64,000 bases of DNA. It comes from Ecytonucleospora hepatopenaei. Lineage: Eukaryota; Microsporidia; Enterocytozoonidae. The DNA lies in NCBI GenBank assembly GCA_026692725.1, contig JAPMUG010000005.1, positions 141,276 through 205,275 of the forward strand, written 5' to 3'. Made by a program: the position numbers and the translations under genes. The notes under the pieces were generated by a model. It was given only the letters and a program-made list of their open reading frames with translations. It ran no database searches and had not been told where the DNA came from. Each line of letters begins with the position of its first letter. Within the stretch, counting starts at the first letter, position 1. Below, in pieces: positions 1-64,000 of the stretch.

Positions 1-1754
1 ATACAATTATCATATAATGTATTATTATCATATAATGTATTAGTATTATTAGTATTATTATCATATAATGTATTAGTATTACTCTTTATATCATATTCTA
101 ATAATATTATATTATAATTAGTTATATAACATATATAATATATATTATTACTCATATAATATGATATATCTAATATATTATATTTACTAATATATTTACA
201 TAATATAATATTATTATATTTATTACTGTTTAATATATTATTATATGTATTACTGTTATATATGTTATTATATTTAAATATATCACTATTATATGTATTA
301 CTGTTATATGTATTACTGTTATATGTATTATATGTATTACTGTTATATGTATTATATGTATTACTGTTATATGTATTATATGTATTACTGTTATATATAT
401 TACTATTATATATATTATATGTATTATATATATTTATTATATTGTTATCTACTATATAATATAATATATTAGTATTATATGTATTATATGTATTACTGTA
501 TAATATATTATTATAATATTCTTCATATATTCTACTAACATATATATTATATTTATCATTTATGTCTATTATACTTAATATACTATCATATGCATATGTA
601 TGTAATATATTATTATATAATAATATATTAACAGTATTACTATATAATGTATTATATGTATTACTGTTATTTATATTACTGTTATTTATGTTACTGTTAT
701 TTATATTACTATATAATGTATTATTTATATTACTGTTATTTATTGTTTCTATATGTAATATTGTCTTACTAATATATTTTATCTTATTATTACGTATATT
801 ATATAATACATATATATTACCATATGTTACAAATATTATATCATTATATATAATTATATTAGTATTACTATTATATATGATTATATTAGTATTACTATTA
901 TATATATTACTATGTATATTATGTAATATATTGATATTATCATATATAGTATTATTAACAATATAATATATATGAATGTTATTAATAACCATAATAAACA
1001 TATTACATATATTACATATATTAGTGTTATTATCATATAATATATTATTAGTGTTAGTATTATTATCATATAATACATTAGTATTAGTATTAGTATTAGT
1101 ATATTCTACTATTGATATATTTGTTATCTCATTTATATTTAACTCACTTATATTATACTCATATAATATATTACTTAATGTACTATCATATATCATTATA
1201 GTATTATATAGTGCTATAGCATATTTATTATTAAAATATATACATTTGATAATATTATATTTATATTGTAATATAACATTATATGTATTAGTATTATTAT
1301 TTATATTTGTATTATATGTATTATTGTTTGTATTATTGTTTGTATTATTATATAATACTTCTTTATCTGTACATATTACTCTATCACTAACTAACTGTCT
1401 AATATACTTTATATATGTACATTTATTAGTTAGTATATTATATACATATAAGTCATTATTATATAAATGTAATAATATAGAATTATTATTAAGGGTAATA
1501 GCATTGATAACATAATTATTACATACACTATTACATATATTAGTATTATTTATATTATTACATACACTATTATTACATATATTATTAGTATTAGTAGTAG
1601 CAAATATTAATTCTACCTTCCTTATTCTTCTATAATTCTTATCTAATATATCACATGTATTGTTTAATCTAAATAACATTAACTTATCATCATATACATG
1701 GATATATGATATACCATTAAATGATACATTACAATTACTAACTGTTACTATCAT
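1..1754 (-). CDS. partial Asn-rich protein, runs off the left edge
   Basis: A minus-strand frame starts at ATG 1754-1752 and stays open for 584 codons to the window edge; I followed the codons across the frame and saw no stop. The start reads MIVTVSNCNVSFNGISY, followed by moderately complex sequence (IHVYDDKLMLFRLN, RRIRKVELIFA). From about residue 60 it is dominated by Asn with Thr, Tyr, Ile and Cys tracts such as NTNICNN and repeated TYNSN units. Short segments like DDKLMLFRL and NNDLYVYN look like strands of a beta-propeller, but I cannot name a family. The plus-strand Leu/Tyr-rich frames here are its shadow. No CCC motif is evident next to the start. Confidence 0.75.
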   Translation of the reverse strand, partial: MIVTVSNCNVSFNGISYIHVYDDKLMLFRLNNTCDILDKNYRRIRKVELIFATTNTNNICNNSVCNNINNTNICNSVCNNYVINAITLNNNSILLHLYNNDLYVYNILTNKCTYIKYIRQLVSDRVICTDKEVLYNNTNNNTNNNTYNTNINNNTNTYNVILQYKYNIIKCIYFNNKYAIALYNTIMIYDSTLSNILYEYNISELNINEITNISIVEYTNTNTNTNVLYDNNTNTNNILYDNNTNICNICNMFIMVINNIHIYYIVNNTIYDNINILHNIHSNIYNSNTNIIIYNSNTNIIIYNDIIFVTYGNIYVLYNIRNNKIKYISKTILHIETINNSNINNTLYSNINNSNINNSNINNSNTYNTLYSNTVNILLYNNILHTYAYDSILSIIDINDKYNIYVSRIYEEYYNNILYSNTYNTYNTNILYYIVDNNIINIYNTYNIYNSNIYNSNTYNTYNSNTYNTYNSNTYNTYNSNTYNSNTYNSDIFKYNNIYNSNTYNNILNSNKYNNIILCKYISKYNILDISYYMSNNIYYICYITNYNIILLEYDIKSNTNTLYDNNTNNTNTLYDNNTLYDNC

Positions 1755-1933
1755 ATATAGTATTATATAGTATTATATAGTATTATATAAATAATAAAAT
1801 GGGTAAAATATTTTACAAAAATATAATATGTATTTATATTAGTAATGTATTTTATATAATATGTTATATTAGTAATATATTATTATATTATTATATTATT
1901 ATATTATTATATTATTATATTATTGTATGTATT

Positions 1934-2530
1934 TTATTTATTACTATTTCTAATTATAAATCTATTTTTATCAATATATCCACTATAAGTATTATTATAT
2001 AAATATGTACTATTATATAAATCACCACTATTTATACAATTATCTGGTAATGCATATGCCTCACTAAATATTGTATCTCCATATCCTGCCTTTATTTCCT
2101 CTGCTTGCTGCTGTATCAAACACTTCTCCACAAATACCTGCTCTTCTAATACTTTCTTTATCTTATTCATATACCTGTCACTTAGTAGATCCTGTTCATA
2201 GAGTATTTCAGCACTTTCTTCTTTATTTCTAATATATTCACTGGTGGTAATTAAATACTTGGCAGCTTTAAGTAGTTGAGATCTAAGAATAGTATTATTA
2301 GTGTTATTAGTATTAGTGTTAGTGTTTGTATTATTTATATTACTGTTTGTATTATTAGTGTTATTTATATTAGTGTTATTAGTTGTATTATTTAATATTC
2401 TAGCCTTATCTTCAAAATATTTTATTAATTCTGGATTTTCTGTTTCATGTATATCTACCTTTTGTTTTGTCAGGATAGAATATAAAATAACAATAAAAGC
2501 TATAACTACAGAAAATAGAATAATAATCAT
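1934..2530 (-). CDS. SEC66: Sec66-like ER translocation subunit
   Basis: 198 residues. An N-terminal membrane segment (about residues 1-20, IIILFSVVIAFIVILYSIL) is followed by a short linker, an Asn/Thr repeat tract (about 47-80) and a compact helical domain. The domain holds LLKAAKYLITTSEYIRNKEE, then a helix ending in EEIKAGYGDTIFSEA. Sec66 (Sec71) proteins have the same order: an anchor, a helical module, and a closing segment in which an aromatic-Gly pair precedes an IF-containing helix. In yeast Sec66 sits with Sec62/Sec63/Sec72 on the Sec61 channel for post-translational translocation. The Asn-rich insert is unusual and is shared in style with neighbouring genes. Assignment is from remembered family pattern, not a search. 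Confidence 0.78.
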   Translation of the reverse strand: MIIILFSVVIAFIVILYSILTKQKVDIHETENPELIKYFEDKARILNNTTNNTNINNTNNTNSNINNTNTNTNTNNTNNTILRSQLLKAAKYLITTSEYIRNKEESAEILYEQDLLSDRYMNKIKKVLEEQVFVEKCLIQQQAEEIKAGYGDTIFSEAYALPDNCINSGDLYNSTYLYNNTYSGYIDKNRFIIRNSNK

Positions 2531-2622
2531 TGCTAGAATATATTATAAAATACTATTATATGTTATTTTATATTTTATATTATTATATAATGTTATAATG
2601 TTATATGTTATTATATATTATT

Positions 2623-2720
2623 ATATTTTATATTTTATATTTTATATTTTATATTTTATATTTTATATTTTATATTTTATATTTTATATTTTATATTTTA
2701 TATTTTATATTTTATATTTT
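2623..2720. repeat. (ATATTTT)n microsatellite
   Basis: About 14 head-to-tail copies of a 7-bp unit lie upstream of the Sec66-like start. It is followed by AAGGG at 2723-2726, which on the minus strand reads as a CCC motif. If that is the initiator of the Sec66-like gene, the microsatellite sits inside its leader. Confidence 0.85.
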
Positions 2721-2862
2721 TAAGGGTATTATTTTATTTTATTTAACAAACAAATAATATTAAGCTTAAAGTATAATTTATTTTATATAGTTTATTTATG
2801 TAGTATATTTTATATATATATTACTGTTATATGTATTTTATGTATATTACTGTTATATTATT

Positions 2863-4341
2863 TTATATTATACAGTTCCTATTATAATTCCTATTCTTCT
2901 TTATATAATATATTATTATACCTATTACCAATACTAATAATATTATACTACTACATACTATTGATACTATTATAATTATAATTTTATATTTACTATTATA
3001 TACATTACTATCCTTTATATTCTTATTATCAGTTATATTAGTATTATTAGTATTATCAGTTATATTAGTATTATTAGTATTATTAGTATTATTAGTATTA
3101 TTAGTATTATTAGTATTATTAGTTATATCATTTATATCATTTATATAATCTTTATTAGTATTAGTATTAGTATTTATATATTTATTATATAATATATTAT
3201 ATTTCTTATTATATTCATTATATTTTAATAATTTAAATGACAGTATAGTAGACATATCATTGATATCCTTAATAGAAGCATTAACAATATTAAACATACA
3301 TTTATTAGTATTATTAGTATTATTAGTATTATTAGTATCACTGTTTATATTATCATATATCATTCTATTACCTAATAATATTATAATATCATTATTATTT
3401 AATATACTACCTATATTATAATTATATATATTATTATTATTATATAATATATTATTAATTCTATTTAATATCACCTGTAATACATATATATCATTATTGA
3501 TTATTAATAATATATTTATATATATATAAGTATTTATTGCATTATTAAATATAGAATATATTATATTATTATTACTACTATTATATACATTACTACTATT
3601 ATATATGTTACTACTATTATATATGTTACTACTATTATATACATTACTACTATTATATATGTTACTATCTTTTATACTATCTATCATCATACATATATCA
3701 TTTATATCATATATTGTATATTTTGCTTTTAATATGTTTGGTATTCTACTATTTGTTTTATATGTATTAGTATTGATATTATAATGATGTAATAGATTAT
3801 TATCAATTATATATTTATAATATACTTTAATATAATTAAATATATCATTATTAACTTTATTACATAATATATTAGTATTATTATTTAATATATTAGTATT
3901 GTTTAATATATTTATATTATTAGTATTATTACATAATATATTAGTATTATCTAATATATTATATTTGTTACTATTACTATTAGTATTAGTATCACTATTT
4001 ATTATCAATATATTCTTATACATATTCATATATCTCATTATGTCATATTTATTAAAATTACTTATATCATATGCATTATACATATTATGCATGTCAAATA
4101 GGATATTAAAGTGATTATCAGTGGAATATAGGTCCATATTATTATAATCATATATAATGGGTATGGTATGAAATATAGTATCACTATTATTATGTGTATT
4201 ATCTAACTGTCTAACTAATAAATTACCATTATCTAGTGATATATCTATCATTAATATATGTTTATTGTAATTATTATTTTTATTATTGTTATTGTTAGTA
4301 CAGTTATATAATATAAAATATATAATATATATAATATACAT
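2863..4341 (-). CDS. Asn-rich type I membrane protein, unknown
   Basis: 492 residues. A hydrophobic start (MYIIYIIYFILYNC) can act as a signal peptide. The middle is Asn-rich, with islands of normal complexity (DISLDNGNLLVRQLDNT; HFNILFDMHNMYNAYDISNF; TILSFKLLKYNEYNKKYN) separated by YNSSNxYNSSN and TNNTNN tracts. A clear transmembrane helix near residues 450-475 (IIIIIVSIVCSSIILLVLVI) is followed by a short basic tail. This predicts a single-pass surface or endomembrane protein with a large lumenal/external region. Many N-x-S/T sequons arise from the repeats. No family recognised. The next gene (6540-4537) has the same architecture, so the two may be diverged relatives. Confidence 0.7.
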   Translation of the reverse strand: MYIIYIIYFILYNCTNNNNNKNNNYNKHILMIDISLDNGNLLVRQLDNTHNNSDTIFHTIPIIYDYNNMDLYSTDNHFNILFDMHNMYNAYDISNFNKYDIMRYMNMYKNILIINSDTNTNSNSNKYNILDNTNILCNNTNNINILNNTNILNNNTNILCNKVNNDIFNYIKVYYKYIIDNNLLHHYNINTNTYKTNSRIPNILKAKYTIYDINDICMMIDSIKDSNIYNSSNVYNSSNIYNSSNIYNSSNVYNSSNNNIIYSIFNNAINTYIYINILLIINNDIYVLQVILNRINNILYNNNNIYNYNIGSILNNNDIIILLGNRMIYDNINSDTNNTNNTNNTNKCMFNIVNASIKDINDMSTILSFKLLKYNEYNKKYNILYNKYINTNTNTNKDYINDINDITNNTNNTNNTNNTNNTNNTNITDNTNNTNITDNKNIKDSNVYNSKYKIIIIIVSIVCSSIILLVLVIGIIIYYIKKNRNYNRNCII

Positions 4342-4536
4342 AATATATTATACTGTTTATATATAATATAGTTATAATATAGTTATAATATATTATAATA
4401 TTTTATAATATTTTATATATATAGTTATAATATATTTTATATTTTTTTAATATTTTTTTAATAACAGGGGTATAATTTAATAATATAATAATTTAATATA
4501 ATATATATAACATAATATGTTATAATATATATTTTA

Positions 4537-6540
4537 TTATTCACTTATATCACTTGTATTATTACTATCATTATATTCTGTATCATCTATATTATTAGTA
4601 TATAAATTATTATCATATCTTCTATTATATAAAGTATCATCATATCTTTTATTATATAAATTATTATTATCATTTATATTATTATCATCTTTTATACTAT
4701 AATTATCATCTGTACTACTATAAAACTTAATTACATCATTATCATTATTATATAAATTAGTATTATCATTATATAAATTAGTATTATGTTTATTATATAT
4801 TTTATTATTATTTCTTTTTTTATTTAACATATTTATATATTTATAATATTGTATCATATCATTATGTATATTATTATCATTATATAAATTATTATCATTA
4901 TATAAATTATTATCATTATGTTTACTATCATTATGTATATTATCATTATATATATTATTATCATTATATTGTCTATTATGTTTATTATCATATATTTTAT
5001 TATATGGTATTATATTATAATCTATATTACTTTTATATTTATTACCATATGATGTATTATTACCATATAATGTATATAATGTATTATTATCTTTTCTCTT
5101 ATATTTCTTACTATTCTTATTTATATAATATATTAATACTATTATAATTATTATCACTAATATTATACTTATTGATATTATAATTATAATTAATTTATAT
5201 TTATTAATAAATAACAATACTTTATTAGTGTTATTATCAATATTTATATTATCAGTATTACTACTATTATTTGATATATTGTTATTTAATATATTGTTAC
5301 TATTATTTATATTATTACTATTATCAGTATTATTTAATAATTTACTATTATCTATTATACTGTTATTCATATTCATATACTGTTCTATTGAATAATATAT
5401 TATATTAGTATTATATGGTTTTAATATACCATTATCTTTTATTTCATATATTACTATATTATTTATTTCTCTAATAAAAATATTATTATATATATCAGTA
5501 TTATCAGTATTATGTGTATTATCAGTATTATCAGTATTATCAGTATTATGTATATTATCTTTTAATTTATATGGTATTATATCTATTATATTGCTATTTA
5601 TCATTATACGTCCACATGTATTCTTTATATTTCTTTTATCTTTTCTATCTATATATATTTTATTATATATTACTATTCTATATGGTATATATACATTAGT
5701 AATATTATTATATAATAATATTATAATAGAATACCATATAGATTTAGTATTTATATTATTATTAGTTATATTAGTTATATTGTTAGTTATATTGTTGTTT
5801 ATATTATTATGTGTATTATTTATATTATTTGTATTATATAAAATACTATTATATGTATATATTATATCTATTGTTGGTTTATAATATTTTATATTATCAC
5901 TTACTTCTTGTAATACACACTTATATCCTGCTATATTATCTGGTATTAGTGTATTTTTTACATAATACCTGTAGTTGTTGATTAGGATGGATGTCAACAC
6001 ATTGTGGTGCTGGTTTATTTGCAGCTTGAGCACTTTTTCTATTTGGCTGGTCTTTTTTAGTTTTATGGCTAATTCTTTGTATATGCTACGGATGTGATTG
6101 AGGAGGGGATTCTTTTTTATGTTTTCTTCATTTACTTCTTTGCTATTGGATGGATTGCTTACTACCTTATCTGATACATCTACATAGTGGTATAACATAT
6201 TTAATAGAATATCATAGGAATAGTTAGTAATATATCCTATATAATTATTATAAGTATATTCATTAATTAGTAAATTATTATCAATTATAGAATCAGGCAA
6301 TATAATCATATTATTATATATATTGGTATTATTACATATATTGGTATTATTTGTATTATTACATATATTGGTATTATTGGTATTTGTATTATTAGTATTA
6401 TTATATATATTAGTATTATCATTTATTTGTAAATTAGTATTAGTATTTTCTATTTTTATACCATTATGTTTATTATCATAATCATATGTTATATAATTTA
6501 TTATACTAGAATATATTATATTATTATAAAATATATACAT
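4537..6540 (-). CDS. Asn-rich type I membrane protein with repetitive tail
   Basis: 667 residues. A weak hydrophobic start (MYIFYNNIIYSSIINYITY) is followed by NTN-type tracts. A well-formed helical segment lies at about 120-230 (VVSNPSNSKEVNEENIKKN, then SIYKELAIKLKKTSQIEK and LKLQINQHHNVLTSILINN). After more Asn/Asp/Thr repeats comes a transmembrane helix at about 450-475 (LIIIIISISIILVIIIII). The cytoplasmic tail of about 190 residues is built of YNDNN-like repeats. The DNA of the 120-230 segment (about 5990-6180) is much less AT-rich than its surroundings, showing the part under protein-level constraint. Function unknown; the conserved segment resembles no family I can name. Confidence 0.7.
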   Translation of the reverse strand: MYIFYNNIIYSSIINYITYDYDNKHNGIKIENTNTNLQINDNTNIYNNTNNTNTNNTNICNNTNNTNICNNTNIYNNMIILPDSIIDNNLLINEYTYNNYIGYITNYSYDILLNMLYHYVDVSDKVVSNPSNSKEVNEENIKKNPLLNHIRSIYKELAIKLKKTSQIEKVLKLQINQHHNVLTSILINNYRYYVKNTLIPDNIAGYKCVLQEVSDNIKYYKPTIDIIYTYNSILYNTNNINNTHNNINNNITNNITNITNNNINTKSIWYSIIILLYNNITNVYIPYRIVIYNKIYIDRKDKRNIKNTCGRIMINSNIIDIIPYKLKDNIHNTDNTDNTDNTHNTDNTDIYNNIFIREINNIVIYEIKDNGILKPYNTNIIYYSIEQYMNMNNSIIDNSKLLNNTDNSNNINNSNNILNNNISNNSSNTDNINIDNNTNKVLLFINKYKLIIIIISISIILVIIIIIVLIYYINKNSKKYKRKDNNTLYTLYGNNTSYGNKYKSNIDYNIIPYNKIYDNKHNRQYNDNNIYNDNIHNDSKHNDNNLYNDNNLYNDNNIHNDMIQYYKYINMLNKKRNNNKIYNKHNTNLYNDNTNLYNNDNDVIKFYSSTDDNYSIKDDNNINDNNNLYNKRYDDTLYNRRYDNNLYTNNIDDTEYNDSNNTSDISE

Positions 6541-7025
6541 TATTAGATAATATATTGTAGTATTAGTTATTATATTGTATAATAGTGTATTATTATAATA
6601 AAATATAATTTTATCTTATATATATTTAAAAATATTTTTAATATTTTTTAATATTTTTTAATTTTTTTTAATTTATAGGGTTAAAATAAAAAATAATATA
6701 ATTATATATTAACCTTAATATTATAAATTGTTATAAATATTATAAATATTATAAATATTATTATAATATATTTTAGTATAATAATATAATATATAATATA
6801 CTGTTATATTTACATAATATAAAAATAATTAGAAAATAAAATTTAAAAAAATAAAAAAATATTTTTATACCATATAAAATTATAAAAGAAAATATTTATT
6901 ATACAGTATAAAATATAAAATACATAATATTTATTATACAATATAAAATATTTATATATTTATTATACAATATACAATACATAATATTTATTATAAAACA
7001 TAAATTATTTATTATAAAATACAAT
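6541..7025. other. divergent intergenic region
   Basis: AT-rich spacer between divergent genes. The only non-AT feature is TATAGGG at 6674-6680, a CCC motif on the minus strand, far from either start. Short repeats of ATTATAAAT (6720-6760) and ATTTATTATA (6895-7015) are present. No open frame or RNA gene seen. Confidence 0.6.
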
Positions 7026-10000
7026 ATGAATAATGATAACTTTCTATTTGATGAAATTCTTAATGACAACTCTTCTTTTAAATGTAATTTTACACTTGAT
7101 GAAAGGTGTGTTATGCATTCATGTGATGAATTTATAGATGGAAATACTAAACATCAAGCTATTATACCAGATGGATATAATTATACAAAATTAGAATATA
7201 ACAGTAATAATTTAAATAACAGTAATTTAAACAATAGTAATTTATATAATAGTAATTTAAATAACAGTAATTTTTATAATGATAATAATTTAGATGATAC
7301 TAACAATAATTTAAATAATACTGATAATAGTAATTTATATTTACAAAATATTATGTTTAAACACAAAGCTTATCCTTTTGAACTTGATACTTTTCAAAAA
7401 ATAGCTTTGGCTGCTATTGAGGCTGATAGGAGTCTTTTGGTTTCTGCTCACACCAGCTGTGGTAAGACTGTTGTGGCTGAATATGCCATTGCTAAGAGTT
7501 TAAACATGAAACAGAGGGTCATCTACACCAGTCCTATAAAGGCACTGAGTAACCAGAAGTACAGGGAACTACAGGAGGAATTTACGGATGTAGGGCTAAT
7601 GACTGGAGACGTAACTTTAAATCCTGAGGCAACTGTATTGGTCATGACCACCGAAATACTGAGGAATATGCTATACAGGGGCTCAGAACTTATAAGGGAA
7701 ATTCACTGGATTATTTTTGATGAAATCCACTATTTGAAGGACAGGGAGAGGGGAGTTGTTTGGGAAGAAACTTTAATTTTACTTAAGAACGTAAAATGTG
7801 TATTTTTGTCAGCTACCATTCCCAATGCACAGGAATTTGCAGAGTGGATCTGCAAGTTAAGTGGACAGGTTGTACATGTAATTTACACAGAAAAGAGGGT
7901 AATACCACTGGAACACTGGTTTTACAGTGATAAAATGTACTTGGTAAAAAAAGATAACTTAGACTTGAGAAACGTAAATGCAGCTATGGAAAACCCAGTA
8001 AAAAGAACGGAAATTAAAGATGGCCTTATTTCCTGCCTTGAAAATGTATCACTTCCTGCTGTTGTTTTTTCATTTGCAAGGGCTAAATGTGAATTTTATG
8101 CTCAGAAGATTTCACACAATTTTTTAACCAGGGAGGAATCAACGATGGTGGAAACGATCTTTGACAATGCCATAGCATCTTTGAGCAATGAGGACCAGTC
8201 ACTTCCAGCTGTACAAAATATGAGAAGTCTTTTTGTTAAGGGTGTGGGCGTGCACCACTCTGGTCTTTTACCCATCGTAAAAGAAATAGGTGAAATTCTT
8301 TTTCAAGAGGAACTTATCAAGGTTCTTTTTGCCACAGAATCTTTTTCTATAGGATTGAACATGCCTGCAAAAACAGTCATATTTACGGCACTTAAGAAAT
8401 TTGACGGGCGTGACGAAAGGGTTCTTTCCTCCAGCGAATACTGTCAGATGAGCGGTCGTGCAGGAAGGCGTGGAAAAGATACAGTAGGACACGTAGTTTC
8501 CATTTTAAGTGAGAAATTACCAACTGAAGATGTTGTTACGATGTTTAAAACATCATCAGACGAACTAAAATCAGCCTTCCGTTTGACTTACAACATGTTG
8601 TTAAATCTTATGAGGGTAGAGGAACTCGATCCAACTTTTTTTCTAGAAAAATCTTTTTACCATTACCAGGCATATTCGAAAGCAATAAAAATGGAGAAAA
8701 AGTTACTAAAAGAAAATGAAGAATTATCTAAAAATGATAATAATTTAGATTTATTTAATAAAGTCAACGCACTAATCAATAAAGACATTTCTAATCAGAT
8801 GCAAAAAACAGACGCAATACTCAATCAAATCAGTTCTTACCAAATTGAAAATAGATTTTGTTCCTTCCAGTTATCACGCGACGGACATTTCATAAGGATT
8901 TTCAGAGGAGTCGTAAAAGAAATCAAAGATTACAAGGCAACCATCCAAATTTTAAGCAATAAACACCCCATAATAGTTGATGTTCCACTTTCATCACTTT
9001 TGGATGTGTTTGAAAGATCAAAAAACAACAAAATTTTAAATTTTTACAGGGATGGAATTTCTGCAGTAAAAGTAGAAGAAATTAAAAACACTGATCTAAT
9101 AACTAATAGTACTAAAAATATTGATAATTTAAACAATAACGATAATGACAATACTGACAGTAACGTATTAATTTGCTATAATTTAATTAATGACTTTTTA
9201 TTGTGTGGTATTTGTTTGTTATGTGGAAAGACATCACTAGAAGGCTGTGATCTTAAAGAAGACAGATGTATGGAAACAAGTGAGGAATGTTTTATTAAAA
9301 ATATTTTTAATATATCATTTGATGATAGTAATTTAGATAGAAAAGGAACAGATAAAGAATATAAATTAAACAGAATATTTAATAATACTAATTATAACAG
9401 TATAAATAATAAAATTAATTTAAATGATAATAATAAAAACAATATTAATTTTTTAATTAATTATAGATCATTTATCATAAACAACATAAAAAGAAAAAAT
9501 ATGGATGTTATTAGGGCTGATTTAAGAAAAGCTAAGGAAATTTACCACATGGAAGAATGCAAGAAAATGATAGGGGTTTTAAGAGATTTAGATTATCTTG
9601 ATGGAAATGCTGTTCAGTTGAAGGGGAAGATGGCAAGTGAAATTTCTTCTGCCGATGAAATTCTTTTGACTGAAATGATTTTTAACTCTTCCTTTAATAA
9701 ATTGGATATTGTTGATATGGTAGCATTAATTAGCATTTTAGTGACTGAAAGAAGCAAAGAGGGAGACTCAGTGGTTCTTTCGGATGAAAATTTAAGGTTA
9801 AAGGAATTGTTCGATGATTCTGTGGTAAAGATAGTGGACGTAATGGTAAAAAATAAGCTTGAAATTTCCCTTGAGGAATATACGGCTAATTTTAACTATT
9901 ATATGATGGATATTGTTAAACTATGGATGAGCGGGGTATCATTTGGAGAAATATGCCAAAATACTAAGGTATTTGAAGGGAGTATCATTAGAGCATTTAA

Positions 10001-10136
10001 GAGACTGGAAGAAGTACTTAGACAGCTTTCGAATGCTGCAACAGTAATTGGTAATTATGAATTAGTTAATTTATTTGGACAAGGAATATATTTAATAAAG
10101 AGAGATATAGTATTTGCAAATTCATTATATTTATAA
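7026..10136 (+). CDS. MTR4: Mtr4 exosome-cofactor DExH RNA helicase
   Basis: 1036 residues, close to the usual Mtr4 length. An Asn-rich N-terminus (1-105) precedes a Ski2-like helicase core: Walker A AHTSCGKT (about 140-147), motif Ib SPIKALSNQKYREL, DEIH box (about 232-235), SAT (about 262) and motif VI QMSGRAGRRG (about 473). Then come an arch/KOW region (QILSNKHPIIVDVPLSSLL) with Asn-rich insertions, and a helical C-terminal DSHCT-type domain ending in KRDIVFANSLYL, the typical Mtr4 terminus. It unwinds RNA for the nuclear exosome in rRNA processing and surveillance. The P-loop has Cys where most relatives have Ala. GC content is visibly higher across the helicase core. Confidence 0.93.
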   Translation: MNNDNFLFDEILNDNSSFKCNFTLDERCVMHSCDEFIDGNTKHQAIIPDGYNYTKLEYNSNNLNNSNLNNSNLYNSNLNNSNFYNDNNLDDTNNNLNNTDNSNLYLQNIMFKHKAYPFELDTFQKIALAAIEADRSLLVSAHTSCGKTVVAEYAIAKSLNMKQRVIYTSPIKALSNQKYRELQEEFTDVGLMTGDVTLNPEATVLVMTTEILRNMLYRGSELIREIHWIIFDEIHYLKDRERGVVWEETLILLKNVKCVFLSATIPNAQEFAEWICKLSGQVVHVIYTEKRVIPLEHWFYSDKMYLVKKDNLDLRNVNAAMENPVKRTEIKDGLISCLENVSLPAVVFSFARAKCEFYAQKISHNFLTREESTMVETIFDNAIASLSNEDQSLPAVQNMRSLFVKGVGVHHSGLLPIVKEIGEILFQEELIKVLFATESFSIGLNMPAKTVIFTALKKFDGRDERVLSSSEYCQMSGRAGRRGKDTVGHVVSILSEKLPTEDVVTMFKTSSDELKSAFRLTYNMLLNLMRVEELDPTFFLEKSFYHYQAYSKAIKMEKKLLKENEELSKNDNNLDLFNKVNALINKDISNQMQKTDAILNQISSYQIENRFCSFQLSRDGHFIRIFRGVVKEIKDYKATIQILSNKHPIIVDVPLSSLLDVFERSKNNKILNFYRDGISAVKVEEIKNTDLITNSTKNIDNLNNNDNDNTDSNVLICYNLINDFLLCGICLLCGKTSLEGCDLKEDRCMETSEECFIKNIFNISFDDSNLDRKGTDKEYKLNRIFNNTNYNSINNKINLNDNNKNNINFLINYRSFIINNIKRKNMDVIRADLRKAKEIYHMEECKKMIGVLRDLDYLDGNAVQLKGKMASEISSADEILLTEMIFNSSFNKLDIVDMVALISILVTERSKEGDSVVLSDENLRLKELFDDSVVKIVDVMVKNKLEISLEEYTANFNYYMMDIVKLWMSGVSFGEICQNTKVFEGSIIRAFKRLEEVLRQLSNAATVIGNYELVNLFGQGIYLIKRDIVFANSLYL

Positions 10137-10212
10137 TATTAAATAAAATAAATATTTAAAAACTATTAATTTATTATTTAAAATATAATTTATAAAAACG
10201 ATCAATTATTAA

Positions 10213-12801
10213 TTATATTTCTATTATTGATTCCTTTTCTACCTTACTAATTTTCTTCATTAAACTATTTTTAAATTGATTTTTACTACTTTCATCATAT
10301 GATAAATTATTTCTTATCATTCCATCTATAATAATACACTCATTGATTGTAAGACAAGATATAAATGGTACTAAACAATCTAAATGCGTATAATCAGCTA
10401 TAAACTGCTTAAAAACATCAAAAAGTTCATATTTGCTAAATATTTTTTTACCAGTTGCATTTTTCTTTATGTTTTTACATAGAATTTTAGAAAGTTTGTT
10501 TTCTATAGGAATATTTCTGCTAAGATAAAAATATAGAATTAGAGAATTATCCTTAAGAATTTCACACAGTGTAAAAATACTAAGAGAAACATTCGTATTA
10601 GACATCTTTTCTTTACTATTTTCATTAGATAATAAATCTGGTCTTTTAAGTATGTTTGTAATTATAAAATCATATAAAATATCTTCTTCCATTTTAAAAT
10701 AGTGTAAATTATACAATCTAATGGCATTAAATATATTGCTAACAAAAACATTAAGATTTAATCTAATATACCAAGTTATAAAATCACATAGATTTATCAT
10801 AATAGTGTTAATTTTAATGGATGCATTTAAATCATCATCAAATGTTTTGTTTGTGTCATTTTCAATTTGATTATCGTTAACTAAAACATTAGTATTTTCT
10901 AAATGATTGATTTTAATATTGTTTTTTAATAAAATATCATCAATAAGTTCACAAAATGAAATTGTGGTTGAAATACCATTTTTGTTAGTAGAAAGTGGTG
11001 TTTTTATATTGAAAATCAATTCATTATCGTTTTCATTAAAACTACTGTTTTTGTTATTTTTACTTGAATTTATATCTTCATTTAAATTTTCTTTTACCTT
11101 CTTTATAATCATTTTTATATTTTGATAATTTTTATCTTTCATTTCCCACATTATTTTATAAAGAACCTCATTAAAACTGTTAAATGTGTTGTAATTTATT
11201 TCCACTGGATTAAAATGCTTTATAAGCAAGATCTTATCATTAACTTCACCCACATATTTTTTAAAATTATCAAAACCAACTTCTACCAATTTTTTTAGTA
11301 AGAAAACATATTCATCTGTATTTCTTATTCGTGTACTAAATAGTTGTAAAATATTTTCAATTGTTTCTGTATGCGAGAAAAAATCATTTTCTTTATTAAC
11401 ACCATTAAAAACATTAGAAATCAATGCACAAAATGCCTTTAACACATTATTGTTGTTTTTAAACTTATTTAAAGCATTAAAGAGAATTTTGTTGGCAAAA
11501 ACATCTCCAGTAACATTTAACAAGAAATTTTCAGAAATATTTTTATGGCCTGTAAATAATCTATTGATATTGGTTTTCTCCTTATTTGATTCGTAAGTTA
11601 AAAATTCAACAATATTTTCATAATTTTCTTCATCATTAATCATCGCACAAACATCCAAAATTCCATAAACACCACTTATACAAGAAAAATCTATTTTGTT
11701 TTTTATAAAAATCTCCAATACCTTATTTAATGTATTAAAACTCAAAATATTAGCATTTGTACATTTGGTTAGTGTCACAATCAACAATCTTTTTGTGGAA
11801 AGCATTAATTTTAAAATGGTTGTATTTTCTACATTTTCCTCTGTATTTTTAAGCTTAAAATGTTTTCTCAAATATTCCACAAGAGAATCATTAGTAAATA
11901 ATTTGGCACTATCTGGATCATTTTTCTTAGCCTTAAGATAATTAAGAAACATTTTAAGAACATTCTCATTGTTTATGTTCATTAATTTGTTAATTGATTC
12001 TTTGCTATTAAAAAGAAAACCATTATCAAAAGAATTCTTTTTTCCCATGTATTTATATAGAACTTTAAGTGCTTTTTTTCTTACACCTTCATTTGTGTCA
12101 AATAAAAGATTATACAATATTTTTGTAAACTTTTTATCGAATATATTTGATTGTGTGTCTAAATTATTTTTAAGATTCTTTAGTTTTCCACAATCATCTT
12201 TATTTCCATGCTTTTTTCTATTTTTATGCAAAACATCAACAATTCCCTCCAAAAACCCCAAACATTCTTTTCTTATAGAAGAATCTACGTCTCTACTCCT
12301 TGTTAATATAACATTTTCAACATAAATGTCGAAAAAATCTTTATTTTGTGCACAGTTTCTTTTAAAATCTTCTCTAAGATAATAAACAATCATTTTTACA
12401 GTAATGATTCTTTCTTGTCTTAAATTTGATTCACTTAAATGGACTAAAGCATCAACTTCATAGTTAAACATATTTTCATCATCTTTAAAATGCAATTGCG
12501 TAAAAACCTCACACAATTTTTTTATTGTCAAATTATTTTTATTAACACTGCTTTTAATTAAATGGACCAAGTCTTCTGTACAATCTGATTGTTTAATCAA
12601 CATTTTTACAATAGAATCAACACTATTACTTGAAAATAAATTATCATTATTTATGTCAAAACAAACTTCGCTTGTTAATTCTTTTTCTTCATGTAAATTA
12701 TCTTCTAAAACATCAATTTTATCTTCTTTTAAAACAGTACTTTTTATACTGCTTTCTTTTAAAGAGCTGTTATGCTTTTTATTTTCTTTAGTTTTACTCA
12801 T
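10213..12801 (-). CDS. SCC3: SCC3/STAG-like cohesin HEAT-repeat subunit
   Basis: 862 residues, helical throughout. A charged, disordered N-terminus (1-50) leads into helical repeats. At about 130-200 the segment ENVILTRSRDVDSSIRKECL, followed by TNEGVRKKALKVL, recalls the Scc3/STAG signature in which RYRDVxxxIR and later SxxVRxxxL helices follow each other. Scc3 binds the Scc1 kleisin and loads cohesin on DNA. The C-terminal half is diverged. A generic HEAT protein or a condensin subunit is the main alternative. It is convergent with MTR4 (76-bp spacer). Confidence 0.6.
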   Translation of the reverse strand: MSKTKENKKHNSSLKESSIKSTVLKEDKIDVLEDNLHEEKELTSEVCFDINNDNLFSSNSVDSIVKMLIKQSDCTEDLVHLIKSSVNKNNLTIKKLCEVFTQLHFKDDENMFNYEVDALVHLSESNLRQERIITVKMIVYYLREDFKRNCAQNKDFFDIYVENVILTRSRDVDSSIRKECLGFLEGIVDVLHKNRKKHGNKDDCGKLKNLKNNLDTQSNIFDKKFTKILYNLLFDTNEGVRKKALKVLYKYMGKKNSFDNGFLFNSKESINKLMNINNENVLKMFLNYLKAKKNDPDSAKLFTNDSLVEYLRKHFKLKNTEENVENTTILKLMLSTKRLLIVTLTKCTNANILSFNTLNKVLEIFIKNKIDFSCISGVYGILDVCAMINDEENYENIVEFLTYESNKEKTNINRLFTGHKNISENFLLNVTGDVFANKILFNALNKFKNNNNVLKAFCALISNVFNGVNKENDFFSHTETIENILQLFSTRIRNTDEYVFLLKKLVEVGFDNFKKYVGEVNDKILLIKHFNPVEINYNTFNSFNEVLYKIMWEMKDKNYQNIKMIIKKVKENLNEDINSSKNNKNSSFNENDNELIFNIKTPLSTNKNGISTTISFCELIDDILLKNNIKINHLENTNVLVNDNQIENDTNKTFDDDLNASIKINTIMINLCDFITWYIRLNLNVFVSNIFNAIRLYNLHYFKMEEDILYDFIITNILKRPDLLSNENSKEKMSNTNVSLSIFTLCEILKDNSLILYFYLSRNIPIENKLSKILCKNIKKNATGKKIFSKYELFDVFKQFIADYTHLDCLVPFISCLTINECIIIDGMIRNNLSYDESSKNQFKNSLMKKISKVEKESIIEI

Positions 12802-13057
12802 TATTTAAAAAATTTGTTTTTTAAAATTAAGTATAAATATGTTTATAATAAAACTAATCCTTTTATTATATACTTTCAGCAAATAAATTAGTATAATAAA
12901 TGTTTTAACAATATATTATAATATAATAAAAATAAAAATATTATAAAAGGTTCAAATAAAGGGATAAAAATTAAGCTATTTTTGCTAACAAAGTAAAAAA
13001 ATTAAGGTTAAAATATTTTTCTGAAAATACTTTAAAACAAAAACAGCTTAAACAAAT

Positions 13058-13765
13058 TTATTCAACAATATCTTCTATCAAAACATTCTCTTCAACACCT
13101 TCTCCAATTTGCAAAACCTTACCAGCTGTTTTTAACTCTACAAATGTACTTCTTCTACCTGCTATTGCTAAAAAATCATTTGCCACTATTCCTGACCCCA
13201 CAATATTTTTTCCCTGATTTATCGTAGAAGCAATTACGTCTACTTTGCATAATTCAGAAAGTTCTTTTAATTGCAAAGTGTTCATGTTTGGATGCACAAG
13301 CATTCCTTTATTATTCATACATGCATAAGAACCAACTAATTTTATGTCATCGAGTGATATCTTAAAAACAGGCACCTTTAAAACTTCTTCAAGTGCCGAG
13401 GTATTTTCAAAATCAGGATTTACCAAACATACATGGTCATTGCATAAAACATTATTTCCCAAAGCATTGCATTTATCATAAACACGTGCAACCATCACTT
13501 CTTCTGGCAAGCTATTTCTAATGTGCATAAGTTCCTGGTCATTGATAGTCTCACTACACGCTAATCCATATTTATTTCCAACGCATAAATTTCCTACAGT
13601 TTTAATATTTGCTATGGTAGTCTCAACAACAGGAAAAGATAGTTTTTCTTTAAGAAAATCAACTACGTTAGAGTGTTCAGCCCTTCCTACAATTGCATAA
13701 GCATTTGTCAAACAAATAAAAGATTTAACTTCACTATTACCCTCAAAGTCTAATTTTGTAAGCAT
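13058..13765 (-). CDS. TIF6: eIF6 / Tif6 ribosome anti-association factor
   Basis: 235 residues, near the usual 245. It matches the five-fold pseudo-symmetric eIF6 fold along its whole length: LTNAYAIVGRAEHSNVVDFL, TVGNLCVGNKYGLACSE, NNVLCNDHVCLVNPDF, VGSYACMNNKGMLVHPNM, INQGKNIVGSGIVANDFLA. The protein holds pre-60S subunits apart from 40S and is needed for 60S maturation. The disordered tail seen in animals is lost. On the minus strand a CCC motif lies about 45 nt upstream of the start (GGG near 13812). Confidence 0.96.
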   Translation of the reverse strand: MLTKLDFEGNSEVKSFICLTNAYAIVGRAEHSNVVDFLKEKLSFPVVETTIANIKTVGNLCVGNKYGLACSETINDQELMHIRNSLPEEVMVARVYDKCNALGNNVLCNDHVCLVNPDFENTSALEEVLKVPVFKISLDDIKLVGSYACMNNKGMLVHPNMNTLQLKELSELCKVDVIASTINQGKNIVGSGIVANDFLAIAGRRSTFVELKTAGKVLQIGEGVEENVLIEDIVE

Positions 13766-14050
13766 TTAAGATAAGAGAAAAATTCAAATAAAAAATCAAA
13801 GAAATTTGAATAGGGTAAAATTTTATTTATAAAATATTTTATTTTTTTCTTATTAATATTGTAGAATATGAGTGTACTTAAAACTCTATCTAGACAAAAA
13901 ATGTTATGATTGGTTAAAAAGTATAAGCTTATTTATAAGGTTCTATTCATTCAACAAATATACTAATTTGTACATTTACATTATTCTTTTTTTAAGAGTT
14001 TAAGCTTAACAATTTGACTTTTACAGTGTTCTTTAATTATTGTGAGATTT

Positions 14051-14554
14051 TTAACTCCCTGTAAAATAAAAAAAATATTTATCCAATAAGCCTTTTATTT
14101 CATTAACATAATTTTCTAAATGTATTATTACCATTGTTAAATTAAACTTTAAACAATTCATTTTATTACCTGCATCTTCATTGTTTTTGTTTTGTAAATA
14201 TTCCATATATCGTGTTATATAATAACTGTTATAATCATAGCACAAAAACAGAGAAATTTCATTAACAAAATTAAATGCTTTTGTAAAACTTTTATAAGTT
14301 TCTCTTGTATATTGTATTTGATTGCTTATCAACGCTTGCTTAAATTCACACAATGCATTTGTTAAAGAAATGCATTTTAATATTAATCTTGTATCTGGTT
14401 CATCAATGTGATTTCTTTTCTGTTTTAGAGATTTTTCTTGAAGAACAAAAAGTTCTGATATCAAAATATCAAGTTTTATCCAAGTTTTTCTTTCTATCTT
14501 AACTTTTTCTAAAGTATTGAAAATATTCAAAATATAAACAATTAAAAGTAACAT
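14051..14554 (-). CDS. secreted helical protein, family A, member 1
   Basis: 167 residues. A signal peptide (MLLLIVYILNIF) is followed by KIERKTWIKLDILI, shared in pattern with the next gene, and by alpha-helical sequence with few Pro or Gly. A landmark near residue 110 (LFLCYDYNSYYITRYMEYL) corresponds to the FKFDFY landmark of the paralogues. No transmembrane segment after the signal. A TATCCCTTT motif lies about 30 nt upstream. Predicted secreted; function unknown. It is the shortest and most diverged of six minus-strand relatives between 14.0 and 22.9 kb. Confidence 0.72.
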   Translation of the reverse strand: MLLLIVYILNIFNTLEKVKIERKTWIKLDILISELFVLQEKSLKQKRNHIDEPDTRLILKCISLTNALCEFKQALISNQIQYTRETYKSFTKAFNFVNEISLFLCYDYNSYYITRYMEYLQNKNNEDAGNKMNCLKFNLTMVIIHLENYVNEIKGLLDKYFFYFTGS

Positions 14555-14640
14555 ATAAAATTAATTAATTTTCTACTTCGTTAAAGGGATATATTTTAAA
14601 TTAAAAATATTTATTTATTTTTATATTAATACAAGTATAT

Positions 14641-15183
14641 TTATAAAATTTCTGTTAGTTTGATTGCTTGTTCATCCAAGAGACTTTTAAAATTTTTAAC
14701 GTCATCCTGTTGTATTGTTGGAAAGTCTGTGATTAAAAAGGTTATTGCAGATGAAAGGACTGTAAGTGAGTTATGAATTTTTCTTATTTTTTGTTTAGTT
14801 TTTTCTTTCTTTTCAGCATTTTCTGCATTTACCTCTAACTCATTTAAAAAAATTTCATAAAAATCAAATTTTAAATATGAAATAATATTACAAAAAACAC
14901 AATCAATTTGAACCAATTTTTTAGCACTAGCTTGATTTAAAGAAATTGTTTTATCAATATATAATTTTTTAATAGCCAACATATTTCCATGCAAATCTAA
15001 ATATCTTTTTACTCGATCTTCATAATTTTTAATAATTGATTTCTCAGATAAAGTTTTTAGTTCAAATTCCATTACATTTACACTTGTAGTTAAAGTGTCT
15101 ATTTTGATCCACGTTTCTCTCTCCAATCTCAATTTTTCTCTCGTGCAAAAACTTAAAAGTATAAAACAAAAAGAAAAATACAT
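14641..15183 (-). CDS. secreted helical protein, family A, member 2
   Basis: 180 residues. The signal peptide (MYFSFCFILLSFC) is followed by RLERETWIKIDTLTTSV, matching member 1. The helical body holds the landmark ISYLKFDFYEIFLNEL (about residues 100-115) and a coiled C-terminus (NFKSLLDEQAIKLTEIL) that matches member 3. It lies 86 bp upstream of member 1 with the same orientation, consistent with tandem duplication. A TAATCCTTT motif is about 35 nt upstream. Function unknown. Confidence 0.75.
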   Translation of the reverse strand: MYFSFCFILLSFCTREKLRLERETWIKIDTLTTSVNVMEFELKTLSEKSIIKNYEDRVKRYLDLHGNMLAIKKLYIDKTISLNQASAKKLVQIDCVFCNIISYLKFDFYEIFLNELEVNAENAEKKEKTKQKIRKIHNSLTVLSSAITFLITDFPTIQQDDVKNFKSLLDEQAIKLTEIL

Positions 15184-15814
15184 AATTATGAAAAGTTAAA
15201 TTTTTAAATTAAATTTAAAGGATTATAAACCTTATAAATTTTTTAAAAATTAATTTAATGCAATCAATTCAAATTTATTTTCTATTTTCACATTTTAAAC
15301 AATATTTATCATATAATTTAACATTTTTGGGATTATTAATTTTTTTGAAATGTTTTTAACTTTTAATGAATATTTTCATAAAGTTTTTTCTTTTAGTTTT
15401 TTATTTAAAAAATTGATTTATTTGATAAATTAGCTTCGATAGTTTATATTTAATATTTTATCAAACAAGATTTTACATACATATTTAAATATAAAATAAT
15501 TAATGACCTGAAAGCTTAACTATCAAATAAGAACTAAATAAATTTTAGAACAACTAAAACGAGATGTGTCACTCGCTAAATTTTCGCATTTTTGCTATTG
15601 GATAATGAAAATTCCCTTTTTATATTTTTTGCAAAGCTTACCTAGATGTCTGAAAGATAATTAATAAAATATAGCAACAACAGATACCTTGTTAAAATGT
15701 GTATAGTTTAATAAATACGCTAACAGCTAAAAATACATCATAAACTTTTATGAGCTTTTATTTGTAAATTTTAGTTCGTATATGACAAATATTATAGGAT
15801 AAATACAGCTACAT
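15184..15814. other. AT-rich spacer, no gene seen
   Basis: About 630 bp between family member 2 and the inverted-repeat element. I found no frame of interest on either strand, no tRNA-like fold and no simple repeat. It is the left flank of the transposon-rich island. Confidence 0.5.
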
Positions 15815-16018
15815 CCTCAAAAAAATCTCAAAGCCCTCAAAAAACCTCTAAACCAATAAATCATTTAAACCAAATATTTACCTTGGTTAATTGAAAATAA
15901 AGCTTCTAATTTATTGGTTGAAATACATCATTTGAGGGTCAAGAAAATAATTTAAGGGGCGTCGAACAGACTTTGTTGGTGAACAAATTTTTTTGAGGGC
16001 TTTGAGATTTTTTTGAGG
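15815..16018. mobile_element. short inverted-repeat (MITE-like) element
   Basis: A 30-nt sequence beginning CCTCAAAAAAATCTCAAAGC at 15815-15844 recurs as its exact reverse complement at about 15988-16018. The 140-bp interior has no coding capacity. Perfect arms of this length in otherwise low-complexity DNA point to a non-autonomous terminal-inverted-repeat element or a foldback. I could not identify a clear target-site duplication. Confidence 0.65.
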
Positions 16019-16234
16019 GTCGAGAAATATCCACCCTTTAATATTGCTTAAAAATTCTATAAATTTATCATTTTGAAAAAATTAGTATTAAAAAACCAAC
16101 AATTTACAATAGTAAGCAAAAGTATAAAGACTGTATTTTTTGAAGGTTTAATCAAATTTTTTCATACTTCTTAAATATATATAAATACTAAAAAATTTAC
16201 TAAAAACTGATTAATTCTCTTTATTTATTGTTAA

Positions 16235-16458
16235 TTTTTATGAACCCAGTGGGGTTCCGGTCTAACAAACCCCGAGTATAGAAACCCAGAATGGAGTTCC
16301 AAAGACTACAGCCAAGGCCCCCAGAAGAGTCCAAAGGTGATCGGTTGCAAAGCTGGTCAGGTTTTGGTAGGGCAAGGGCCCATATACAAGCATGGCCGGT
16401 TTTAAGTAAAACAGTTGAGGAAAAGTGTCCAGTGTGCGGTGAAATATTTAATTATTAG
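16235..16458 (+). pseudogene. GC-rich fragment ending in a CPVCG zinc-knuckle motif
   Basis: About 220 bp near 50% GC in DNA that is otherwise about 20% GC. A 55-codon frame from ATG 16291 (MEFQRLQPRPPEESKGDRLQ) ends in VEEKCPVCGEIFNY and a stop at 16456-16458. The base composition and the isolated CxxC near a C-terminus suggest a captured piece of a mobile element or other foreign gene, not a native gene. The 16291 start is arbitrary. Next to it (about 16700-16800) is another short coding-looking shred (LYRPNQPDKFSIRLKPRN) ending in a stop. No family assigned. Confidence 0.4.
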
Positions 16459-16852
16459 AAGTAGTAAATAAATTTTTAGTTGTAAAAAAATTTTTATGTA
16501 TATTATGTAAATGAAAATTTTATTTACGCAGATAAATAAAATTTTAACTACGCAAAAATATCAAGAATTTATTAATTTATTTTATATCAAAGGTTTTCAA
16601 ATACTTATTTGCAGCGTTTCTTTATTGTACCTATAAGTTTTTTAAATAAAATGTCTGGAATTTCTTCCTATGCTTGTAAAATTGTTTTTTAGGTCCTTTA
16701 TAAACTTAAAGGAATACCTTAATCATACACTCTACAGACCAAACCAACCCGATAAATTTTCAATTAGATTAAAGCCTAGGAACATGAAGGTCAATTTAAT
16801 ACTGTAATACCCTTTTCCTCAAAAAATCCCGCCATTTCACCTTTAACATGTA

Positions 16853-18284
16853 CAGTACTGTAAGTAAAAAAATGAGAAATGTCTTAGACCTCTAGAAACA
16901 TCTTCACATTTTCTACAAAACACTCTTTGATGCTGTTTTTATACCACTTAAAAGTATCTTTTTTGTTTTTTTAATAAACTCTTTTTTTAAAACATACATC
17001 AAAATTTATTTAAAAAGTGTAAGTAAAAAATGAGAAATCACTTTCCCTCCATAGTACTTTAAAAAATAAATTTTTAATGTTCCTTTTATGTCTAAACACA
17101 TTAATTATATTAGTAAAAGACGAATTTTGGCTTTACGTGATGAAAATTATATTTATAAGGAAATTTATAATAAAGCAAAAATACCACTGGCTACAGTGGG
17201 TAGAATCATTAAAAACAGCATGGAAAGGGGGACTACAGACCGAAAATACGATTCTGAAACATCTTTTAAAGTTCCAAGGCTCAAGAAATCTTTATAATTA
17301 AGATATTAACATCAGATGAATGTTTTTTTAAAGAAATAACTAATAAAATTGACAAAAAATTTAATTGTAAACTCAGTCGTACAACAGTGATCAATATCTA
17401 ACATGAATTGACATTGTATATTTTTTGCGACTGAAAAGGTTTTTTTGAGTAAAAAATATTAATTTTAAAAATAAAAAATCAATAGATTGGATATATGTTT
17501 CAGACGACCAATGGACGCAGGTTTTATGGTCAGATGAGTCCCTTTGAGTTATATACTAATTTTAAAAAGTTTTATGTTAGAAGAAAATATACAAAAAGTA
17601 TTTATTAAAAAAATTAACAGGTACAATTAAACATGGAGGAGGCAAAAATCAGTTTTGGGGCTGTTTTTCATATTATGGTGTTGGGAATTTGTTCTGATCA
17701 AGGGCAATATGTAAAAATTTCAATATTTAGACATATTAAAGAATAACCTTGAAGAATCTATTAATATGATGAACCTAACTAGCCAATTTTCCAACAAGAT
17801 AATGATCCGAAACATACAAGAAAGCGCGTAAAAGTGTTTTTGGAGCTTTTCAACTTCGTAACAATAAAATGACCATCTAAGTCACCGGATCTGAACCCTA
17901 TTGAACATTTATGGGCCTATATTAAAAAGAAACTATCAGGTTTCAGGGCGAAAAATGATCAGGAATTATTCGCAGAGGTGGAGCAAATTTGGTACAGTAT
18001 AAAACCTGAGGTGTTACAGAACCTGGTTTTAAGTATGAAAAAGAGGGTTTTAGCAGTTTATAAGGCAAAAGGAGGTCCTACTAAATATTAAATTTATTTT
18101 TATCATTTTTTACTTACATCAAGGGTATAAAAAATCATTTTTGCCGTTAAAAAATCAATTTTCAGAATTTAATAAAATAATAAATAAATGATACGTTACT
18201 TAACCCTTATAAAAATTTTATTAAATTAAAAAACCATAATTTATTAAAGACTTAGAACGATTCTCATTTTTACTTACACTATTG
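16853..18284 (+). mobile_element. Tc1/mariner element with IR/DR ends
   Basis: The ends start CAGTACTGTAAGTAAAAAAA (left) and CAATAGTGTAAGTAAAAATG (right, on the complement), and TA dinucleotides flank both sides (16851-16852 and 18285-18286), the Tc1 target duplication. Second copies of the core GTAAGTAAAAAATGA occur inside, at 17018-17040 on the left and 18102-18120 on the complement at the right, each about 160-165 bp in from the outer copy. That is the double direct-repeat (IR/DR) arrangement known from some Tc1 transposons. The element is about 1.43 kb and sits between two members of the secreted helical family. Confidence 0.88.
17088..18091 (+). pseudogene. decayed Tc1-type DD34E transposase
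   Basis: The N-terminal frame from 17088 has a helix-turn-helix (ISKRRILALRDENYIYKEIY; LATVGRIIKNSM), then stops at 17297. Catalytic-core pieces lie in other frames: WSDES with the first Asp at 17533, HGGGKNQFWGCFS, FQQDNDPKHT with the second Asp at 17798, and SPDLNPIEHLWAYIKKKL with the Glu 34 residues further on. Stops occur at TGA codons just after the first Asp and at 17870-17872. The last 220 nt remain open to TAA 18089-18091. Multiple frameshifts and stops make it inactive. Confidence 0.9.
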
Positions 18285-18311
18285 TAGCTTTTGTTAAAAT
18301 TTATTCCCGTT

Positions 18312-18881
18312 TTATAGCATGTTGCTTAATTTTTGATGTTGTTCTACTAAAAATCTTTTTAAGTTAAAAATTTCTGATTCAAATGGAAATAAATCAAAAT
18401 AAGCATTTACAAATACATTAAGTTTTTCTATGCAAAGAGTGATTACTAAAATTTTTGTTTTGATTTCTTCTTTAAGTTTTAATATTTTTTGTTTAGTATC
18501 TTTAAGAATGTTTAGCCTTTGTAATTTTACAAGTTTATCCATGTAAAAGTCATAAAAATCAAACTTACACACTTTTGCAATTTCATCAAACATTGAACAA
18601 ATCTTGTTTAACCTATGATTTATATGATGATTTGGTGATATTCTTTCATTTAATTGTTTTTCAATTTCCAAAAAATCAGTTTTTAGCTTTATTAGTTCTT
18701 CAACAGATTTTTCTAAAGAATCCAATGGTAAAAATCCCATTTCTAGTTTAATTTCATTACATGCTATTTCTGTTTTATATTCAAAATTTATTACTTTTTG
18801 TAGAATTATCATTTTTTCATCTTCTACTGATGTAGCTGAATTAGAAGCACCAAATAATGTTCTAAAAAGTATTATTAACAT
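18312..18881 (-). CDS. secreted helical protein, family A, member 3
   Basis: 189 residues. The signal peptide (MLIILFRTLFGASNS) is followed by helices with LDSLEKSVEELIKLKTDFLE, the landmark AKVCKFDFYDFYMDKLVKLQ (about residues 100-118) and a coiled end (FNLKRFLVEQHQKLSNML) closely resembling member 2. The transposon inserted between these two genes, so they were probably once adjacent. The TATCCTTTTT motif is about 50 nt upstream. Predicted secreted, function unknown. Confidence 0.75.
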   Translation of the reverse strand: MLIILFRTLFGASNSATSVEDEKMIILQKVINFEYKTEIACNEIKLEMGFLPLDSLEKSVEELIKLKTDFLEIEKQLNERISPNHHINHRLNKICSMFDEIAKVCKFDFYDFYMDKLVKLQRLNILKDTKQKILKLKEEIKTKILVITLCIEKLNVFVNAYFDLFPFESEIFNLKRFLVEQHQKLSNML

Positions 18882-19027
18882 TAAAATTATAATAAATATT
18901 CAAATGTTAAATTTTTTAATAAAAATAAAAAAGGATATTTTAAATTAAAATAATTTCATATGGCATATTAAACTAATTTAAAAACAATAAGTTTTAAATC
19001 ATTTGTTAAAATATCTCAAAACTAAAT

Positions 19028-19612
19028 TTATTCTATTGAATTCTCTAATTCTATAATTTTGCTTATTTGATGTTGCATAAAAAAAGATAAATCTATAATG
19101 TATTGTAAATTTGCAAGTAAATTTTCTTGAATTAGTTCTTTTAACTCTTCTAATTTATTTTCCAGTTGTTGTTTTGTATTTATCATATGGGTTTTTAATT
19201 CTTTTAGAAGTTTTTCTTCTTCTTCTTTTAGGCCATTTGATTCTTTAATTTTTTGTATTTGAGTACTAAAAGTGAGAAAAAAATCAAGCTTAAATAATAC
19301 ACAAACACTATTTAAAACTTCTTTTATCTTTGCAACAAAATTAACCTTATTTCTATTATGTTCATTTATAACTTCCTGATTTACACTTCTTTTTTGTTTA
19401 AAATACTCTTTCCATAATAAAATAAAAGCATTAAATTCTTCTTCCATAAAAATAAAAGAATTTAAGTTACTGAATACTTCATCTCTTAGCGATAAAGATT
19501 TAAATAACAGTCTTTTATAAGAAGAAACACCCGTTTCTTGTAAAGTATTAGGATTAGATGCACATGTTATAATTTTAAATAAATATAATAGTTTGACAAC
19601 ACTGTAAAACAT
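19028..19612 (-). CDS. secreted helical protein, family A, member 4
   Basis: 194 residues. The hydrophobic leader (MFYSVVKLLYLFKIITCAS) is followed by a helical body. FMEEEFNAFILLWKEYFKQK aligns with the corresponding helix of the 20.2 and 22.9 kb relatives, and VLFKLDFFLTFSTQIQKI is the family landmark. A Glu/Lys/Leu-rich coiled coil follows (EEEEKLLKELKTHMINTKQQ). It therefore links the two subgroups of the family. An AACCCTTTT motif lies about 35 nt upstream. Function unknown. Confidence 0.75.
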   Translation of the reverse strand: MFYSVVKLLYLFKIITCASNPNTLQETGVSSYKRLLFKSLSLRDEVFSNLNSFIFMEEEFNAFILLWKEYFKQKRSVNQEVINEHNRNKVNFVAKIKEVLNSVCVLFKLDFFLTFSTQIQKIKESNGLKEEEEKLLKELKTHMINTKQQLENKLEELKELIQENLLANLQYIIDLSFFMQHQISKIIELENSIE

Positions 19613-19712
19613 TTAGAATATAAATTAATAAAATATTAATATTTTAAAAGGGTTTTTTATTAAAAAATAAATAAATTAAAATTAAGAAAGTATTTCAAGC
19701 ATAAATTTTATT

Positions 19713-20273
19713 TTATTGTATGCGTTGTAAATTAAATAGTTGAAAATTGTAAAATTCTCTTAAAATCAACATATGATCATCTTCTTTTAATTGATAAGTT
19801 TGTTGTTGTTCATTTACCATGAATATAAAAAGTTCTATTCGATTACAGATAGTTTTTATCTTCTCAAATAATTCTGATATTTTATTATCATTGCACCCAT
19901 TTCTATTTTGAAATCTAAGCATTAATTTATGCCGGTCTAAAACATTGGCAAGATCAACACTCATTAGAATATTGGTGATCTTACCAATAAGAATGTAAAT
20001 GTCATCTTTTAAGCTTGTTAATAAATTGTTTGGTTGTTCATCACTATTTGTATCAATTAATGAACACAATTTTAAGTTTTTTGTCCAAATTCCTAATAAA
20101 TCATTTATTTCTTGTTCCATGTATTCATCTTCTTTTATATTTTCTTTTAAGTGTTCTTCAATTTGCATTGATTTTATTAATAAATTTTCTAAAGTTACCT
20201 TTAAATCCATTTCATCAATAGATGCACATTTTAACATACAAACAAAAATAAAAAATAACACAAAATTATACAT
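19713..20273 (-). CDS. secreted helical protein, family B, member 1
   Basis: 186 residues. The signal peptide (MYNFVLFFIFVCMLKCAS) is followed by EYMEQEINDLLGIWTKNLKL, the landmark KITNILMSVDLANVLDRH, and a coiled segment with FEKIKTICNRIELFIFMVN. It shares its motif order and the SVDxA landmark with the 22.9 kb gene, forming a subgroup beside members with FDFY. CCC of TTTCCCTTT is about 8 nt upstream of the start, which supports that start. Function unknown. Confidence 0.75.
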   Translation of the reverse strand: MYNFVLFFIFVCMLKCASIDEMDLKVTLENLLIKSMQIEEHLKENIKEDEYMEQEINDLLGIWTKNLKLCSLIDTNSDEQPNNLLTSLKDDIYILIGKITNILMSVDLANVLDRHKLMLRFQNRNGCNDNKISELFEKIKTICNRIELFIFMVNEQQQTYQLKEDDHMLILREFYNFQLFNLQRIQ

Positions 20274-20713
20274 TTTATTTAAAGGGAAAGTATTAAGAAA
20301 TATTTGTTATTAAATTAAAAAATTAAAACAAGAAAGTGACTAATGCTTCTTGTTCCAGATTTTCTTATAATTTATTAATTTAGTCTCTGAACGTTAAACT
20401 CTCAGGTTTATTAAATATTTGTCTTTAGACATGTATATTAAATAATGTCATTGAAATATTGTATATAAGCATATAAGAAAAATAGTTAAAATGTAGCAAA
20501 AAAGATATGGTAAATTTATGTAAATTTTAAATATCAAATAAAAACAAAACACCTTAAAAAACCTTTTCAAGTTTTCAACATAAAATAAATATATCAGTTA
20601 TGATGTGTTAGACATTTTTTTATTTTAAAAATTAAATTTTATTAATTAGTTCAATAATGAATTAAATATTAAAAATATTTTTAATCCTTTTTTAAATTAA
20701 AAATAAATTTAAA
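20274..20713. other. divergent spacer
   Basis: 440 bp between divergent secreted-protein genes. TTTCCCTTT next to the minus start and AATCCTTTTTTAA about 30 nt before the plus start are the only promoter-like elements. Nothing else was recognised. Confidence 0.5.
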
Positions 20714-21949
20714 ATGTTATTTACATTACTATACGGATTATTAAACGTTACAATTTGTGCTGATAGCGATGATTTGTTTCTTGAACAAGATTTACAAGCA
20801 TGTTTTACTGATCCAACGAATAAAGAAATAGATTATAAAATAGAAGAAGAGTTTGCTAATAAAATCAAAGAAATTTTATCCTCAAATTCTTTGCTAGCAC
20901 AATTTACAACAAATCTAGACAAAATTTATAAAGAAACACGCAATTTTTTAATTTTAAAAAATGTATCAGAAAAATTTACTGATATTTTTATCCATAAAAA
21001 CAAACGTGAAATTATTTACTTTGCAATACAATTTAAATATTTTGTTACTTTTATCACAAAGAATTTTGATAAAAATCTTAGCTCTGTGATATATTACAAA
21101 GATCCACGCTTAAACTATAAAGAATATTTTTATCTCTCTAATTATTTTATGGAAATTATGTTTTTTACAAAAACACCATTTTATGATAAAAAAACGGATA
21201 GTTATCCTTTTTATTATGAATATTCTTTATTTTTAATGAAAAACAGACTAATGAATTTAATTTATGTATTTTATAAATATCATAATTTATTGTTAGAAAT
21301 TTATAAAAACCCAATTGTTACTTCAGAAATTTTATTGTTTTATGTTGCGTATGACATGTTTTTGAGCAGGTGTATTTTACATATGTTAGATGTAATGATG
21401 CTTTATGTTGAAAATGAAAGTTTTATGGATCAAGTAGCAGAGGTATTTTGTTTTAACTGGACAGCAACAGAATTTTACAACAGTATTATAAGAGAAAAAT
21501 TACAAAACCATGCAATTTATAATTTATCTTGTTTTGGTAAATTTAGTTTTCCAATAAGTAATAGAAGCGCTGAGTATTTCAAAACAGTATATGATCAATG
21601 GAATGAATTAACAGTTAAAATTCCAGTAAAAATATATAGAACTACGTTAATTAATTTTTATTCAAAAAACAAACATTTAGGAACTATTTTAGAGACAAAA
21701 ACAATGATGGAATATAAATCAAGAGTTGATGAAAAATTTAACAGTCAAAGAACAGAAGGTGAAGGTGCATCAACCAGTACTGCACAAAGAAGAGAGGTAG
21801 AAAATCAAGAAAGTGAAAGAGAGCAACCAATATCAGAGGGGGAAAGAAAAAAAGAAGAAGAAGGAGAACCATCTTCAAAAAAACAGAAAATTTCTTATAC
21901 AATAGCAAGCAAAGATTCTTCTGAAGATAAAGACAAAACAAATGAGTGA
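20714..21949 (+). CDS. large secreted protein, family C, with NLS-like tail
   Basis: 411 residues. The signal peptide (MLFTLLYGLLNVTICA) precedes a helical body of about 320 residues. Residues from about 235 align in pattern with two other window loci: FCFNWTATEFYNSIIREKL, then YDQWNELTVKIPVKIYRTTL, correspond to FSLDFSLYNEFLKFKESF and YNNWNKHNKFRFKHKVFSRK of the 34.6 kb gene. The last 65 residues are disordered, rich in Glu/Ser/Lys, and contain GEPSSKKQKI, a possible monopartite nuclear localisation signal. No membrane anchor. An attractive effector candidate, but the function is unknown. Confidence 0.78.
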   Translation: MLFTLLYGLLNVTICADSDDLFLEQDLQACFTDPTNKEIDYKIEEEFANKIKEILSSNSLLAQFTTNLDKIYKETRNFLILKNVSEKFTDIFIHKNKREIIYFAIQFKYFVTFITKNFDKNLSSVIYYKDPRLNYKEYFYLSNYFMEIMFFTKTPFYDKKTDSYPFYYEYSLFLMKNRLMNLIYVFYKYHNLLLEIYKNPIVTSEILLFYVAYDMFLSRCILHMLDVMMLYVENESFMDQVAEVFCFNWTATEFYNSIIREKLQNHAIYNLSCFGKFSFPISNRSAEYFKTVYDQWNELTVKIPVKIYRTTLINFYSKNKHLGTILETKTMMEYKSRVDEKFNSQRTEGEGASTSTAQRREVENQESEREQPISEGERKKEEEGEPSSKKQKISYTIASKDSSEDKDKTNE

Positions 21950-22323
21950 AAAAATAAAATTTATAATTAATTAAATACAGGGTTTATAATATTATAAATT
22001 AAATAAAAAGTTTATTAGATTATAGATTTAATAAATGTGTTTCTTAAATATTTTTAAAGTCATATTTCTTATTTCATGTCCACATAAAATTTTAAAAATT
22101 AACCTTAATCTTTTTTAAGTCTATTTTAAAATCATTAAGTTTATATAAAATATAAAATAAAATTATGAACATTTAAACAAATTATTTATGATCCATATAA
22201 TATTTTATTTTAATACATGGCTAAAATAATGAAAATTTATTAGATGAAATTAGTCTCATTGACCAAATGTATGGGCATACTATAAAAACTACATACATAT
22301 GATAGATTAAAATTATTATCTAT
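21950..22323. other. convergent spacer
   Basis: 374 bp between converging genes. AT-rich, with no open frame, repeat or RNA feature seen. Confidence 0.5.
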
Positions 22324-22887
22324 TTAATCGATTTTGTGCAACTTATCTGATTGTTTTATTAAATGATCAGACAACAAAAATAATGGATCATCCATTTTTA
22401 TTTCATTTTGCATCGCTTGAACAAAAATTTTATTAACTATTGCATCAATTTTTTTACACATTTCTTTTATTTTAATTTTTAACTGTTTAATTTCTTCATC
22501 TTTAGAACCATCAGTATTTTGTGCTTTAAGTTGTTCATATTCCTGCTTGATATTTTCAGCAAAATCGACCGATTTAAACTTATCAGTGATTCCACAGATT
22601 GTTGTATAAATCTCTTTAAGCATTTCTTCATTTTTACTTTTTATTTGTTGATTTGTTTCTGATTCTAATGATTTCCCTGCTTTTAAACAATCTAACCAAA
22701 GTGTTGTCAAACTATTAACTTCTTTTACCATAAAATCATTTTGTTTTAAATTTTCTTCCACATATTCTTCTAATTCATTTAACGTTGTATTTAATAGTAT
22801 AAGCCTATCAGTGCATTCTGAAACGCCTTCACCTACTGCGCATTTTGACACATTTAAGAAATTAAAAACATTTAATATCAATAACAT
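22324..22887 (-). CDS. secreted helical protein, family B, member 2
   Basis: 187 residues. The signal peptide (MLLILNVFNFLNVSKCA) precedes helices with FMVKEVNSLTTLWLDCLKAG, the landmark ITDKFKSVDFAENIKQEYE, and a coiled region (IKQLKIKIKEMCKKIDAIVN). Two Cys in the mature part are shared in place with family B member 1. The start is fixed by AACCCTA directly before ATG (GGG at 22890-22892 on the plus strand, 2 nt from the start), giving an almost absent leader. Function unknown. Confidence 0.77.
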   Translation of the reverse strand: MLLILNVFNFLNVSKCAVGEGVSECTDRLILLNTTLNELEEYVEENLKQNDFMVKEVNSLTTLWLDCLKAGKSLESETNQQIKSKNEEMLKEIYTTICGITDKFKSVDFAENIKQEYEQLKAQNTDGSKDEEIKQLKIKIKEMCKKIDAIVNKIFVQAMQNEIKMDDPLFLLSDHLIKQSDKLHKID

Positions 22888-22894
22888 TAGGGTT
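22888..22894 (-). promoter_or_regulatory. CCC initiator-like motif abutting ATG
   Basis: Minus strand AACCCTA-ATG. Microsporidian genes are known to carry CCC or GGG-like motifs just before the start codon and to have very short 5' leaders. Confidence 0.6.
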
Positions 22895-23045
22895 CATTAA
22901 AACATTTGTTTTTATTTTAAACATTTAATATTTTAAAATTATTAAAAGTTCTGAAACTTGTTTAATCACTTAATTATTCACAAATAAATTCTGTATTATT
23001 TTTATATTAAAAACATTTATTAATGATATAGTATATAACAAACAT

Positions 23046-23339
23046 TTAATTTTTAACTTTATCTCTTATAATCAAGATAGCTGCTATTGAAACAATAATT
23101 TTATCTTCATTATTTTTTATAAAATTTGTTAGTTTTTTTGACACAAACAAATTTTTATTTTCTTGTTTTTCATTTTCCTCTGTGTTTGTTTCCCTTAAGA
23201 ATATTCCGTCCATTATATTTTTAAATTTGTTCATAAACATATCATTATATTTTATAATAGAGTTAGTTACATTTTTAGTATAACAGCTTGAAGTAGAATC
23301 ACCAATTATTTTATCACTTGAGATATTTATTTCTGTCAT
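23046..23339 (-). CDS. small protein with C-terminal hydrophobic anchor
   Basis: 97 residues: polar N-terminus (MTEINISSDKIIGDSTSS), an amphipathic middle, and a short hydrophobic stretch at the end (IIVSIAAILIIRD). This could be a tail anchor, although it is short. No homology recognised. It is divergent from the SPC1 gene, with 163 bp between starts. Confidence 0.5.
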   Translation of the reverse strand: MTEINISSDKIIGDSTSSCYTKNVTNSIIKYNDMFMNKFKNIMDGIFLRETNTEENEKQENKNLFVSKKLTNFIKNNEDKIIVSIAAILIIRDKVKN

Positions 23340-23502
23340 TATAAATTATTTTAGATATTAGAATATTATATAATATGAATTATCTTAGATTCTAAAATAT
23401 TAAGTTGTTATCTTAAAAATAGTTTTTACCCTTATTTCAATATTTTTATTTTTATAAAACATTTTTTATTAAGTTAAAAATATTATAATCTTTTTTATAA
23501 AC

Positions 23503-23799
23503 ATGAAAGATATTTTAAAACGTTTATTAAATTACATTGATCCTGTCATAGATTATCAGGGTCAACATCTTAATTTTTTATTAATGCATGGTATTTTTAT
23601 ATGTGGATTTTTAATTGCATTTACCACTGGAATTATTCTAAATGATCTTAAGTACACTCTATATGTTGCAATTGTTGTTATTATTCTAAATGCTTTTATA
23701 ACTTTACCAGGTTGGGGATTTTATCGTAGAAATCCTATGAAATTTAAAAAAGCTAAAAAAGATTCTAAAAAAGAGGAATTACTCAATAAAAATAAGTAA
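23503..23799 (+). CDS. SPC1: signal peptidase complex subunit 1
   Basis: 98 residues, the usual size. DYQGQHLNFLLMHGIFICGF begins the first of two closely spaced transmembrane helices; the second (LYVAIVVIILNAFITLPG) runs into GWGFYRRNPMKF, the family's P-W-x-x-YRRNP signature with a Gly-Trp-Gly variant. Both ends face the cytosol. Spc1 is a non-catalytic ER subunit that shapes substrate selection by signal peptidase. TTTACCCTTA lies at 23422-23432, about 75 nt upstream. Here it would serve a genome rich in signal-peptide proteins. Confidence 0.92.
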   Translation: MKDILKRLLNYIDPVIDYQGQHLNFLLMHGIFICGFLIAFTTGIILNDLKYTLYVAIVVIILNAFITLPGWGFYRRNPMKFKKAKKDSKKEELLNKNK

Positions 23800-23874
23800 A
23801 TATATTGTTTTAAACTTTATTTTGTATTTATTAATTATAAAAAATTAAAAAAACATAAAAAAATACTCATTTAT

Positions 23875-24579
23875 TTAAAAAACATTAGCAAATTTCTTTT
23901 TTGAAGGTTTTACCATATGTCTTGCTATTGCATGCTTTACCCACCCTATTACAACAGTAAGAATAGGGAAAAGAATCAAAAAATTCACCAGTCTTCTGAT
24001 GTTACGTGCTTCCTTGATATTTTTATTCTGTTGAACATTGAAATAATAATTCTCTGCTTTAACTTTATCAAGAAGAGATGCAAGTGTCTGCAAAGTATTT
24101 TTAAAATTATCAAATGCCTTGGTTTCTTCATTTGTTTTCTTTATGCTATATGCAGAAATGCTATATTCAACTGATTTTTTACTTGGATTATGAACCTGAA
24201 TGCAATACATTCCTTTTTTAGTTAGTTTCTTTCTCCACTCATTATGAACCAATTCACCAATATCATCAAAATCTTCATCTAACTCAGAAAAACTACTTTC
24301 TTCAATTTTTGTGCTATTTTTTACAGCTTTTTCTCCTTCGCTTGTAGAACTTTCTTTGTTTTCTAAATTTCCTTCTTTTTTAAAATTATTACTTTTTCCT
24401 CTTACTTTTGTATGGGTCATGCTGACTCTTACAGATGCATTTCTAGTAATGACATAGATGCTTACAGAAGCTAATTCATCATTTTCTGTTACCTCTTGAT
24501 AAAATACATTTTTTCCTTTTTCCATTAATTCCTTTTCTTGCACAGTGTTACAAATAACACTTAAAATCCACAAGAACAT
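23875..24579 (-). CDS. p24 (emp24/GOLD) cargo receptor
   Basis: 234 residues. A signal peptide (MFLWILSVICNTVQ) precedes a beta-rich GOLD-like region interrupted by an acidic Ser/Glu loop (about 75-110) and ending GMYCIQVHNPSKKSVEYSIS. A membrane-proximal coiled coil (about 155-195) contains ENYYFNVQQNKNIKEARNIR, the position of the family's E-x-x-Y-xx-R-E-xx-H/R pattern. A transmembrane helix (LVNFLILFPILTVVIGWV) and a short tail KPSKKKFANVF follow. p24 proteins cycle between ER and Golgi in COPI/COPII vesicles. Convergent with SPC1. Confidence 0.78.
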   Translation of the reverse strand: MFLWILSVICNTVQEKELMEKGKNVFYQEVTENDELASVSIYVITRNASVRVSMTHTKVRGKSNNFKKEGNLENKESSTSEGEKAVKNSTKIEESSFSELDEDFDDIGELVHNEWRKKLTKKGMYCIQVHNPSKKSVEYSISAYSIKKTNEETKAFDNFKNTLQTLASLLDKVKAENYYFNVQQNKNIKEARNIRRLVNFLILFPILTVVIGWVKHAIARHMVKPSKKKFANVF

Positions 24580-24849
24580 TTAAATAAAAATATTGTAATT
24601 AATAATGCTACTTTTTAATCAACTATTAGATAATAACAAGTTGTGACTATATTTTATACTCTTTATAATATTTAAATATCCTAACAAACAAATATAAAAA
24701 TAAGGGCTAATAACAATTTAAATACCAAAAGAAATAAACTTAAGAGGTTAATGCTGTTTTATATAACAATAGCAATACTGAGACAAAAATAAAATCTTAT
24801 AACAAATTCTATTTATACTTTAATTTATTATACACAAAATATTTTTAAA

Positions 24850-25575
24850 TCATTTATTTTTATATTTTTTCTTGCCAAATATTCCAATTGTAATAAATGT
24901 GACCAATAAAAGTGCAAATAGAAAAAAATACAAGTATTTTTTAGTTTTCTTAGTTTTTTTGATATTTTTGTCATTTTTCTCAGGATTTCTTTCTTTTTCT
25001 TTTATACACCCTTTCATATTTTTAAAGTCTATTTGTTCTAATTTTGTTCCATCTTCTTGTTTTATACACTCTACTTTTTCTATGGTTTTACTATTTATGT
25101 TTATAATGTCATTGTTCCATTCTAATGTACTATCAAAAAGTATGGTATCCTTATCATGTAAAAATATTTTTAACAGATGGGAGTCTAAGGTTTTTGTATT
25201 TACAATATAAAAACTAATGGGTATATTTTTTTCAGTGTTTATAATTACGTTGGTATTAGAATTATTGCTCCGAAAGCCTAAATTATTTATGCTTTCCACA
25301 TTATTATTTATTTCATCATTTATATTTTGTGATTGAATATTTTTATTATCTTCTAAATATTCTATTTCTTCTCTAATGATGTATTTCTTATAGTTTTCTA
25401 TGTATTTTTTATTACCCAGTGGTTTAATGTTTTTATTGTGTTTTAAGCTTAAAATTATGCAAAAAGTACCATCACATGAAATTTTAAGGTGATTTTGTGA
25501 TGGCCTGCTTATATTTATTTTACATTTGTATTTATATCTGTAAAAAAGATTTATAAACGTTACCCAATAAGACAT
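24850..25575 (-). CDS. tail-anchored membrane protein, unknown
   Basis: 241 residues. The N-terminus (MSYWVTFINLFYRYKYKCKI) is amphipathic, with strand-like sequence containing ISCDGTFCIILSL. A middle Asn/Glu-rich linker and a second strand-rich segment (SFYIVNTKTLDSHLLKIFLH) follow, then a Lys-rich stretch, one transmembrane helix (YLYFFLFALLLVTFITIGIF) and KKKYKNK. The order suggests a cytosolic domain anchored at the C-terminus, or a p24-like type I protein without a clear signal peptide. Not recognised. Confidence 0.65.
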   Translation of the reverse strand: MSYWVTFINLFYRYKYKCKINISRPSQNHLKISCDGTFCIILSLKHNKNIKPLGNKKYIENYKKYIIREEIEYLEDNKNIQSQNINDEINNNVESINNLGFRSNNSNTNVIINTEKNIPISFYIVNTKTLDSHLLKIFLHDKDTILFDSTLEWNNDIININSKTIEKVECIKQEDGTKLEQIDFKNMKGCIKEKERNPEKNDKNIKKTKKTKKYLYFFLFALLLVTFITIGIFGKKKYKNK

Positions 25576-26059
25576 TAAATATTATAAAAATTTTGTTATA
25601 TTTTGATTATTTTTCTATATTATAATAAGTATTTTAAGAGGTTAAGTAAAATATTCTTTTAAATATAAGTATAAAAATGTTATTCTAAATATTAGTTTTA
25701 TATATTGTACTTTAAACTAACTTTGTATTTGATATCAACAATATATTAAGGAGGCGTATAAGGAAAAATATTTTTGTTTATTTCATTGTTATACAAAATT
25801 AATAAATTTATTATTTTTACATACATCTACACGTATAATGTTTAATCACTAAATGCAAACACCTTGTTAATATTTAAATTAAAAAAATGAAAAACAAGAA
25901 TCTTAAAAAGACAAAAAAAATTAAATGTTTAACTAATAAAATTTATTAAAAATAATTATTATTTAATAATCTTATAAGGTTAAAAAATTATTCATAAATT
26001 TTAAAAGTAAGAATTTCTTTTTAGAAATTATCAGACAATTAATATTATTTTTATACCCT
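25576..26059. other. divergent spacer
   Basis: 484 bp, AT-rich. TTAAGGAGGCGTATAAGG at 25747-25764 is locally purine-rich but has no identified role. TATACCCT abuts the plus-strand start at 26060. No other feature seen. Confidence 0.5.
26053..26059 (+). promoter_or_regulatory. CCC motif one base before ATG
   Basis: ATACCCT followed directly by ATG at 26060. Together with the minus-strand cases at 22.9 and 55.5 kb it shows initiation essentially at the motif. Confidence 0.6.
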
Positions 26060-27115
26060 ATGGAAAAGAATAAACTAACAATAAATGACTGTATTAATGA
26101 CAACCCATATGATTTTAACTATAAAAAGATAGAAAATAATACTTTGTTAAATAAAACCAAAAATTTGGATAAAATTGAAAACAATGGTGTTTTAAGGTTA
26201 GACTTGTTGAAGAAAAAAATTAAAAAGACCGCTCATTCTAATAAAAATAATAATTTACATGTTTCTAACAAAATTCTTAATAACATAACACTTGTATCAG
26301 ATGAAATAATAGACTTGAATGACATAAAATATTATACATTTCCTTATTCAAAAAATATTGATATTGTTCAGAAAAAGGAACAAAGCAATTTATTTGACTT
26401 ATATAATTACTATGGAAATGCTTTAAGAGATGTTTTTGCAAATTATAAAAAATCAGTGTCTAAATACAGAAACCTTCAAAAAGAAAATGATATAATTAAC
26501 ATACACACTGTAAATGATCAAATAGAAACATTTGATTCTTCTTGGTTTTATATTAATTTAACACTTATAAATGGAAAAAATACTGTTATTTGTTTTGAAG
26601 ATGTAATATCATGTGATTTTGAAATGAAAAGAATACTAAAAGAGTGTGATATTATGTATTATATCAAAAATAGCAGTATAAATAATAACAATAATGTCAA
26701 TAATACAAATAGTATAAATAAAGACAATTTAAATGAAAAAATATTACAGGATAACAATGAGGAAATTAAAAATACAAGAAATATAAATCCACAAGAAAAT
26801 AAAATAATAATTTCTGATTCACATAATATGGTACTAGATACATTACTAAATATTAGAAAATACGTTAAAAATATACCATTTATAATAAGCAGAAATATGT
26901 TTGAATTTTCAATGTTACAGACATTTAAGCTTAATAAAAATAAGGTTAAAATAATAAAAAAGCTTAAAGACAAAAAAACACCTACTCTTTTAAATAATTC
27001 AGCTGTAAAAGAAAATAACATTATCTCTAATAAAATATATGTTTATAAAACAAGTGGTTATGTGTATACAGCTCATATAGAAAAATATAAAAAATACATG
27101 CAGAAATTTATTTAA
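26060..27115 (+). CDS. conserved-looking cytosolic/nuclear protein, unknown
   Basis: 351 residues with no signal or membrane segment. A basic, disordered N-terminus (1-90) precedes a core with LFDLYNYYGNALRDVFANYK, WFYINLTLINGKNTVICFED and RILKECDIMYYIKNS. An Asn-rich insertion (about 205-255) is followed by a second block (VLDTLLNIRKYVKNIPFIIS) and a Lys-rich end. The regular core split by an Asn tract looks like an essential eukaryotic protein in diverged form, but I cannot assign it. It starts the long plus-strand run to 37.3 kb. Confidence 0.65.
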   Translation: MEKNKLTINDCINDNPYDFNYKKIENNTLLNKTKNLDKIENNGVLRLDLLKKKIKKTAHSNKNNNLHVSNKILNNITLVSDEIIDLNDIKYYTFPYSKNIDIVQKKEQSNLFDLYNYYGNALRDVFANYKKSVSKYRNLQKENDIINIHTVNDQIETFDSSWFYINLTLINGKNTVICFEDVISCDFEMKRILKECDIMYYIKNSSINNNNNVNNTNSINKDNLNEKILQDNNEEIKNTRNINPQENKIIISDSHNMVLDTLLNIRKYVKNIPFIISRNMFEFSMLQTFKLNKNKVKIIKKLKDKKTPTLLNNSAVKENNIISNKIYVYKTSGYVYTAHIEKYKKYMQKFI

Positions 27116-27350
27116 AATAAATTTGTTTTTATATTTATATGTTTTTTATAAATTGTATTTATAATTTTATATTATAAAATATTAATTAAATAAATGATTA
27201 TATTTTATAAATTAAGCTTATTTTCTTAAAAAAAACCTTCAAAAAAATAATTTATACCACATTATTTATAAAAATACTAGAAAACAATTTAATTTATAGC
27301 TATAATTTATTAAGAATATATTTTAAAAAATATTTACACATAGCATAAAA

Positions 27351-27773
27351 ATGACTTTTCCTGGTGTACATTATAATGCGCACATGGTATTTAGAGGTTT
27401 TACAGACGGAAAACAAGCTGAAAAAAATTTTAATGCAATGAGAAATAACAGATACAGAAAAAACAAATTACAAAGAAAAAGAAGGCCTGCTTTTCAAAAA
27501 CTTGTTAGTCCAAAAAAGATTGAAAATGTTACTGAATTACCTGAAGAAATAATTACTCAGGATAAAAATATTGCTGAAATATCTGTTTATAAAAATCTAC
27601 CTGAAACTACGCCTGTAACATTAAATACAACAAAATCTATAAAAAATGAAAATGAAAATGATCATAACCAAATGGATTGTATTTTATCATTAAGTCTATC
27701 ATTGGTTATAATTATATTTTTTATTTTTTATAAAATATACAAAACATGCAAGAAAAATAAAAACAATAATTAA
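27351..27773 (+). CDS. single-pass membrane protein with basic N-terminus
   Basis: 140 residues. No signal peptide at the start (MTFPGVHYNAHMVFRGFTDG). A very basic segment (RYRKNKLQRKRRPAF, about 45-60) and a Thr/Glu-rich linker lead to a C-terminal transmembrane helix (ILSLSLSLVIIIFFIFYKIY) and a Lys/Asn tail. The arrangement, basic head plus tail anchor, is repeated by the gene at 32156-32521, where a Lys-rich block also precedes a terminal helix, so the two may be relatives. Function unknown. Confidence 0.65.
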   Translation: MTFPGVHYNAHMVFRGFTDGKQAEKNFNAMRNNRYRKNKLQRKRRPAFQKLVSPKKIENVTELPEEIITQDKNIAEISVYKNLPETTPVTLNTTKSIKNENENDHNQMDCILSLSLSLVIIIFFIFYKIYKTCKKNKNNN

Positions 27774-28030
27774 CAAAAGTTCTAAAGATTTTTTTATATT
27801 TAAATAAATATACTTTTAAAAACCTATTAATAAAATAATAGTTTTATATATTTATTTTTTGATAATTATTTTTTTACTGATATTTAAAACCTGATTATTT
27901 TTGAGTCCTTATTTTTTTACAAAGTTATATTTTTACGTTATTATAATAGTTTTTACCTATATTATATTTAGTTATATATCATCTTAAATATATTTAGTTA
28001 TATTATACTTAGTTTTAAGAATTAAAAAGA

Positions 28031-28405
28031 ATGTTATTAGTGTTTTTACAATATGTCATTAATATGTTTATGCCTTTACATCCTCTTTACATTCATGAAA
28101 AGGAAGATACAGTAACTGAAAAAACAACAACCCATACTACACCTACAACAACAATACCTACAACAGAAAGCAGTAAAGCACCAATTACAACTGAAGTCAT
28201 AAATTCTTGTGATATGAATGCATTTTCTTTAAAAAATGATTTATGCTCAGAAATGTCAAATGGACATTTAAATTATATTTATTTGGGCGTTGCCATAATA
28301 TTTATTATTATATTGTGTTTTATTGCATTTTTTATTAAAAGAAGGTTTAAAAGAACAAGGGAATATGATCAAAGTATACCATTACCACCAGTTCCAATTG
28401 TATAA
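28031..28405 (+). CDS. small type I membrane protein, family D, member 1
   Basis: 124 residues. The signal peptide (MLLVFLQYVINMFMPLHPLY) is followed by a Thr-rich stretch (TTTHTTPTTTIPTTESS) suitable for O-glycosylation, and two Cys in CDMNAFSLKNDLC. A transmembrane helix at about 82-101 (YIYLGVAIIFIIILCFIAFF), a basic stop-transfer IKRRFKRTREY and the tail SIPLPPVPIV complete it. The tail holds a Pro-rich PLPPVP motif of SH3-ligand type and ends in Val. First of five tandem paralogues. A GTCCTTATTTTTTT element lies about 125 nt upstream. Confidence 0.75.
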   Translation: MLLVFLQYVINMFMPLHPLYIHEKEDTVTEKTTTHTTPTTTIPTTESSKAPITTEVINSCDMNAFSLKNDLCSEMSNGHLNYIYLGVAIIFIIILCFIAFFIKRRFKRTREYDQSIPLPPVPIV

Positions 28406-28982
28406 TTTTATTAAAAAGTTTATTTATACTTTATTTAGATTTAAATTTTGTATGTAAAGTTTACGATTCAAATTAGTTTTTATTATTCAAATAACCTTAC
28501 TCATTGTAAATAAACTTTAAAAAATAGTATATATATTTATCATTATTTAAAATATTCTTTTATTTAAAACTTTATGTGCAACACTTTTATAAATTTAACC
28601 TTATTGTTTTTTACTAATAAATAAACTACATAATTGTTAACAATAGATATTTAAAATTTTTTGTAAAATAAACATTTTTTTATTTAAAATAAATATATTG
28701 CAAAAATAATAATGACAATTTAAATATTTATAAAACAGTTTTCTAATAAAAATTCAAATAATACAGATGAAATAAAAACTAAATGTTTTTGTTTTGCTAT
28801 AAATTATAATAGATTTATTTATATTTATTTTACACTAATTCAATTAAAAAATGATATTTAAAATCAAATTTAATTTAGGTCCTTCTTTTTTACAGATTTA
28901 AACTTTGATTTTTAAAAATTATTAGTGAACTTATACAAATTTAAAATTAGATATTTATAAAGTAAAAGATACGTATAAAATA
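28406..28982. other. long intergenic leader region of family D
   Basis: 577 bp, unusually long for this genome. The only shared feature is GGTCCTTCTTTTTT at 28878-28891, about 95 nt before the next start; equivalents precede the other family D genes. No frame or RNA gene seen. Confidence 0.5.
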
Positions 28983-29300
28983 ATGAAAATGATATTTATA
29001 TTTTTAGCATTTATTTTATCATGGTATTTACCACCACAAGATCAACATTTGTACATGGATGGCACAAATAACACAGATGGACCAGAAAAAGATTTAGCTT
29101 GGGATCATAGTTTTTGCAATTATCCATCATTTTTCATTCCTGAATTTTTATGCACAACTGAAAATGGAATTAAAATTAATGAATGGATTAGTGATCATCC
29201 AGTGTATTTTTATGGTGGTATTGCATTGTTTTCAAGCGTTTCTCTTTGGGTTATTGCATTCTGTATAAACAAAAAATTAAAAAGAAGAAGTGAATATTGA
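28983..29300 (+). CDS. small type I membrane protein, family D, member 2
   Basis: 105 residues. The signal peptide (MKMIFIFLAFILSWYLPP) precedes a short ectodomain with two Cys (SFCNYPSFFIPEFLCTTENG) and the family motif INEWISDHPVYFYGGIALF leading into a transmembrane helix (SSVSLWVIAFCI). The short tail NKKLKRRSEY matches the stop-transfer KRRxEY of members 1 and 4 but lacks their extension. Function unknown; surface or endomembrane location inferred. Confidence 0.75.
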   Translation: MKMIFIFLAFILSWYLPPQDQHLYMDGTNNTDGPEKDLAWDHSFCNYPSFFIPEFLCTTENGIKINEWISDHPVYFYGGIALFSSVSLWVIAFCINKKLKRRSEY

Positions 29301-29748
29301 AACTTAATTAAATTGTTTTTTATTTTGTAAAAAAATATTTTTATTAATTTACTTTTAAAAGTTTAAAAAATAAATTAATTATACTTACTTGTTCTTTATT
29401 TTAAAACAATTATTTTATAATGTTTTTTGCTAACATTTTCTTTATATGAAATATTCTAAAACTAATTTTTAAATAAAAAATTATATTGTTTAAACAGTAA
29501 AATAAATATTGTATTTTAAAAATATCTAATTATTATATTAAAAAATTTAAAAATATGCACTGATAAAACATTTGTTACATTTAAAAATGATACATGTGTT
29601 AATTTGTTTTTTAATACTTTTAAAATTTTATATTTAAAAGTAAATTAAATTTGTATCCTCATTTAAAGTATTCTTTAGGCATTTAATTGGTATTGTATTA
29701 TAAATTATATAAAAACATTAATTATAAAAATATCTAAGGTATATAAAA
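29301..29748. other. intergenic leader region
   Basis: 448 bp, AT-rich. TATCCTCATTTAAAG near 29655 is in the position of the family D upstream element. Nothing else recognised. Confidence 0.5.
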
Positions 29749-30192
29749 ATGATGTTTGTTCTTTTTTCAATAATCGTTACAGCTTATTTACAAGGTTATG
29801 ATTTTCATCATTACATGAAAAAAAGCAAAACTTACATACCCAAAGCAATAAATGATTTAAAAACTACAACAGAAAAGATTAGTGGTTTACAGATTACAAC
29901 AGAAAAAAGCAGTGATTTGAATATTCCAAATCCAAATATCACAAATAATATACCAGAAAGTTATTTTCTTTGTAACGATCCAATTTACAATGGTTCAGAG
30001 TATTATTGCCAAAATTTAAATGATGAAAATGTAAAATGGTATATTAGCCATCCAACCTGTGCTTATATTGGCATTGCAATAATTGGAATTTTATTTTTAT
30101 GTTTAGCTACATTTATTATTAAGAAATTCTTAAGAAACAAAAAAAATTATAAAATCAAAAATATGCCATTACCACTTACACCAGAAGTATAA
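29749..30192 (+). CDS. small type I membrane protein, family D, member 3
   Basis: 147 residues. The signal peptide (MMFVLFSIIVTAYLQG) is followed by two copies of a Thr/Glu/Lys repeat (TTEKISGLQ, TTEKSSDLN) and two Cys (FLCNDPIYNGSEYYCQNLND). The strongest family motif is VKWYISHPTCAYIGIAIIGI, continuing as a transmembrane helix (LFLCLATFII). The basic KKFLRNKKNYK and tail NMPLPLTPEV follow. The tail again combines Pro-rich sequence with terminal Val. Closest to member 4. Function unknown. Confidence 0.77.
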   Translation: MMFVLFSIIVTAYLQGYDFHHYMKKSKTYIPKAINDLKTTTEKISGLQITTEKSSDLNIPNPNITNNIPESYFLCNDPIYNGSEYYCQNLNDENVKWYISHPTCAYIGIAIIGILFLCLATFIIKKFLRNKKNYKIKNMPLPLTPEV

Positions 30193-30793
30193 AACTTAAA
30201 AACATTTTTCAAAAAAAATCACAAATACGTAATATATCATTCACGTATTTTTATTCAAATAAAGTTATATGAAATAATGTTTTGTTTAATGAGAAACCAC
30301 TTTTTAATTTGTTTGTGTTTTTAAATAGTAAAATTAATAAATCTAGCTATTATATCTTAACAACTTATTTTGCTTGATTTTAGCCATGTAAATTACATTT
30401 TCCAATAATTCTAACTATTGAAAATAACATGAGAATAATAACATTCTTAGGAATAACTTCCCAGGTCAAGCTTTAAGCTTTAGTGAAAGACTATTAACAA
30501 ATGATAATTAATATTTAATAATTGCTTAAAATATGGGTTGAATTATTAAAAACATTTATATAGTTTTAAATTAAGCTTATTTTATAAGCAAATATTAAGG
30601 TTAAATCCTATTAGATATGTTATACGCTTATAAAAAAATTATATATAATAGATTTTTTCCTAATATTGTAAAATTCCATCTTGAAATTTTATTTAATTTT
30701 TATCCTTATTTTTAAATTATATTAGTTTTTAACAAATATTTCTTAGTAGTAAAGTTAAGAACATATAACAAGTAGCATATAATCGTATATTGA
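30193..30793. other. intergenic region between family D members 3 and 4
   Basis: 601 bp. A small imperfect palindrome AAGCTTTAAGCTTT is at 30469-30482, and TTTATCCTTATTTTT near 30700 is the family upstream element, about 92 nt from the next start. No gene seen. Confidence 0.5.
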
Positions 30794-31132
30794 ATGATAT
30801 TTATATTTTTAGCAATAATACTGACAGGTGCTTATCGACCACCTGAACATTTTAAAATTATAAATCATAATGAAGATATACCAGAAGGTTTTACCATATG
30901 TAAAGAGCCAAATTTTTATATTTCAAACTATTATTGCAATAATACAAAAGATGGCAATAATATTCAAAATACAAAATGGTTTATTAGCCATCCAACATGT
31001 GCTTATATTGGAGTTGGTATGATTGGAATTATATTTTTATGTTTTATTGTTTCTTTTATTAAGAAAATGTTTAAAAAAAGAAAAGAATATCAATCAAAAC
31101 GTATTTTATTACAGAAAATTACACAAGTTTAA
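30794..31132 (+). CDS. small type I membrane protein, family D, member 4
   Basis: 112 residues. The signal peptide (MIFIFLAIILTGAYRPP) precedes an ectodomain with TICKEPNFYISNYYCNNTKD and the motif TKWFISHPTCAYIGVGMIGI. A transmembrane helix (IFLCFIVSFI), KKMFKKRKEYQSK and the terminus LLQKITQV follow. The signal peptide resembles that of member 2, the ectodomain that of member 3. The end ITQV fits a class I PDZ ligand (T-x-V) or a C-terminal-valine ER-exit signal; neither is shown. Function unknown. Confidence 0.77.
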   Translation: MIFIFLAIILTGAYRPPEHFKIINHNEDIPEGFTICKEPNFYISNYYCNNTKDGNNIQNTKWFISHPTCAYIGVGMIGIIFLCFIVSFIKKMFKKRKEYQSKRILLQKITQV

Positions 31133-31445
31133 AATTTAATTTTTATTAAGAAATTTAAAAAAACATTAACACTTTTTTTATTTAAATATAATTGTATATA
31201 AAATAAATTAAATTTATATTAAAATTAATATTTGTTTTTTATATACAATTTATACTATATAATTAAATGTATGTAATATTTAACAAAAGTTTATAAATTT
31301 ATTTTCTAATAATTGAATTTATAATATGATATTTAAAACCTTGATAAATTTACATCCTTCTTTTTAATACTTAAAACATATTAATAGTTATAAAGTAAAA
31401 TCATATAAAATTACAATAAATATAACTATTAGTTAAAAATAAAAA
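31133..31445. other. intergenic leader region
   Basis: 313 bp, AT-rich. TACATCCTTCTTTTT at about 31351-31365 is the family D upstream element, about 94 nt before the next start. Otherwise featureless. Confidence 0.5.
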
Positions 31446-31790
31446 ATGATAATTTTATTTTTTAAGTTTGTATTTCCATTCTTCTTTAGAAACCTTTTTA
31501 TGCAGTGGTTTCAAGATAATGATGATAAAGAAATTGAACAAAATAGCAAAACAAACACTATTCAAACTAATGAAAATGATGTAAAGTGTGAATGTTCATT
31601 ATTATCAATTAAGAATCTATTTGCTTCTTCAGGTGAAAATGATAACAGTTTACAAAAATGGATTTCTGAACATCCTAGCTGTGTATATGCATTCACTGTG
31701 TTGTTTTTTGTCTTAATATTGTTTTTTGTTGTAATTTACATGAAAAGAAGATCAAAAAGATCTGTAAGATTTGAACAATCTATGGTATAA
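31446..31790 (+). CDS. small type I membrane protein, family D, member 5
   Basis: 114 residues. A hydrophobic leader (MIILFFKFVFPFFFRNLFMQ) is followed by an acidic Asn-rich segment, Cys in VKCECSLLS, and the motif LQKWISEHPSCVYAFTVLFF continuing as a transmembrane helix (VLILFFVVIYM). The tail KRRSKRSVRFEQSMV ends in S-M-V. It is the most diverged member: the second Cys pair is shifted and the leader is less typical, so an N-terminal anchor cannot be excluded. Confidence 0.7.
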   Translation: MIILFFKFVFPFFFRNLFMQWFQDNDDKEIEQNSKTNTIQTNENDVKCECSLLSIKNLFASSGENDNSLQKWISEHPSCVYAFTVLFFVLILFFVVIYMKRRSKRSVRFEQSMV

Positions 31791-32155
31791 GCATTAATAA
31801 AATAAATTATGCTTAAAATTTAAGGTTAAAAATTGATAAATCAATATAAGTAAAACAATTATAATTTTAAATTAATTGTTTTATTTACTAAAATTATAAG
31901 AATCAAGTTTCCTGATACATATTTAAAAATTAATTAATTAAAAATTTACTTATTAATTTTTTAATTAGTGATTTAATAAAATTTTTATTGAAACCCTAAC
32001 ATTTTAATTTCTAATAATTGATCTTTGATATTTTTTATAATTGATATTTGATTATACTATTTTATAGTTACATACTTAATAATATTATATATTTTATAAA
32101 AAAAATTTATAAAGGTTTTTATTTTTGACAAAGATTAGTTTAAAGCTTGATTAAA
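31791..32155. other. intergenic region
   Basis: 365 bp, AT-rich with ATTAATTAATTA stretches (31930-31970). No promoter-like CCC next to the following start and no open frame seen. Confidence 0.45.
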
Positions 32156-32521
32156 ATGGGAATTCCTCATAGACCAATGATTTTTAATTTAGATCAATTA
32201 CACCGTTTTCAAACTTATAAACACCCAACTACCAAAAAACCAAAAAAGAAGAAGAAAATCCAAACAATCAGCACATTTTCTAGTGGTAGACCAAGATATC
32301 CAAGTATTTATCATAGTAAAAAAACAAAAAATACAAGCTTAAATAGTGAAACTACTAATAGTTTAAAAAATATAAATGCTTTTAAAAACAAAACATCTTT
32401 AAATTTTAAAAAAGACAATACCAATAATTACAATCATTCTTTATGTGTAGGATTGATATCTTTTTCTATTTTAGGAATTATTTTATTTATTCTTTATAAA
32501 AAATATAAAAATAAAAAATAA
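32156..32521 (+). CDS. basic tail-anchored membrane protein
   Basis: 121 residues from ATG 32156; a longer frame would need a TTG at 32147 and is not preferred. The N-terminus is MGIPHRPMIFNLDQLHRFQT, followed by a Lys-rich block (TTKKPKKKKKIQ), a Ser/Thr/Asn linker and a C-terminal helix (LCVGLISFSILGIILFILY) with tail KKYKNKK. It resembles the 27351-27773 protein in order of parts. The Lys-rich block could also act as a nuclear or polyanion-binding sequence. Unknown function. Confidence 0.63.
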   Translation: MGIPHRPMIFNLDQLHRFQTYKHPTTKKPKKKKKIQTISTFSSGRPRYPSIYHSKKTKNTSLNSETTNSLKNINAFKNKTSLNFKKDNTNNYNHSLCVGLISFSILGIILFILYKKYKNKK

Positions 32522-32673
32522 ATATTTATTTATAAAATCTTTTATCATTGAAGTTATTGTTTTTTTTATTAAATTTATAATCAATTATTCAATTAATTTT
32601 ATTATTTCAATTTTAAGGTTAAATTAGAAATTACCCTATTTTCAAATAGAATAAATTTTAAAATATAAATAAC

Positions 32674-32889
32674 ATGGAAAAAGAACAACAAATAATTTAT
32701 AGTAGTATGTTTAAAGTTTTGTTAAATCTTGAAAATGGAACTCTTTTATGGTTATTATTATCTTTTTTAGTTTTACTGTTTTACATAGCTCTTTTTATGT
32801 ATTACATGTCGAGAAGGAAGAAAATTAAACAAAGAAATAAAATACAAAATATTGTAAAATCAGGTGATATGTCAATTTTAGACGTTTAA
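32674..32889 (+). CDS. very small single-pass membrane protein ending in LDV
   Basis: 71 residues: short polar N-terminus (MEKEQQIIYSSMFKVLLNLE), transmembrane helix at about 24-45 (LLWLLLSFLVLLFYIALFMYY), basic SRRKKIKQRNK and terminus DMSILDV. TTACCCTATTTT about 40 nt upstream supports expression. No family recognised. Confidence 0.6.
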   Translation: MEKEQQIIYSSMFKVLLNLENGTLLWLLLSFLVLLFYIALFMYYMSRRKKIKQRNKIQNIVKSGDMSILDV

Positions 32890-33001
32890 ACAAATTAATA
32901 TCAGTATATTATTTTTAAAAAACTATATAAAATTATACATTAAATAAAACATTATAAAATTTTGTTTTTAAATAACCTTACATAATTCAAATTATTAACG
33001 T

Positions 33002-33187
33002 ATGGGTAACTTAACAAATATTATGGATAATAAACATCTAAATAAAAATAATTCTTATAATATTGAACGCAATGTATTTTTAGTTATTGCTATTATACTT
33101 ATAATATATTCAATATTAGAATTTATATATATTTTATGTATTAAGGTAAATGAAAGAAAAAATAATGTTATGATAATACGTTATTAA
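33002..33187 (+). CDS. very small single-pass membrane protein
   Basis: 61 residues: Asn-rich N-terminus (MGNLTNIMDNKHLNKNNSYN), transmembrane helix at about 25-47 (VFLVIAIILIIYSILEFIYIL) and a short tail NERKNNVMIIRY. ACCTTA lies 28 nt upstream. At this length it could be a chance frame; the good helix and its place in a run of like genes favour a real gene. Confidence 0.48.
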   Translation: MGNLTNIMDNKHLNKNNSYNIERNVFLVIAIILIIYSILEFIYILCIKVNERKNNVMIIRY

Positions 33188-33431
33188 ATGAATCAAGAGA
33201 GTTTAACAATAATTTATTATAAATTAAATTTTATATGTTGTAATTTAAAACAGTTTATAGAAAAAATAATTTTTTAAAACTATCATTTTTTGTAACTTTT
33301 ACATATATAAAATTATAAAAGGTATTAAAATGGTATTTGTTTTTATTAAATTTTAAATCAAAAACATTTAATTAAAAATAAATTTATCCCTTATCAGGTT
33401 TTTAATTTAATTCTAATTTATTAATTACAAA

Positions 33432-33839
33432 ATGTTGTCTGGTTTATTTACATTAATATCATTTGTACTATCAATCACAAAATATACAGAAAAGATTTTA
33501 AGTATAAAAGAATTTGACAGCAATGAATTAAGTCCAGATTTTTATGATAAAGAAAACATAAGTGAAAATGTTACTGGTTTATATGAGGAAGTAAAAAATA
33601 ATTTGAATGAAAATAGTTTAAACAATACGGAAGAAAATAATTTTTCACAATCAGAGAAATGGTGGTATCAACCACCTTCTTTAGGAGAAACCGTTTACAA
33701 TTTTTTACTCTCCAGATCATTTGTTGGTACAGTTTGTTTGGTTTTAATGATTATAGGCATGTTTTATGCTTTTATACATTTTAAAAAGAAAGTAGGTGGT
33801 GGTAAAAAGAAAAATAAGTTAAGAGTGATATCAGTATAA
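33432..33839 (+). CDS. type I membrane protein with C-terminal valine
   Basis: 135 residues. The signal peptide (MLSGLFTLISFVLSI) precedes an acidic, sequon-containing ectodomain (ISENVTGLYEEVKNNLNENS) with no Cys, and the membrane-proximal SEKWWYQPPSLGETVYNFLL. A transmembrane helix (FVGTVCLVLMIIGMFYAFI), HFKKKVGGGKKKNK and the end LRVISV follow. It is not an obvious family D paralogue but has the same plan. Upstream, TTTATCCCTTAT is about 45 nt from the start. Unknown. Confidence 0.7.
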   Translation: MLSGLFTLISFVLSITKYTEKILSIKEFDSNELSPDFYDKENISENVTGLYEEVKNNLNENSLNNTEENNFSQSEKWWYQPPSLGETVYNFLLSRSFVGTVCLVLMIIGMFYAFIHFKKKVGGGKKKNKLRVISV

Positions 33840-34083
33840 AATTAAATTATGAAAATACTTGTACTTATTTTTTAACAAATTGATTAAATATCTTAAATTA
33901 TTTTTGAGTAAATTTCACTAAAATGTTTTTAAGGTAAATAAAATTTAAAAGAACATTAAAAAATTAATTATCGCAGTGATATTTTTAGACCTTTTTGATA
34001 ATCTTATTTTATTTATAGTATTTTATATTCTTTAATCTTATTCTGTATTATTTGATACTTAAAATCAGTTTTATTTAATAAAG

Positions 34084-34410
34084 ATGAATAGAATAGGTTT
34101 ATTTTATTTTCTATTGTTTTTGATGTTATTTTCTCATTGTAAACGAGAAACCAAAATATCTTTTTGTAGTGGAAATGTTTTAGATCAGTGGGAAGAAAGT
34201 ATTTTTGATACAACTAAAGATTTATACGATGTAAATAAAAAAGAAACTTTAATCAAAAAAGATGCTAGCTCTTATTACGTTATTGATAAAAAATATTTAA
34301 ATTGCTGTAAAGAATATTTTGTAATATTTTTTATATTTTGTTTACTTGTATTAATATTTTTATTAAAGTTAGGAAGAAAAAGAAGAGGAAATGATGGATA
34401 TTTAATTTAA
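34084..34410 (+). CDS. small type I membrane protein with Cys-rich ectodomain
   Basis: 108 residues. The signal peptide (MNRIGLFYFLLFLMLFSHC) precedes an ectodomain with KISFCSGNVLDQWEES and, next to the membrane, KYLNCCKEYF. A transmembrane helix (VIFFIFCLLVLIFLL), KLGRKRRGNDG and the end YLI follow. The Cys could form one intramolecular bond. Unknown. Confidence 0.68.
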   Translation: MNRIGLFYFLLFLMLFSHCKRETKISFCSGNVLDQWEESIFDTTKDLYDVNKKETLIKKDASSYYVIDKKYLNCCKEYFVIFFIFCLLVLIFLLKLGRKRRGNDGYLI

Positions 34411-34563
34411 ATTTGAATAATAATTTGATTGAAACTAGATTTTGTTAATTTAGTTTAATTCTCTCAAACATATTTTTCATGTAATTTTATTGAAATTATA
34501 CAAAAATTATTCATTAACATGTATTAACGTATAAAAATATAAAATTCATTTTAACCTTAAATT

Positions 34564-35703
34564 ATGAAAATCAAGTGGTTTATTTTTATAATAAAAATTA
34601 ATGCATCTATGGAATATGCTAATTATAGTTTAGATAACATAACAGAGAGTAAAATTGTTAAATTCAACAATATTAATGATGAACTAAATCGTAGTGGTAG
34701 CAGCACAGATTCTTGCTATTCAGAACCTTTTAAGTTAAGTGATTCTAAACAGCTGAAATATTTTGATGAAATGAGTTGTTTATTTAAAGAGTATAAAGAT
34801 ACACCTGGTTTATACAATATAATTGATAAATATTTAAATGCTGCTTTCCCTAATATAGGGAAAAGTCAAAATTATAAACAAGAAATTTTAAGCTTTTTTA
34901 AATTCAAATATCAACCAAATGTTCATGCTTTTTGTTTAGGAGTTAAAGCCTGGCTTTCTACAATAAGGTGTAAATTAAAACAAAGTAGTCTCATGTTTTT
35001 GCCTACCAAACACAAAGAAAAAGCAGATTTTGATCATATTGTTTACCTAAAAATAGGCAAGATTAATTTGAAACCTGTGAAACAAGAAACACTTAAATAT
35101 AAATATAATTTATCAAAAAACTATTTTAATACTTTAATATACAATGTGACTCTTCTTATTCTTTTAGCTGATTCTGTGCATAAACTTTCAGTTGAAAATT
35201 ACACTAAGGAAGATAAATATAGCAAATTTGAAATGTTTTTTGTGGATTATTTATTACATCATTTAATTTCACATATATTAGAGTGTATTCTTACGTATGA
35301 ATGTTTTGATAACATAATCATTAGAGAATTCTCATTTTTTACAACAATATTTAGTTTAGATTTTTCTTTGTACAATGAATTTTTAAAGTTTAAAGAAAGC
35401 TTTGCTGCAAATGACTTGGAACTTGGTTTAATCAATTATTTTCCTTTTGAAACAAATTTATCAGATAAAAAAGAAATTAATGATATTTATAATAACTGGA
35501 ACAAGCATAACAAATTTAGATTTAAACACAAAGTATTTTCAAGAAAGACGTTAAATAGTTTTTTTGCTGAAAACACCTTTTTAAATATTTCACTTCCTAA
35601 AGAAAGTCTAGACATGTTTAAAACCAATCTTAGAGCAGAATTTGATAGGAAAAAGGAAGGTTTAAAAGTTTGTTGTTTAACTTGTAGTAAAGAAAAAGTT
35701 TAA
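34564..35703 (+). CDS. large secreted protein, family C
   Basis: 379 residues. The signal peptide (MKIKWFIFIIKINA) precedes a helical body of about 360 residues. Shared landmarks with the 20.7 kb gene and the 55 kb broken copy include FDEMSCLFKEYKDTPGLYNI, FHALCLG-type FCLGVKAWLSTIRCKL, FSLDFSLYNEFLKFKESF and DIYNNWNKHNKFRFKHKVFS. The C-terminus ends in a Cys cluster (VCCLTCSKEKV) not seen in the 20.7 kb relative, and it lacks that gene's acidic/Lys tail. No membrane helix after the signal. TTAACCTTAAATT immediately precedes ATG. Predicted secreted, unknown. Confidence 0.78.
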   Translation: MKIKWFIFIIKINASMEYANYSLDNITESKIVKFNNINDELNRSGSSTDSCYSEPFKLSDSKQLKYFDEMSCLFKEYKDTPGLYNIIDKYLNAAFPNIGKSQNYKQEILSFFKFKYQPNVHAFCLGVKAWLSTIRCKLKQSSLMFLPTKHKEKADFDHIVYLKIGKINLKPVKQETLKYKYNLSKNYFNTLIYNVTLLILLADSVHKLSVENYTKEDKYSKFEMFFVDYLLHHLISHILECILTYECFDNIIIREFSFFTTIFSLDFSLYNEFLKFKESFAANDLELGLINYFPFETNLSDKKEINDIYNNWNKHNKFRFKHKVFSRKTLNSFFAENTFLNISLPKESLDMFKTNLRAEFDRKKEGLKVCCLTCSKEKV

Positions 35704-35828
35704 AATATTATTTAATTCTAAACTATGGTAATTTCAACATATTTATACCATATTGGAACTTATTTTGAAATATTGAAAATTTTATAAAATTAACCTTAAA
35801 TATTTTTAAAATTTTACACTTGCATTTT

Positions 35829-36308
35829 ATGTTACTTTCAAAAACTAATCATGTTTTGTGTTTTACTTCCCTTGCACTGCTAAGTGTTGGGGTACTTATA
35901 TATTTATTATATAAATTAGCTATGTATTGTAATAATAGCATATGCAAAAGTAAAATTACAAAAAATTCTAATACAGTAACATATATTAAGGACAATAAAA
36001 ATAAAAAAGAACTAACCATTGAATTTACAAATAATCAAGAAACAACATCTGAACACAACCAAACACTAGAAACAGTGGTTAATACACCAACATATGAAAA
36101 TACTTTACCAGAATGTAGTTTACTAACGTATTCTACACGTGATTCTTTTGCATTACAAGAAGAACACCATTATGAAGTGATTAAAGAACCTGAGACAAAA
36201 GCAAATAATGATGATTTTTATGAAAATATAAACAATAAAAAAGAGAGTGTTTATTTAGATATGTCTAATACTTCTACAATATATGAAAATATGCAAAATA
36301 AAGAATAG
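35829..36308 (+). CDS. membrane protein with ITAM-like tyrosine motifs
   Basis: 159 residues from ATG 35829; a longer frame would use TTG. A single N-terminal transmembrane helix (about 9-29, LALLSVGVLIYLLYKLAMY) is followed by Lys-rich KSKITKNSNT, then a disordered acidic tail. The tail carries Tyr in repeated contexts: TPTYENT (Tyr 89), HHYEVI (115), DFYENI (131), SVYLDM (142) and TIYENM (152). The last three are spaced YxxI-x7-YxxM-x6-YxxM, like an ITAM. The same motifs also fit Yxx-hydrophobic adaptor-sorting signals. Positive charge after the helix favours a tail on the cytosolic side. Confidence 0.72.
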   Translation: MLLSKTNHVLCFTSLALLSVGVLIYLLYKLAMYCNNSICKSKITKNSNTVTYIKDNKNKKELTIEFTNNQETTSEHNQTLETVVNTPTYENTLPECSLLTYSTRDSFALQEEHHYEVIKEPETKANNDDFYENINNKKESVYLDMSNTSTIYENMQNKE

Positions 36309-36453
36309 TATGGTTTTTTTAAATTTTAACTTTATTTTATTATTAAAAGCTTATTTTTTATCAAAAAGCTTATTGTAATAAAATAAATTATTGTAATACT
36401 TATTTATTATAAAATAAAACTTTTTAAAATTAATAAAACCCTTTTATTACAAA

Positions 36454-36690
36454 ATGTCAAGTTCAAATCAAGACTATCTTCAAGAAAGTTCTATAAGTAA
36501 TTTTATTGGAAATAACCTTAAAAATACTACTACTGCTAAATATAGTTTTGTTAATTACTTGTGTTGGTTTATTTTATGTTCATTTTTTATTTTTATTTGT
36601 ATTACGTGGTATTTTAGAAAGAAAATTACATACAGGTGGAAATTGATGTGCAAGAAGAAATCTAACATTTTAGCATATAAACAAATTTAG
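36454..36690 (+). CDS. small single-pass membrane protein
   Basis: 78 residues: Ser/Asn-rich N-terminus (MSSSNQDYLQESSISNFIGN), transmembrane helix at about 33-53 (VNYLCWFILCSFFIFICITWY) and basic tail (RKKITYRWKLMCKKKSN) ending YKQI. CCC at 36439-36441 is 12 nt before ATG. Unknown. Confidence 0.62.
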   Translation: MSSSNQDYLQESSISNFIGNNLKNTTTAKYSFVNYLCWFILCSFFIFICITWYFRKKITYRWKLMCKKKSNILAYKQI

Positions 36691-36823
36691 TGTTTTTAAA
36701 TAAAACGACTTTATTTTTAGTTATCTTATTGTGATTAGTTTGATCAATATTTTAAACATTCTATAAAAAGGTAAATACTGCTCCTTTATCATTTCTTAAA
36801 TATCAAAAATATAAACATCAAAG

Positions 36824-37000
36824 ATGAGTAATGTTAATATTGAAGTTATTTTTGTCTTAGGATTATGTGTATTTGCAATAATAGGAGCAATAGTTTCATA
36901 TATTCAGAGAAGAAGAAGAATAGCAAAAAAGAAAGAACTTAAAATGGAAAGTTTAGACAACATGACTACTAGACCTATACTACAAGGTGCAACTATATAA
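36824..37000 (+). CDS. 58-residue single-pass membrane protein
   Basis: ATG 36824 to TAA 36998-37000. The sequence is MSNVNIEVIF, then a helix (VLGLCVFAIIGAIVSYI, about 11-27), QRRRRIAKKKELK, and the tail MESLDNMTTRPILQGATI. Same plan as its neighbours: helix, Arg/Lys stop-transfer, short tail, terminal hydrophobic residue. It is followed by Lso2 after 76 bp. No family recognised. Confidence 0.55.
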   Translation: MSNVNIEVIFVLGLCVFAIIGAIVSYIQRRRRIAKKKELKMESLDNMTTRPILQGATI

Positions 37001-37076
37001 ATAAAATATTATTAGTATATTTATATTACTCATTGTTTTAGTTATTTATAAATTTAAAGAATTTTACCGTAACAAA

Positions 37077-37310
37077 ATGGGAAAAACTTTTAAAGATCGA
37101 AAAATACACCAAGGACAAATACAAAAAGCAATTAATCTAGAGGAAAAGAAAAAACAGGAAGAATATAGAAAAGAAGCAGAAGAAGCCAAAAGATGGGAAG
37201 ATCCAAAATCCATAAGCAATGCAAGCATAAAAAAAGAAAAAGAAATGGCAAAACAGCGTAAAAAAGAAGAACTAAAGCGAAAGTATGAAGAAGAATACAG
37301 GCAGTCTTAA
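37077..37310 (+). CDS. LSO2: Lso2-like ribosome hibernation factor
   Basis: 77 residues, wholly helical and charged. The start MGKTFKDRKIHQGQIQKAIN is followed by a helix with EEAKRWEDPKS and a second Lys/Glu helix (EKEMAKQRKKEELKRKYEEE). The MGKxF start, the Trp in a Lys/Glu helix and the two-helix layout match yeast Lso2 and the N-terminal part of CCDC124. These lie across the intersubunit space and decoding/peptidyl-transferase region of idle 80S ribosomes. Lso2 has been found on a microsporidian spore ribosome. It ends one base from the 3' end of the converging gene. Confidence 0.75.
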   Translation: MGKTFKDRKIHQGQIQKAINLEEKKKQEEYRKEAEEAKRWEDPKSISNASIKKEKEMAKQRKKEELKRKYEEEYRQS

Positions 37311-37311
37311 T

Positions 37312-37527
37312 TTATTTGTAAAATGTTAAATAAATTTCCCTATTAATTATTTCAACATCATCTGTTTTTTCATTTATTTTTACATATGAAGTGATGGGTT
37401 CTTCTATTTTATATGAATATTTCTTATGATTGTGAATGAGATACAGTTTGTTGTTTTTTATCTTAGCACCATTAAGTTTGTTTAAATTTTCTTTCCTTGT
37501 GCAGATTATAAATTTCTTTTGTTCCAT
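37312..37527 (-). CDS. small protein converging with Lso2, unknown
   Basis: 71 residues: MEQKKFIICTRKENLNKLNG, then a strand-like stretch (KLYLIHNHKKYSYKIEEPIT; TDDVEIINREIYLTFYK). No membrane segment. Its stop lies one base from the Lso2 stop on the other strand, so the two mRNAs must overlap. No CCC motif near the start. May be a small beta protein; not recognised. Confidence 0.5.
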   Translation of the reverse strand: MEQKKFIICTRKENLNKLNGAKIKNNKLYLIHNHKKYSYKIEEPITSYVKINEKTDDVEIINREIYLTFYK

Positions 37528-37736
37528 ATTTTATTAAATTTAAATAATTTTATATATTTTTATGTTAAATAAATATTTATATCTATTACTTTTTATGTTA
37601 AATAATTATTGTATTAATATTGTAATATTTCTGAAATTTAATGCAATGTTATTGTATTACTATTCTATTGTTATTGTATAAGGGTGATTTAAAAGAATAA
37701 AATATTTTAAAATAATTTATAACAAGTTTATACAAT

Positions 37737-38417
37737 TTATAACGTATTAAAATATGAAAATAAACGATTATAACTATGTAAATCTTCTTTTGGTGGATTT
37801 TCTTCTTTTTTAAGGGTTTCTCTAATTTTCTTTGCATTATCTAAAAGAATAGGTAATTCACTTATTTTATCATATGAACTGTTGTCACGCATATTAAAGT
37901 TAAGTTCAAAATTTGTAAAATCTGTACCATTTTTCGTCACAGGTTTATATAAAATCTTTTCTTTTATCTTCTGAACTACATTAAGTTTAAAATTTTGTTT
38001 ATATTCTGAAATTACCTCTTGTCTTTTTGCACAAAGCTTATAAACCAATAGATTCATTTTATCTAGTGCTAAATTTACTTCTTCTATGGTTTTTTCACTT
38101 TCTTCTTTATTTTCAATAATTTTACAATTTTTTCTCAGTAAATTATCTAGAAAATCAATAAAATCCTTACCTATTTTCATGTTTTTTCTTTTTAAACATG
38201 TGTTGATTTGTCTTAAAACACCTTCAACAGAACCAATTTCCAGTTTTTTAAAACAAGAATCTTGCTTTTTTATAATTTGTGGCTCTGTGTTAATTTCATT
38301 TAGTTTCTTTTCAAAATTTTCTTGTATTTGTGGAGTATCATTTATAATATTTTTAATCGATTTCTTTTTAGTAGTAGAAAGTCTTGATTTTTTTAAACTT
38401 CCCTTATATGTTAGCAT
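37737..38417 (-). CDS. helical nuclear-type protein, unknown
   Basis: 226 residues. A basic N-terminus (GSLKKSRLSTTKKKSIKNII) precedes a helical middle (SVEGVLRQINTCLKRKNMKI; LALDKMNLLVYKLCAKRQEV) and a C-terminal segment (SYDKISELPILLDNAKKIRE). No signal peptide. The pattern of basic tail plus coiled helices could suit a kinetochore or chromatin subunit, but no family signature is visible. It is divergently transcribed from the NOP9-like gene across 33 bp. Confidence 0.6.
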   Translation of the reverse strand: MLTYKGSLKKSRLSTTKKKSIKNIINDTPQIQENFEKKLNEINTEPQIIKKQDSCFKKLEIGSVEGVLRQINTCLKRKNMKIGKDFIDFLDNLLRKNCKIIENKEESEKTIEEVNLALDKMNLLVYKLCAKRQEVISEYKQNFKLNVVQKIKEKILYKPVTKNGTDFTNFELNFNMRDNSSYDKISELPILLDNAKKIRETLKKEENPPKEDLHSYNRLFSYFNTL

Positions 38418-38450
38418 AAATAAAAAAAGAGGGAAAATTTTACCGATAAA
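38418..38450. promoter_or_regulatory. 33-bp shared divergent promoter
   Basis: Only 33 bp separate two divergent ATGs. On the minus strand CCC (38431-38433) is 13 nt from its ATG; on the plus strand TTTTACCGATAAA precedes ATG 38451. Both genes must initiate inside this interval or inside each other. Confidence 0.65.
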
Positions 38451-40025
38451 ATGGAAGAAGAAAATTTAAAAATTAATAATAAAGAAATGGTTTGTACAAA
38501 CCAAGAAGAAATAACAATTTTAGATAAATTAAAAAAAGAAAAAAAGAAAGTTTGTAAGAAAAATAAAAATGTTAAAACATCAAATAGTGATAAAAGTGTG
38601 TGTAAAAATTCTCCTAAAAAGTTTAAGAAAAATAGCAATATTCAATTTAAAAAAAGTCATAATGAACTTATAAAATATTTAGAAAATATAGATACATCTG
38701 TTTTAGATAGTTACGGTGTAGAGATTATTCTGAATGAAATTAAAGGAAAGGAAACAGAATTAGCAGTTTCCTTTGGCCCAAGTAAGAAATTGTCTGAATG
38801 TATAGAAAATGGTGAATTATCACACTGTATGGAAATGTTTGAACGTTTAGATGTTTCTAAAGTTTTGTTCAAAAATTTAGGTTCTAAACTTTATGAGTCT
38901 ATTTTAGATCGTATTTTTTTCTTTTTATATAAAAATAAAGAAAACGAAAAACATGACATTTTTGATAAAGATCAAGTATTAGATAAGATAGAAAGTGTTT
39001 TTAAGTATAAATATGCAGATATGTTGTTGGATGAAAATGCATGTTTTGTCTTGCGTAAATTATTTTCTCTTTATACAGGAAAGTGGATAGATATGAATTC
39101 AAAATATAAAAAGGGTGTAGAGTTTAAAGTCTTTAAACACCCTGATGTTAAATATATTAAACAGATAAAATATGAAATGAATTTTGTAAAATTGAATGAA
39201 ATTGAAAAAAACCATATGTTTATAACATTGACATATTTTCTAAAGTTTACTAAAAGCCAAAGTTTTATTAGAAAATTTATTGATTTTTTGAATGAACACA
39301 TGAGTGAGAATATTTTTGAAGAAAAGGAATTTATAGAATTTTTTAAGGGAAAAGATGTTTTGTTAGAAGAGATTTTATTACTCAGTAATGAAGAAAACAA
39401 CAAAAAATTTTCTGAAATTTTTATAAAGGAAGGTTTGATTGATCTTATGCTCAAAATTCATGGTGAAGAGCATACTGTTGATTTTTTTATGCAAACATAT
39501 TTTAAGAAAAGTTCATTGTTTTTTGAAATTGATGAAAACATTGTAAATGGGGAGTTAAATGAAAATTTGCGTATGGCGTATTTTATACATTGTTTAAGAC
39601 ATGACAAAGGTGATATTGTTGAAAATTTTTTACAAAAGAAAGGAATTGTTTCCGTTTTTAGTCATTTTGTAATTAAAAATGATAGTTTAAACACTAAATA
39701 TATTGATTTTATATGTGAAATATGGAACAGAACATGTGAATATGACATCTGTAATGGTGAAGAAATAGCTAAAGAGTTTATAAAAAAATTTCATAAAAAA
39801 TGGGTTAATACAAAAGCAGGAAAAACTTTGTTAGAGTCTTTTGTTTGTGGTAATTTTGATAATAACATAAAAAGTTCATTTTTTGATCATAATGTACATA
39901 TTTTTAGTAAAATAGAAAAGTGGAACACTTTTGATAAATTTATTAGAAATGTTCTTAATGTAACTTCAGGCCATACAAAGAAAAGGTTTGGAGAAATATT
40001 ACGAAAAGTAAATCAAAAGAATTAA
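38451..40025 (+). CDS. NOP9: NOP9-like Puf-repeat ribosome biogenesis protein
   Basis: 524 residues. A Lys-rich N-terminus (LDKLKKEKKKVCKKNKNV) precedes helical repeats. SHCMEMFERLDVSKVLFKNL and LGSKLYESILDRIFFFL, then DMLLDENACFVLRKLFSLYTG, follow the Nop9 pattern of an RFGS-type repeat followed by LLxDxxASHVLRxLLxxLxG. The C-terminal repeats are weaker. Nop9 is a nucleolar pumilio-fold protein that binds 20S pre-rRNA and controls 3' end processing of 18S rRNA. A generic Puf/ARM protein is the alternative. Confidence 0.6.
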   Translation: MEEENLKINNKEMVCTNQEEITILDKLKKEKKKVCKKNKNVKTSNSDKSVCKNSPKKFKKNSNIQFKKSHNELIKYLENIDTSVLDSYGVEIILNEIKGKETELAVSFGPSKKLSECIENGELSHCMEMFERLDVSKVLFKNLGSKLYESILDRIFFFLYKNKENEKHDIFDKDQVLDKIESVFKYKYADMLLDENACFVLRKLFSLYTGKWIDMNSKYKKGVEFKVFKHPDVKYIKQIKYEMNFVKLNEIEKNHMFITLTYFLKFTKSQSFIRKFIDFLNEHMSENIFEEKEFIEFFKGKDVLLEEILLLSNEENNKKFSEIFIKEGLIDLMLKIHGEEHTVDFFMQTYFKKSSLFFEIDENIVNGELNENLRMAYFIHCLRHDKGDIVENFLQKKGIVSVFSHFVIKNDSLNTKYIDFICEIWNRTCEYDICNGEEIAKEFIKKFHKKWVNTKAGKTLLESFVCGNFDNNIKSSFFDHNVHIFSKIEKWNTFDKFIRNVLNVTSGHTKKRFGEILRKVNQKN

Positions 40026-40068
40026 ACAGAATAGAATTATAAAAAGTAAATTTATTGCCCTTATTTTT

Positions 40069-40290
40069 ATGTCTGTTTTAACAAGTTTTGAGTCATTTGT
40101 AAGAGCATTTTTGTTGGTGGTAGTTACTTTTACAATAGCAAAAAGAAAGTTTCCTTCTTTTTTTGAACAAAAGGAAGGAATAACCTCATTATACTACAAA
40201 TTAAGTGTGATAGGAGAAAGGATGAGCCTTTATATAGGAATAATGTTATTTTATTTTGGTGTGAAAAAAATAGTAAACTTTTTTGTGTGA
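40069..40290 (+). CDS. KSH1: KSH1/TMEM167 Golgi membrane protein
   Basis: 73 residues, the exact family size. MSVLTSFESFVRAFLLVVVT forms the N-terminal helix, followed by the loop AKRKFPSFF, then LYYKLSVIGERMSLYIGIM with the diagnostic xIGERxSxY signature and a second membrane helix. KSH1 (kish/TMEM167) proteins are short two-helix proteins needed in the early secretory pathway. CCC at 40058-40060 is 8 nt before ATG. It follows the NOP9-like gene by only 43 bp. Confidence 0.86.
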   Translation: MSVLTSFESFVRAFLLVVVTFTIAKRKFPSFFEQKEGITSLYYKLSVIGERMSLYIGIMLFYFGVKKIVNFFV

Positions 40291-40475
40291 TTTTTTATTT
40301 TTTGAATAATTTTTATTAAATATAAGGTAAAATTTATTATAAATATACAGTTTAAATCTATAATAAATATATAGTAAAATAATATATTAAAATATTACAA
40401 ACATTTAAAGAAGTAAAATGTAAATAAATAAAATTTATTTAAATATAAAAAACTAAAAAATTAAAGACAAATATA

Positions 40476-41678
40476 TTAACTTTTAGTATCCTTAGTTAAT
40501 TCAATATATTTGTCTTTAATTTTTCTATATTGTTCTATAAGAACACTTTGTTTTTGAATTTTGGTCTCAAGTTCCTGTTTTTGTGAAATATTTGCAGTAC
40601 ATGCGCTTGATAAGCCCATGATTGCATCTTTTACTGCACAAATATGCATTTTAAGACGACCTAATTCTTCGTGTATCAAATAAAAACTTTCTAAACAATT
40701 TTGTTGTTTTATAAAAAGTGTGTTATATTCAATATTACTTTGTTTAAGTTCAGATTTTAAATTTTGAAAATCTTCTTCATGTAATGGTTTTTGGTGTTCT
40801 GTACTTTTACCACTTCCAGTTGATTCTTTAAGCATTTTATTTTCTTCTTCAAGTTTTTTACAAAAGTCTTCTAAAGCCAATGTTCTTTCTTGTGATTCTT
40901 CTAGTTTAAATTTTAATGTATCATTATTTTGCAAACTATTGTATTTGCTTTTTATTTGATCATATTTTTCCTTAATTTCTTTGTATTCTTTTTCAAACGT
41001 ATTTTGACTTTTTTGTTTTTTAATGATAATGTCATGTTCTTCAGAATTATTTTCATAGGTATTTTTTAATACTTTAATTTCATTAAATCTATTGTCTGAT
41101 AGTTTTTTTACATCTTCAATTTCCTTGTGAATTTTTTCTGCATTATTTTGTAATTCTAAATTTTGTTTTTTAACAGCTGAAAGTTCAATTAATAAATTTT
41201 TGTTTTCTTCTTCTTTGTTTTTATTTTCATTTTTTAACTGTAAAATCAATTCATCTTTTTTATCTATCAAACATTGATTTTCTAAAGGTAAAAAAGATTC
41301 AAAATTGTTTTTTTCATTTATAGTTTGGTCAACTTTTTTATCATCATCTTCAGAAAGAAGTTTTGAAGTTAGTGTTATTTTTTCTCTTTCTAATTCTTCT
41401 ATTTTATTTAATAATTGAATCTTTTCTTCTGCTCTCTTTAAAAGTTCTTCTTGTAAAATCTCTTTGTTTTTTTCATATGCTTCTAACTCACATATTTTAT
41501 TAACATATTTTTCAATTTCCTTAATTAGATCAGGATAAGAATAGTCATTGTAATCAAACTCTGCATATGTGCATTTGTATAATTTGTATTTAAAATCAAT
41601 AAGACTAAATTCTTCCAATTTTATTCGTAATTTTCTATTTTCCTCAATCAAAAAGTTTATTTCTTCTGTGTTGTCCAT
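40476..41678 (-). CDS. long coiled-coil protein
   Basis: 400 residues. The first 85 are a mixed segment (FSLIDFKYKLYKCTYAEFDY; DLIKEIEKYVNKICELEAYE), followed by almost continuous heptads rich in Glu, Lys, Leu and Asn (LLNKIEELEREKITLTSKLL; KKLEEENKMLKESTGSGKST). A C-terminal helix carries HICAVKDAIMGLSSACTANI. No signal or membrane segment. A CCC motif (GGG at 41699-41701 on the plus strand) is about 20 nt upstream. A cytoskeletal, spindle-pole or golgin role is possible; nothing is diagnostic. Confidence 0.7.
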   Translation of the reverse strand: MDNTEEINFLIEENRKLRIKLEEFSLIDFKYKLYKCTYAEFDYNDYSYPDLIKEIEKYVNKICELEAYEKNKEILQEELLKRAEEKIQLLNKIEELEREKITLTSKLLSEDDDKKVDQTINEKNNFESFLPLENQCLIDKKDELILQLKNENKNKEEENKNLLIELSAVKKQNLELQNNAEKIHKEIEDVKKLSDNRFNEIKVLKNTYENNSEEHDIIIKKQKSQNTFEKEYKEIKEKYDQIKSKYNSLQNNDTLKFKLEESQERTLALEDFCKKLEEENKMLKESTGSGKSTEHQKPLHEEDFQNLKSELKQSNIEYNTLFIKQQNCLESFYLIHEELGRLKMHICAVKDAIMGLSSACTANISQKQELETKIQKQSVLIEQYRKIKDKYIELTKDTKS

Positions 41679-41871
41679 TTAAATTATAAAATATTTTAGG
41701 GTCAAATTTTTATTTTCTTTACTTATATAATTTTATAAGAATAAAAATAGCATGAATAAATAATACTTAATGATATAAAATAATATAGTTTATAATATTT
41801 GCTAATATAAAATATTACTTAAAAATATGAATAGTATAATTTATAATAATTAAGAAATATAATACAAATGT

Positions 41872-42808
41872 TTATTTAAAATCTATATAAAATGGATAAT
41901 CTTTGATACTTTCATTTTGTAACAAATTAAACACATTTTGTGCTTGTTTAAAATTATAACAATTTATAAATCCCACGCCCTTGCATAGACCTAATTGTCT
42001 ATCCATCATTAAAACAATACAACTCAATTTCAATGTTATTCCTTTTTTCACCAAAAGCTCATACACATCCTCTTCTGTTGTGTAACAAGACAAATGAGAT
42101 GTTCGTGTGTTGTGGCTTGTGGAGTGGGTGACGTTCCGTAGGGTGTCGGTTGTGGCTTATTTTACATGTTGTGTTTCACCATTGTCATAAATAGTGCTTT
42201 GGTTGTGTATTTATTAGATGACTTGAGAGTATGTTTTTTTGATTAATATTTGGGGCAGAGTGTGTTATCTTTTGGTGTGTGGGTGGGGTGGGTGGTTAGG
42301 CTGGGGGGTAGGTTGGTGTTTCTGGTTTTGATGGTATATGTGGGGTGTGGTGTGTGTGGGGTGGCGGGGGGTAGCAGTTAGGGGGGTGTATACGTTAGGT
42401 TGGATATTTGGGGGGTGGAGGGCGGTGAGCTGTGTTGATGGGGGATGGGTGGGATGTTATAGGTGGGAGATGGACGGTCGATGCGGTCGGGGTGATTTGA
42501 GGTATGTGGGAAGGAGTGACTGTTGGGAAGTGGGGGAATGGGAGGGGTGGGAGGGACGGAGGGTGCGGTTGGAAGGTTGTGCGGTGAATGAGAGGAAGGG
42601 GTGATCATTGGTGGGGTATTTTCGATGAGTGGGAAGCAGGGTGGAGAGTTCGCGGACGCGTGTGAAATGGTGGGACTTTCAACTCTTGAAGGTATCTCTA
42701 TAATTAGTGATGCGGTGGGTGGCTCTTCCCATTATAAAATCTGTCTTCATTTCTTTCATAACTTGAATTGTCTCTTTTATATCTATTTCTTCTTGGATAA
42801 TATGCCAT
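41872..42808 (-). pseudogene. CBC2: nuclear cap-binding subunit CBC2, split by an insert
   Basis: The 3' part (42094 down to 41872) encodes an RRM matching CBP20: LSCYTTEEDVYELLVKKG, then MDRQLGLCKGVGFINCYNF (RNP1-like) and SIKDYPFYIDFK. It has no usable ATG. The 5' part begins at ATG 42808 (MAYYPRRNRYKRDNSSYERN), corresponding to the tyrosine/arginine-rich CBP20 head that contacts the cap, and reads EDRFYNGK before entering foreign sequence and a stop at 42706-42704. CCCTTAAGA precedes that ATG. The strands that should join the two halves (beta-1 with RNP2) are missing, replaced by about 630 bp of G-rich DNA. No splice signals seen. Confidence 0.75.
42095..42727. other. G-rich, strand-skewed insert inside CBC2
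   Basis: About 630 bp, very rich in G and GT on the plus strand and poor in C (runs of GGGG to GGGGGG, for example 42305-42430), in a genome with about 20% GC. It has no simple period. Frames of 75-90 codons exist on both strands but are low-complexity (Gly/Trp/Val one way, Pro/Ser/His the other) and have no family likeness. Several G-tract clusters could form G-quadruplexes. Origin unknown: insertion, rearrangement scar, or sequencing/assembly artefact. Confidence 0.7.
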
Positions 42809-42820
42809 TCTTAAGGGTGA
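42809..42820 (-). promoter_or_regulatory. CCC motif of CBC2
   Basis: Minus strand CACCCTTAAGA immediately before ATG 42808 (GGG 42815-42817 on plus). It shows that the upstream fragment is a genuine gene start rather than a chance frame. Confidence 0.6.
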
Positions 42821-42932
42821 ATTTAAAATTATAAAATTTATGCATAAAACTTATGATACATTTTAGATATTGTAATATTAATGTTAAAAGGTTTAAATTA
42901 ATTAAATGTTTGGTTTATAATAATCTATTGGT

Positions 42933-43259
42933 TCAGATTTTATTTTTCAAATGATTTTTTTCAAACTTTTTTAATAAGAAATGTATTCTCGATACAATGC
43001 CCATAACTAACATGTTAAAATGTAGAAAAAATCCGCTAACAACTTCTCTTGAACATAATACATATACATTTTTACATAATTCTATACTTTTTAAAAATAT
43101 TTTTTTATTTTCAAAAATATTTTTGTTTTTTAAAAGAATGTTGTTAAGCATAACTAAATTATTCATAACTTTATGTCCTTTAAATTGTTTTTTGTGTCTT
43201 AAAACTATCTTTTTAAGCAAATTAACTTCTGAATTGTACATTTTATCATACTTATCCAT
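42933..43259 (-). CDS. RMP1: RMP1-like RNase MRP protein
   Basis: 108 residues, helical. LLKKIVLRHKKQFKGHKVMN and later VYVLCSREVVSGFFLHFNML, with GIVSRIHFLL, follow the layout of Rmp1, where a basic RNKNQH-type helix is followed by a conserved helix near xxFxxLGxxLxxxLxRI. Rmp1 is the RNase MRP-specific subunit that helps cleave pre-rRNA. The match is faint, with the aromatic WWK pair absent. A nepro-like relative or an unrelated small helical protein is possible. Confidence 0.42.
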   Translation of the reverse strand: MDKYDKMYNSEVNLLKKIVLRHKKQFKGHKVMNNLVMLNNILLKNKNIFENKKIFLKSIELCKNVYVLCSREVVSGFFLHFNMLVMGIVSRIHFLLKKFEKNHLKNKI

Positions 43260-43477
43260 GTAAATATTAGAAATATTCGATTTTTATTTTTTTAACCATA
43301 TAATAACAATGTATTTAAAATATTTTGGTTTATTTTATTTCTTAAAATTTAAAAAAATAATTATATCAAGTGTTTTATAACTAAAAACATCAAAACCTGT
43401 GAAATATTTTATAAATATTATTTTATTACTCAATCAACAAAAAATAATAAACAACAAAATACTACCAATAATTTATT

Positions 43478-44344
43478 TTAATATCTTCTTTGTCTTTCCT
43501 TGCTAAAATCAATACGAATGCTGTCACAATTTGGTAATGGACCAGCCCTTTCCAAAGCTTCTTTTGCATTTTTTGCAGCATCAATAGATTGGAAATTCAT
43601 AAAACAAAATCCTTTTGATCTTCTTGTTTCCCTGTCACACACAACATTCAAATCAAAATCATCTCTAATGTGTCTTGATAAAACATCTCTTAATGTATCA
43701 TTGTTATATTCATAACCAATTCCAAATACAACCAGCCCAGCTGAAGGTTCATTTTCTCTTCTCCTGTCATCTCTTCTCCTATCATCATTAACTCTGTCAC
43801 CGAAATCCCTTCTGTCATCTCTTCTGTCATCTCTCCTGTCGTCACGTCTGTCATAATGACCTTCTCTTCCTCTGTCATTGTAACCACCCCTTCTGTCATC
43901 TCTCCTGTCGTCACGTCTGTCATTGTAACCACCTCTCCTGTCATCACGCCTGTCATCTCTCCTGTCGTTGTAACCACCACGACGATCGTCAAACTCTCTT
44001 CTTCTGTCATCACCTCTGTTGAAATCTCTCCTTTCATCTCTTCTGTCATTATATCCAGGTCTCCTATCATCTCTTCTGTCATTGTAACCACCTCTTCTGT
44101 CATCACCTCTGTTGAAATCTCTCCTTTCATCACGTCTGTCATTATAGCCACCTCTCCTGTCGTCACGCCTGTCATCTCTTCTGTCATTATATCCACCTGT
44201 TGATTCTTTGTATTCTCCTAATACAGCATCTGCTTTGCTTTTAAACCCTTCAACGTTTCTTTCCTTTTTAGGAGTTTCTTCCTCCCATCCTACTGTTTGC
44301 TCTGTAGAATTTGCTTCCTTTGACTTTGCTTTGGCTCTTGGCAT
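43478..44344 (-). CDS. Tra2-like RRM protein with Arg-Asp repeats
   Basis: 288 residues from ATG 44344. An in-frame extension would require TTG at 44371, and the CCC motif at 44356-44358 lies between the two, favouring MPRAKAKSK as the start. Residues about 60-190 are tandem YNDRRDDRR and FNRGDDRRGG units. The C-terminal RRM has LVVFGIGYEYNNDTLRDVLS (RNP2 side), RRSKGFCFMNF (RNP1) and SIRIDFSKERQRRY, closest in pattern to transformer-2/SR proteins (GVFGL..., RSRGFAFVYF, RVDYS). RD/RR repeats stand in for RS domains. Likely RNA-binding in splicing or mRNA handling. Confidence 0.65.
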   Translation of the reverse strand: MPRAKAKSKEANSTEQTVGWEEETPKKERNVEGFKSKADAVLGEYKESTGGYNDRRDDRRDDRRGGYNDRRDERRDFNRGDDRRGGYNDRRDDRRPGYNDRRDERRDFNRGDDRRREFDDRRGGYNDRRDDRRDDRRGGYNDRRDDRRDDRRGGYNDRGREGHYDRRDDRRDDRRDDRRDFGDRVNDDRRRDDRRRENEPSAGLVVFGIGYEYNNDTLRDVLSRHIRDDFDLNVVCDRETRRSKGFCFMNFQSIDAAKNAKEALERAGPLPNCDSIRIDFSKERQRRY

Positions 44345-44360
44345 TTGATAAGTGAGGGTA
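44345..44360 (-). promoter_or_regulatory. CCC motif that fixes the Tra2-like start
   Basis: Minus strand ACCCTCACTTATCAA-ATG; CCC is 11 nt from ATG 44344, so an upstream TTG start would put the motif inside the coding region. Confidence 0.6.
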
Positions 44361-44529
44361 AATTTTTGCAAAGACCAAATAGGAAAAATAATTTTAGACT
44401 ATTCTTAAAATATCAAAAACAATTTGCAGTAAGTTAGAAACATACCAATATATAACACAATACAAATATTTGTCTAGCATAAAAATAGTGTTTATAATTT
44501 AATATAATCAACCAGGATCATGTAATAAT

Positions 44530-45786
44530 TCATTTATTGCTTTGCAATATCTTGTTTTGTGTTTCAGTAACCAATAAAATACGCATAATATTTATAAACT
44601 CATTTTTTGTTATACAAATATCCAATGCCTTTTTATACACTGAAATATCCTTTGTTTCTCCTCCTAAATAAACATATAGCTTATAATACGTCTCATTATT
44701 CTCAATACCTTTTCGTAAAATCTCAACTTTATCTGTATTCAAATGCATAAAATTGAAATTTTGTTTGTTTTTTTCTGATAATTTTTCAACAAAGTTAACA
44801 ATTAAATATGTAAATACATATAACCTACAATCCACATATGTATCTATATCACCTTGTAAATACATATCACTTATTTTTTTGACAAAATCAATGTTTTCAT
44901 TTATTATACTCCACTCTATAGAAATTCCAATTATATTTAAAACAGTATTTGTAGTTTCATGTTTTTTAGATAAGAAACTTTCTATCATTTCATTAACTAA
45001 ATTAACATTTTTATTTTCAATGTCACTTGTTTTTATTAAATTTATAAGAAGATGTTGTAACCTTAAATTTTCTTGTAATTCATTTTGTGGTTCAATGCTA
45101 TTCAAAAGGTCAATCTGCTCTTTATACATATTGTTTTTATCCATAATGTAACTTTTTAAAAATAAAAATTTATCATCTTTTAAAGCATTTTTAACATGCC
45201 TTTTATGTGCAGATTTATCAAGTTTTTCTAGTTCATCTGAAAAATAGCAAATAACCAAAGAAACAAAAGTATTCTTGTCTGAATTTGTGCTCGATAAAAA
45301 AATATCCTGTCCTTTTTTGAAATTTCCGTTTAAACACTCTTCTATACCAAGTTTGATGTCTGCTTTTAAAGAACTTGGTTCACATGTTGCTTCAATCAAA
45401 TCATAAAAATTCTCCCTGTAAATATTTCTTCCTGTTTTTTTCTTTTTGTTTATTCTTAAAAATTTCTTAGAAGATTGTTTGACATACTCTTCCAATGTTT
45501 CTTGTGCCATTTGATTATATTTTTCTAGGCTTTCTATTCCTTCTATCATGGTCAAAAATAGAATAGCTTTAAATTTATCATCCAGGTTTATTTCTTCTTT
45601 GTAAATTTTTAAAATTTCTCTCTCTATTTCCTCTTTGGAAAAATTCTTAGAAATTGAGCTAAAGTCATTTAAGTAAAACAAGGATTTTATACTTTGCTTT
45701 TTTGGTCTATCAGTAAAATATTTAAAAACAGCAACACCAACACCAACTACGACAGCAGCAAGTAAACTTTTTTCTTTTTTGTTCAT
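44530..45786 (-). CDS. TOM70: TOM70-like mitosomal import receptor
   Basis: 418 residues. A short Lys-flanked N-terminal anchor (SLLAAVVVGVGVAVFKYF, about 7-24) precedes a wholly helical cytosolic domain with TPR-like pairs: DDKFKAILFLTMIEGIESLE, LIEATCEPSSLKADIKLGIE, ECLNGNFKKGQDIFLSS, and near the end YKLYVYLGGETKDISVYKKA. N-terminal anchor plus TPR array is the Tom70 layout, and Tom70 is one of the few import receptors retained in microsporidian mitosomes. Individual TPR signatures are weak, so another outer-membrane TPR protein is possible. Confidence 0.55.
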   Translation of the reverse strand: MNKKEKSLLAAVVVGVGVAVFKYFTDRPKKQSIKSLFYLNDFSSISKNFSKEEIEREILKIYKEEINLDDKFKAILFLTMIEGIESLEKYNQMAQETLEEYVKQSSKKFLRINKKKKTGRNIYRENFYDLIEATCEPSSLKADIKLGIEECLNGNFKKGQDIFLSSTNSDKNTFVSLVICYFSDELEKLDKSAHKRHVKNALKDDKFLFLKSYIMDKNNMYKEQIDLLNSIEPQNELQENLRLQHLLINLIKTSDIENKNVNLVNEMIESFLSKKHETTNTVLNIIGISIEWSIINENIDFVKKISDMYLQGDIDTYVDCRLYVFTYLIVNFVEKLSEKNKQNFNFMHLNTDKVEILRKGIENNETYYKLYVYLGGETKDISVYKKALDICITKNEFINIMRILLVTETQNKILQSNK

Positions 45787-45856
45787 TATATTTAATAATA
45801 TTTATAAAATCTTATAACTTAATGTATGTAATATTTTATAATATATTTTATAATAT

Positions 45857-45922
45857 ATTCACAAAATATTTATAATATATTCACAAAATATTTATAATAT
45901 ATTCACAAAATATTTATAATAT
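45857..45922. repeat. 22-bp tandem repeat, three copies
   Basis: Unit ATTCACAAAATATTTATAAT(AT) at 45857, 45879 and 45901, directly upstream of the TOM70-like gene and before AAGGG at 45924-45928. May lie in its promoter region. Confidence 0.8.
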
Positions 45923-46014
45923 GAAGGGTATGTTATAAAAATATTTTATAATTTTATTTTTATAGTAAAATAATCTATTACCAATAAATTTAAATATTTA
46001 TTAACTTGAATTAT

Positions 46015-46869
46015 TTATTCGTTGGATGTTAATGTTTCATTGTTTATTTCACTTTCAGATGGAGTTGGCTTTTTATGGTCATCTTTACCAGATGGTAAGG
46101 TGGTTGGCCTGTGTACTGTGTGGATGCTATCGCTAACATTGACAATCATAGACATTGGATCGCATGTGTTCTTGCACTCTGCAAATGCACCTTCTGTGGT
46201 GTTAGCAAAGTCGCTGCATGGCCTGCAATCCTTTGCAATGTCCTTCTTTTCGTTAGGCTTACCCTGTGAATTGATCATATCTCCTGCCCTGTTTACGTCC
46301 ATCTTATATGAAGGTCTTTTAAAGAAAGACTTGCATACTTTTGGTGGTAAAATTAACTCGTACTTTGGTGTTTCATGAACAATCATTGCTATCAACTTTT
46401 CTTTTTCTGTGTTCCATATTTCAACTACGTTCTTAAACACATCCAAACTGTATTTTGAACCCTTGAGCCATTCCTTGAGTGCTGCCTTTGTGTAGCAGTT
46501 TTTGGTTGCCTGGTTTAATTTGACCACGCATGGCTTTTGAATTGGCTTTGACATTTCATTTTTAATGAGTGAATTGATTGACTTTGACAACTGGAATAAT
46601 TTCTTCTTTTTTGCTTCAACACACGCAGTAAACTCAGAAGGATCTACTTTTTGTTGTGCACCATCTACCTGTACGTTTTTCTCTATGAGGCTCTGCTGGC
46701 ATTCTGCTGCAGCCCTTCTTTTTGCTTCTTCTGTTTCCACCTTCATGTCCTGAATGTGTCTTGCAATTGGATCTTGTTGCGCATTGTTTTGTCCTTGTCC
46801 AGGCAAAGGCATGTTTACTGTTCCTGCTTTTATAGTAGTTAATAGCACCAGTGCATTATAAAGACTCAT
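46015..46869 (-). CDS. PTP2: polar tube protein 2
   Basis: 284 residues. The signal peptide (MSLYNALVLLTTIKAG) precedes a Lys-rich, Cys-containing body: VETEEAKRRAAAECQQSLIE, FTACVEAKKKKLFQLSKSIN, KPCVVKLNQATKNCYTKAAL, LPPKVCKSFF, AKDCRPCSDF and FAECKNTCDPM. The basic middle, regular Cys spacing, acidic Ser/Thr/Glu C-terminus (SESEINNETLTSNE), length and linkage to a PTP1-like gene match microsporidian PTP2. It is a structural component of the extruded polar tube, probably disulfide-linked to PTP1. GC content is raised, as expected for a strongly expressed gene. Confidence 0.87.
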   Translation of the reverse strand: MSLYNALVLLTTIKAGTVNMPLPGQGQNNAQQDPIARHIQDMKVETEEAKRRAAAECQQSLIEKNVQVDGAQQKVDPSEFTACVEAKKKKLFQLSKSINSLIKNEMSKPIQKPCVVKLNQATKNCYTKAALKEWLKGSKYSLDVFKNVVEIWNTEKEKLIAMIVHETPKYELILPPKVCKSFFKRPSYKMDVNRAGDMINSQGKPNEKKDIAKDCRPCSDFANTTEGAFAECKNTCDPMSMIVNVSDSIHTVHRPTTLPSGKDDHKKPTPSESEINNETLTSNE

Positions 46870-47239
46870 GTTTCAAACAAACAACAACATTTTTTAAGAA
46901 AGAACTAAAACATTGTTTCATATATGTTTCAAGTATTTATTGTTTGTTTATGTTTTATTATTTTTATAAATTATTTGTTTATTTATAATTTTTGAGTTAT
47001 TTAGTTTTTTACTTTTTAAGGTAAAAATGTATAATTTTATTTATTTATAATGTAAAAATATTTATATAAACATAACCATATAAACATTTTTATAAAAATA
47101 TCTTAAGTTATTTTAAAAAAATTCTTTAAGTATAAAATATATTAATATAATTTAATATTTTAATTATAATTAAATAGTTAACTTTAATTTATATATTTAT
47201 AAAATTAATTTTAGTTTATTTATTCTTATGCAACTTTAT
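46870..47239. other. spacer between PTP2 and PTP1-like
   Basis: 370 bp, AT-rich. No CCC motif directly before the PTP2 start; TTAAGGTAAAAATG at about 47018-47031 is the nearest motif. No open frame. Confidence 0.5.
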
Positions 47240-47833
47240 TTATTTTGGACATCCTACCTTTGTGCTATATGGTGGGCAGTTCTTAATGATGTCTTCTTTT
47301 GGAATGTGTGGGCTGAGTGGCACTTCTATTCCGCCAATTACGTGGGTTGGTCCGCTTGGAATTGCTGATGAGTAGCAGTCTGCAAATCCTGTAAGGCATG
47401 GGCTGTTTGGAACTTGTCCGCTGTTTCCTGGTAAGGTTGGCATTACAACACCCTCGTTATTTCCTGGATAGGTTGGTTTTGCTCCCTGTCCTCCGTTTAC
47501 ACCGGTATTTCCTTGTTCTGGGAATACAAATCCTGTGTTATTTGGTGTAGTTGCTGTGTTGTTTGTATCATGTGGGCAATCGAGTGTTGTAATTGCATAG
47601 CACTTTCCTGCTTCATTATTTGGTAGGTTTACATTTGGCATTTGTGGCAAATTTCCTTGGATTGCTTCTTCTGGATTCAAAGGCATAGTAGTTGGTACCT
47701 GTGATAGGCATTCTAATCCGGATAACATCTCCTTTATCTTTTCGATTCCACTATGTAAGGTCTGAGATGGCTGGTTCAGTGTTGCGTTATCTTGTGCAAG
47801 CAAAACTTTTATTAATGCAAATGATACTAACAT
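47240..47833 (-). CDS. PTP1: polar tube protein 1-like, short form
   Basis: 197 residues. The signal peptide (MLVSFALIKVLLAQ) precedes a Pro/Asn/Gly-rich body: LPQMPNVNLPNNEAG, KCYAITTLDCPHDTNNTATT, repeated PGNN/PGNS in KPTYPGNNEGVVMPTLPGNS, NSPCLTGFADCYSS, and the end CPPYSTKVGCPK. Pro richness, Cys pairs and position beside PTP2 in the same orientation are typical of PTP1, the main mannosylated polar tube protein. It is much shorter than most PTP1 proteins, having only about two repeat-like units. GC-rich for this genome. Confidence 0.8.
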   Translation of the reverse strand: MLVSFALIKVLLAQDNATLNQPSQTLHSGIEKIKEMLSGLECLSQVPTTMPLNPEEAIQGNLPQMPNVNLPNNEAGKCYAITTLDCPHDTNNTATTPNNTGFVFPEQGNTGVNGGQGAKPTYPGNNEGVVMPTLPGNSGQVPNSPCLTGFADCYSSAIPSGPTHVIGGIEVPLSPHIPKEDIIKNCPPYSTKVGCPK

Positions 47834-48504
47834 AATTGTTTTGAGTTGCTATTAATTTTTATTCCATTTGAAACCTGTGTTTTACTCACGTGAGTGTAAA
47901 AACTGAAACAAAATATTTGACTTGATTGAAGTATAATAAAATTTCATAGATTTCTTTTAAACATTTTATATATTTCATTTATTAAATATAAATTTATTAT
48001 AAAAAAACAATTTACCTTTTTATATATCATTTTTTAGTTTCATAAATTATTTATTTGTATAAAAATAAAATAAAACAGATTGATATTGTTTTAAACATTG
48101 AATTGTTTTCTAAAACAGTAATTTCAAGTAAAATAAAGTAAAGTTATAAGATTGTATTGTAATTATATGATAAAATTATATATTAATATTATAAAAAATT
48201 TAAAAAAATTAAAAAATATTACCTTAAAATTATTTATAAATCTTTTTATACCCATACATTATTATATTATATAATTTTTATATAAACAAATTGTATATAT
48301 TATATAATTTATATTATATTACTATATTATACTATATTATACTATATTATACTTTATACTATATTATACTTTATACTATATTATACTTTATACTATATTA
48401 TATAATTATACTTTACTATTTTTTATAAACATATACGTATAAATTATATTTTTATATAAATATTACACAAACATAACATATAAATTTAAATATCATTATT
48501 TAAT
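47834..48504. other. divergent spacer PTP1-like / HIRA with 17-bp repeats
   Basis: 671 bp. Near the PTP side a short palindrome CTCACGTGAG occurs at 47886-47895, a candidate upstream site. The HIRA side holds tandem TACTATATTATACTTTA repeats (next feature). No gene seen. Confidence 0.5.
48315..48410. repeat. ACTATATTAT / ACTTTATACTATATTAT tandem repeat
   Basis: Three 10-bp ACTATATTAT units followed by three 17-bp units extended by ACTTTAT, about 95 nt upstream of the HIRA start. Confidence 0.75.
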
Positions 48505-51018
48505 ATGAAAATATTTACTACTAATATAACTCACCAAATTAAACACTTAGAACCTGTCTTTACTTTAGATGGTAATAATGAAAATGGTGAAATAGCAAGT
48601 GGAGGCATAAATGGAGAATTGAAAATATGGAATTTTCCCTCCAAAAGAGAAAAAGCAAAAGCAAAGCTAATTAAAAAGTTTAAAAAGCATTCTGGCTGTG
48701 TAAATGTGGTAAAGTATTCAAAAGATGGCAAATATTTATTTACAGGAGGAGATGATGGCAAGCTCCTAATATTTGAAAACAAAAAAGTCATTTTTACGTA
48801 CAAACACCCATCAGACATATGTGCAATAGCATGTGATGATAGTTATGTATATTCAACAGATATAGATGGCAATATAAATAGTTTCAGTATAAAAAACAAT
48901 TTCAACCACATGTATAAAATAGAGGTAAAGGGATTCCTAGCAATGGAAGCAAAGAATAGCTTTTTATATGTACAAACAACCAATAGCATAATACAGTATA
49001 GTGGTGATACAGTAGTAAACAAAGCAGAAGTAGAGTACCATTACCTGGTAGAGCATATGGCATGTAAAATAGTGTTATGTACCAATTACATAATAGTGGG
49101 CACAAGCCATAACAAAGGGAATAATTCAGTAGATATATATACATATTCATTAAAGAGAGTGTATAGTTTAATAGGGCATGTAGCACCAGTAGAGGTGATA
49201 GCATATAAGGAATATACTACTAATAGTAATATATGTAATAATAGTAATATATGTAATAATATAAATAATACTAACAATACTAATATATACAATATAAATA
49301 GTAATAACAATAATACAAACAGTAATAATATAATGGTAATATGCTTCTGTCAAGATTTAAGTGTAAGTTTCTGGACATCCCAATCATGTCGTCCCTTCCT
49401 CCTCCTAAAGAATTTCAGCACTGGACCAGCATTAGATTATTTCTGGAGTGGTAATATATTATATATAAGTTTCTATGATGGAACAGTAAAAGGAATAGAG
49501 TTGGAGGAGAAGGAAGTAGAAGAGTTAAAGAGGAAAGAGGAAGAGGTGGATTTACACTTTTCAGTGACAACAAAGAAATTGAAGTCAATGGAAAATAATA
49601 ATAAAATAAAAGATGATAATAATACTGATATATTAAATAATAATACTGATATATTAAATAATAATACTAATAATACTAATATATGTAATAATAAAATAAA
49701 AAGTATATCAAATAATACTAATACTAATATATGTAATAATACTAATACTAATAAAATAAATACTGATATATGTAATAATATAAATAATACTGATAATATA
49801 TGTAATAATATAAATAATGTTAGAAGAGTAATACCTAAAATAATATCATTAAAAGATAAACATAATACTAACACTAACACTAATAATATATCATATAAAC
49901 ATAAAGGTAATACTAATAATACTAATATATGTAATAATGATTTTATATATTATTCATATAATGATGATAATTGTATATTTATTAATATTAAACCATATAA
50001 TTATATATTAAATAATACTAATAATAATAATAATACTAATAATAATACTAATAATTATTTTACTAATATATTTACTATTACTGATAATATACTTAAATTA
50101 AATGTATCATGTAAAATACAATATATTAATAATATCATATATGTATATAGAATAGTAGATAATACTGATGTACTGATATATAGCATACATACATATAGTG
50201 ACATACTACTGGCATATAATTCATATTTATTAGTGGTATATGATGATAGCAGTAAGGTAATACAGATATATGACATATATACAGGTAGACTGATACATCC
50301 ATATATAGTAAAGGAAGTAGCATATGTATCATTATCATATTATAATATAATAATATTAAGTAAGACAGGTATAATAGAGGTATATAATATATGTAACATA
50401 CATAACAGTAATACATGTAATAATACTAATATATTATATAATTGTAATAATACTAATACATATAATACTAATACATGTAATATATTATATAATTGTAATA
50501 TTATATTATCATGTAATATACCTATATTAAATAATATACAGAATATAAGATATTTTACTAATGATAATAAACATTATTTAATAGTTGATTATCATAATAA
50601 ATATAGTTATTTATATATTAATAATATATGGATAATATATGATATATTAAACAATAATCATATATTAAATAATAGTAACACAAATAATAATACTAATAAT
50701 GATATTATTAGTAATGATTATATTATTAGTAATGATTATATTGATGGTATTATATTAGCTAATATTCATATATTATACCATATGCATAATAGTATACATT
50801 ATGATAATGCATTACATAACATTAATAACCTAATTGGTATATTCATCAATAATGTTGATTATATCACTATTGGTATTAAATATAAGATTGAATATTATAT
50901 GGATGTATTATATGATTATTGTAGTGATATTAAGGTAATAGAGAAATATATGAAAATATTAGTAGATAAGAAAGATAGTGAAGAATTTATTGATTATATT
51001 ATTAATAAATATAAATAG
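48505..51018 (+). CDS. HIR1: HIRA/Hir1 histone chaperone, Asn-inflated
   Basis: 837 residues. An N-terminal WD40 propeller (about 1-345) has KHSGCVNVVKYSKDGKYLFT, GGDDGKLLIF, then LIGHVAPVEVIAY (about 222), CFCQDLSVSFWTSQSCRPFL and ISFYDGTVKGIELEEKE. These match the HIRA propeller blades VGHxAPVEV and xxxDRSLSVW, followed by the D-G-S/T-V blade. From about 370 the protein is mostly Asn/Thr/Ile tracts (NTNICNN), then a diverged C-terminal region containing strand-like segments (LLVVYDDSSKVIQIYDIYTG). HIR complexes deposit H3-H4 outside S phase. The second half has drifted toward AAT-ACT codons, so its boundary is hard to define. Confidence 0.85.
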   Translation: MKIFTTNITHQIKHLEPVFTLDGNNENGEIASGGINGELKIWNFPSKREKAKAKLIKKFKKHSGCVNVVKYSKDGKYLFTGGDDGKLLIFENKKVIFTYKHPSDICAIACDDSYVYSTDIDGNINSFSIKNNFNHMYKIEVKGFLAMEAKNSFLYVQTTNSIIQYSGDTVVNKAEVEYHYLVEHMACKIVLCTNYIIVGTSHNKGNNSVDIYTYSLKRVYSLIGHVAPVEVIAYKEYTTNSNICNNSNICNNINNTNNTNIYNINSNNNNTNSNNIMVICFCQDLSVSFWTSQSCRPFLLLKNFSTGPALDYFWSGNILYISFYDGTVKGIELEEKEVEELKRKEEEVDLHFSVTTKKLKSMENNNKIKDDNNTDILNNNTDILNNNTNNTNICNNKIKSISNNTNTNICNNTNTNKINTDICNNINNTDNICNNINNVRRVIPKIISLKDKHNTNTNTNNISYKHKGNTNNTNICNNDFIYYSYNDDNCIFINIKPYNYILNNTNNNNNTNNNTNNYFTNIFTITDNILKLNVSCKIQYINNIIYVYRIVDNTDVLIYSIHTYSDILLAYNSYLLVVYDDSSKVIQIYDIYTGRLIHPYIVKEVAYVSLSYYNIIILSKTGIIEVYNICNIHNSNTCNNTNILYNCNNTNTYNTNTCNILYNCNIILSCNIPILNNIQNIRYFTNDNKHYLIVDYHNKYSYLYINNIWIIYDILNNNHILNNSNTNNNTNNDIISNDYIISNDYIDGIILANIHILYHMHNSIHYDNALHNINNLIGIFINNVDYITIGIKYKIEYYMDVLYDYCSDIKVIEKYMKILVDKKDSEEFIDYIINKYK

Positions 51019-51156
51019 TATATTATATAATAATATTAAATAAATTAATATTATTTAATAAATATATTATTTTAAAGTTAGTATTTTTTAATAAATATAT
51101 TATTTTAAATTAATATTATTTAATTTACTCCTTATAAGTAGTTTAACAATTTAAAA

Positions 51157-52173
51157 ATGTTATTTATTTTTTTAAATTTTATTTGCTGTTCTGGTAATGA
51201 TTCTAATAAAAGAGAATTATGCTCTAAAGGTCCATATACTGACTGTATATTAGCAAAGGGTAATAAAATATTACTTCGTGTAAACATGGAACATATATTA
51301 CCAGAATATATGGATAATCCTAATGATATTACTTATTTTACAATTAATTATTACAAGGATGTAAAGATATTAAAAGATATGTCAGAAGATCCTAATATAC
51401 ATTATAGCTTTAAATGCAATATTAAACTATCAATACCACATTCCACTGAATTACAGGTTGAACATAATAAAATTAAAGAAAATATAAAAACTTCTAATAC
51501 TTTAGACATAAAAGTAAAAAAGGGTAAAATTCAACTTGATACTTTAAATGCATATCCATGTGTTATACTTAATAAGGATATTACTATAAATACGACAAAT
51601 ACTATTAATACTACAAACACTATAGGTAATTATAGTATTACATTAAAGAAAAATCACCTGATACAAATACCAATTACAGATTATAAACAAATTATACTGA
51701 ATGTTAAAAATGATAATATTTTTATTGATGAAAGTTTAATAGATATGAAAAAAGATTTTTTACTTTTTATAATCCACTTTAAACTTCTAATAGGTCATTT
51801 TTTTATAGAATTACCATTAAACTGTAAAGAAGTAGAAAAGAAAGAAATTTTAAAAAATAGCAATGGAATTAATTTGATAAAAAGTGATTTTAAAGATAAA
51901 TTGGATGCTTATCAAAAAATTAAATCAGGTTCAATTAATTATGAATTTGAGGCAATTTTACTTGAAAACTTAGTGTATGATGTACCAGAAAGTTTTATAG
52001 CATGGGGTATTGAATCTAAAGCTAAACCAGATGATACACAACCTGATAAAGATTTATCAAGGAAAACATCTAAACTTAAAATAATTATGCTAATATGTAT
52101 ACCTATATTTTGTATAATTTCTATATTAATAATTGGTTATATAATATATAAGAAAAAATGTAATATACGTTGA
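51157..52173 (+). CDS. type I membrane protein, unknown
   Basis: 338 residues. The signal peptide (MLFIFLNFICCSG) is followed by an ectodomain starting with Cys-containing RELCSKGPYTDCILAKG, strand-rich throughout (YFTINYYKDVKILKDMSEDP; FLLFIIHFKLLIGHFFIELP). The short insert TINTTNTINTTNTI is of the local Asn/Thr type. A transmembrane helix (IIMLICIPIFCIISILIIGY) and tail KKKCNIR follow. No family recognised. Translation overlaps no neighbour; it begins 138 bp after HIRA. Confidence 0.72.
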   Translation: MLFIFLNFICCSGNDSNKRELCSKGPYTDCILAKGNKILLRVNMEHILPEYMDNPNDITYFTINYYKDVKILKDMSEDPNIHYSFKCNIKLSIPHSTELQVEHNKIKENIKTSNTLDIKVKKGKIQLDTLNAYPCVILNKDITINTTNTINTTNTIGNYSITLKKNHLIQIPITDYKQIILNVKNDNIFIDESLIDMKKDFLLFIIHFKLLIGHFFIELPLNCKEVEKKEILKNSNGINLIKSDFKDKLDAYQKIKSGSINYEFEAILLENLVYDVPESFIAWGIESKAKPDDTQPDKDLSRKTSKLKIIMLICIPIFCIISILIIGYIIYKKKCNIR

Positions 52174-52607
52174 AATAAATAAATAAATAAATAAATTTTT
52201 ATTTATATGTTATTTATTTATATTCCTCATTTTTAAATTTTGTTGTGTATATATTTTTTATTATATGATCTTTACTAATATTGTTATAATTATACAATGT
52301 TTTTATTTATAATACATAATGTATTATATTGTTAAAAATATAAAAAAATTAAGAACAATATCTAATGTAATTTAATTTATTTATGATCATAACTTAGGTA
52401 ATATAAACTAACTAAATATATTAATGAACTTACTTAATGTATTAAAAAGATATATAGAAGTAATACTTTCTCAGTAAACTATGTCATAATATTTTGATTT
52501 TGTTTTATTCGATTTATTCATTTTTAGTAATTATTTGTTATACTTTAATAAGTTATTATATAAATATCTACCAGTAAAATATATAATAAAAATATTATGG
52601 CTGAAAA
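52174..52607. other. convergent spacer
   Basis: 434 bp, AT-rich, with ATAA/TAAA runs right after the stop (52172-52194). No other structure seen. Confidence 0.5.
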
Positions 52608-53207
52608 TCAATCATCAGAACTGCTATTTTCTCTTTTACGTTTTTTTCGTAAATTATATGAAGTTCTAGTTTCACGTTCCATTGTTGTTGATGTTCCTGG
52701 TTCTTCATTGTCTTTTAATGGATTTTCTCTAGAAACTTTAATTGCAAGTTCTAATGATTTAAAAATACACAAAGACGAATACTTGCAATTACGAACTAAT
52801 TCTGGCGGTAGTTCAGATTCTGGAACAATTGTTTTTTCTTCATCTTCATAAGGTTTTATTGATATGTATATAGTGTCAGGACCACCAAAATCTTTATCTT
52901 TTGGACATATAATTAAACATGATCTTCTACATATTTCAGGATTCTTCATCATTTCTAAACACGTGCTTATTTTAATTTTAGAACACCAAAAGCAATCATC
53001 AATTACTGTTAATTTATTTCCATTATAAATAAACTTGCTATTGACATTATATAAATTACCTATATAACCATCTTCACATGGTTCCTCACTAGAAAATCCT
53101 CCCCATATGCTAATAAACCCGTCTGATGCACCCCCAAAACGGATAGTAAATCTTTCAATACAAACAGCAAAATTTATAAAAACAGTTGACAATAAAAACA
53201 TAAACAT
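52608..53207 (-). CDS. secreted Cys-rich protein with NLS-like C-terminus
   Basis: 199 residues. The signal peptide (MFMFLLSTVFINFAVC) precedes a compact Cys-rich region: IWGGFSSEEPCEDGYIGNLY, DDCFWCSKIKISTCLEMMKN, ICRRSCLIICPKD, RNCKYSSLCIF. The disordered end RTSYNLRKKRKRENSSSDD carries a classical basic NLS-like cluster and a Ser/Asp acidic end. There is no membrane anchor. AACCCTTTTA immediately precedes ATG (GGG 53212-53214), supporting the start. Secretion plus a nuclear signal suggests an exported host-nucleus effector, which is inference. A plus-strand frame over its 3' end is a shadow. Confidence 0.78.
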   Translation of the reverse strand: MFMFLLSTVFINFAVCIERFTIRFGGASDGFISIWGGFSSEEPCEDGYIGNLYNVNSKFIYNGNKLTVIDDCFWCSKIKISTCLEMMKNPEICRRSCLIICPKDKDFGGPDTIYISIKPYEDEEKTIVPESELPPELVRNCKYSSLCIFKSLELAIKVSRENPLKDNEEPGTSTTMERETRTSYNLRKKRKRENSSSDD

Positions 53208-54246
53208 TAAAAGGGTTATTAAAAAATTTTAATTTTAATAATAAAACTTTTTTAGTTCTTTTATAAATTTTTAAATGCTTGAATCATGATTATTTTGCTA
53301 CTGGTCATTGATATTTTTAATTTAATTTTAAAAATTTTAGTTGAATTAATTAAACAAACATTACATAATAATAAATATAAATTTAATTTTTAATAAAATG
53401 TTTTTATTTTTCTTCTCATGTATTTTATTTATAAAGGCTGTGATTTTTAGAAGTTTAGTTCACTTATTGTTATGTGATTATGTTAATAGAATATAATTCT
53501 TTTTATTTAAATTAAAATAATAATTTACAATAAACTTATTTTTTCTCATTGTTTAATATTATTCTATTTTAATTTTATTTAGGCAAAACATGATTATTAA
53601 ATGCATCAAAAGGTAATAAAAATTTTATAAGGTTCATATTTTACCATTACTTTAATATAATAAATACATGTTTTAAAAATTCTTATTTTTTACTGTATAT
53701 AATTAAATTTAAAATATTTTAAATACAATTTTAGGATAGAAACATCTATTTGATTTGTTATAGATAAATATATTTTTACAAAACATAAGTATAAAATCCA
53801 TTAACAACAATTATTTAACATCTTACTTTTTACACATATTTTTAGATTCATCATAAAAAAGAATATTAGAGAATTTCTTTTTATTTTGGTAATACATCTG
53901 ATAAGATTTAACTTTATCCTTTGTTTGTCAAAAAAACGTAAAATAAGATTACATAAACATTTTATTAAGTTTAAATAATCCTTTTAGTTATAAGGAAATA
54001 TTAATAAATTTCCATAGAACCTGAAAACCCAACCCAAGAAACAAATCTAAAGTAAAATAATCTTAATAAATAGAATGTTTATGAATATTGTAAAAATAGC
54101 TTTTATTGTTTTTAAAATATTTAATAAAAGCATATAAAAAAGTGTATTTACAATTACTTTGCAATAATATCAAATTATTAATGTAATATTATAAAACAGA
54201 AAAAAATTAAAATACAGTATGTTTTTTGTATTATAAATTAATTTTA
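53208..54246. other. 1-kb AT-rich spacer
   Basis: No convincing frame on either strand, no tandem repeat and no RNA-like fold. It marks the transition to the gene-poor chromosome end. Confidence 0.5.
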
Positions 54247-55473
54247 TTAACATTCTAATTCTTCTTTAACAATATCTATATTAACTTCTTGTTTTATTTT
54301 ATTTTCATTTATATTAGTAATATTGCTATTATTTTCTTCCTTAATAAATATTTTGTTATCATCATTATTCTTATTACTTTTTGTTACATTTTTAAGGTTA
54401 TTCTTATATACATCATTTACATCTTTCATAAACTTTTTTATTTCATTATCAGTATATGCAATATGTTTTAAGTTATATTTAGCACAAAAAAGTTTACGTT
54501 TTACTCGCAAAGTATTTTTGTTTTTAAATATATTATTTTCATCCCAATCTTTATATATAATAGCTAGTTCATTCTTTGTGACAATATTTGTAACATTATT
54601 TGTTACATTATTTTGCGAAAAATCCATGTCTTCCAATATACAAAAATTTTCTAATTGTATAAAATGTTTTTTAAACCTTATCATTTTGTTATATAAAGTA
54701 TAATCAATAGAAAATATTGCTTTTACATTATCTGTATACATATTTAATAGATTTTGAAATTCATCAATTATAGTAAAAGCTTGAATAATATGTGCAACAC
54801 TAACATGCATATACATGTCAGTCAACATCATTTTAAACTTTAACTTTTCATTAAAATCTTTATAGTTTGCTATCATAAATTTATTGTATTTATGTGCAGC
54901 TAAAATTAGATTAGTAATAGAATTTAGAAAAAAACATTAAAATATAATTTTCTATATTCTAAAAAAGTCATTCTAAGTTTTGTAGTTTTACAAAATTTAT
55001 ATATTGTACCTTCATGGAAAAAATCATCAATTTTTAAATTAGTATTCATTTTAAGATTATAAAAAGGTATAAGATATTTTTTCAAAAAAAAATAAATGGT
55101 TGAGCTTAAAGCTTTTGTTCCTAATGTAAATTTGGTAAAATCAGGCTTTTCCAAATTTATAAGCATGTTTTTGATAAATATATCATATTCATTGTGTTTT
55201 GGGCCAGACCAAACTTTAGAGAATAAATTATATATAAATAAATCTTCTAAAATTTTTTCATTAAATGTTTTAAATAATTCTTCCATATCCTTAAAATATT
55301 CATTATCATTAATATTATCTAAAAGTGTTTCTGTTGTGTTGTTTATTTCTTTTTCTACACTATTGTGTAAATGTAAAGTTGTAAGATTGTATTCATTTTC
55401 TTTTTTTATAATAATAGCATTATAAAGAACATTAGCAAAAACAAATAAAATTTAAAAATTTAAAATAAATCAT
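54247..55473 (-). pseudogene. frameshifted third copy of secreted family C
   Basis: ATG 55473, directly behind AAACCCT, starts a signal peptide (MIYFKFLNFICF) that shifts frame at a T5 run (55437-55441) and would stop at 55434-55432. The next frame continues through WSGPKHNEYDIFIKNMLINL to a stop at 54926-54924, just after a T7 run (54928-54934). The third segment then carries FSIDYTLYNKMIRFKKHF and IYKDWDENNIFKNKNTL, matching the 34.6 kb relative. The pieces align end to end with that gene, so only the two homopolymer indels break it. It is either a young pseudogene or a sequence error. The C-terminus is acidic/Asn-rich. Confidence 0.8.
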
Positions 55474-55480
55474 AGGGTTT
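55474..55480 (-). promoter_or_regulatory. CCC motif of the broken family C copy
   Basis: Minus strand AAACCCT-ATG, one base between CCC and the start (GGG 55475-55477 on plus). The intact promoter fits recent inactivation or a sequence error. Confidence 0.6.
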
Positions 55481-57760
55481 TTTATTATAAAGTTTAAAAA
55501 GCATAGACTAACATCTAATTAGAAAATTAATATTTCTTTAACAATACAATTAATATGTACAAAAGACATAGTAAAGATGTGTATATATTTATAACAATTT
55601 ATTCATTAGATTATTTAACCTTAAAAGTTTAAAAAAATATAATTATTTATATTTTTACATAAAAACAAAATAATAGCATTATTTAGTAAACTTTTAAACA
55701 TGTTTTTATTATATATCAATTTATTAGTAATAGAAAAACAATAAAAACTTATTTATTTATTCATAAAAATAGAAATCAATAGATAAAAAAGTAAGTTTAT
55801 TTTATAACATAGGAAAAGGATAAGGTAAGTATAAAAAGTAACTAATAAACATAAAATAACAAATACAATCAAATATGTAAAAATAATTTTTATCACTATA
55901 TGGTTAAGAAACAAAGATATAAACTAAATATAAAAATACGTTTTTATTACTAATACACATGATACTATTAAAATTTTGAATCATTATAAAATGAACCATA
56001 TAACTTAATGTATAGTAAAATAGTATCATTTAAATCAATATTATGTAATACACAAAACAATAGTAATATTTAAACAATTATATAATAACTATACTTAATA
56101 TGATTAATATACATATTACAATAAATAAAATAAATATTAAAGATATTATTTAAACATGTTACTAATTAATAAATTATAAAAACTAAAACATTAGAGATAA
56201 TATCAGGTAATAAATATTATAGCATTATAAAAATATAAACATAAATATAGAAGTAATAATAAAGTAAAAAAGATAAAAAAATACATTAGACACATTTATA
56301 TTATATTATATTATAGTATATTATATAATATTATTTGATTAAAATATATATTATATAATACATCAATATATAACATTATTATAAGATAATATAAAGATGT
56401 ATTAGTAAAATCAAAAGAATATAATTTAAAATGATATTTAAAATAAATTTAACTTCAATAACACATAATACAATATAAAAGTGTTAATATAAAATTTAGT
56501 AGTTTATTGTATAATTATTATATAGGTATTGTTGTATATTGATAAAATATTAGATATAAAAAATACTAACATAAACAGTAATAATAGTAATAATACTTAA
56601 CAATATAGAATATAATATTAAAAACATTAAAAATAAAATATAAGGTAAAATGCATTAAACTAACAATATAAAGAAATATTAAATAAAAAATAGAAAATGT
56701 TTAAAAGCATATGTAATATATAAAGAAAATAATAAATATAAAAAATATAAAGAAATATTAGCATGTAATAATAAATGACAATAATAACAATAATAACAAG
56801 TATTTGTGTTTTATATAAAAAAGATAAATGATACTACTAGTAAATTATTAAAGATAGAAATATATTAATTATACTCTTGTTTTAGTATTTTATTACTTAA
56901 TTGTTTTATTACTTAATTATTTTATTACTTAATTATTTAGTTACTTTATTATTTTATTATTTTAGTATTTTAGTATTTTATTAATTGTTAATTTTATAAG
57001 TTTTAAACATACTAATAAATGAATCAAATTTTACATATAAGATAAATATTTATTAAAAACAATATATGTAAGGTTATAAATAAATCTTGTGCTATACCTT
57101 ATAAAAATATTTTATTAGTAAAATTATAAACATAAAAAACAGTAGTAAAATTATAAGTATATTTAATAGTATAGGTAAAATTTCAAGGGCAAAAAGTAAT
57201 GTAAACTTTTTAAAAGTTAAATTTTATTAGTAAAAAGTTACAAAAATAATTTCAACTTTTTAGGCAAAAATATTTTATAAAGCACAATTAAAACAAGAAA
57301 AAGGTAAAAAACTAACTTAAACATAATTTTATCAAATTATTTAACACCTCTTTTATTAGATAACATGTTTTTTAAATAAAATTGTTTTTTTATTGTTGTA
57401 TGCCACATCCTGACAAAATTTACAAATAATAGGTGTTTAAAATAAACTTGTGTATTTCTAAGTTTTAGCATTTTTATGTAAGTACAAGCATTATAGCATT
57501 CTTTTATATTTAATTAGTTTGAAAAGTTTATTTAAACTTTACAGCTTAAAAAACAAGTATTAGATAAAGTCATCCGTAGTTATTTATTCAGTGATAAGTT
57601 TTTAATCAAAATAGAGTTTATTAATAAGTAGTGTTAAAAAAATAAGAACCATAATTTTGATAGGTTAAAAAATGTTATTTAGTAAATAAAAAAAGGTTTA
57701 ATAAATAAATCTCTAATTTTCAAACTAATATTTATTTTGTCTCCTTTAACATGAAAGTCA
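55474..57760. other. gene desert
   Basis: About 2.3 kb of extremely AT-rich DNA without a frame I would call. It has A-rich plus-strand bias, imperfect repeats of TTTTATTACTTAATTA at about 56881-56960, and scattered ATAATAA runs. No tRNA, rRNA or mobile element recognised. Confidence 0.6.
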
Positions 57761-58205
57761 ATAATGTAATAATGTAATAATGTAATAATGTAATAATGTA
57801 ATAATGTAATAATGTAATAATGTAATAATGTAATAATGTAATAATGTAATAATGTAATAATGTAATAATGTAATAATGTAATAATGTAATAATGTAATAA
57901 TGTAATAATGTAATAATGTAATAATGTAATAATGTAATAATGTAATAATGTAATAATGTAATAATGTAATAATGTAATAATGTAATAATGTAATAATGTA
58001 ATAATGTAATAATGTAATAATGTAATAATGTAATAATGTAATAATGTAATAATGTAATAATGTAATAATGTAATAATGTAATAATGTAATAATGTAATAA
58101 TGTAATAATGTAATAATGTAATAATGTAATAATGTAATAATGTAATAATGTAATAATGTAATAATGTAATAATGTAATAATGTAATAATGTAATAATGTA
58201 ATAAT
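57761..58205. repeat. 8-bp satellite (AATGTAAT)n, about 55 copies
   Basis: Uninterrupted head-to-tail copies of the 8-bp unit with no visible variants. Because 8 does not divide by 3, three units encode an 8-residue LLHYYIIT period on the minus strand, giving a spurious 161-codon frame. The purity implies recent slippage or expansion. Confidence 0.95.
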
Positions 58206-58329
58206 TTCTGCGTTGGAAAATCCAATAAATTTTTAATTATCATTGAATATATTTTTAAGTTATCATTGATTATTTATGGAAGGAAAATCTTTTGTTTGTT
58301 TTTAAATGTGGTTTTTTGTACTCTAAATT

Positions 58330-59060
58330 TTATTTTTAAAATAAAATATGAGCATAATAATGCAGAAACAGAAGATATATGGGAAGAACTTGATAAATAA
58401 AGGGATAATAATGAAATAAAGATAAATGACCTTATTGACAGTTAATTTTCAACTAACAATAAAATGGTAACTAACAATAAAATGGTATAACACAATAAAC
58501 AATTCTAATAATAGTTTAAGTAATAGTGGAAAAGTAGAAAAAATATTATTTGATAAAACAGAAAGAACAATTCATAAACTACTAAACAACTTTATAAGTT
58601 TATTTTAAAATATAATTTATTATTTTAAATTAAAAGAATATTTTATAAAATTAGTTGAAGAAAAATACTATGCATTAGATTTGAATACAGATGATGCTTT
58701 AAATTTAGTAGCAGATTTTTTTGAATTTTCAATAACATTAAATAGATAAATCAAATAGAATTGTATATAGAAAAACAATAATAAATAATAAATGTAGTAG
58801 AAAAAGAGACAAATTATGAAGTAATTGAAAATGTATTAATGAATTTGAATTTTTTGAAAAATGCATTTTAAGATAATAATGTTAAACATTTCAAATTACA
58901 CTTTAAAGATATGCAAAACAAAATAATCGAGAAGAGATTAAAAAACATAAATTTAAGTAAAGAAGCAAATAAAGAGAAGACAGTAAATGATTTATGCATC
59001 GATAGTTTAGCAGTAACCATAGGAGTACATAATTGTATTTTTAAGGTAGAGAGCACATAA
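58330..59060 (+). pseudogene. decayed gene relic
   Basis: Coding-looking pieces in plus-strand frames are separated by stops: KYEHNNAETEDIWEELDK, SGKVEKILFDKTERTIHKLL, VEEKYYALDLNTDDALNLVA, VVEKETNYEVIENVLMNLNF, then FKDMQNKIIEKRLKNINLSK and VNDLCIDSLAVTIGVHNCIF with a stop at 59058-59060. The last two pieces share one frame across a single TAA. The composition (Glu/Lys/Asp, Trp, Cys) is protein-like and unlike the surrounding desert. Family unknown. Confidence 0.5.
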
Positions 59061-60228
59061 GTGTTTATTAGAAAATATATAGAAAGAAGTATTTAATGTC
59101 ACTAAGAAAAAAATAATTTTATCAAACAATTTTATAACTATATATAATTAGTTAGTAGCTAACAATAATAACAAATTTAAAATAGTATTACTACTATTAC
59201 TTTTATAAAATATTTTGTAATACACAACTATACTATATATTAAAAACTAAAAACTTTTTATATGTTTTGTAAATAAATTGTATAATAAATAAAATTATTT
59301 GTGTATATTATATATTAGTAGTTTTAAGATATTTTATGTTAAAAAACAATAAAAAACAAAATATAATAGATATAAAAAACACGTAGGTAATAAAGGAAAA
59401 GAAAAAAGATGAAATAAAAGTATATATAGAATGCAATGATATTGAAAATTGAATAGTTTTAGGTAGATGTATTTTTCAATTTTTTGTATTTGTGAGTATA
59501 CCCTTTAGTAAAAAATATGGTTAATAAAATTAGTACTAGTAAATATTTTTTAACCCTAATAGTAAAATAGAATAAAAAAGAATATAAAAGAATAATAGTA
59601 GAAATATAATTTAAATGTATTAATATAAGTGTAAAACATAATATAAATGATAGTAAATAAATTATAAGTATATAAAATGCATTAGTTTAGTATATATTAC
59701 TAAATAAATTATTATTTTAAGAAATTTAAAAAAAAATAGAAGAAATATTCTAATAAAATATATAAGTAAAGGTATAAATGATAAGGTATATGTGTATTTA
59801 AATAGTATTAATAATTATAAAAAGATACTTTATTAACTATTTACATGTTTTTAATAAATAAATTATATAAATATATACATTTATTAGAAAATATTATAAT
59901 ATTTGTAAAAAAATAGGAATATTTTAAAAGATAATAAAAATAAGAGAAAACAATGAGTGTATTAAATAAAAAAAATATAAAGTAAAAAAAATAAAAAAAC
60001 TAAAATAAATACTTAAGTATATTTACATATAAAAAATATAAAACTATTAACAAGTTTATAAACCTAATAATAAAATAAAAATAACAATAAAAAATCAAAA
60101 GAAATAAATACAAAAAGTTTAATTTAATTTATTAGTACTTAAAAAACATTATAATACTATTTTATGAATAGTAAAAGTAAAAACAAAGAAAAGAAAATAC
60201 GTGAAAACAAAAATTAGATTATGATTAG
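59061..60228. other. subtelomeric AT-rich desert
   Basis: About 1.2 kb of AT-rich DNA, A-rich on the plus strand, with no frame, repeat or RNA gene recognised. Confidence 0.55.
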
Positions 60229-60280
60229 TAGCGCGAGAAAACTTGACGGAGTGTAACGAAGTTAAAGTTTTGGAGCGCTA
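60229..60280. other. hairpin at the satellite boundary
   Basis: TAGCGC-GAG-AAAACTT (60229-60244) pairs with AAGTTTT-GGA-GCGCTA (60265-60280): 13 paired bases per arm, symmetric 3-nt internal loop, 20-nt apical loop. Its right end GCTA runs into the first satellite unit, each of which also ends in GCTA. Confidence 0.75.
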
Positions 60281-61254
60281 TTGACTAGATATCTTACCTA
60301 CGGTAAGCTATTGACTAGATATCTTACCTACGGTAAGCTATTGACTAGATATCTTACCTACGGTAAGCTATTGACTAGATATCTTACCTACGGTAAGCTA
60401 TTGACTAGATATCTTACCTACGGTAAGCTATTGACTAGATATCTTACCTACGGTAAGCTATTGACTAGATATCTTACCTACGGTAAGCTATTGACTAGAT
60501 ATCTTACCTACGGTAAGCTATTGACTAGATATCTTACCTACGGTAAGCTATTGACTAGATATCTTACCTACGGTAAGCTATTGACTAGATATCTTACCTA
60601 CGGTAAGCTATTGACTAGATATCTTACCTACGGTAAGCTATTGACTAGATATCTTACCTACGGTAAGCTATTGACTAGATATCTTACCTACGGTAAGCTA
60701 TTGACTAGATATCTTACCTACGGTAAGCTATTGACTAGATATCTTACCTACGGTAAGCTATTGACTAGATATCTTACCTACGGTAAGCTATTGACTAGAT
60801 ATCTTACCTACGGTAAGCTATTGACTAGATATCTTACCTACGGTAAGCTATTGACTAGATATCTTACCTACGGTAAGCTATTGACTAGATATCTTACCTA
60901 CGGTAAGCTATTGACTAGATATCTTACCTACGGTAAGCTATTGACTAGATATCTTACCTACGGTAAGCTATTGACTAGATATCTTACCTACGGTAAGCTA
61001 TTGACTAGATATCTTACCTACGGTAAGCTATTGACTAGATATCTTACCTACGGTAAGCTATTGACTAGATATCTTACCTACGGTAAGCTATTGACTAGAT
61101 ATCTTACCTACGGTAAGCTATTGACTAGATATCTTACCTACGGTAAGCTATTGACTAGATATCTTACCTACGGTAAGCTATTGACTAGATATCTTACCTA
61201 CGGTAAGCTATTGACTAGATATCTTACCTACGGTAAGCTATTGACTAGATATCT
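60281..61254. repeat. 30-bp subtelomeric satellite, 32 identical units
   Basis: Unit TTGACTAGATATCTTACCTA plus CGGTAAGCTA repeats 32 times from 60281 to 61240, then a partial unit to about 61254. I see no variant copy. Each unit contains palindromes GATATC and CTTACC-TAC-GGTAAG. The 30-bp period keeps one plus-strand frame open (LTRYLTYGKL repeated), which is a by-product. The array abuts the telomeric repeat directly. Confidence 0.97.
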
Positions 61255-61518
61255 AGTTAGTAGGTAGGTTAGTTTAGTTAGTTAAGGTTAGTTTAGTTAG
61301 TTTAGGTAGGTTAGTTAGGTTAGTTTAGTTTAGTTTAGTGTTTAAGGTTAGTTAGTTTAGTTAGTTAGTTAGTTAGTTTAGTTTAGTTAGGTTAGTTTAG
61401 TTAGGTTAGTTAGTTAGTAAGTTAGTTAAGTTAGGTTAGTTAGTTAGTAGTTAGTAGTTAGTTAGTTAGTTTAGTTTAGTTAGGTTAGTTAGTTAGTTTA
61501 GTAGTTTAGTTAGTTAGT

Positions 61519-61586
<68 letters not shown>

Positions 61587-61623
61587 AGGTTAGTTAGTTA
61601 GTTAGTTTAGTTAGTTAGTTAGT

Positions 61624-61654
<31 letters not shown>

Positions 61655-61726
61655 AGTTTAGTTAGTTAGTTAGTTTAGTTAGTTTAGTTAGTTAGTTTAG
61701 TTAGTTAGTTAGTTTAGTTAGTTAGT

Positions 61727-61757
<31 letters not shown>

Positions 61758-61783
61758 AGTTTAGTTAGTTTAGTTTAGTTAGT

Positions 61784-61818
<35 letters not shown>

Positions 61819-62293
61819 AGTTAGTTTAGTTAGTTAGTTAGTTAGTTTAGTTTAGTTAGTTAGTTAGTTTAGTTAGTTAGTTTAGTTAGTTAGTTAGTTT
61901 AGTTTAGTTAGTTAGTTAGTTAGTTAGTTTAGTTAGTTAGTTAGTTAGTTAGTTTAGTTAGTTAGTTTAGTTAGTTTAGTTAGTTTAGTTAGTTAGTTAG
62001 TTAGTTTAGTTTAGTTAGTTTAGTTAGTTAGTTTAGTTAGTTTAGTTAGTTTAGTTAGTTAGTTTAGTTAGTTAGTTTAGTTAGTTAGTTAGTTAGTTTA
62101 GTTAGTTAGTTAGTTAGTTTAGTTAGTTAGTTTAGTTAGTTTAGTTAGTTAGTTTAGTTAGTTAGTTAGTTTAGTTAGTTAGTTTAGTTAGTTAGTTAGT
62201 TTAGTTTAGTTAGTTTAGTTAGTTAGTTTAGTTAGTTAGTAGTTAGTTAGTTAGTTAGTTAGTTAGTTTAGTTAGTTAGTTAGTTTAGTTAGT

Positions 62294-62324
<31 letters not shown>

Positions 62325-62516
62325 AGTTAGTTAGTTTAGTTAGTTAGTTTAGTTAGTTTAGTTTAGTTAGTTAGTTAGTTTAGTTAGTTAGTTAGTTTAG
62401 TTTAGTTAGTTTAGTTAGTTTAGTTAGTTAGTTAGTTAGTTTAGTTAGTTTAGTTAGTTAGTTTAGTTAGTTTAGTTAGTTAGTTAGTTAGTTTAGTTTA
62501 GTTTAGTTTAGTTAGT

Positions 62517-62555
<39 letters not shown>

Positions 62556-62583
62556 AGTTAGTTAGTTTAGTTAGTTAGTTAGT

Positions 62584-62618
<35 letters not shown>

Positions 62619-62695
62619 AGTTAGTTTAGTTAGTTTAGTTAGTTAGTTAGTTAGTTTAGTTAGTTAGTTTAGTTTAGTTAGTTTAGTTAGTTAGT

Positions 62696-62726
<31 letters not shown>

Positions 62727-63124
62727 AGTTTAGTTAGTTAGTTAGTTAGTTTAGTTAGTTTAGTTAGTTAGTTTAGTTAGTTTAGTTAGTTAGTTAGTTA
62801 GTTTAGTTTAGTTAGTTTAGTTAGTTAGTTAGTTTAGTTAGTTAGTTAGTTTAGTTAGTTAGTTAGTTAGTTTAGTTAGTTAGTAGTTAGTTAGTTAGTT
62901 TAGTTAGTTAGTTAGTTAGTTAGTTTAGTTAGTTAGTTAGTTAGTTTAGTTAGTTTAGTTAGTTAGTTTAGTTAGTTAGTTTAGTTAGTTTAGTTAGTTA
63001 GTTTAGTTAGTTAGTTAGTTTAGTTAGTTAGTTAGTTAGTTTAGTTTAGTTAGTTTAGTTAGTTAGTTAGTTTAGTTAGTTTAGTTAGTTAGTTTAGTTA
63101 GTTAGTTTAGTTAGTTAGTTTAGT

Positions 63125-63155
<31 letters not shown>

Positions 63156-64000
63156 AGTTAGTTTAGTTTAGTTTAGTTAGTTTAGTTAGTTTAGTTAGTT
63201 AGTTAGTTTAGTTAGTTAGTTAGTTAGTTTAGTTAGTTAGTTAGTTAGTTTAGTTTAGTTAGTTAGTTTAGTTTAGTTAGTTAGTTAGTTAGTTTAGTTA
63301 GTTAGTTTAGTTAGTTTAGTTAGTTAGTTTAGTTAGTTTAGTTAGTTAGTTAGTTTAGTTTAGTTAGTTTAGTTTAGTTTAGTTAGTTAGTTTAGTTAGT
63401 TAGTTAGTTTAGTTAGTTTAGTTAGTTAGTTTAGTTTAGTTAGTTAGTTAGTTTAGTTTAGTTTAGTTAGTTAGTTAAGTTAGTTAGTAGTTAGTTAGTT
63501 TAGGTTAGGTTTAGTTTAGTTTAGTTAGTTAGTTTTAGTTAGTTAGGTTAGTTAGTAGTTTAGTTAGTTAGTAGTTAGTTAGTTAGTTTAGTTAGTTAGG
63601 TAGTTAGTTAGTTAGTTAGTTTAGTTTAGTTAGTTTAGTTTAGTTAGTTTAGTTAGTTTAGTTTAGTTTAGTTTAGTTAGTTAGTTTAGTTAGTTAGTTA
63701 GTTTAGTTTAGTTAAGTTAGTTAGTTTAGTTAGTTTAGGTTAGTTAGTTTAGTTAGTTTAGTTAGTTAGTTTAGGTTAGGTTTAGTTTAGTTAGTTAGTT
63801 AGTTTAGTTAGTTAGTTAGTTTAGTTAGTTAGTTTAGTTTAGTTAGTTTAGTTAGTTAGTTTAGTTAGTTAGTTAGTTAGTTAGTTTAGTTAGTTAGTTT
63901 AGTTAGTTAGTTAGTTTAGTTAGTTAGTTTAGTTTAGTTAGTTAGTTTAGTTAGTTAGTTTAGTTTAGTTAGTTTAGGTTAGTTTAGTTTAGTTAGTTAG
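61253..64000 (+). repeat. degenerate TTAG/TTTAG telomeric repeat
   Basis: About 2.75 kb of irregularly mixed TTAG and TTTAG units reaching the window end, with the G-bearing strand running 5' to 3' toward the end, as at a right telomere. TTAGG/TAGG variants are concentrated in the first 200 bp and again at about 63,480-63,790. The strict T-A-G core with variable T number suggests telomerase template slippage or a 4-5-nt repeat addition. Confidence 0.9.

Follow-up and report, generated by a model that had tools for sequence, protein, structure and literature searches.

A Tyrosine-Rich, Putatively Membrane-Anchored Protein of the Shrimp Parasite Ecytonucleospora hepatopenaei and Possible Readers of Its Tail Motifs

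What reads the tyrosines, if anything does, in the tail of a small predicted membrane protein from the shrimp parasite Ecytonucleospora hepatopenaei? The protein has 159 residues, and its gene is located in the final 64 kb of contig C9, a stretch called the window below, within a genome of 3.09 Mb in 13 contigs. The assignment to this microsporidian agrees with two diagnostic primers of the E. hepatopenaei spore-wall PCR: the forward primer matches the genome once, free of mismatches, and together with the reverse primer it spans 514 bases. A first-pass annotation of the locus described a membrane protein with an ITAM-like run of tyrosine motifs that may be phosphorylated by host kinases, and gave sorting by adaptors inside the parasite as the competing reading. 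The features of the gene are collected in Table 1.

The open reading frame (ORF) is real and looks coding. Its codon-usage score was determined to be 0.200 bits per codon, relative to a mean of 0.164 (SD 0.093) for the long ORFs of the same genome, and this score was reached by 3 of 667 off-frame segments. One transmembrane helix was predicted by both of the methods used, and a disordered tail after it by the second. A single hydrophobic segment was found by hydropathy, with the best 19-residue stretch at residues 9–27, and the AlphaFold model, calculated from the single sequence, contains one helix at residues 5–37 with a pLDDT below 50 for all of residues 39–159, a predicted disordered tail of roughly 120 residues. 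No clear cleavable signal peptide was seen by eye in the protein, and a cleaved signal peptide was rejected as the main reading because the hydrophobic core appeared too long by eye.

Table 1. Features of the tyrosine-rich ORF and its product, with positions in the 64-kb window
Feature	Position	Strand	Basis
ORF (159 aa), predicted single-pass membrane protein with disordered tail	35829..36308	+	translation, hydropathy, codon score, AlphaFold
Hydrophobic helix core, residues 9–28, predicted TM helix or signal anchor	35853..35912	+	hydropathy; AlphaFold helix 5–37
Basic juxtamembrane stretch, residues 29–45 (K29, K40, K42, K45)	35913..35963	+	flanking charge
Y89 YENT, YxN type, +3 not hydrophobic	36093..36104	+	translation, motif scan
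Y115 YEVI, Yxx-hydrophobic	36171..36182	+	translation, motif scan
Y131 YENI, YxN + Yxx-hydrophobic	36219..36230	+	translation, motif scan
Y142 YLDM, YxxM + Yxx-hydrophobic	36252..36263	+	translation, motif scan
Y152 YENM, YXNM: YxN + YxxM + Yxx-hydrophobic	36282..36293	+	translation, motif scan
27-nt direct repeat, copy 1, encodes YENINNKKE	36219..36245	+	self-comparison
27-nt direct repeat, copy 2, encodes YENMQNKE + stop codon	36282..36308	+	self-comparison

The side of the membrane on which the tail lies can be estimated from the charges that flank the helix. K5 and the free amino end precede it, and the four lysines of the juxtamembrane stretch follow it, ahead of the first acidic residue at D55. 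The more positive flank of a membrane helix favors the cytosolic side (the positive-inside rule), and the tail is weakly favored to lie in the parasite cytosol, by a margin of one or two charges. A tail in the parasite cytosol would suit sorting by the parasite and not the docking of host proteins.

All five motifs listed by the first-pass annotation were found in the tail, and the spacing YENI-x7-YLDM-x6-YENM that it reported is exact in the translation. Four of the seven tail tyrosines, all of them in the predicted disordered region, begin Yxx-hydrophobic motifs (abbreviated YxxΦ), and those of YENT, YENI, and YENM have Asn at +2. The term ITAM-like does not hold in the strict sense, since the pattern Yxx[LI]-x6-8-Yxx[LI] matches the protein 0 times; the relaxed form Yxx[LIM]-x6-8-Yxx[LIM] matches twice. 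ITAM membership fails because the +3 residue of the second tyrosine is Met, and a strict ITAM identity was discarded on the absence of pattern matches and the terminal Met of both YLDM and YENM. The consensus for CD79 is [D/E]x7[D/E]x2YxxLx7-10YxxL/I (PMC3553015). The YENI-x7-YLDM spacing resembles it, with E120 and D128 at the acidic positions by eye, but the +3 residues are Ile where the consensus has Leu and then Met where it has Leu or Ile. In the same source, the tyrosines of ITAMs are treated as potential adaptor sites of the Yxx-hydrophobic kind, and phosphorylation is reported to block adaptor binding (PMC3553015); for this reason the motif alone tells little.

The ITT motif YXNM of membrane IgG, at which Grb2 docks (PMC4263166), is a closer signaling analogue than the ITAM. 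YENM fits this motif in full; YENI and YENT share with it the YXN core. The differences are that the protein comes from a parasite and has no immunoglobulin context. It shares with the EPIYA effector CagA the notion that a pathogen protein may carry sites for host kinases. Tarp and Tir are likewise bacterial tyrosine-phosphorylated effectors. The protein differs from CagA, Tarp, and Tir in that it belongs to a eukaryotic parasite and no EPIYA motif was found by eye in its translation, and the secretion route is not part of the likeness. An EPIYA effector identity was rejected on the missing motif.

The excess of motifs over chance is mild. When the 126 tail residues were shuffled 100,000 times, using patterns that had all been picked after the tail was seen, at least three YEN were obtained in 0.03% of the shuffles, at least four YE in 0.5%, at least two YxxM in 0.3%, at least three YxN in 6.8%, at least four YxxΦ in 2.4%, and at least two Yxx[LIM]-x6-8-Yxx[LIM] in 0.03%. 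The second comparison was with 198 mechanically defined ORFs (ATG start, at least 100 residues, overlaps resolved by length). Internal parts of the genome, sampled as 20 stretches of 10 kb, supplied 155 of them and the window the other 43, and some are probably spurious. The fraction of tyrosines that begin YxxΦ was 31% in this background and 4/7 in the tail, which is no significant enrichment (P = 0.14). With the tyrosine-rich ORF itself counted, its YxxΦ density was equaled or exceeded in 28 of the 198 ORFs, and a triple Yxx[LIM] run was found in four, where the other three are low-complexity or rich in Tyr, Ile, and Leu by eye. By eye, the remaining sampled ORFs with an N-terminal anchor do not look rich in Yxx-hydrophobic motifs either, which counts against a sorting role. 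A genome-wide pattern search for two YEN separated by 45–75 bases gave two matches. One is the gene itself; in the other, the frame that reads YEN is interrupted by a stop codon, as judged by eye.

These numbers bear on the possibility that the tail is species-specific and disordered and that its tyrosines have no function, the role of the protein lying elsewhere, for example, as a surface or spacer protein. The repeated YEN would then have come from duplication within the locus, together with drift, in a genome that is AT-rich and laden with low-complexity sequence. We take this explanation seriously, at a probability that stays below one-half. The lack of YxxΦ enrichment agrees with it, as does the occurrence of the strict ITAM pattern in 15 of the 198 background ORFs, with the tyrosine-rich ORF not among them. 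Repetition as such is also common, in that some Tyr-containing tripeptide occurs at least three times in 6 of the 128 ORFs with no more than 15 Tyr (five others besides this one), and any tripeptide does so in 21 of the 81 ORFs of up to 200 residues (20 others), many of them low-complexity. The specific repetition of YEN argues the other way: two or more copies were found in none of the other 197 ORFs, whereas this ORF carries three, a number that the residue shuffles rarely reached. Two of the copies lie within the 27-nt direct repeat, whose two units are 81% identical (22/27), which would fit a duplication. A self-match as good turned up in only 10 of 500 codon shuffles of the ORF; the repeat is, however, the best among many comparisons, and the duplication is weakly supported.

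Whether the parasite could phosphorylate these tyrosines itself was addressed through its kinases. A search of the genome with the PF07714 profile gave 19 matches, 18 of them above the cut-off. A Lys two residues after the catalytic Asp marks a Ser/Thr-type kinase loop, and this Lys was read by script in the catalytic loops of 18 of the 19 matches; the loop of the remaining match is HGDLTT, which resembles that of Bud32. No tyrosine-kinase loop was found among the 19. An ITAM tail has to face a cytosol supplied with a Syk-type kinase; here the charges lean toward the parasite cytosol, and none of the 19 parasite loops is of the tyrosine-kinase type. An SH2 profile search of the genome gave no match, and its control was silent too. 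In a survey of four other microsporidian species, the kinomes consist of Ser/Thr kinases alone, with 27 to 41 conventional kinases in each (PMC4280135). Since one profile returned 19 matches here, some kinases of this genome were probably missed. The earlier remark that microsporidia have no dedicated tyrosine kinases is borne out as far as it was tested, by the 19 loops and by that survey (PMC4280135). Any phosphotyrosine signaling at the tail would more likely be the host's, because neither a tyrosine-kinase loop nor an SH2 match was found in the parasite.

The tail could in that case be directed at the host, as a phosphotyrosine docking tail in the shrimp cytosol on which host kinases of the Src or Syk/Shark type would act. 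Host SH2 proteins would then bind it, Grb2/Drk at each of the three YxN motifs and PI3-kinase p85 at YLDM and YENM. We consider this unlikely, and we give little credence to its specific form, in which the three YxN and the two YxxM sites of the anchored tail would make up a host-phosphorylated Grb2/PI3-kinase platform on the parasite surface. The threefold YEN, which is the most unusual feature of the tail, fits the YXN core read by Grb2, and YENM fits the YXNM motif and is, on paper, predisposed to both Grb2 and p85; in the membrane IgG study, however, Grb2-family adaptors were detected at YXNM and p85 was not (PMC4263166). The count of motifs is also post hoc, and the YxN sites are the group most often matched by the tail shuffles. 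The parasite genome gave no tyrosine-kinase loop and no SH2 match, which agrees with the use of host enzymes, but the silent control weakens the SH2 result. Parasites of this genus are in direct contact with the host cytoplasm, according to one report (PMC8730814), but the flanking charges lean weakly toward the parasite side and the protein lacks a clear signal peptide for cleavage. A thin literature search of titles and abstract openings, which is no proof of absence, revealed no microsporidian protein described as exploiting tyrosine phosphorylation by its host.

Host-exposed proteins of Nematocida provide a further comparison. They show an excess of transmembrane or signal segments, of clade-specific genes, and of large gene families (PMC5423893). 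The predicted helix and the lack of a detected homologue are shared with these proteins, which were labeled by proximity (PMC5423893), and both speak for exposure to the host. The gene is single copy, however, and does not belong to a family, which speaks against it. The protein thus has the transmembrane segment, is perhaps clade-specific, and lacks the large family.

The orphan status itself was established by several searches. Among 25 candidate homologues, nothing besides the protein itself was found at E ≤ 1, no paralogue was found in its own genome at E ≤ 10, and a Pfam scan matched no family. The searches with the flanking proteins of 379 and 524 residues also returned each one's own copy alone; the self-match of one covered 310 residues (82%), and for the other the 7994 candidates with the most words in common were scored. 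The orphan status is weak evidence because both flanking proteins also match only themselves, and relatives of the parasite may be poorly covered.

The parasite genome was also searched for proteins that could read Yxx-hydrophobic motifs as they stand. A mu-adaptin-like protein (contig C12, L002) scored 64 bits with PF00928 (cut-off 31.6), and a second match, below the cut-off at 26 bits, is perhaps delta-COP. The first was aligned pairwise with what we take to be the sequence and the pocket positions of human AP2M1. Of nine positions compared in the pocket region, five are identical (D176, K203, L404, W421, and V422), three are mildly changed (F174Y, L175I, and R423K), and one is lost, with a poor match at V401K. 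The YxxΦ pocket therefore looks mostly intact in this alignment. No solved structure was matched by the mu-adaptin at E ≤ 0.01; its C-terminal part gave E values of about 1 at best, with unrelated chains ranking beside AP-2 mu, and because of this failure the proposed pocket rests on the Pfam match and the pairwise alignment. Three Adaptin_N matches were found in the genome, two of them in incompletely fetched proteins. One adaptin (contig C8, L044; partly fetched) is nearest to the beta subunits of AP-2 and AP-1 (E of 1e-7 to 1e-6), and the other two proteins are nearest to gamma-COP and beta-COP and distinct from the AP-type beta-adaptin. The small-subunit adaptor family gave one match. An AP-type complex able to read Yxx-hydrophobic motifs thus appears to be held by the parasite. 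No match to the clathrin heavy chain was found in the genome by a search whose control was nearly silent, so that its absence is unproven. The AP-type mu- and beta-adaptins were thus detected without their clathrin partner, and the complex possibly works without clathrin.

Our tentative preference, held with less than even confidence, is that the protein is anchored by its N-terminal end with the tail in the cytosol and that its Yxx-hydrophobic motifs are sorting signals for the parasite mu-adaptin. The protein, which has no detected relatives, would be inserted through its N-terminal helix, and the disordered tail of about 120 residues would most likely lie in the parasite cytosol. YEVI, YENI, YLDM, and YENM may then act as sorting signals that are bound by the mu-adaptin, and this binding would steer the protein to its membrane. 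The likeness to known YxxΦ signals, which are read by AP mu subunits, consists of the four motifs, the predicted disordered single-pass tail, and a mu-adaptin from the same genome; the differences are that there are several motifs and that the first is about 80–90 residues from the helix. Sorting is at least as available an explanation as phosphorylation by the host, because mu- and beta-adaptins are present and the charges lean toward a tail inside the parasite, and the reading that had been named as the competitor gains ground. It has its own difficulties. The YxxΦ rate in the tail is not significantly above background, the flanking charges differ by little, the search with its nearly silent control matched no clathrin heavy chain, and the mu-adaptin has no significant match by sequence to a solved mu subunit. 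The recurring Glu at +1 and Asn at +2 are not required for adaptor binding and also count against it. The motifs resemble both parasite sorting signals and host docking sites, between which sequence alone does not discriminate. Sorting and tyrosines without function are about equally likely, and the host-directed tail is not favored.

The location of the gene adds some context. At the end of the contig, positions 61254–64000 of the window (about 2.7 kb) consist of irregular repeats of the TTAG, TTTAG, and TTAGG type, which are probably a telomere, and on this reading the end of the gene is about 25 kb from the telomere. These repeats are preceded by a 30-bp satellite (60277–61254; 32.6 copies, 100% matches), and an 8-bp repeat is present at 57760–58205 (55.8 copies, 100% matches). 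Upstream of the gene there are nine small plus-strand ORFs (27351–34410), each single-helix and membrane-like by eye, and then the 379-residue ORF at 34564. The ORFs at 28983, 29749, 30794, and 31446 are mutually related, but no match between the tyrosine-rich protein and any protein of this run was found at E ≤ 1e-3. Its layout, with the helix first and the long tail after, is the reverse of that of these neighbors, which by eye have a C-terminal helix and a short basic tail, a feature that counts in favor of the preferred reading. PLPxxPxV is the C-terminal sequence of the tails encoded at 28031 and at 29749, and six of the nine ORFs end in Val or Ile. Promoter-like CCCTT was found upstream of 12 of 76 long ORFs, relative to 4 of the 76 when the opposite strand was read and 44 of 2000 random 60-mers. 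A promoter argument for the tyrosine-rich gene was nevertheless dropped, since, of the forms tried, no form that it carries is clearly enriched.

Several other parts of the window were noted. Two adjacent minus-strand ORFs at 54247–55286 are perhaps one gene split in two, and that at 54247 resembles the 379-residue ORF (26.6% over 128 residues). Positions 48145–51416 are 98.9% identical to contig C5 (L025 6747–10000, the end of the fetched stretch), and an ORF of 837 residues within them is 100% identical to the C5 copy over two BLAST pieces; the match reflects a duplication of recent date or stems from the assembly. About 230 bases at 15790–16020 are 94.9% identical to contig C6 (L011 773–1003), outside the kinase of L011. 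A protein encoded at 43478–44344 has by eye many repeats of the DDRRGGYNDRR type and then an RNA-binding-like domain.

If sorting is the correct reading, a reduced AP complex would gain a candidate cargo, in a genome where no clathrin heavy chain was matched, and the protein would offer a small glimpse of how such parasites sort their membrane proteins. If the tail is instead directed at the host, the protein would be a microsporidian example of the use of host tyrosine phosphorylation. With either of these two readings, the protein is a candidate for a role at the surface or in trafficking, in a shrimp parasite of economic importance.
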